31,095 nucleotides of DNA from the IMG/VR virus record IMGVR_UViG_3300013093_000176, positions 1 to 31,095 of that record, one strand, 5' to 3'. Of the stretch, positions 1-31,095 are shown piece after piece (position 1 is the first letter of the stretch; each line of letters begins with the position of its first letter). The position numbers and the translations under genes are program-made. This DNA comes from a virus. Below the pieces are notes generated by a model that worked only from the letters and a program-made list of their open reading frames with translations, did not search any database and was not told the DNA's origin.

Positions 1-1
1 A

Positions 2-976
2 ACTGGTGCTCCTGCCGGTGAGGCACAAACAAACGAACAAGCAGATGCGGCTGCCGCCCAAGGAACAAGCTCGGTAGTTGCCTCAGCATCGTCGTCATCT
101 GGAGAAGAATCGACAACTAATTCAGATCCTGCACAGTTCAAAGGTGAAAGTGGGAATGCCCCACCTGATCGTCCTGACTCAAATAGTGTTGATCAATTAA
201 ACCAAGACAATGAAAACGGAGATGAATCTGAGGATGATGGTGGCGACGGATATGGTGATACTAGTGGAGGCGGTGGCGGATCTGGCAGTAGTGATATAAA
301 TTCTAATAGACCGGGTATAAATCGATTAACTGGAAAACCATTTAGTTCAGCACCAACTGCCCCTGCTTCTGCACAATGGGCAGGAACTAAAGACATGCGA
401 GTCTGGTTAGAAGTTCCGCCTGATTACATAGGATCAACTGCTTCTCCTGGTATACGACAGCGCGGCGGAATTTCTTTCCCTTACACTCCTAGTATCAGTT
501 ATGATACCCAGGCTAGTTATGGAAGTGTAAATCCACTTCATTCTAACTACACACAATATTTCTTTAAGAATAGTGCGGTAGGTGCAATTACATTAAGTTG
601 TAAATTTACTGTACAAAGTGAATCTGAGGGAGAAGAATGGTTATCGGTTGTGCATTTAGGTCGTGCATTAACTAAAATGCCGTTTGGAAATGATCCAAAT
701 TTGCTTGTAGGCAGTGCTCCTCCTGTATGTAGATTATACGGATATGGCAACTGGATGTTTAGTAACGTCCCTGTTGCTGTTACAAGTTTTAAATTTGATC
801 TTCCCGAAAGTGTTGATTACATTCAAGTTACCAAAGGAAAGTTTGCTAATACAATGGCTCCAACAATTTCAACAATTACATTTTCGTTCATCCCAATGTA
901 CAGCAGACAAGAGATTAGAGACTTTGCTGTAACAGATTGGTTAGATGGAAAATTAGGTGGAAAAGGATACTTATAA
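2..976 (+). CDS. Baseplate/tail-tube-like structural protein (gp48/gp54-like?), 5'-truncated by window edge
   Basis: The frame is open from base 2 to the TAA at 974-976, giving 324 visible residues, so the true start lies left of the window. The first Met (codon at 395) is internal: the reading frame continues upstream of it without a stop. Visible residues 1-130 are low complexity: Ala/Gln/Ser-rich, then acidic (NENGDESEDDGGDGYGD), then a Gly/Ser run. Residues from about 132 form a compact domain with FPYTPSIS, SAVGAITLSCKF, ALTKMPFG, GYGNWMFSNVPVAVTSF and a DVDYI-like segment (ESVDYIQV). That pattern resembles tail-tube-fold proteins that cap or initiate the tube in T4-like baseplates (gp48/gp54 type); this is recalled similarity, not a search result. 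It sits directly before gp53 and overlaps it by one base (TAATG). It could instead be another hub-proximal tube-like protein. The domain fold is moderately supported; the exact orthology is uncertain. Confidence 0.55.
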   Translation, partial: TGAPAGEAQTNEQADAAAAQGTSSVVASASSSSGEESTTNSDPAQFKGESGNAPPDRPDSNSVDQLNQDNENGDESEDDGGDGYGDTSGGGGGSGSSDINSNRPGINRLTGKPFSSAPTAPASAQWAGTKDMRVWLEVPPDYIGSTASPGIRQRGGISFPYTPSISYDTQASYGSVNPLHSNYTQYFFKNSAVGAITLSCKFTVQSESEGEEWLSVVHLGRALTKMPFGNDPNLLVGSAPPVCRLYGYGNWMFSNVPVAVTSFKFDLPESVDYIQVTKGKFANTMAPTISTITFSFIPMYSRQEIRDFAVTDWLDGKLGGKGYL

Positions 977-1278
977 TGTCAACAATATATTCTCGTTCAA
1001 GTCCGTATTATAATACATCAGTAGTCAATGGACATTTAGATATTATAGATTTTAGAGACATTCCTTCGGCAACAGATGATGTATTATATATTATTCCGCA
1101 GACTTATAGTTTACGTCCTGACTTATTAGCATACGACATATACGGTGATCAAAATTTGTGGTGGGTATTTTCTGTAAGAAATAAAAATGTAATTCAAGAT
1201 CCTGTGTATGATTTAGTTGCCGGTCAACGCATATATCTACCTTCAATATCTAATTTAACAAATTTAGGCATTATATAA
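976..1278 (+). CDS. 53: Baseplate wedge subunit gp53
   Basis: A 100-residue protein whose core, LRPDLLAYDIYGDQNLWWVF (residues 46-65), followed by NVIQDPVYDL and AGQRIYLP, is the hallmark of the gp53 baseplate wedge family. The C-terminal part is LysM-like. In T4, gp53 joins the wedges to each other and to the hub in the inner baseplate. T4 gp53 is roughly twice as long, so this is a short form, as in many marine relatives. The start chosen is the ATG at 976, which overlaps the previous stop (TAATG) and has AAAAGGA at 961-967 eight bases upstream. A longer reading from an ATG at 937 would add a basic, Trp-rich peptide overlapping the upstream gene and is unlikely. It probably depends on translational coupling with its upstream neighbour. 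The family call is strong. Confidence 0.9.
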   Translation: MSTIYSRSSPYYNTSVVNGHLDIIDFRDIPSATDDVLYIIPQTYSLRPDLLAYDIYGDQNLWWVFSVRNKNVIQDPVYDLVAGQRIYLPSISNLTNLGII

Positions 1279-1279
1279 T

Positions 1280-4200
1280 ATGGCGGTTGAGTATAATATT
1301 CTAGATGCCTATAGATCAGTTACGTATAATTTTACGTTAGCCGCACTAACATCTGCACAACTATCTGACCCAAAACAGGCATGGCGAAATTCACCTTTAA
1401 AATTAGTAATTGCTAGTTCTAAAGGAAAAGGTGCAAATGCTATACAAGGTGTTGACGGTAATGCACTACGTAATGCTCAAGATTCTTATCAGTCAGCATC
1501 GACTGATTTAAATGCTACAACTGATAGTATTTCTGCATCTAAAAAAACTTTAGACGGTCTTACAAGTGCATCTGATCTAATTAATACGTTTAACAAATAT
1601 AGTCCCGGTGCATATGATTTGTGGGTTGACAATGTTGAGATTGACACTATCATGGCTCCTAATGAGCAAACAGGTCCGGCTTTAGGAACAAAGGTAGCAT
1701 TTGAAGTATATGAACCTTACAGCGTTAATGGATTTATAGAAGCATTACATGTTGCGGCTCAAGCAGCCGGATGGGACAGTTATCTTAATGCAACATTTTT
1801 ATTAAAAATAGAATTTTCAGGCTATCCTATAAACGGAAATAAAGCAATTAAAATAGATGCTGACAAATATATTCCTATTAAAATGACAGGTGCAGAAATA
1901 GAAGTATCTGAACAAGGTACAAAATACAGATGCAAAGGTATTCCTGTCAATGAAATAGCAATGTCTAATCCTAATAAATTAACCGCATCTCGGCAAATGG
2001 TAGGAGCAACTGTTGGAGAAGTTCTTAAAGATCTTGTCAACGGTCTCAATGACGGGATAAAAGATAGAGCACAAAAAGAAAAAGTAAACCCTAAAACAAC
2101 TGATAGTTATGAAATTTGGTTTCCTGATTATCCTACATCAGGTAATGCTATAGCACTTCAAGATACTAATAAAATTAAAGATGCTAAAATTAATGAAATC
2201 TTAAAACAAAACAATGTTTATCAATTTCAAGATTTAAGTAATAAATCTTCCGACGGCAAACCATCTGATCCTCAGAACAAGTACGATCCTAAGAACAGTA
2301 TTGTTCAATTTCCTGCAAATGCCGATGTAATTGATATTATTACTGCGGTAGTAAGAGATAGCCAATATTTAAAAGATATATTAACAAAACTTAAAGACGA
2401 AGCGGCATCTGCAGACGGCATGGTTGATTATTTTCAAATTATTACTAAAGCAGAACCTACTGAGTTTGACAAGGCAAATAATAGACAATGTTATAAATTT
2501 ATATATATTATTACACCTTATAAAGTTCATAGTAGTCAATTGCCAGACCAACAAAATAATAAATTTGATCCTAAACAATTTGATAAACTTGTAAAGAGAG
2601 AATATAACTATTTGTATGGTGGAAAGAATGTAGATGTAATTAATTTTAAATTAAATTTTAATAATTTATATTTTCAAGCGGCAAATGCCAATCAAGGTGC
2701 TAAACCTAATTCTGAATTATCAACCGCAGAAGCCCCACCAGATACAGAAAACAAAAAGAAACCTGATCAAGAAAAAAATACAGATGTTAATGGAAAAGCA
2801 CCGGTTGCTGTAATTCCGCAAGCATCAGGTAATGATAATAGGGCTGGAGCAGTAAAAGGAGACCCATACTTTCAATTGGCCTACAATGCTCATCAAATGA
2901 TATTAGAAAGTGTAAATTTAATTACAGGTGATATTGAGTTATTAGGCGATCCTTATTATCTATGTACTAGTGGATTAGGCAACTATCTGGCAGAAACAAA
3001 AGAAGTTGGATTGACAGCAGATGGTGAGGCAAATATTAATTCTGCTCCCTGTGTAGTAAGATTTAATTTTAGAAATCCTATTGATATTGCTCCTAATGGA
3101 TTTTTAAATTTTGGAAGTCCAGCACCGTTCAGCGGTCTTTATAAAGTTATTAAATGTGTTAGTAAATTTAATGATGGCATGTTTAAACAGAGTCTTAAAG
3201 TAATTCGTTATCAAGGACAAATAGATCCTACTAGCAATGACAAACCTATACAAGCACCGCCGTTAGTATCTGAAAAGAAAGCATCAGATTATACAACTGC
3301 TGACACAGCACCGGCATCTGCTCAATCAGCAGGGTCGAGACCACCTACACTTGATCTTCTTAAAATGATAGGTAAAGGTCTTCCTACTAACGGACTTCCT
3401 GGTAGTCTTAATCAGGCTCTTGCTTCGGGATCATTTATTCCTGGAATAAGCGATTATCTAACAGGCGGAACTTCAGGAGGCGGCGCCGCAGATATTGCTT
3501 CTGCCGCTTCTGGATTGCTAGGTAACGCTTCTAGTGTGTTTGGTGGAGGTGGACTTTCATCACTCGCAGGAGCCGCTGGAAAATTATCATCTTTAGCAAG
3601 TAACCCGTTAGGTGCTCTTTCAAATTTAGCCAATGGTGCTGTATCTGGCATCGGTAGCCTTGTTTCAAATCCTACTAGTTTATTAGGCCAAGCATCGGGA
3701 GTTGTAAGCCAAGGAATAAATGCAATTAATCAAGGAGCAAATGGGATAGGATTGCAAGTAGGTAGCAGTTTATCAGGAATCAATCCTTTAACTTCTGGTG
3801 TTAGACTTGATACTTCTGCAATAAGTAACACCATCAATCAAATACAAACTGGCATATCAGCAAGTGATGCGGCCACAAATATGATTTCAAATGTTACCAG
3901 TGTTAACGGATTAAATCTGGGGGCAGATCAACGATCTGCCGTAATTAGCAATGCGTTATCAAATGGTATATCTCCTGATTTAGCATTAAGAAGTGCCAGT
4001 ACATTAGGTGTTAATTTGCCGGGAGTTAGCGGATTAAATCCCGGAGCATTAGCAGAACAATTAGGAATAGATCCTAGTCAACTAGCAGGACTTGGCGGAA
4101 GTTTAGGATCTGACTTAACAAAACAATTAAGCAGTATTTCTAAATCATTACCGGAAAATGTTAACTTAGGTGACGCTAAAAAACTTGGAATTAGTTTAGA

Positions 4201-4609
4201 AAATCTAGATCAAGTTACTATAAAGAACTTGCCTGCTATTCCACCGTTGAATGTTACAGCACCCGATGTTCTTGAATCTCCGGTTGATGCTTTAGTGGAC
4301 AATCCCGGCGATCCTAAAATACTATCACAATTTGGAATGACTCCTGCATTAGGTGCATTTAAAGCAGATATAACAGGATCACTACCTAATCTTGATACTT
4401 TAAAATCTAATCTTACTGGGTCTATACCTTCTGCAAGCGGCTTAGTGGCTAATGCACAGTCGGGGTTTGGATCTAGTATAACTTCTCAACTAGGAAGTTT
4501 GTCTGGAGGTAGCCCATTAGATAAATTAAACATACCTAGTGTTGATAGTTTAACATCTCAGGCTTCGGACTTAACTTCATCAATATCATCAAATTTAGGA
4601 ATAGGATAA
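1280..4609 (+). CDS. Putative baseplate hub protein with Gly/Ser/Leu-rich C-terminal tail
   Basis: 1109 residues, starting one base after the gp53 stop. Residues 1-60 and about 110-185 (SPGAYDLWVDNVEID, TKVAFEVYEPYSVNGF, then AAGWDSYLNATFLLKIEFSGY) look like folded beta-rich structural domains. Residues about 530-660 contain LESVNLITGDIELLGDPYYL and a closing FSGLYKVIKCVSKFNDGMFKQSL segment. These recall hub proteins of the gp27/gpD class, in which a domain specifying a polar, ring-forming surface ends this way. The place immediately before the gp5-like spike is the usual one for a hub partner. From about residue 682 to the end the protein changes to a low-complexity, non-charged tail rich in Gly, Ser, Leu, Ala and Asn, with SNPLGALSN/SNPTSLLGQ-type units. 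Typical hubs of this class are about 400 residues, so the tail is an addition. Hub role inferred; function of the tail unknown. Confidence 0.6.
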   Translation: MAVEYNILDAYRSVTYNFTLAALTSAQLSDPKQAWRNSPLKLVIASSKGKGANAIQGVDGNALRNAQDSYQSASTDLNATTDSISASKKTLDGLTSASDLINTFNKYSPGAYDLWVDNVEIDTIMAPNEQTGPALGTKVAFEVYEPYSVNGFIEALHVAAQAAGWDSYLNATFLLKIEFSGYPINGNKAIKIDADKYIPIKMTGAEIEVSEQGTKYRCKGIPVNEIAMSNPNKLTASRQMVGATVGEVLKDLVNGLNDGIKDRAQKEKVNPKTTDSYEIWFPDYPTSGNAIALQDTNKIKDAKINEILKQNNVYQFQDLSNKSSDGKPSDPQNKYDPKNSIVQFPANADVIDIITAVVRDSQYLKDILTKLKDEAASADGMVDYFQIITKAEPTEFDKANNRQCYKFIYIITPYKVHSSQLPDQQNNKFDPKQFDKLVKREYNYLYGGKNVDVINFKLNFNNLYFQAANANQGAKPNSELSTAEAPPDTENKKKPDQEKNTDVNGKAPVAVIPQASGNDNRAGAVKGDPYFQLAYNAHQMILESVNLITGDIELLGDPYYLCTSGLGNYLAETKEVGLTADGEANINSAPCVVRFNFRNPIDIAPNGFLNFGSPAPFSGLYKVIKCVSKFNDGMFKQSLKVIRYQGQIDPTSNDKPIQAPPLVSEKKASDYTTADTAPASAQSAGSRPPTLDLLKMIGKGLPTNGLPGSLNQALASGSFIPGISDYLTGGTSGGGAADIASAASGLLGNASSVFGGGGLSSLAGAAGKLSSLASNPLGALSNLANGAVSGIGSLVSNPTSLLGQASGVVSQGINAINQGANGIGLQVGSSLSGINPLTSGVRLDTSAISNTINQIQTGISASDAATNMISNVTSVNGLNLGADQRSAVISNALSNGISPDLALRSASTLGVNLPGVSGLNPGALAEQLGIDPSQLAGLGGSLGSDLTKQLSSISKSLPENVNLGDAKKLGISLENLDQVTIKNLPAIPPLNVTAPDVLESPVDALVDNPGDPKILSQFGMTPALGAFKADITGSLPNLDTLKSNLTGSIPSASGLVANAQSGFGSSITSQLGSLSGGSPLDKLNIPSVDSLTSQASDLTSSISSNLGIG

Positions 4610-4610
4610 C

Positions 4611-6893
4611 ATGCCAGAATTAGAACGTGCCGCGAAAGGTATATATGGTAGGGGTGCAAAAAACTTACCTAGTCCGGGACCATGGTTAGGTATTATTACT
4701 AACCACTTAGATCCTACGTACATGGGCGCACTTGAAGTTAGCCTTGTCCAAGCAACACAAGGGACACTTGACCTACAAAATGAAACGTTTGTTGTTCATT
4801 ATTGTTCTCCTTATAGTGGAGCAACATCTGTAAGTTTTGAGGGAAATAATTCTGCCGATTATAATAGTGTACAAAAGAGTTACGGATTTTGGGGAGTCCC
4901 GCCTGATATAGGAGCCACAGTATTATGTATTTTTATTGATGGAAATCCTAATGCAGGGTACTGGATAGGCTGTGTTCAAGACTTGTCTCAGAATCACATG
5001 ATTCCGGGACTTGCGGCTAGTGATGTAATTGAAATAACTCCTGAAGATGAAAAAAAATATGGTACTAGATTTTTGCCTGTTGCAGAATATCATAAACATT
5101 CTCGAGATGATGACAGTGCAAAAAGCCAAGATATTAATACACCTAACAAATATAAAAAACCTATATTTAGACCGTTTGCTGATAGATTATTAGCACAAGG
5201 ATTATTATTAGATACAGTGCGTGGACCTACTACTAGTAGTGCTCGTCGTGAAATTCCTAGTCAGGTTGTTGGAATATCAACACCCGGACCTGTTGATCCT
5301 AATACCACACAAAATGCTACAGTTAACTACAATGGCAAAACAGTTAAGTTTCCTGTAGGACGATTAGGCGGATCTACATTTGTTATGGATGATGGAGACA
5401 AAGACGGTCAAAATGAACTAGTAAGAATTAGAACACGTACTGGTCATCAAATTCTTTTACATAACACACACGATTTAATTTACATTGCAAATAGCAAAGG
5501 TACTTCGTGGATAGAAATGACCAGCAATGGCAAAATAGATATATATGCGGCTGATAGTGTTAGTATTCATACTGAGAATGATTTTAATTTTAGAGCAGAT
5601 AGAGATATAAATCTAGAAGCAGGTCGCGATATGAATGTATCTGTTAAAGGATCATTTCAGTTAGATGTTGTTAATGATTATACCTTGGTTATTGAAGGTA
5701 ATGGTAAACTTGCGTTTACAGGTGATTATGATCAAACAACTGAAGGAGATTATAAAAACACCATTACAGGTGATGCACACTTTGGTGTTGGTGGATCTAT
5801 GTATCAAACAACAGTAAGTGAAACGCACATTAGATCTGGTGACAATATGTATTACGAAACTGGTAGTATGTATAATCTTAAAGTAGGAAAAGACTATAAA
5901 TTAACAGCAGTTGCTACTACAAACATCACATCTAAACATCATATTGAGAAAGCAGATCAGATTGACATGAATGGACCTGATACTGCACTTGCCGCTCCAA
6001 CTGATGCGGCTTATACAGCAAGTATACCTGTTGGACTACCTAAATTTAATCTTCCTAATAGAAGTCAAAGTACTGGTTGGGAAAACCAACAGTTTTATAA
6101 AACTGATGATTTATCATCTATTATGAAACGAGTCCCAACTCATGAGCCTTGGGATCAACACGAGAATGTTAAACCAGGAGAGTTCACGCCTGACAAGACA
6201 GATTCAGGAGGAGCCACCCCTACTCAACGAGATCAGGTTCCTGGAAAGAGTCCTGCAACAACAGATAATCCGCCTCCTAATCTTAATAGAAAAGATATGG
6301 ATGCAGACTGGATTAAAGATCTTGCGTTTATTAAGAAAGTAAAAGATGTTGCTAAATCTTTAAATTGCTCTCATATTGATTTATTAGCATGTATGGCGTT
6401 TGAAACAGGTCGTACATTTAATCCTGCTCTAAGAAATAGTATCGGTGCTACTGGCTTAATTCAGTTTATTAAACCTACAGCAATTTCTCTAGGAACAACT
6501 ACAGATGCGTTAGCCGCAATGACTCGAGTTGAGCAAATGGACTATGTAGAAACTTATTTCAAGAAAGGTCCTGTACACAAAGTTGCTAATCCTCAATTAG
6601 AAGATCTTTATATGCAAATTCTATGGCCTGCGGCTGTAGGTAAACCTTTAGATTATGTTTTGTTTACTGCTCCGTCAAAACCGTACGAACAGAATAGTGG
6701 ACTAGATATAGGTAAAAAAGGATATATTACAAAATCAGATGCAGCCGGTAAGGTACGAGATCAGTTAAACTATGTTAGAACACAGTTATTAAAAGTTCCT
6801 AGCGATTCTGCGCCAGTTAAAGATGGTTCTGGTAATGTTATTACTGATAGTTCGGGTAATCCTGTAACTTATGGCGGAACACCTAAACAGTAA
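4611..6893 (+). CDS. 5: gp5-like baseplate spike with C-terminal lytic transglycosylase domain
   Basis: 760 residues. Residues 20-125 form an OB-fold-like domain (GPWLGIITNHLDPTYMGALEV; GVPPDIGATVLCIFIDGNPNAGYWIGCV), as in gp5/VgrG proteins. QGLLLDTVRGPTTSSARRE (SSARRE near residue 209) is a linker that I recall from marine T4-like gp5 proteins. Residues about 279-452 are short repeated beta strands (SNGKIDIYAADSVSIHTEN, RDINLEAGRDMNVSVKG, GDYKNTITGDAHFGVGGS), matching the trimeric beta-helix needle. After a Pro/Asp-rich linker, residues about 560-730 form a lysozyme-like SLT domain. ACMAFETGR carries the probable catalytic Glu598, and GATGLIQF (612-619) is the characteristic second motif. 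The enzyme would open peptidoglycan during injection. In T4 gp5 the lysozyme lies between the OB domain and the helix; here it follows the helix. The start follows the hub stop after one base, with AGGA at 4597-4600 and 4603-4606. Confidence 0.85.
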   Translation: MPELERAAKGIYGRGAKNLPSPGPWLGIITNHLDPTYMGALEVSLVQATQGTLDLQNETFVVHYCSPYSGATSVSFEGNNSADYNSVQKSYGFWGVPPDIGATVLCIFIDGNPNAGYWIGCVQDLSQNHMIPGLAASDVIEITPEDEKKYGTRFLPVAEYHKHSRDDDSAKSQDINTPNKYKKPIFRPFADRLLAQGLLLDTVRGPTTSSARREIPSQVVGISTPGPVDPNTTQNATVNYNGKTVKFPVGRLGGSTFVMDDGDKDGQNELVRIRTRTGHQILLHNTHDLIYIANSKGTSWIEMTSNGKIDIYAADSVSIHTENDFNFRADRDINLEAGRDMNVSVKGSFQLDVVNDYTLVIEGNGKLAFTGDYDQTTEGDYKNTITGDAHFGVGGSMYQTTVSETHIRSGDNMYYETGSMYNLKVGKDYKLTAVATTNITSKHHIEKADQIDMNGPDTALAAPTDAAYTASIPVGLPKFNLPNRSQSTGWENQQFYKTDDLSSIMKRVPTHEPWDQHENVKPGEFTPDKTDSGGATPTQRDQVPGKSPATTDNPPPNLNRKDMDADWIKDLAFIKKVKDVAKSLNCSHIDLLACMAFETGRTFNPALRNSIGATGLIQFIKPTAISLGTTTDALAAMTRVEQMDYVETYFKKGPVHKVANPQLEDLYMQILWPAAVGKPLDYVLFTAPSKPYEQNSGLDIGKKGYITKSDAAGKVRDQLNYVRTQLLKVPSDSAPVKDGSGNVITDSSGNPVTYGGTPKQ

Positions 6894-6901
6894 ATAATAC
6901 T

Positions 6902-7336
6902 ATGGTACAAAAGAATCTCACAATTAAACCTGGCAATATCAAAGCCCAAACTACGGTTAAATCTAGTCAATTTTACAAAGGTTTTAGTTCTATTGATGAA
7001 AATGCAATATCACCTCGCCTGTATGATTATGATGTTGTTAAACAAGATTTACTTAATCAACTAAACACTCGCAAAGGCGAAAGAGTTATGAATCCTGGGT
7101 TTGGTACAATTATATGGGATCTAATTTACGAACCCTTGACACCTAATATAAAACAAGCAATCGCAACCGATATTGATAGAATTTTAGCCTCTGAGCCTAG
7201 ATTAATTCCTACACAAGTTAACATTGTTGAGCAAAATTATGGGTTCTTACTTGAACTTACCGTCAACTATGCCAATACAGATCTTAGCGAACAAATTAAA
7301 CTAGCATTTGATCGCAATGTTGGATTGATGGCTTAA
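6902..7336 (+). CDS. 25: Baseplate wedge subunit gp25 (GPW/gp25 family)
   Basis: 144 residues. The core NTRKGERVMNPGFGTIIWDLIYEP (residues 55-78; the key residues are RKGER, PGFGT, W72 and EP) is followed by an EPR triplet at 98-100 and a beta-rich end (VNIVEQNYGFLLELTVNY). These are defining features of the gp25/GpW family, also seen in type VI TssE. gp25 bridges the wedge (gp6) to the first sheath ring, and its EPR motif takes part in the interdomain contact that triggers the sheath. The family is usually 110-140 residues, so this is full length. About 25 extra residues lead the N-terminus. It lies eight bases after the gp5 gene; the spacer (ATAATACT) shows no ribosome binding site. Order gp5-gp25-gp6 is common in T4-like marine phages. 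Confidence 0.92.
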   Translation: MVQKNLTIKPGNIKAQTTVKSSQFYKGFSSIDENAISPRLYDYDVVKQDLLNQLNTRKGERVMNPGFGTIIWDLIYEPLTPNIKQAIATDIDRILASEPRLIPTQVNIVEQNYGFLLELTVNYANTDLSEQIKLAFDRNVGLMA

Positions 7337-7386
7337 AACTACCTGGTTTATAGTCGTAATAAATACGCTATAAACGGTACTTGCTT
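7337..7386 (+). promoter_or_regulatory. Bulged 16-bp hairpin in the gp25-gp6 gap
   Basis: The largest gap in the + strand gene cluster is nearly filled by an inverted repeat. TACC (7340-7343) pairs with GGTA (7376-7379). GTTTATAG (7346-7353) pairs with CTATAAAC (7368-7375). CGTA (7355-7358) pairs with TACG (7364-7367), leaving the loop ATAAA (7359-7363). Bulges are TG (7344-7345) and T (7354), both on the 5' side. No U-run follows, so it is not a standard terminator. AATAAATA (7358-7365) differs from the T4 late-promoter box TATAAATA at one position. No Shine-Dalgarno is seen before the gp6 start at 7387. Likely a regulatory or mRNA-processing structure; its role is inferred only from its form and location. 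Confidence 0.5.
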
Positions 7387-10300
7387 ATGATTCCATCAAC
7401 AAATTCAAAATTATTAGTTGCCGAAGATTGGACAAAAATATATCAATCTTTCAACAATTCTGATTTTAAGTCTTATGATTTCGAAACTCTAAGACGAACA
7501 ATGATTCAGTATCTTCGAGAAAATTATCCCGAAGATTTCAATGATTACACTGATTCTAGTGAGTATATTGCTCTAATAGATTTAATTGCCTACCTCGGAC
7601 AGAATCTAAGTTTTCGTGTAGATCTAAATGCCCGTGAGAATTTTTTAGAAACTGCCCAACGTAGAGATAGTATTCTTCGTCTTGCACAGTTGATTAATTA
7701 CAATGCCAAACGTTGTGTTCCTGCAAGTGGATTGCTAAAAATTACAAGTGTTAGTACTACAGATAATGTGTTTGATGGATCAGGTATTAATCTAGCAAAT
7801 ACTACAGTATCATGGAATGACGCTTCAAATGTCAACTGGTATTCACAATTCTTAACAGTATTAAATTCCGCTATGCCTACTGATAGTGTATTTGGGAAAC
7901 CCTACAATAGGGCTACTATTGCAGGAATACCTACTGAAAGTTATCAGATAGCAAGTGCAACTACCGATGTTCCTATTTTTAATTTTTCAAAATCTATAAA
8001 TGGTGTAACAACAGATTTTGAAATTGTTAGTAGCACGTTTGCTAATAAAACTTACATATACGAATCTGCACCTTTACCTGGTGCTAATTTTAATTTCTTA
8101 TTTAGAAATGATTCAAAAGGTAATGCTAGCCCAAATACAGGATTCTTTGCGTTCTTTAAACAAGGAACATTAAGTTCTAATCCATTCTCAGTATCAACTC
8201 CTGTACAAAATGAAATTATCGGAGTAGATGTTACTAATATTAATGACTCTGACATATGGTTATGGCAGTTAGATGCAAATGGAAATTATAGTGTTAACTG
8301 GACTAAAGTTGATGCACTTACTGGAAATAATGTAATATATAACAATGTAGCAAACAATGAGCAAAATATTTTTGCTGTAACTACACGAGTGCAAGATCAG
8401 ATTGATTTAAATTTTGCCGATGGTGCATTTGGTAATTTACCTAAAGGTAATTTTGTTTTGTATTTTAGGCAAAGCAATGGACTAACTTATTCGATTACTC
8501 CTGAACAAATTAACGGTATACAAGTACGAATTCCTTATTACAATCAGTACGGTCAAAGAAATACATTGTCGTTGACAATGTCTTTACAGTATACAGTAAG
8601 CAATGCCGCAGGATCTGAAACTGATGCTAATATTAAACTAAAAGCACCACAGGCATACTACACACAAAACCGTATGGTTACTGCTGAGGACTATAATATT
8701 AGTCCGTTAACTGCGGGTACAGATATTCTTAAGGTAAAGAGTGTCAACAGAATTTCAAGCGGTATTTCTAAATTCTATGAATTAAGCGATATTAGTGGAA
8801 AATATAGTTCTGTAAACATATATGGTAGTGATGGTGCATTATATAAAGATACTCAATTACAGCAATTTAACTTTACATTCTCGGGTCGAAATGATATCTA
8901 TGGAGTGTTATTAAATCAAGTCACTCCGCTATTACAGTCAAATGATTTAAAACACTTTTATTTTGATCAATATCGAAGAAGTTCAAACTATTCCAATTTA
9001 GTAGGCGGTGCAAAAATTCTTCCTACCAATATTTCTTGGAAGCGATTAACTGGTACAACTAATGAAACAACCGGATATTTTCAAAGTATAGTTCCTAGTG
9101 GAAATGCTTTACCAACAGGATATTTTAGTTCTTCATTTTTAAAATATGCAATTAATGGAGCATTGGTTAAATTTACGGCTCCTACAGGGAAATACTTTTT
9201 ACCAACAGGTAAATTAACATCGGTTCAAGATCAAACTACAAAAAATTATTTTTGGTCTTCTTTGGTTATTACTATCGGCGATGGATATAACAGCGGTGCT
9301 GGTGTACTATCAGATGGAACTGGTCCTATTACAATGACTGGATATATTCCATCAGATGCAGTAGTATCTGAAATTATTCCACCTTTAGTAACTACTCTAA
9401 CTCCTGCTTTGCAATCAGAAATAATTAATCTGTGTTTAGGTTATAGAAATTTTGGTTTACGATTTTCTAGAGATGATAATGCTTGGTATGTTATTAATGA
9501 TACTGATTTAGATTTGATCAATCCTTTTACATTAATATATACAGGTGACACAACAAACACAAATAAAGATTCTAGTTGGACTATAGCATTTGTATGGAAC
9601 GGTTTTGACTATGAAATTCGTTATAGATATACCGAATATATATTTGAAAGTGTACAAGAAACTGCTTTCAATTATGATGTAACTACTAAGAATTTTGATT
9701 TTGTTTCTAATACTATTATTAAAGATAAAATTACTGTGCTAGGTATTAACAGTCAAAACACATCGACAAATAGTTTATCTTCGGATTTTATATGGCAACT
9801 AGATAGTAACGTTGTCGAGTCAGACGGATATATTGAACCTAAGAAAGTAAAAATATCTTTCTACGATGCCTTAGACGACGGTAATATTGATGACCCCGAT
9901 AGTTTTGATGTAATTGTTCAGCCTGATAGCATTAGTCCTCAAACAACTTACAATGATAAATTTGTTTATTTTCAATATGATCCTAGCCTTACAAGATATT
10001 CTATTGTAGACAGCAATTTATTTTTAGCATTTCCGTCAGAAGCATCTGTTCCTACTACCCAACTGATCGAAGGGCAACTATATTATTTTTATGATCAAAA
10101 TATAGATATTGTAGCAAGTTATTCTGCATCAACTCCGACACCTTTTACGTTAGAGCCTTTGTATTTTGCAAAAATAGGACGTAAAAATATCAAGTTTCAT
10201 TATCAACACAACAGTGCAGATGATAGAAGAATTGATCCAGGTAAAACAAATTTAATTGATATCTTTATGTTAACTGGAACATATGATACTGCATATAGAT

Positions 10301-10830
10301 CTTGGTTGGCTACTGGCACTGGATCAGAACCATTGACTCCCACAAGTTCTTCACTAGAAGAAAATTATAGTGCAGTCCTTGAGCCAATTAAATCTATCAG
10401 TGATCAACTAATATATCAGTCAGTAAAATATAAACCATTATTTGGTTCCCAAGCACCTTCTAATCTACAAGCAATTTTTAAAGTAGTTAAAAATACAACT
10501 AGATCCGTTTCAGACAACGATATTAAATCAAGAGTAATTTCTGGAATAAATGAATTCTTTAAACTTGATTATTGGGACTTTGGTAAAACATTTTATTTTA
10601 GTGAATTAGCAACTTATATTATGAATTTGTTAACACCTGATATTACTAATTTTATTATTGTTCCTAGATCCGATATTGCATTCGGAAGCCTTTATGAAAT
10701 AGCATGCCAGTCAAATGAAATTTTTGTTAATGGGGCTACAATCAACGATATTGAAATTATAAATGCAATTACAGCATCTCAAATCAAGACAACATCAACT
10801 ACAATAACTAGTTCTGTAGGAGTATATTAA
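7387..10830 (+). CDS. 6: Baseplate wedge subunit gp6-like (gpJ family), enlarged
   Basis: 1147 residues from the ATG at 7387. TTG at 7381 would add only two residues and has no better signal. The N-terminus carries the gp6/baseplate J pattern: LRRTMIQYLRENYPEDFNDY, SSEYIALIDLIAYLGQNLSF, NARENFLETAQRRDSILRLAQ. Residues about 338-356 have LNFADGAFGNLPKGNF, and about 426 has QNRMVTAEDYN, both typical of J-like proteins. The last 150 residues (AIFKVVKNTTRSVSDNDIKSR, then DFGKTFYFSELATYIMNL, ending FVNGATINDIEI) match the family C-terminus. In T4, gp6 dimers form the continuous ring that holds the wedges together and respond to contact. T4 gp6 is 660 residues; the extra length is mostly a central, Tyr/Ser-rich insertion (roughly residues 450-950). 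It follows gp25 by 50 bases and overlaps the next gene by one base. Confidence 0.85.
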   Translation: MIPSTNSKLLVAEDWTKIYQSFNNSDFKSYDFETLRRTMIQYLRENYPEDFNDYTDSSEYIALIDLIAYLGQNLSFRVDLNARENFLETAQRRDSILRLAQLINYNAKRCVPASGLLKITSVSTTDNVFDGSGINLANTTVSWNDASNVNWYSQFLTVLNSAMPTDSVFGKPYNRATIAGIPTESYQIASATTDVPIFNFSKSINGVTTDFEIVSSTFANKTYIYESAPLPGANFNFLFRNDSKGNASPNTGFFAFFKQGTLSSNPFSVSTPVQNEIIGVDVTNINDSDIWLWQLDANGNYSVNWTKVDALTGNNVIYNNVANNEQNIFAVTTRVQDQIDLNFADGAFGNLPKGNFVLYFRQSNGLTYSITPEQINGIQVRIPYYNQYGQRNTLSLTMSLQYTVSNAAGSETDANIKLKAPQAYYTQNRMVTAEDYNISPLTAGTDILKVKSVNRISSGISKFYELSDISGKYSSVNIYGSDGALYKDTQLQQFNFTFSGRNDIYGVLLNQVTPLLQSNDLKHFYFDQYRRSSNYSNLVGGAKILPTNISWKRLTGTTNETTGYFQSIVPSGNALPTGYFSSSFLKYAINGALVKFTAPTGKYFLPTGKLTSVQDQTTKNYFWSSLVITIGDGYNSGAGVLSDGTGPITMTGYIPSDAVVSEIIPPLVTTLTPALQSEIINLCLGYRNFGLRFSRDDNAWYVINDTDLDLINPFTLIYTGDTTNTNKDSSWTIAFVWNGFDYEIRYRYTEYIFESVQETAFNYDVTTKNFDFVSNTIIKDKITVLGINSQNTSTNSLSSDFIWQLDSNVVESDGYIEPKKVKISFYDALDDGNIDDPDSFDVIVQPDSISPQTTYNDKFVYFQYDPSLTRYSIVDSNLFLAFPSEASVPTTQLIEGQLYYFYDQNIDIVASYSASTPTPFTLEPLYFAKIGRKNIKFHYQHNSADDRRIDPGKTNLIDIFMLTGTYDTAYRSWLATGTGSEPLTPTSSSLEENYSAVLEPIKSISDQLIYQSVKYKPLFGSQAPSNLQAIFKVVKNTTRSVSDNDIKSRVISGINEFFKLDYWDFGKTFYFSELATYIMNLLTPDITNFIIVPRSDIAFGSLYEIACQSNEIFVNGATINDIEIINAITASQIKTTSTTITSSVGVY
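10818..10822 (+). promoter_or_regulatory. Ribosome binding site for the gp7-like giant gene
   Basis: AGGAG lies seven bases before the ATG at 10830, inside the last codons of gp6. It supports that start and the TAATG overlap with the gp6 stop, so the giant gene probably is translated partly by re-initiation after gp6. Confidence 0.7.
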
Positions 10831-13800
10831 TGCCGGCCAATGTTTCAAAAGTTTCGCATATTGGAAGTACATCGACAAATAGAAGATCTGTTGATTTACT
10901 TCCAGATATTTTTAGAACTGATAAAAACGCTAAATTTTTAGCAGGAACACTTGACCAATATATACAACCAGCACAGATTGAAAGAATTAATGCTTGGTTT
11001 GGTAGTAAAAATACTCCAACATATAATCCTGCAACAGACAATTATATAGGAGCAACTTCTCAATTAAGAGAAGCATATCAGGTAGAACCATCTCTTGTAG
11101 TAACTGATGCTAATTTAAACACTAAAGAAGTGTTAGCATATGATGATTTAATTAACAAATTAAATGTACAAGGTGCTTCAACAACAAGATTAGATACACT
11201 TTTTAATCCTGAATTTTATTCTTATGATCCTAACATTGATTGGGATAAACTTGTTAACTTTGAGAAATATTATTGGATGCCATACGGTCCTGATGTCATA
11301 TCAGTGACAGGACAAATTAAAGCCACAGTGAGCACCTACTCGGTAACTGATACTCCAGACGGCAATTATTTCTTATTCACTCCAGATGGATTAACACCTT
11401 CTCCTCAATTAACATTGTTTAGAGGTGTTACTTATATTTTTAATATCAATACTTCTAAACTATTTTGGTTTAAGACACAGCGTGTAGCAGGCACTGAGTC
11501 TCCATATCGTGTGCTTGACACAAATGGTATTAAAAATGGACAAATTATTTTTACTGTAGACGAAAATACTCCTAAGATTCTTTATTATGTTGCACAAGAT
11601 AATGAGCAAAATGGCGGAGAGATTATTATAGAGTCTATAGAAGACAACAGCAATATTGATGTTGTAAATGATGTCTTAGGAAAGCAAACATATACCTCAG
11701 GAAATAATATTCAACTATCTAATGGTATGCGTATTATGTTTGAGGGCAATGTAACGCCTGTTGAATATCAAAATAAAGAATTTTATGTAGAAGGTGTCGG
11801 TGATGCTATTCGATTGGTTGATGTATCAACATTATCTGTACCTGAGAAATTTATTAGCACATTAGATGAAAATTTTGATGCAACGCCGTTTGATGATTAT
11901 CCATTTGATACATTTATTAATGCTCCATTAACTCCAGAATATGTAACTATTAATCGATCTAGTCTAGATCGAAATCCTTGGAGTCGTTATAATAGATGGT
12001 TCCATGAAGATGTAATCATTGCTTCTGCTACATACAACAACAGAACACCTGTGTTGCCTGTAGAAAATAGAGCAAAAAGACCTATTGTAGAATTTACGCC
12101 TGATCTTCAATTGTTTAATTTTGGTTCAGTGGCTGTTGACAATGTTCAACACATTGACACTACAACAACAGACGTATTCAATGCCATTGAAGGACAATTA
12201 GGGTTTTATGTTGATGGTGTAGAAATTGCCAATGGCGATAGAATTATTTTTACAGCAGATATAGACAATTATGTTACTAGTAGAATTTGGCAAGTTACTT
12301 TTGCTCAAATAAATGGAACATTAAAAATTGCTCTTGTTGAAGCAACAGACAGTCCTCCTTGGACTGGAGCCAATGTTATTATTACACAAGGCACAACTTA
12401 CAAAGGAACAAATTGGTGGTTTAATGGCACAAATTGGGTCTATGGCCAGCAAAAATCTGTGTTAAATCAAGCACCTCGTTTTGATGTATTCGACAGTGAT
12501 CAAAATAGTTTGTTTGATACGACTAGTAATTTCCAAGGAACTAAAGTATTTGGATACGGAATTAGTACAGGTACAACTGATACAATTTTAGGATTTCCTT
12601 TAAAATATCAAAATATTGCAGACCAAGCATTTTATCTGTTTGAAAATTATTTCATGCAGGATCAAACTACAGTAGTCTCCGGAAATACAACAACATATAT
12701 CCCTATATATAAAAACTTTTTAAAGAAGAATACTACTACAGATTATACTTTTTTAAATGTTTGGAAAGAAGCAGAAACTTATACTATTCCTGTTTTACAA
12801 TCAGTAGTACCTACTACTGATACAACATCTATAGAAGTTACTGGAGTTAATTATCCTGCCTATAATAACATTACATTACAAGTTTTTGTTAACAATGTAA
12901 AATATTTTGAAGGTATTGATTATACTCGTTATCCTGATAAATCAAGATTATATGTTAATTTTACAAATACCATTACTGCAAATGATCATGTATTATTTAA
13001 AATATATGGAGATGCAGTTCCTAATGAGAACGGATACTATGAAGTAAGTCCTACTTGGGCAAATAATCCCTTAAATGGAGTTATTCAAGAATTTACATTA
13101 TCTGAATTAACTGATCACTTGAAGTCAATGGCAGACAGGCATCCTAATTTTTCAGGAAGTTATCTAGGAAAAAATAATAGTAGAGATCTTCCTAATTTGT
13201 CATCGTATGGTACACGATTAATTAGAAATAAAAATCCTTTGGCATTTGCCGGGTATTTTGTAACAGACAACGATCATAATATAATAGATGCTGTACAAAC
13301 AGTAGAGCGTCACTATAATCAATTTAAATTAAATTTTATTTCTCATGCAACTGCTCTTAAGGGAATTTATGATCTTGTGCAGGCTGTTGATATTATTATG
13401 CACAATATCAACGTGGTCAAAGATCGAAAATCTCAGTATTATTATACCGATATGATTGCCTATGGAACTGATGTTACTACACATAATGTAACAGTTACTG
13501 ATCCTAGAAATACACAATACGGTCTTGATAGTATTTTTATTCCTAGCACAAACAATCCTAGAACAATTTATGTTTATCATACTCCTATTGATACAGGCAT
13601 GAAATATCAATTAGTGATTGATAACGATTATGAATTTGATCAATATGAATCTACAGTAACAATAAAACGACCTTTAACAAAAGGTGATATTATCACAGTT
13701 AGTGACTATCCGAGTACTGATGGAAGTTTTATCCCTCCTACTCCTACAAAATTAGGGTTGTATCCAAAATATATTCCAGACATTTACTATGATAATTCTT

Positions 13801-16800
13801 ATTCTGGAGATCCTCAGTTAGTAATCAAAGGGCATGATGGTAGCATTATGCTTGCTTTTAACGACTATAGAGACAACATTATATTAGAACTAGAACGTAG
13901 AATTTATAATAATATTAAAGTTAATTATAATCCTGATCTATTAAACATTCATGGAATAATTCCTGGAAGATTTAGAAGTACTAAAATTGGTAAATCAACA
14001 GTTAATTCTATTCTAACAGGTAACTTTTTAAGATGGAATAATTTTTACGGATTTGATTTTGAAAGTAATGATACATATTCTGATTCTCCTAGAACATGGA
14101 ATTTTAGATCAGCCAATGATCCTGCTACATTAATTCCTCTAGTAGGAAATCACAGAGGAATTTATTCATATTATTTTGATACAACTACACCTCACATGAC
14201 TCCTTGGGAAATGTTAGGATTTAGTATAATGCCATATTGGTGGATTAGTACCTATGGTCCTGCTCCTTATACAAGTGGTAATGAAGTGTTATGGACTGAT
14301 TTAGAAAATGGATATGTAAGAGATCCTGCAAATCCAAGAGTTAATCCATTATTTGTAAGAACTGGACTATCTCAAATTATTCCAGTTGATGCAAGCGGAA
14401 ATTTATTAGATCCAGCCTCGTCAGGAATTGCACAAAATGTTGATGTAAACAAATTAGGTGATGATTGGGAATTTGGAGATCAAGGTCCTGTTGAAACAGC
14501 CTGGAGGCGTAGTAGCCATTATCCTTATGCCGTTCAGTTACTAATGATTCTTGCAGATCCATCGAGTTATGCAAGTTTATTATTTGACACAAGCAGAATG
14601 CAAAAGAGTCTAGCAGGTCAGTATATCTATACTGAATCTGGAGATTTTTTAAAGCCAAGCGACTTAGTTATATATGGTGATGAAACAAGTACACCTGTAA
14701 GAGCCGCTGGATATAGTCCTATGTTAGTTGAGACAGGGAAAGTTAAAAATAAAACTTATATTCAAGATCTAAAAACAGATCTATCGAATGTAAACATGAA
14801 ATTGCTGACAAAAGTTGGCGGATTTGTTAGCCAGGATAAACTAGAAATCATTATTGACTCAGTTAATCCTGCCACTACAAATCCGGGCGTAGCATTAAGC
14901 AACGAAGATTACGAAATTTTCTTAGATCAAGGACATCCTGTTGAAAGTTTAGGTATATCGGGTATGATAATTCAAAAGACACCCGACGGATATGCTATTA
15001 GGGGTTATGATAATATAGAACCATACTTTACCTGTTTTACTCCTATTTTAGGTTTAGCGGGGGTTTCTGTTGGTGCAAAAAGTGAATCGTATGTTAATTG
15101 GACTGCAAGTAGTCCAACTGGTACAGGATTAACTAGTGCAGACCTATCTAATGCTGTATCTGCTAATACAGGTTATATATTTTATAAAGCAGGTCAGGTA
15201 GTTTTATACAATGGAAAATATTACAGGGCTAAAATAGGACATACTAGTGGAACAACTTTTAATCTTAATAACTTTACTCCTCTACCTGGATTACCTACAG
15301 TTGGCGGAGTATCTGTTGTAAAAGCCGCAAGATTTGATACAACTGAAATTAAGATTCCTTATGGAAAAATACTTCCTACAATACAAGATGTCTACAATGT
15401 AATAGTAGGGTACGGAGCATGGCTAGAAAGTAAAGGCGCTATATTTGATGAGTTTGTTGCCGACCTTAGTGAAGTAATTAATTGGGATTTTACAGCCAAA
15501 GAATTTTTATACTGGGCAAGTCAAGGATGGTCAACTAACAGTGTTATAACATTAAGTCCTTTTGCTAATCAAATTCAATATCAAAATGATTATGCTATGG
15601 TTGATGACTTAGGCAGTAGTTATTATGAATATAGTGTAATCAAGGCTGATGGAAAACCATTAAAAGAAATTTATCTAAATGTAATGCGCCAAGACGGTGT
15701 AATAACAGTTAGAACAAGAAATACAAACGATGGAATTTATTTTATTAGATTTAACTGTGTTCAGAAAGAACATGTTTTAATTTTTAATAATAGAAGTTTG
15801 TTCAATGACGTAATATATGATGTAGAATCTGGATATAGTCAACGCAGATTAAAATTAAATGGGTTAAGAACATCAAATTGGAACGGGTCATTATATAGTC
15901 CTGGATTTATCTATGACGAAGCAATTATAAATGATTGGGCAGAATACACAGACTATCGTCCAGGAGACATTGTTCGATATAGTGGTAATTATTATTCGGC
16001 TGTTGCGGCTATAGATGGTACATCTACATTTGATTATACTTTATGGCAGTCATTAGATGAGAAACCGGTATCAAGGTTGTTGCCTAACTTTGATTATAAG
16101 ATTGGTCAATTCCAAGATTTCTATAGTCTTGATATAGATAATTTTGATTCTAATCAACAGGCTTTAGCACAGCATTTAATTGGGTATACTCTCAGACCAT
16201 ATCTAGATAATGTATTCATTAACCCCATTAGTCAATATAAATTCTACCAAGGATTTATCAGAGAAAAAGGTACAAAGAATACAATTAGTAAATTGGCCAA
16301 AGCCAGCAAACAAACATTAGGTAGTTATATTGACTACTTTGAAGAATGGGCGTTTAGAATAGGAGAGTTTGGATCTTATACAACTGATAATAGTTTAGAA
16401 ATTAATCTAGATGAAAATACATTTAAAGAAAATTCTCAAGTAATTAGTTTTGTTGATACTATACCTGCTCAACCTAAGCAACCTAGAATTTATAAAACAC
16501 CTAATGATTTAATAATTTCTCCTACAAATTATTCTTCAACTCCGTTTACTACTACATCTACAAAATATCAAGATGTATTTGAGTTGCCTTACGCAGGTTA
16601 TGTAAGGCTTGACGATGTTACTGCTACTGCATTTAACAAATCCTCATTAACTGATGTTGCTAATAACAGAGGTATCAATGACGGCGATACTGTATGGTTA
16701 GGATTTACAGAAAGTCTTGATTGGGAAGTATATAGACATACAATGTTAAGCGCCAAGGCAAATGATGCTTCTATACTAGTACAAGGATCTACCTTATTAA

Positions 16801-19800
16801 TAACTACAGATCTTAGCCACGGATTGTCTAAGAATGACCTAGTCAATATTACACAATTTGATCCTCAAATTAACGGAGTATATCAAGTTCTTGAAGTAAT
16901 GTCTAATGATCAATTTGTTATTAAGACAACTTTAACAACGTTACCTACTAAATTTAATCCTGGCTTAGGTGTTATGTTTAAATTTGTATCGGTAAGATTC
17001 CGAGAAGGTCCTGATCAATTAGCAGATTTTTCAATGTTGAGTCAATTGACTAACGGAGAAAATGTATGGATTGACAATGACGGAACTGGCATTTGGACAG
17101 TGTTACAAAAACAGCAGGCATATACAGGTGTAGATTATAATCCTATGTCTGGCGGCTCCGTTAGAAATCAAGAATTTTCTGCAGATATTGCAGTAGATCC
17201 TACTGGAAACAAAATAATTGTAGGTGCTCCTAATTTTTATAATGGTACTCCTAACAACTATAATTTACGACCAGGTGTGTACGGTAAAGTCTATGCTCTG
17301 AAAAGAGAAAACACCAGCACCGTAGGACTGGTTAAACTAAGTGAAATTACTTTAAACATTGATGCTACTCATCAATTTAATGATTCTACTGTAGATCCTA
17401 GATTTGGATCAGCAGTTGTATTTGACAGTGATAACAATATTGTTATTGCAGGCGCCCCAAATGCTAGCGGTGTAAAATTTGTTTCAAATTCACATGCTTT
17501 CTATGATGTAACTACATCTGCATCTACGTCGACTACTCGTAATAAAGGTATGATTAAGTTGACCACTGTAAATTACGATGGTAAATTTACAGCAACACAA
17601 CATTTTGCATTTACGAGTTATGAAAATATTCAAGATGCTTACTTTGGATCTGATTTATATTTAGGTAATATATCTAAAACAAATAAACTATTAGCAGTAT
17701 CTGCTCCGGGTAATACAGGCTCGGTATATTGGTCGACATATACTATTGGTATAAATTCTGGTATAGTATCAATTACTACAGGTACTTCTTCGCAGAAAAA
17801 ATTATCACCAATTTTATTACCTTCAGTAGCAGGTGACAAATTTGGTACAAGTATTACTGGTGATGATACAGCAACTATCATGGCTGTAGGTGCTCCTGGA
17901 TTATATGGTGGCTATGGCGGAGTTTATATCTTTACATATTCTCCATCAACAAATCAATTTACTAATACTGATTTAATATCTTACAATGATTCTGATATAG
18001 GGTTAATGGATGCCAATATTGGATTTGGTGAAAAAGTTTTAATAGATAAGACTGGTTACTATTTGTTTATTGGTGCATCTAGAGTCAGCACTAATGATTA
18101 TAAGACTGGACAAGTTTACGTATACACACGTAATGGAAACACATTTAACTATTTCCAAACATTAGAATGTCCATTCGAAGGGTCAATTAATAATTTTGGA
18201 TTCGAGTTTGCTATAAATCCTAATTCAAATTCGTTATACATATCAAGTCTGAAAGAACATGTAACTCCTGACATAACATTCGATACCTATAGTATTAGTT
18301 TAGGAAATTATATTAACGACCAAACAAGTCCTCCTAATTTAACGGCTACTACTTTTGATGGAAAATCAACTACATTCCAATCTAAGTCTAAATTAGGTAC
18401 AGGATCTGTATATACATTTGAAAGATTAGATTCTAAATTCTACTACGGACAAGAACTAAAGAAAGTAAATCCAGCAGACAATCAAGGATTTGCTAATGCG
18501 TTAGCGGCTACTAACAATACTGTATTTGTAGGTGCGCCGGGTACTAATGTTCCTTCTGAAGTAGGAATATTACACTTGTTTGATCATAGTCAACCTACAT
18601 GGAAAAGACTGCGTGTAGAAGATAATCTTGTTGATCTTGATAAGATTAGAACTATAACAACAATTGATACTGACAAACAAGATATTCTTGATTATATTGA
18701 AATTTTTGATCCATTGAAAGGACGTATACCCGGATATGCTGATCAAGAAATAAAATATAAAACAGCATTTGATCCAGCAGTTTATTCTATCGGAGTTCCC
18801 GGAGTGAATGTAGATAGTGGTACAAACTGGATCGACGAGCATGTTGGTGAACTATGGTGGGATTTGAGCTCAGTTAAGTATATATGGTACGAACAAGGAA
18901 ATCTTGATTTTAGAAAAAATAGTTGGGGAAATTTATTCCCAGGATGTACTATTGATATCTATGAATGGGTATCTAGTACAAACTTACCTAGTCAGTGGAG
19001 TGCAATAGCAGATACTAATGCAGGTCTATCACAGGGAATAAGCGGACAGCCTAAATTTCCTTCAAATGCGGTTATTAGTATTAAACAAGTGTATAACCCT
19101 ACAACAAATGCACTAACAAACATATATTATTATTGGGTAAAAAATAAGATAACAATTCCTGCAATTGGCGGAAGATCCATGAGTGCTCTTGATGTAGCAC
19201 AATTGATTGCAAATCCAAAAGCACAAGGAATGAAATATATTTCTATGTTATCTTCTAGTGCATTAGCATTGACCAATCTAAAGACTGATCTAATTGGTAC
19301 AAACATCAATCTAAACATTGATATGGATTTGATCAACAATCAAATTAACAAACATACAGAGTGGTTATTACTACAAGAAGGCAATGCAGAAAGTTTACCT
19401 AACACACTATTGGCCAAAAAAGTAAAAGATAGTTTATTAGGCAGAGATAGTTTAGGTAATCCTGTACCCGATAGTTCACTAACAGAGAGAACTCGTTATG
19501 GAGTTGGTGTACGTCCTCGTCAAACATTATTTAAAAATCGCTTTGATGCTTTGAGAGTTTATACAGAATATGTAAATTCGATTTTAATAAATCTTAATAT
19601 TGTAAATTATGTTAATTTAGATCATTTTACATCAAGTGAAGTCTATGCTACTCCTTCTCAAGCAGAATACGATGTTGTAGTTGAGTCTGCACTGGCTAGA
19701 GATGTAACTGTGGTTACACGTAACTTATTACTTGCGTCATTATCTGTCAGTTTATTGTATGGTCGTATAACAGGAGTTTCTATTATCAATACAGGGTATG

Positions 19801-22800
19801 GATATGGAACTTTATACCCTGTTGAGTATGATACTAATAATCTTCCTATAGTGTGGGCAGGACCTACAGTTGAAGTTATAGGTAACGGTACCGGCGCTGA
19901 AATTGTTACGTTTATAAACAGTGCTGGGCAAGTTATTAAAACTGAAATTAAAAATTCAGGCAAAAACTATACCGCAGTTCCGACCGCAGTAGTAAGACCA
20001 TTTACTGTATTAGTCCAGGCAGATGAAACAGTGAACAATCGTTGGAGTTACTATACTTGGAATTATTCAACTAAAACATATCTAAGAACAAAAACTCAGA
20101 GTTGGAATACACCTGAATACTGGCAATATGTTGATTGGAAAGATCCTACATACAATAGAACAAAAGACATTTCAAGAACTATTAATAGTACCTATCAATT
20201 ATCTTATGTTGAAGATGTCCTCCCGGGAAGTTATGTAAAAATTAATAATCCAGGAGATGGCCGTTATGTAATTCTTAGAAAAACAAATGGTACAGTTGGA
20301 ACATTTAATAATTCCTTTGATTTGATATACCAACAAAACGGTACAATTCAAATTGATGATATGATTTGGGATAATCAATTTGGTTTTGATTATGTTGTTG
20401 GCTTTGACCAATTAACATTTGATCAAAAGCCTGATGTTGAAACTGAAAATATTATCAATGGTGTTAATGCAATATTCAAAAATGACTATCAAGTTTATGC
20501 CAATAAGTTATTCTTTAAATTAGTAAAGTTTGCATTAACTGAACAGAAATTTATTGATTGGGCATTCAAAACATCATTTATATCTGTTGTTAATAACGCA
20601 GGTGCTCTTGATCAGCGTCCTACATATAGCCTTAATAATGAGACATATTATGAGGATTATATCAATGAAACCAAGCCTTATCATACAAAAATTCGCAATT
20701 TCCAAGCAAATTATACCGCCACAGATTTTACACAGTCAGTACTAACAGATTTCGACACACCGGCTGTTTATAATACCTTAACACAGAAATTTGTTCCTGT
20801 GCAATTGGGTAATCCATTGACATTACAATCACCTTGGAAAGAGTGGTATAATAACTACAAATATCATGTAGATAGTGTTGAAATTTATGACGGTGGATCA
20901 GGATATATCTACGCACCCCAAGTAGTGTTTAGCCCGGCGCCCGGCGATAGCGGATCGGGCGCCGCCGGTGAGGCTTACATCAGCCAAGGTAAGGTAACAC
21001 AGATTGTTATAACAAATCCAGGATCCGGGTACACACTTACTCCGATTATGAATTTGTTAGGCGGCGGCCCGTCTGATCTTACTTCAGCACGATTTGGTAT
21101 AAGAATGAGTAATGGTTTGGTTAGATCTCAAACTATTACTATGAAATTTGATCGTGTGTCGGGCTACAATGAAATACCATCAGCCGCATCTGAAGATACT
21201 TTCCGAGCAGATGGATATACAGATACCTATAGATTAACTTGGACGCCAATGGCAGAAAAATCATTAACAACTGTAACCGTTAATGGTATTAAACAACTTG
21301 CTGATGCTTATAGTATTACGGTGTCTACTGAAAAATTCAACGGATATACAAAGAGTTATGGAGAAATTAAGTTAGCATCTCCTCCTGCATATACAGCAAC
21401 AGTGATTGTTAATTATATTAAAGACGTAGGTTTGTACCATGCCGTAGATCGTATACGTGATTACTACTCTCCTACTTCTGGTATGCCAGGTAATACAGCA
21501 ACATTGTTAATGGCAGGATTAGAATATCCCGGAGTTACAATAGATACAATACCGTTATTATCATCAACAGGTTTTGATTCTACTCCATTTGGTTCAAACA
21601 ACTGGGATGACTACTTACCTGAAGTTGGGTTATATTCAACAACTGGTAGTCATTCAAGTAGTGTGTTTACTTTAAATTATGTTCCTCAGATAGGAAACAC
21701 CTTAACAGTTTATGTTAACAATGTTCGTATCTACGGAACAGGAACTGTTAGTTCTTCAACACATTTACAATTGATTAATGGCTTAATACAACCAGACGGT
21801 TACACAAATACAGTTGACATTTACACAACAACAACAGGAATTGTATCTTTTAGATTAGCGTCTAGTGATGGTTCTTTGCCTATCATTGATCCTGATTTAG
21901 ATACATATATTTCTGGTGGTAATAGTTTTACTACAATATCTCAACCAGGAGTTGCAGACAATCCGTCACCACTACTAGATGATATTGCTATTGATGGTGA
22001 CAGTCTAATATCTCGATATAATAGTTATGGACCTGAAGAAAACTTACCAGGCAGAGTATCTGAAAGTTTAGGTATTAGTGTATATACACAACCAGCAGTT
22101 GGATCGGCATTAACTGTTTTGAGATCCTATGTAGCAAATAGCAATACAAATGTATATTCAATAGGCACAACTCCTCCTAACGCTGATTCAGTTGAAGTCT
22201 TGTTAAACAACACAATTTTATCAAATTATACAATTGATTATGCTAAACAACATATTGTGTTACCACAACCTGTAGTTGGAATACTGTCTATAAAAACAAT
22301 AAGTGTGGGCGGCACAAATTTATTAGAGCAAAAAACAATTGTTGCGACTACCGCTACAACAATAGTCGATATGGCTCCTCAATTGACTACTGTTCAGGAT
22401 TGGTATATTACATTGAATGGACAAAAGTTAGTTAAAGATACTGATTTTAGATTAACTGCTTATAATTTAAGAACACGTATTACATTGACTACACCGTTAC
22501 AAGTTAACGATGTTTTACAAATTTGGTTATTTGCGGCACCTATGAAAGCATTTAGTGAAGTCCGTGCTCAAACAATTACAGCACAGCCAAACACTACATC
22601 TTGGGTGTTAACCTATCCTCCAGAAGACATACAACCTTATCACACACAGGTTATTGTTGAGCAAGATGGTAAACGTTTAGCACCACCGCCTACAGTATAT
22701 TATGTAGCCGATGGTCAAACAACCAGTTATTCATTAAACAAAAATATACCTTGGGGAACGGCTGTTCCTTCAAGAAAGACTGTACAAGTTTATGTAAATG

Positions 22801-24056
22801 GTATTCCTAAAAAATATGGAAATGATTTCGAACTTGTTCAAAATGAAAACAGAATTAATTTCTTGCCAAACATTGTTAAAACTGGCGATGTGATTGCTAT
22901 CTGTGTATTGTTGTCACATCAATATACAGTATCAGACGGTAACTTGTATGTAACTGGTTTAGTCAATACTGACACAACCAGCACAATTAAAGTATATTCA
23001 TTTACAAATGATGATGCAAGTTTTATAAGACGAGAAACATTTACTGGTGCTAATGGAAATACATTTGTTCTAAGTCGTAGTGTATTAGGAATTGAATATC
23101 TATGGGTTGATTTAAATGGTATGCCGTTAATGCGAGGATTTGACTTTGATTTAATAGCACCTAACCAAATCAAATTAAATGATAGAACAATTATTGGACC
23201 ATCAGACTCGATTGTAGTAACCAGTGTAAGCAACATTGTAGAAAATAATGTTACACTAGGCTATAGAGTATTCTTAGATAACTTAGGTCGTGTATCTTAC
23301 AAGAGATTAAGTAAAGTAAATTCTACACAATTAGTATCGACATTAACCTCTACTGCTACAACAATTGATGTTGTAAATGCCAGTGTTCTTACACAACCTA
23401 ATGCTCCTAGACTGTTACCAGGAGTTATTTTAATCAACGGTGAAAGAATTCAATTCTATAAAGTTGAAGGAAATACCCTATCTCAATTGGTGCGTGGAAG
23501 TTTAGGTACCGGTATCCGTGATAGTTATCCAGTAGGAACAACTGTACTTGATCAAGGTTCAGATCAAACTTTAAATGTTGAAGATAGACAAATATCTTGG
23601 ATTACTGTTATTACAGGAACATCGGCATTAAGTTATGATATATCTAACATGAGTGTTCTTAATGCAACTACAAATACTACGTATGATGTATATTATCAAG
23701 GGCGTTTATTAAGAAGACCTAGTGATTCTGTTACTGCTACTGATATTTCTCTTGCTTATGATAGCAACGAAATTACAGCGGAAGGAACGGCATCAAATTA
23801 TAATTTACTCGGCGAGTATAGCATAATTATTGCAAACACAGGAACTACTTTAGTGTTAAATACTGCGTCAGTAACACCTGGTGCTAGATTACAAGTAATT
23901 TCTAGGTATGGACAGAGCATGTATGCTCAAATTCAACCTGGAACAACACATAATATTCCGGTAGATCCGATGCATAGCAATGTTACTCCGCAGGTAGAAT
24001 TCCTATCAAGATCGCCATCTGCGCTACCAGATAAATATTACTATGGACAACAATGA
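10830..24056 (+). CDS. 7: Giant gp7-like baseplate wedge protein, 4408 residues, multidomain
   Basis: A single open frame of 13.2 kb. Residues 23-157 (LLPDIFRTDKNAKFLAGT; FNPEFYSYDPNIDWDKLVN; EKYYWMPYGPD) resemble the gp7 wedge initiator of marine T4-like phages. Further gp7-type stretches lie near 1010-1050 (FNDYRDNIILELERRIYNN), 1123-1150 (TPWEMLGFSIMPYWW), 2672-2930 (ELWWDLSSVKYIWYEQGNL) and 3231-3290 (ALTEQKFIDWAFKTSFI; KPYHTKIRNF). Between these are inserted modules: two chitin-binding-like YxxGDxVxYxGxYY motifs (about 1447-1490, 1701-1740), a seven-repeat FG-GAP propeller (2115-2587), two GSGY repeats (2982-3057, 3350-3415), and repeats of the form VxVNGxxLxxGxDF (about 682, then 3480-4310). 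T4 gp7 is 1032 residues. The segments suggest a wedge backbone with added surface domains, which would enlarge the baseplate and may contact host or fibres. Whether it is processed is unknown. Stop is TGA; next gene overlaps by 14 bases. Confidence 0.75.
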   Translation: MPANVSKVSHIGSTSTNRRSVDLLPDIFRTDKNAKFLAGTLDQYIQPAQIERINAWFGSKNTPTYNPATDNYIGATSQLREAYQVEPSLVVTDANLNTKEVLAYDDLINKLNVQGASTTRLDTLFNPEFYSYDPNIDWDKLVNFEKYYWMPYGPDVISVTGQIKATVSTYSVTDTPDGNYFLFTPDGLTPSPQLTLFRGVTYIFNINTSKLFWFKTQRVAGTESPYRVLDTNGIKNGQIIFTVDENTPKILYYVAQDNEQNGGEIIIESIEDNSNIDVVNDVLGKQTYTSGNNIQLSNGMRIMFEGNVTPVEYQNKEFYVEGVGDAIRLVDVSTLSVPEKFISTLDENFDATPFDDYPFDTFINAPLTPEYVTINRSSLDRNPWSRYNRWFHEDVIIASATYNNRTPVLPVENRAKRPIVEFTPDLQLFNFGSVAVDNVQHIDTTTTDVFNAIEGQLGFYVDGVEIANGDRIIFTADIDNYVTSRIWQVTFAQINGTLKIALVEATDSPPWTGANVIITQGTTYKGTNWWFNGTNWVYGQQKSVLNQAPRFDVFDSDQNSLFDTTSNFQGTKVFGYGISTGTTDTILGFPLKYQNIADQAFYLFENYFMQDQTTVVSGNTTTYIPIYKNFLKKNTTTDYTFLNVWKEAETYTIPVLQSVVPTTDTTSIEVTGVNYPAYNNITLQVFVNNVKYFEGIDYTRYPDKSRLYVNFTNTITANDHVLFKIYGDAVPNENGYYEVSPTWANNPLNGVIQEFTLSELTDHLKSMADRHPNFSGSYLGKNNSRDLPNLSSYGTRLIRNKNPLAFAGYFVTDNDHNIIDAVQTVERHYNQFKLNFISHATALKGIYDLVQAVDIIMHNINVVKDRKSQYYYTDMIAYGTDVTTHNVTVTDPRNTQYGLDSIFIPSTNNPRTIYVYHTPIDTGMKYQLVIDNDYEFDQYESTVTIKRPLTKGDIITVSDYPSTDGSFIPPTPTKLGLYPKYIPDIYYDNSYSGDPQLVIKGHDGSIMLAFNDYRDNIILELERRIYNNIKVNYNPDLLNIHGIIPGRFRSTKIGKSTVNSILTGNFLRWNNFYGFDFESNDTYSDSPRTWNFRSANDPATLIPLVGNHRGIYSYYFDTTTPHMTPWEMLGFSIMPYWWISTYGPAPYTSGNEVLWTDLENGYVRDPANPRVNPLFVRTGLSQIIPVDASGNLLDPASSGIAQNVDVNKLGDDWEFGDQGPVETAWRRSSHYPYAVQLLMILADPSSYASLLFDTSRMQKSLAGQYIYTESGDFLKPSDLVIYGDETSTPVRAAGYSPMLVETGKVKNKTYIQDLKTDLSNVNMKLLTKVGGFVSQDKLEIIIDSVNPATTNPGVALSNEDYEIFLDQGHPVESLGISGMIIQKTPDGYAIRGYDNIEPYFTCFTPILGLAGVSVGAKSESYVNWTASSPTGTGLTSADLSNAVSANTGYIFYKAGQVVLYNGKYYRAKIGHTSGTTFNLNNFTPLPGLPTVGGVSVVKAARFDTTEIKIPYGKILPTIQDVYNVIVGYGAWLESKGAIFDEFVADLSEVINWDFTAKEFLYWASQGWSTNSVITLSPFANQIQYQNDYAMVDDLGSSYYEYSVIKADGKPLKEIYLNVMRQDGVITVRTRNTNDGIYFIRFNCVQKEHVLIFNNRSLFNDVIYDVESGYSQRRLKLNGLRTSNWNGSLYSPGFIYDEAIINDWAEYTDYRPGDIVRYSGNYYSAVAAIDGTSTFDYTLWQSLDEKPVSRLLPNFDYKIGQFQDFYSLDIDNFDSNQQALAQHLIGYTLRPYLDNVFINPISQYKFYQGFIREKGTKNTISKLAKASKQTLGSYIDYFEEWAFRIGEFGSYTTDNSLEINLDENTFKENSQVISFVDTIPAQPKQPRIYKTPNDLIISPTNYSSTPFTTTSTKYQDVFELPYAGYVRLDDVTATAFNKSSLTDVANNRGINDGDTVWLGFTESLDWEVYRHTMLSAKANDASILVQGSTLLITTDLSHGLSKNDLVNITQFDPQINGVYQVLEVMSNDQFVIKTTLTTLPTKFNPGLGVMFKFVSVRFREGPDQLADFSMLSQLTNGENVWIDNDGTGIWTVLQKQQAYTGVDYNPMSGGSVRNQEFSADIAVDPTGNKIIVGAPNFYNGTPNNYNLRPGVYGKVYALKRENTSTVGLVKLSEITLNIDATHQFNDSTVDPRFGSAVVFDSDNNIVIAGAPNASGVKFVSNSHAFYDVTTSASTSTTRNKGMIKLTTVNYDGKFTATQHFAFTSYENIQDAYFGSDLYLGNISKTNKLLAVSAPGNTGSVYWSTYTIGINSGIVSITTGTSSQKKLSPILLPSVAGDKFGTSITGDDTATIMAVGAPGLYGGYGGVYIFTYSPSTNQFTNTDLISYNDSDIGLMDANIGFGEKVLIDKTGYYLFIGASRVSTNDYKTGQVYVYTRNGNTFNYFQTLECPFEGSINNFGFEFAINPNSNSLYISSLKEHVTPDITFDTYSISLGNYINDQTSPPNLTATTFDGKSTTFQSKSKLGTGSVYTFERLDSKFYYGQELKKVNPADNQGFANALAATNNTVFVGAPGTNVPSEVGILHLFDHSQPTWKRLRVEDNLVDLDKIRTITTIDTDKQDILDYIEIFDPLKGRIPGYADQEIKYKTAFDPAVYSIGVPGVNVDSGTNWIDEHVGELWWDLSSVKYIWYEQGNLDFRKNSWGNLFPGCTIDIYEWVSSTNLPSQWSAIADTNAGLSQGISGQPKFPSNAVISIKQVYNPTTNALTNIYYYWVKNKITIPAIGGRSMSALDVAQLIANPKAQGMKYISMLSSSALALTNLKTDLIGTNINLNIDMDLINNQINKHTEWLLLQEGNAESLPNTLLAKKVKDSLLGRDSLGNPVPDSSLTERTRYGVGVRPRQTLFKNRFDALRVYTEYVNSILINLNIVNYVNLDHFTSSEVYATPSQAEYDVVVESALARDVTVVTRNLLLASLSVSLLYGRITGVSIINTGYGYGTLYPVEYDTNNLPIVWAGPTVEVIGNGTGAEIVTFINSAGQVIKTEIKNSGKNYTAVPTAVVRPFTVLVQADETVNNRWSYYTWNYSTKTYLRTKTQSWNTPEYWQYVDWKDPTYNRTKDISRTINSTYQLSYVEDVLPGSYVKINNPGDGRYVILRKTNGTVGTFNNSFDLIYQQNGTIQIDDMIWDNQFGFDYVVGFDQLTFDQKPDVETENIINGVNAIFKNDYQVYANKLFFKLVKFALTEQKFIDWAFKTSFISVVNNAGALDQRPTYSLNNETYYEDYINETKPYHTKIRNFQANYTATDFTQSVLTDFDTPAVYNTLTQKFVPVQLGNPLTLQSPWKEWYNNYKYHVDSVEIYDGGSGYIYAPQVVFSPAPGDSGSGAAGEAYISQGKVTQIVITNPGSGYTLTPIMNLLGGGPSDLTSARFGIRMSNGLVRSQTITMKFDRVSGYNEIPSAASEDTFRADGYTDTYRLTWTPMAEKSLTTVTVNGIKQLADAYSITVSTEKFNGYTKSYGEIKLASPPAYTATVIVNYIKDVGLYHAVDRIRDYYSPTSGMPGNTATLLMAGLEYPGVTIDTIPLLSSTGFDSTPFGSNNWDDYLPEVGLYSTTGSHSSSVFTLNYVPQIGNTLTVYVNNVRIYGTGTVSSSTHLQLINGLIQPDGYTNTVDIYTTTTGIVSFRLASSDGSLPIIDPDLDTYISGGNSFTTISQPGVADNPSPLLDDIAIDGDSLISRYNSYGPEENLPGRVSESLGISVYTQPAVGSALTVLRSYVANSNTNVYSIGTTPPNADSVEVLLNNTILSNYTIDYAKQHIVLPQPVVGILSIKTISVGGTNLLEQKTIVATTATTIVDMAPQLTTVQDWYITLNGQKLVKDTDFRLTAYNLRTRITLTTPLQVNDVLQIWLFAAPMKAFSEVRAQTITAQPNTTSWVLTYPPEDIQPYHTQVIVEQDGKRLAPPPTVYYVADGQTTSYSLNKNIPWGTAVPSRKTVQVYVNGIPKKYGNDFELVQNENRINFLPNIVKTGDVIAICVLLSHQYTVSDGNLYVTGLVNTDTTSTIKVYSFTNDDASFIRRETFTGANGNTFVLSRSVLGIEYLWVDLNGMPLMRGFDFDLIAPNQIKLNDRTIIGPSDSIVVTSVSNIVENNVTLGYRVFLDNLGRVSYKRLSKVNSTQLVSTLTSTATTIDVVNASVLTQPNAPRLLPGVILINGERIQFYKVEGNTLSQLVRGSLGTGIRDSYPVGTTVLDQGSDQTLNVEDRQISWITVITGTSALSYDISNMSVLNATTNTTYDVYYQGRLLRRPSDSVTATDISLAYDSNEITAEGTASNYNLLGEYSIIIANTGTTLVLNTASVTPGARLQVISRYGQSMYAQIQPGTTHNIPVDPMHSNVTPQVEFLSRSPSALPDKYYYGQQ
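17172..18590 (+). other. FG-GAP (integrin-alpha-type) seven-bladed propeller inside the giant protein
   Basis: Seven consecutive repeats can be read, starting at residues near 2115, 2192, 2271, 2338, 2399, 2456 and 2554. Each has an FGxx opening (repeats 1 and 7 are variants: FSADIAVD and FANALAAT), then a strand with a polar loop, then a VGAP-type end (IIVGAPN, VIAGAPN, LAVSAPG, MAVGAPG, FIGASR, YISSLKE, VFVGAPG). Most repeats are followed by a GxVYxF-like strand (GKVYALK, GSVYWST, GGVYIFT, GQVYVYT, GSVYTFE). Seven units match the number of blades in an integrin-alpha propeller. The segment sits between gp7-like parts, so it seems an insertion. Binding function is not shown. Confidence 0.8.
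19773..19999 (+). repeat. First GxGYxxxP repeat module of the giant protein
   Basis: Residues 2982-3057 have the pattern INTGYGYGTLYPV, then VEVIGNGTGAEIV, then IKNSGKNYTAVPTAVV. The same order recurs at 20877-21072. In phage structural proteins such units are repeated beta modules; no function can be assigned here. Confidence 0.6.
20877..21072 (+). repeat. Second GxGYxxxP repeat module of the giant protein
   Basis: Residues 3350-3415 read VEIYDGGSGYIYAPQVVF, then GSGAAGEAYISQGKV, then ITNPGSGYTLTPIMNLLGGG. It is a diverged copy of the module at 19773-19999, about 300 residues apart, and contains an unusually GC-rich patch with an inverted repeat. Confidence 0.65.
20935..20964. repeat. GC-rich perfect 8-bp inverted repeat inside the giant gene
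   Basis: CGGCGCCC (20935-20942) and GGGCGCCG (20957-20964) are perfect inverted copies around a 14-base loop. The arms contain only G and C, in a gene that is otherwise strongly AT-rich. The coding frame is kept (the region encodes SPAPGDSGSGAAGEA). It would form a stable RNA hairpin. Confidence 0.7.
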
Positions 24057-24708
24057 GAATAAAAACATGCCTGTAACCCCACAACAAACACAAGACCTTG
24101 ACTCTCAGTTGACAGAATTCCCTGGAGTTAAGGTACAAGGTCATATTAAGATATTTGATCCTGAAACCCAAGAAGTTTACGTCAATAAACGTAATGCTAT
24201 CCACTACGAAAATTTTAGTCTTGCTTTAGTAAACAGTGTGGCTAATATGGGGTATGGAATGATTACCAATATGAGTTTTGGTAATGGCGGAAGCCGTGTT
24301 GATCCTACTGGAATTATAACATATTTGACACCTAATTCAATTGGTCAAAATGCAACACTATATAACGAAACATATACTAAAATTATAGATGCTTCTAGCA
24401 TAGCCAATCTAGATCCTACAAGAAACTTTATGGAAACTAGACACGTTTTAGGAAACACTTATACTGACTTATTAGTAAGTTGTTTATTAGATTTTGGCGA
24501 ACCAAGCGGTCAAAATGCTTTTGATAACAGCAGTAATTTAGATGGAAAATATGTATTTGATGAATTAGGACTCAAAGGTTACGATGCGGCAGGTAATTTG
24601 ATGTTATTGACTCATGTTATTTTTCACCCTGTACAAAAATCATTGAATAGAATGATTCAAATTGATTATACAATTAGAGTTCAGAGTATCAGTGGTGTAG
24701 GAGCGTAA
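24043..24708 (+). CDS. Conserved virion structural protein of unknown role (FGNGGS protein)
   Basis: 221 residues from the ATG at 24043, which overlaps the giant gene by 14 bases; a second in-frame ATG at 24067 would remove the overlap and eight residues. Neither has a clear ribosome binding site. An N-terminal polar tail (PVTPQQTQDLDSQL) leads to GVKVQGHIKIFDPETQEVYV, NKRNAIHYENFSLALVNSV, ITNMSFGNGGSRVDPTGI and ETRHVLGNTYTDLLVSCLLDFGEPSGQ, ending in VFDELGLKGY and IFHPVQKSLNR. The wording looks like a beta-rich virion protein that I recall from other large myophages, always unnamed. Its place between the gp7-like giant and the fibres matches that of gp8 or a fibre-socket protein in T4, but I see no recognisable gp8 or gp9 motif, so the role stays open. 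Confidence 0.6.
   Translation: MDNNENKNMPVTPQQTQDLDSQLTEFPGVKVQGHIKIFDPETQEVYVNKRNAIHYENFSLALVNSVANMGYGMITNMSFGNGGSRVDPTGIITYLTPNSIGQNATLYNETYTKIIDASSIANLDPTRNFMETRHVLGNTYTDLLVSCLLDFGEPSGQNAFDNSSNLDGKYVFDELGLKGYDAAGNLMLLTHVIFHPVQKSLNRMIQIDYTIRVQSISGVGA
24699..24703 (+). promoter_or_regulatory. Ribosome binding site for the first fibre gene
   Basis: AGGAG eight bases before the ATG at 24712, overlapping the final codons of the preceding gene. It fixes that start. Confidence 0.65.
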
Positions 24709-24711
24709 TAG

Positions 24712-26679
24712 ATGTCATATTCAATAAATTATTCGGATCCTACTAAATCTGCTATTGTAGTCGATGACTACAGTATTACAGGTGCTAGTAGCAATGCAGA
24801 TACTACATTGAGTGTTGGATTTATTCGCAAAAATGCATCTGATTATGCCGCTACACTTAGCGGAAATTTTTTACATCTATTAGAAAATTTTGCCAGCCCT
24901 GATTTTCCTACTAATCCTGTTCAAGGTCAATTGTGGTTTGATTCTGCAAATTCTTTATTAAAAATAAACATGCCTCAAGCAGGTGGAACAAATTGGCGTC
25001 CTGCAAGTGGTATTTGGTCATCAAGTACTCAACCGGATGGTATGGCAGGTGACTTATGGGTTGATACATCTACAGGACAACTGTTTATTAACACAGACGG
25101 TAGTGCTAGTTGGACATTAATTGGACCTGCTTTTAGTAGCAGTTTAAAGACTGGTAGTTATCCAGATATTATCAATGACAATTTTGGTACTCCGCACAAA
25201 ATTATTAAAAATTATATTGATGATACAGTCGTTGAAATTATCAGTAGTGAAAGTTTTGTTCCACAAACTAAAATAAATGGATTTACATCGCTACTTCCTG
25301 GTATTAACCTTACATCAAATAATAGTGCATTAATTAATGCAACTTCTTATTCTACAAAAAATTTAGCAGTAACAAGTCCGTTTACTGCTAATATATCTGC
25401 TAATAATTTTGTAAGAAATGATATCGATAATACTATCAATGCCGCGCTTACGGTTCTAAATGGAGTTATTGTAGGATCTAATTCTGCGTTTAAATTAGTA
25501 ATCAATCCTACATCACAAAAAGAATCACAGATCATTAATGCTTATAACGGTGGTAAGATCACTTTTGTATTAAACAACAATAACTATTTGACTACATTGA
25601 TGAATATCAACGGATTTAGTCAAAACGTGGGTATTGCTTTAGGGTCACGTGAACCTAATGCATCGGCGGCACTTGAAGTTGGCGGCAATGCTATTATTAA
25701 TGGTGCATTGGCAGCGACTATTACTACAGTTACTTCTTTGAATGTAACAGGAAACACCGCAGTTTCTGGAAGCCAATCAATAGGTGGAAATTTATCAGTA
25801 ACTGGATTGGTAAGTATAAGTTCTGCAACTGTTAGTACAGATGCGGCAAGATTTACTGTTATTACTGCTACCAATTATTTCTCTGGAAATTTACAGGGAA
25901 CAGCAAGTTTAGCAAACGGACTAACTGGAGTTACAACCTGGCAATTAACTGATCAATTGTCCGGAGTAACATCAAATTGGTCAGGAGTAGCAGGTAATGT
26001 AACATTTGATGCAAAACTAACACCTAATGCTGTTACAAGCCAAACAGTTTCTACACTATCGTCTGCAACTGATTGGACTAATTTTTACAACACTGGAAAC
26101 ACATTTTCATTGCTTGGTGTTGCAACAAAAAATACTGCACCGACATCCTCACAATTAGTTCAAATTGAAAAAGAAAACTTCTTATCAGATATTATAGGAA
26201 AGTTAATTCCTACTGGAACTATTCTTCCTTGGGCAGGAGGAATTGATAATAATAATATTCCTTATAATAATCCAGATACTAATTATAGGGTTCCTGAAGG
26301 TTGGTTATATTGTGATGGTAGTGAAGTATCAGTTAATACCTATAACAATTTATTTCAAGTAATAGCATATACATACAATCCCCCTGGTGCATCGAGTACT
26401 TCTACTTTTGCACTTCCTGACTTACGGGGACGTAGTATTGTTGGTTATGATAATATGCACAATTATCTTGTTCAAACTTTACCGGCAGGCCGCATTCCGG
26501 GTGCAAATACTCCTGCATTTACTAACAACGGAGAATCGGCATTAGTTTCCGGCGGAACATCAACAGTATTTTTATCAACTGGCACAGTATCAACTGGCAC
26601 AGGCACAGTTGTTAACAATGCACAATCAGTTAATATCATGAATCCGTATCTGGCTATGAACTACATTATTAAGGTATAA
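24712..26679 (+). CDS. Tail fibre paralogue 1 with C-terminal phage tail collar domain
   Basis: 655 residues. The N-terminus has the cassette shared by all four fibre genes here: FLHLLENFASPDFPTNPVQG followed by QLWFDSANSLLKI (about residues 45-88), then a second GDLWVDTSTGQLFINTDGS unit. A further module (HKIIKNYIDDTVVEIISSES, then GFTSLLPGINL) is shared with the gene at 29407. The middle is a Ser/Thr/Asn-rich shaft. Residues about 495-655 form a tail collar domain: GTILPWAGG, VPEGWLYCDGSEVSVNTYNNLF and FALPDLRGRSIVGYD, as in T4 gp12 and many receptor-binding fibre tips. The protein probably forms a trimer anchored to the baseplate by its N-terminus, with the collar domain toward the host. 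The receptor is unknown. It follows the previous gene after three bases. Confidence 0.85.
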   Translation: MSYSINYSDPTKSAIVVDDYSITGASSNADTTLSVGFIRKNASDYAATLSGNFLHLLENFASPDFPTNPVQGQLWFDSANSLLKINMPQAGGTNWRPASGIWSSSTQPDGMAGDLWVDTSTGQLFINTDGSASWTLIGPAFSSSLKTGSYPDIINDNFGTPHKIIKNYIDDTVVEIISSESFVPQTKINGFTSLLPGINLTSNNSALINATSYSTKNLAVTSPFTANISANNFVRNDIDNTINAALTVLNGVIVGSNSAFKLVINPTSQKESQIINAYNGGKITFVLNNNNYLTTLMNINGFSQNVGIALGSREPNASAALEVGGNAIINGALAATITTVTSLNVTGNTAVSGSQSIGGNLSVTGLVSISSATVSTDAARFTVITATNYFSGNLQGTASLANGLTGVTTWQLTDQLSGVTSNWSGVAGNVTFDAKLTPNAVTSQTVSTLSSATDWTNFYNTGNTFSLLGVATKNTAPTSSQLVQIEKENFLSDIIGKLIPTGTILPWAGGIDNNNIPYNNPDTNYRVPEGWLYCDGSEVSVNTYNNLFQVIAYTYNPPGASSTSTFALPDLRGRSIVGYDNMHNYLVQTLPAGRIPGANTPAFTNNGESALVSGGTSTVFLSTGTVSTGTGTVVNNAQSVNIMNPYLAMNYIIKV

Positions 26680-26684
26680 CAAGA

Positions 26685-28628
26685 ATGTCATATACAATAA
26701 CATTAACAAATGGAAACACACTTGCGGTAGTAGCAGATCAAAGTTACGATCAAGTATCATCTAGCATAACACTTATTGGCAAAAATTTAAATGCCTACGG
26801 ACAATACATTAACAATAATTTTGTAGGAATACTAGAAAATTTTGCCAGTGCTAGTTCTCCAAGAAGTCCTGTACAAGGACAACTTTGGTTTGATACACTT
26901 GAAGGTCGAATAAAAGTTTATACAATTGATCAGTTCAAACCAGTTGGTAGTCCAATTATTCAAGATTCAGAACCCGGACAAGCAGTATTAGGTGACTTAT
27001 GGTGGAATCCTACGCTTAAGGAATTAAAATTTTATACTGGTATAAGTTGGTATAGAACATCTGAACAACCAAATCCATTCGGCACAGGCAAGGCTAGTTG
27101 GTTTGTTGAACAATTAACTGATATTAATAACATTGATCAAACTGTAACTACGTTATACAACAATGGTACATTGATGGCAGCATTTACGGATGTTGATATT
27201 ACACTAAGTCCATCTGCTCCTTTTTTGGGTACCACTTTATTACGTGCAGGTATGACATTAGATCCAAAGTTTATAATCTACGGTACTGCTACTAATGCAG
27301 TTAGTTGGAATAATATTACAACCAGTTCTTTTATTCAGAAGAATATATACCAAGCAACAACTGGTGCATTAGATGTATTAAACAATGATGGTATATCTGT
27401 AGGTACGTATACAAATATGAAACTATTTGTAGATGATAGTTTACAAGCATTTAACACTACTACTGGTGTATTGTTTATGTCTAATCCTAATGAAAATTTT
27501 CAGGTTAGATATAATAATGGAGTTTCCGGAACAAGTACAGCAATAACACTTGTTTCGTCACAGAACAGAATTGGTATTTTTACAAACAATCCTGCCGATG
27601 GTTTTGATATTAACACAAACACCGTTGTTCGTGGAACATTGACTGTATTAGGTACTTTAACAAATATTGAAGCCACAACTTTAGAAGTTACTACAACAAA
27701 CATTATTTTAGCCAACGGTAATAATCTTGATTTAATAGCCGACGGTGGGGGTATTACATTAGAAGGTACAACTCCTAAAACATTTAACTGGTATAATAGT
27801 ACAACTTCTTGGACCAGTAGTGAAAATTTAAATCTTGCCACAGGTAAAACTTTCAAGATAGGCGGAGTTGATGTATTATCTGCAAATTCATTAGGAACAG
27901 GAACACATTTTGCACCTGGTATAACTGCGTTACCTGCAATATATTCTTTCACAGCATCGCACTTTATAGTAGCAGGTCCTTCTTCTATATCAGAAGTTGG
28001 TAGAATGTACGGTGATGTTAGTGTAGGAAGTGATTTATACATTACAGCAGTAAATCAAAAAATTAATTTAAATGGTAATAATACCATTTACAACTCTCCT
28101 TTAGTTGACGGTACTTATGATCCATCTACATTAGTCTCAAAACAGTACGTTGATAATCTAGTAACCGGTGCTCAAGGCGGATTTAGAAAAACATTTAATG
28201 TTACAATTGATATTACTTCTGTAGCTCAGTCTGGATCTTCTGCTATTAATACATACATTATTGGATACCTAAATAAAGTGTTACCGCCAAATGGTGTTGT
28301 CCCCGGAGCAAGTTCAATCGTACCAGGATACACACCATCAGATAATACACAATATGCTATTCCAGCAGGTTCTAGATGTAATGTTATTGCTCAATATTAT
28401 ACCGGTCAAAATCAAAATTTTAGTTTAACGTTAGATAAAACTTATGTACAGGTTGATAAAGGCGGTGTACAGAATAGTCAAACAGTTTTAGAGGATGTTG
28501 GAGCATCGGCATCAGTAACAACTGCAACCACAATCTTTACACTTGCTGTCACACACTTGGTAAAAGCGTTTGTAACAAAATCAGCAGGTACATCTACGTA
28601 TTGGGATTGGGTTGTGGACATACAATAA
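26685..28628 (+). CDS. Tail fibre paralogue 2
   Basis: 647 residues. It opens with the fibre cassette YINNNFVGILENFAS plus SPVQGQLWFDTLEGRIKVY and a second GDLWWNPTLKELKFYTG unit. The middle carries a shaft segment common in marine phage fibres: TTLEVTTTNIILANGNN, GGGITLEGTTPKTFNW and SSENLNLATGKTFKIGG (about residues 330-400). The C-terminal 150 residues (from DPSTLVSKQYVDNLVTG) differ from the other three genes: no collar and no ADLAE domain, ending in HLVKAFVTKSAGTSTYWDWV. That end may be a distinct tip or chaperone-like foldon. It starts five bases after the preceding stop with only a weak AAGG ten bases upstream, so translational coupling is likely. A 180-residue open frame on the other strand (27500-28042) is a shadow. 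Confidence 0.8.
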   Translation: MSYTITLTNGNTLAVVADQSYDQVSSSITLIGKNLNAYGQYINNNFVGILENFASASSPRSPVQGQLWFDTLEGRIKVYTIDQFKPVGSPIIQDSEPGQAVLGDLWWNPTLKELKFYTGISWYRTSEQPNPFGTGKASWFVEQLTDINNIDQTVTTLYNNGTLMAAFTDVDITLSPSAPFLGTTLLRAGMTLDPKFIIYGTATNAVSWNNITTSSFIQKNIYQATTGALDVLNNDGISVGTYTNMKLFVDDSLQAFNTTTGVLFMSNPNENFQVRYNNGVSGTSTAITLVSSQNRIGIFTNNPADGFDINTNTVVRGTLTVLGTLTNIEATTLEVTTTNIILANGNNLDLIADGGGITLEGTTPKTFNWYNSTTSWTSSENLNLATGKTFKIGGVDVLSANSLGTGTHFAPGITALPAIYSFTASHFIVAGPSSISEVGRMYGDVSVGSDLYITAVNQKINLNGNNTIYNSPLVDGTYDPSTLVSKQYVDNLVTGAQGGFRKTFNVTIDITSVAQSGSSAINTYIIGYLNKVLPPNGVVPGASSIVPGYTPSDNTQYAIPAGSRCNVIAQYYTGQNQNFSLTLDKTYVQVDKGGVQNSQTVLEDVGASASVTTATTIFTLAVTHLVKAFVTKSAGTSTYWDWVVDIQ

Positions 28629-28630
28629 AC

Positions 28631-28634
28631 GGAG
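28631..28634 (+). promoter_or_regulatory. Ribosome binding site for fibre paralogue 3
   Basis: GGAG seven bases before the ATG at 28642. A nearer ATG at 28638 is in another frame and reads only four codons, so 28642 is the start. Confidence 0.6.
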
Positions 28635-28641
28635 ATAATGG

Positions 28642-29403
28642 ATGCCATATAATATTAATAATTTTAACGGAACTGTTTTTACAACTGTTGCTGACGGTGT
28701 AATTGACAGACAATTTTCATCAAGTATATATCTGATTGGAAAAAACGTTACAGGATATGGTGCTTTCCAGAATGACAATTTTTTATGGTTGTTACAAAAT
28801 TTTGCAGGTCAAGCAGAACCGATCAATAAAATTCAAGGTCAGACTTGGTTTGATACAACTGCTGGTGTTCTTAAACTTAAAGTATTTGATGGATCTGATT
28901 GGAAAAATTTAGCAGAAGAAGGCGATATTGTAACCAATTTAATCACAACAGGAGCAACAACCGCAACTGGAACTATTATTGGAAATTGGAGTTTAGATCC
29001 AGGTTCAAAATTAACATCCACTTATGCTGACTTGGCAGAAAACTATACAGCAGATGACACATATAGCCCGGGTGCAGTTATGGAATTTGGCGGAACGGCC
29101 GAAACGACACTATGTCAAACTGATATGAGTACAAAAATAGCCGGAATTATTTCAACAGCACCTGCGTTCTTGCTAAATGATCAATATGAGATTGAAGGAT
29201 ATGTGTACTCAATTGCATTAGCAGGTCGTGTGCCTTGTTATGTTAAAGGTACAATTAACAAAGGTGATATGTTAGTTTCAGGTGCAGGCGGTTACGCTCG
29301 CGCTGAGTCAAATCCAAAACCTGGATCAATTATTGCCAGAGCGATTGATAGTTATGATTCAGATGAAATAGGTACAATCGAAGTTCAGGTTTCTAGAGGA
29401 TAA
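28642..29403 (+). CDS. Short tail fibre paralogue 3 with ADLAE C-terminal domain
   Basis: 253 residues, the shortest of the four. The shared N-terminal cassette (LIGKNVTGYGAFQNDNFLWL, then QNFAGQAEP, then GQTWFDTTAGVLKLKVFDGSDW) runs almost directly into a C-terminal domain beginning TYADLAENYTADDTYSPGAV near residue 130. That domain has IAGIISTAPAFLLN, ALAGRVPCYVKG and INKGDMLVSGAGGYA, ending GTIEVQVSRG. The same domain ends the next gene. Versions recur at the ends of marine phage fibres; it recalls Peptidase_G2-type maturation domains, but no catalytic residue can be named. The second GDLW unit and the long shaft are missing, so it looks like a minimal fibre or adapter. It lies 13 bases after paralogue 2 and three before paralogue 4. 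Confidence 0.8.
   Translation: MPYNINNFNGTVFTTVADGVIDRQFSSSIYLIGKNVTGYGAFQNDNFLWLLQNFAGQAEPINKIQGQTWFDTTAGVLKLKVFDGSDWKNLAEEGDIVTNLITTGATTATGTIIGNWSLDPGSKLTSTYADLAENYTADDTYSPGAVMEFGGTAETTLCQTDMSTKIAGIISTAPAFLLNDQYEIEGYVYSIALAGRVPCYVKGTINKGDMLVSGAGGYARAESNPKPGSIIARAIDSYDSDEIGTIEVQVSRG
29395..29400 (+). promoter_or_regulatory. Ribosome binding site for fibre paralogue 4
   Basis: AGAGGA ends six bases before the ATG at 29407 and overlaps the last codons of paralogue 3, so the two genes are likely translationally coupled. Confidence 0.6.
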
Positions 29404-29406
29404 AAA

Positions 29407-30786
29407 ATGGCGTATGTAATTACAAAAACAACTGGGGAGCAATTGGCTGTCGTTAATGACGGTACAATTGATCAAACGACTAGTCTTACCTTAGTTGGTA
29501 GGAATTACAGTAATTTTGGTCAGATTATAAATGAAAACTTTGTTCAACTATTAGAAAACTTTTCTAGTAGTACAGCACCTACTAGTCCTTTGGCTGGACA
29601 GTTATGGTACGACTCAGGAAATAAAAAATTAAAGATATATAATGGTAGTGCTTTTCTAGGGCTACCACAACTTATAAGTGAGTACTTACAACCTTCAAAT
29701 CAAAGTGTCGGAGATCTTTGGTTTAATAAAACTGAATTAAAATTATATTATTTTGATGGCAATAATTATAATCTAATAGGACCACAGACTTCTGAAATAG
29801 CAGGTAACACAGCAGTTTTACCCACACAATTAACCGACACTGGTGGTAATGTTCACTATGTTTTATCGCACGTTGTACAGAACTATCTGACAGGTAATTT
29901 AGAAACAATTGCTATTACTGCTACTGAACCATTCACTACAACCGATGTAGTAGGTTATTCTTCTCTTAAAAGAGGTATTAATTTATACGGAGTTAATACA
30001 ACTGGTGTATCTTCAAATGGTGTATCGCAATCTACTGACACTCTAATATGGGGATCGGCTCAAAGTGCTTTATCACTAGCCGATGCCAACGGACAATATT
30101 ATGCATCAGATTTTGTTAAATCTGCTACTCCTCAAGTTACAGGAGTATTAAATGTTAGTGTTGGTGCCGCAACCGCAATTACAATTAATAACACCGATTT
30201 TACAATTGGAGTAGATCAAACTTCAAATGCATCGTTAGTTACTAACGGAAAACAAATTAGTTTTGGTGCAAATGACGGAACACGTTCTGTAACAATAATG
30301 AAATTAGATGTTACAAATGGTCCCGCAATATTGCCTAACTCAACATCTACAAATATTGGTAGTACTTCGTTACCGTTCCATTACATTTATGTGAATACAG
30401 CAACATCTGTATTGGCTGATATTGCAGAACGCTATAGAGCAGATGCTTTATATAACGAAGGTACTGTATTAGTAGTTGGCGGCAATTTTGAAGTTACTAT
30501 CTGCAGAACTTATCAAGATGAAAGTGTAGCAGGTATAGTTAGTATACATCCTGCTTATGCAATGAATGAAGATTTAGGACCACCTAATTTTGCACCATTT
30601 ATTGCTTTGAAAGGTCGTGTCCCCTGTAAAGTAAAAGGACCTGTAAAGAAAGGTAACCTATTAGTTACAAGTGATTTTCCCGGACATGCTGAAGTCAAAA
30701 AACCTGAATCACCGTATGCAGGAATAGTCGGAAAGGCACTCCAAGATTTTGATGGGGATTACGGTATAATAGAAGTAATGGTATAA
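29407..30786 (+). CDS. Tail fibre paralogue 4 with ADLAE C-terminal domain
   Basis: 459 residues. The N-terminal cassette (LVGRNYSNFGQIINENFVQL, then LENFSSSTAP and LAGQLWYDSGNKKLKIYNGS) is followed by a second GDLWFNKTELKLYYFDGNN unit and a module shared with paralogue 1 (VHYVLSHVVQNYLTGNLETI; GYSSLKRGINL). A short shaft leads to an ADLAE domain at about 335-459: LADIAERYRADALYNEGTV, SVAGIVSIHPAYAMN, ALKGRVPCKVKGPVKKGNLL, GHAEVKKPES, ending YGIIEVMV. It matches the domain of paralogue 3. The protein thus combines the front of paralogue 1 with the back of paralogue 3. It ends the + strand cluster, one base before a terminator. Host-contact role inferred from fibre family membership. Confidence 0.82.
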   Translation: MAYVITKTTGEQLAVVNDGTIDQTTSLTLVGRNYSNFGQIINENFVQLLENFSSSTAPTSPLAGQLWYDSGNKKLKIYNGSAFLGLPQLISEYLQPSNQSVGDLWFNKTELKLYYFDGNNYNLIGPQTSEIAGNTAVLPTQLTDTGGNVHYVLSHVVQNYLTGNLETIAITATEPFTTTDVVGYSSLKRGINLYGVNTTGVSSNGVSQSTDTLIWGSAQSALSLADANGQYYASDFVKSATPQVTGVLNVSVGAATAITINNTDFTIGVDQTSNASLVTNGKQISFGANDGTRSVTIMKLDVTNGPAILPNSTSTNIGSTSLPFHYIYVNTATSVLADIAERYRADALYNEGTVLVVGGNFEVTICRTYQDESVAGIVSIHPAYAMNEDLGPPNFAPFIALKGRVPCKVKGPVKKGNLLVTSDFPGHAEVKKPESPYAGIVGKALQDFDGDYGIIEVMV

Positions 30787-30787
30787 T

Positions 30788-30815
30788 AAAAAAGCCGCTT
30801 AACGCGGCTTTTTTT
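30788..30815. terminator. Bidirectional rho-independent terminator between convergent genes
   Basis: GCCGC (30794-30798) pairs with GCGGC (30804-30808) around the loop TTAAC. An A-run (30788-30793) lies on one side and a T-run (30809-30815) on the other, so it reads as a terminator in both directions. It fills the space between the stop of fibre paralogue 4 (30784-30786) and the stop of the minus-strand gene (30814-30816). Confidence 0.9.
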
Positions 30816-31095
30816 ATGCTTCGGCTTTTGCCTTCTTTTTAGTAGTCGGAACTAACTCCTCAGCCTTTCGACGCATTTCTGCGGCCTGCTTGGCTAATTT
30901 GTCTGCTTGACTGCGATAAAGTTTTGCCTGTTGCTCTGGAGTAGAAGCCTCTGGTACTGCAAATGTCTCTGCACTAACAGTTTCTCCGAGAATATCTGCT
31001 GAAGTTGTTTTAACAGCAGATTCTTGTAAAGCCTTAGCGGCTTTTTCTTCTCTGGCTTTAACCCATTTGCTCTTGTATTCCTCTGGAGGCTCTGT
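30814..31095 (-). CDS. Ala/Lys/Glu-rich protein of unknown function, 5'-truncated by window edge
   Basis: Read on the minus strand, a frame open from the window edge ends with TAA at 30816-30814; 93 residues are visible and the start lies outside. The visible part begins TEPPEEYKSKWVKAREEKAA, continues with KTTSADILGETVSAETFAVP, and ends in a heptad-like charged stretch (QQAKLYRSQADKLAKQAAEM) and a basic tail (TTKKKAKAEA). Many Ala, Lys, Glu and Gln residues suggest a helical, perhaps coiled-coil, soluble protein. It has no membrane segment. It converges on the fibre genes and shares their terminator, and its T-run overlaps this stop. I recognise no family; a scaffold or small head-associated protein is possible but not shown. 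Confidence 0.7.
   Translation of the reverse strand, partial: TEPPEEYKSKWVKAREEKAAKALQESAVKTTSADILGETVSAETFAVPEASTPEQQAKLYRSQADKLAKQAAEMRRKAEELVPTTKKKAKAEA

Follow-up and report, generated by a model that had tools for sequence, protein, structure and literature searches.

A predicted seven-bladed, integrin-like propeller inserted in a giant baseplate protein of a probable jumbo phage

A baseplate gene cluster with a giant protein

The window, by which we mean the whole 31,095-base virus fragment analyzed here, encodes on its plus strand a hub/tail lysozyme, a gp25-like and a gp6-like protein, a giant ORF, and then fiber- and collar-like genes (Table 1). The giant protein matches phrog_10938, a virion structural protein family, over four stretches (E 0, 1,066 bits). 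Its homolog in PA5oct is annotated as seen by ESI-MS/MS, and its homolog in phage CBB, CBB_236, was detected in CBB virions (PMC5259590). Because several relatives are located on contigs of >200 kb, the source of the fragment, a contractile-tail phage, is probably a jumbo phage. Two CBM_5_12-like modules, which most relatives also have, lie in the core of the giant protein upstream of the propeller. The genes at 24712-30786 resemble tail-fiber, collar, and other structural proteins. Three consecutive ORFs among them (26685-28628, 28642-29403, and 29407-30786) have an N-terminal domain in common (phrog_14394/15511), and the last two also have a common C-terminal domain (phrog_22593/6427); the trio are putative tandem paralogs, structural or fiber genes.

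The giant ORF lies directly 3′ of the gp6-like gene, as T4 gp7 follows gp6, and to this extent the term "gp7-like" used in the preliminary description holds. Sequence gives no support for placing the giant protein in the T4 gp7 family. T4 gp7 has 1,032 aa, and no part of the giant protein has profile similarity to it; 13 pieces of the giant protein compared with five gp7 sequences by hhalign gave probabilities of ≤3.5%, a comparison that a remote relation could escape. Since no sequence similarity to T4 gp7 was detected, "gp7" is a positional label, taken from gene order only.

Table 1. Genes, domains, and insertion-site features of the window (aa, residues of the giant protein)
Feature	Position	Strand	Basis or remark
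gp5-like baseplate hub / tail lysozyme	4611..6893	+	phrog_13211, phrog_196
gp25-like baseplate wedge protein	6902..7336	+	phrog_43, phrog_261 (baseplate wedge subunit)
gp6-like baseplate wedge protein	7381..10830	+	phrog_10646, phrog_219
Giant virion protein, 4,408 aa, at gp7 position	10830..24056	+	single ORF spanning propeller region
CBM_5_12-like module 1, aa 1443-1486	15156..15287	+	Pfam, 25.2 bits, slightly below 26.2 cut-off
CBM_5_12-like module 2, aa 1700-1744	15927..16061	+	Pfam
Slot N-part, aa 1850-2086	16377..17087	+	at least partly alignable in propeller-less relatives too
First strand of interrupted hairpin, GIWTVLQK	17088..17111	+	model strands and empty-site comparison
Inserted seven-bladed FG-GAP_2/integrin-like propeller (predicted), ~aa 2095-2589	17112..18596	+	boundaries from empty-site comparison
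Blade 1, aa 2116-2174	17175..17351	+	
Blade 2, aa 2192-2262	17403..17615	+	long 2-3 loop
Blade 3, aa 2272-2316	17643..17777	+	
Blade 4, aa 2338-2384	17841..17981	+	strongest Pfam FG-GAP_2 match
Blade 5, aa 2399-2446	18024..18167	+	
Blade 6, aa 2456-2543	18195..18458	+	2-3 loop of 50 residues at low confidence
Blade 7, strands 1-3, aa 2554-2585	18489..18584	+	outer strand is aa 2090-2094 or 2591-2596
Second strand of interrupted hairpin, WKRLRV	18600..18617	+	begins conserved downstream core; model strands and empty-site comparison
Conserved downstream core, aa 2591-2870	18600..19439	+	ELWWDLS at 18849-18869

Repeats and predicted fold of the propeller

The preliminary description had placed seven FG-GAP repeats at 17172-18590 (aa 2115-2587 of the giant protein) and read them as a complete propeller. 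The FG positions of the seven repeats fall at aa 2116, 2192, 2272, 2338, 2399, 2456, and 2554. In the window the repeats are degenerate: FG is strictly kept in blades 2-6 and A-P in blades 1-4 and in blade 7, with both halves present in blades 2-4 only. We retrieved 80 related loci with the downstream core as query and worked from an alignment (A1) of 32 homologous domains, in whose consensus the FG-GAP/Cage motif is clear. Because several of its repeats have lost FG or GAP, the excised window domain matches Pfam FG-GAP_2 (PF14312) only marginally (25.9 bits against a cut-off of 23, E 1.2e-5), and within the whole giant protein the score falls under the cut-off. The same model was matched by 29 of the 32 homologous domains (best E 1.1e-21) and, above the curated cut-off, by ten homologs scanned singly (scores up to 77 bits). 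When the 32-sequence profile was compared with PDB sequences, it found integrin alpha-4 (E 8.7e-14) and integrin alpha-M (E 3.1e-13). A single-sequence PDB search, an NCBIfam search, and a PHROGs search with the window's propeller returned nothing useful.

AlphaFold2 run on A1 gave a model (pLDDT 81, pTM 0.84) in which the predicted strands group as seven blades of four, the outer strand of blade 7 being supplied by one flanking hairpin strand; one loop of blade 6 was modeled without confidence. Integrin alpha chains made up all of the best 50 matches to the PDB both in Foldseek and in VIA, with VIA Z scores of up to 34.9 (best match, 376 residues at 4.2 Å). The model and these matches bear out a complete, seven-bladed predicted propeller. 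The blade count is taken from the model and from the structures that match it; a blade profile also agrees with seven but is circular, having been built from the same alignment. Chance or low-complexity repeats as the source of the pattern are ruled out by the FG-GAP_2 matches of the homologs, the integrin profile match, the model, and the Foldseek result. The location given earlier, directly before the ELWWDLS segment, was nearly right: the domain ends ~85 aa upstream of that motif (aa 2674).

In integrins, calcium sites stabilize the lower face of the propeller. Integrin-type propellers are characterized by a DxDxDG calcium-binding loop between strands 1 and 2 (PMC3192720, PMC8023676). We looked for calcium-loop residues in each repeat, as had been suggested, and found DxDxDG in 0 of the 7 blades of the window propeller; the more relaxed motif D-x-[DN]-x-[DN]-G occurs in 2 of the 32 homologs, in blade 6 only. 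A calcium-binding propeller was thus rejected for the window domain. Fold and profile both point to integrin alpha as the closest relative, but because the calcium-loop feature fails, we do not class the domain as a true integrin-type propeller; it is an FG-GAP_2-type, integrin-like one. It shares seven predicted four-stranded blades, FG-GAP repeats that are degenerate in the window, and a profile match (E 9e-14) with the integrin alpha propellers (alpha-M, 9t3y; alpha-4, 3v4p), and it differs from them in missing the DxDxDG loops, in lying within a phage virion protein, and in having neither beta subunit nor membrane anchor. Proteins of the PF14312 family, to which the above-cut-off matches of the window domain and ten homologs connect it, are secreted or stand-alone, whereas this propeller lies inside a baseplate protein.

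The insertion site and its history

Flank profiles in relatives delimit a conserved core up to ~aa 1849 and again from ~aa 2591, with a variable slot between them. The slot measures 741 aa in the window and 228-1,613 aa in relatives: 228-231 in RaK2-like phages, 256 in L157 and L173, 344 in PA5oct, 532 in SCTP-2, ~1,550 in Atu_ph07 and Phosso, and up to 1,613 in L076. In hhalign comparisons with the window clade (P 100 for both RaK2-like and L157-like proteins), the alignment to RaK2-like proteins ran to aa 2007 and resumed from 2592, with only scattered residues between, and that to L157 ran to aa 2105 and resumed from 2589; both left the propeller essentially unaligned. In L157, L173, SCTP-2, PA5oct, Atu_ph07, and Phosso, the propeller-less site is a compact W-x-V...W-x-x-x-R hairpin. 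This hairpin reads EGAWTVYRYLSGN-WLPYRQQEYKIDSS in L157, NRWAVYYFNSGK-WNLDYKEQDVIDCN in SCTP-2, and AKWKVKEFTKVINGDD-WNTIREETPMVDSS in Atu_ph07; in the window it reads TGIWTVLQKQQ, then the propeller, then PTWKRLRVEDNLVDLD. Because propeller-less homologs exist, several with a compact hairpin at the site, we read the propeller as a domain insertion that, by alignment, occupies the turn of a small beta-hairpin. The earlier proposal that it interrupts an otherwise conserved protein is upheld by the six compact hairpins and the conserved flanks.

The slots themselves are diverse. Those of Atu_ph07 and Phosso (L082 and L085) hold many copies of a repeat that is also found near aa 3346-3408 of the window protein. 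In L076/L077, the propeller blades are dispersed in the 1,613-aa slot by several big insertions, and L018 and L043 have large inserts after blade 3 and before blade 4.

A FastTree phylogeny was built from the cores of 110 non-redundant relatives (381 columns, without a true outgroup), including distant relatives from a second scan. Relatives with and without the insertion both exist: the propeller is present in 96 of the 110, which form one clade (support 0.98; one propeller clade also in an additional tree, support 0.995), and a single change explains the pattern. The 14 propeller-less relatives include RaK2, PA5oct, SCTP-2, Atu_ph07, and two metagenomic phages; presence in every homolog, which the preliminary description had named as the mark of an ancestral domain, is thereby rejected. 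Among cultured phages, tblastn found no instance of the insertion in the collection searched, and a search with the best FG-GAP homolog gave nothing useful.

The core phylogeny identifies the insertion as old and vertically inherited, not recent, and the propeller was probably gained once and inherited since. The reverse history, in which the common ancestor of the entire family already had the propeller and RaK2-, PA5oct-, SCTP-2-, Atu_ph07-, and L079-like lineages lost it, would agree with the large share of carriers (96/110), and parsimony alone gives no polarity to one change on a tree without a root. Loss, however, would have had to restore a short intact hairpin, and we regard it as improbable. 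Gain is favored because the lineages that lack the propeller are a varied set in which compact hairpins or unrelated inserts are found.

The variable face and the proposed role in host contact

In integrins, the ligand-binding face is that of the 2-3 and 4-1 loops, and some integrins carry an I domain inserted in a propeller loop of that face; our assignment of faces follows from strand order and this established knowledge. In the phage propellers, most strand 1-2 loops keep a constant length of ≤5 residues, and there is almost no length variation in the 1-2 and 3-4 loops. Of the 16 long outliers in A1, 15 fall in 2-3/4-1 loops and 1 in 1-2/3-4 loops, statistics that rest on one alignment of sequences with common ancestry. 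Some relatives have modules inserted in their 2-3/4-1 loops, in the manner of the I domain. CBM_5_12 matches occur in the slots of 10 of 26 distant and 2 of 32 nearer relatives, and also in those of L079 and L080, both without propeller. For L073, the alignment places CBM_5_12 segments in two 2-3 loops, those of blades 2 and 4; for L024, it places one in blade 2, in the 1-2 loop on the opposite face. These slot modules belong to relatives; the window propeller has none.

The propeller diverges faster than its surroundings. Among the nearest relatives, it is 25-50% identical compared with 50-77% for the downstream core, and against L001 it is 48% identical compared with 60% and 77% for the flanks. 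At the same time, dN/dS was 0.04-0.33 in all comparisons that could be scored, which indicates purifying selection and suggests that the propeller is selected to stay functional; no positive selection was seen, dN/dS being ≤0.33 wherever scorable. In the pairs L027/L029 and L119/L145, propeller dS was much less than half the dS of either flanking core. Because it lies below the dS of both cores, there is a hint that the propeller may have been exchanged by recombination in these pairs.

Propellers on phage baseplates or tips and stand-alone phage FG-GAP proteins are already known. PhiKZ gp131C (PDB 4GBF) is a seven-bladed propeller at the baseplate periphery, and for it, phi11 gp45, and PRD1 P2, whose propellers lie on phage tips or baseplates, host contact has been proposed or is thought to occur (PMC4901313, PMC6115969). 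Likened here by description, these are separate proteins or C-terminal domains, unlike the hairpin insertion of the window. Jumbo phage CBB, which encodes CBB_552 and other Kelch-propeller proteins, likewise has a propeller protein in its virion (PMC5259590), but one of the Kelch type and from a gene of its own, in contrast to an FG-GAP_2-type propeller inside the giant protein; CBB also encodes CBB_236, a RaK2-like form of that protein. S-TIM5 H6WG31 and the Atu_ph07 "hemagglutinin" A0A2L0UZX4 have the same fold as the window propeller but are separate proteins of ~400 aa, and the Atu_ph07 giant protein lacks the insertion. In the open-licence literature, we found no published report of an FG-GAP propeller inside a baseplate protein.

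On balance, we favor a role in which the propeller, inserted in a hairpin turn of the giant baseplate protein, is displayed and binds the host surface. Since the hairpin strands, as placed by alignment, enter and leave the propeller, the host protein's fold would be preserved and the propeller displayed on it. With one protein per wedge, as for T4 gp7, each virion would carry six propellers. Because the loops of the 2-3/4-1 face differ in length and can take up additional modules, we infer that early in adsorption this face may bind a protein or glycan on the host surface; alternatively, the propeller may help seat the baseplate on the envelope. The loop insertions, the relatives' CBMs, and faster divergence under purifying selection would fit an exposed binding module, and receptor contact is plausible on this circumstantial evidence, although fast divergence with purifying selection is also compatible with a structural spacer.

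Two other roles deserve weighing. The propeller might be an internal assembly platform that joins wedges or anchors the fiber proteins encoded downstream, without host contact: beta-propellers are general protein-binding platforms, the downstream neighbors look structural, the 1-2/3-4 loops hardly vary in length, and selection on the propeller is purifying. Yet related baseplates function without it, the strong length variation of the 2-3/4-1 face is atypical of a buried interface, and the propeller changes faster than the sequence on either side of it, so that we consider this role rather unlikely, though not implausible. Still less probable is a VCBS/tachylectin-type lectin or degraded enzyme in place of an integrin-like adhesin; integrin-like, VCBS, and tachylectin propellers do fall together in a single supercluster with lectins among its members (PMC8023676), but integrin alpha is nearest by both fold and sequence, and the VCBS/FG-GAP_3 model PF13517 has no match within the 31-kb record.

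The window thus offers a clear example from nature of an entire propeller of ~490 residues placed in a hairpin turn, with relatives whose site is free of it, and of an integrin-like adhesion fold within a structural baseplate protein. If host-surface binding holds, an adsorption module would be overlooked by host-range prediction from tail fibers alone, and it would sit in a clade unrepresented among the cultured phages searched. A broader and much more tentative reading is that a large, mostly uncultured jumbo-phage clade may build host binding into its baseplate, with several propellers per virion whose customizable exposed face would accept carbohydrate-binding and other modules and be exchanged by recombination.
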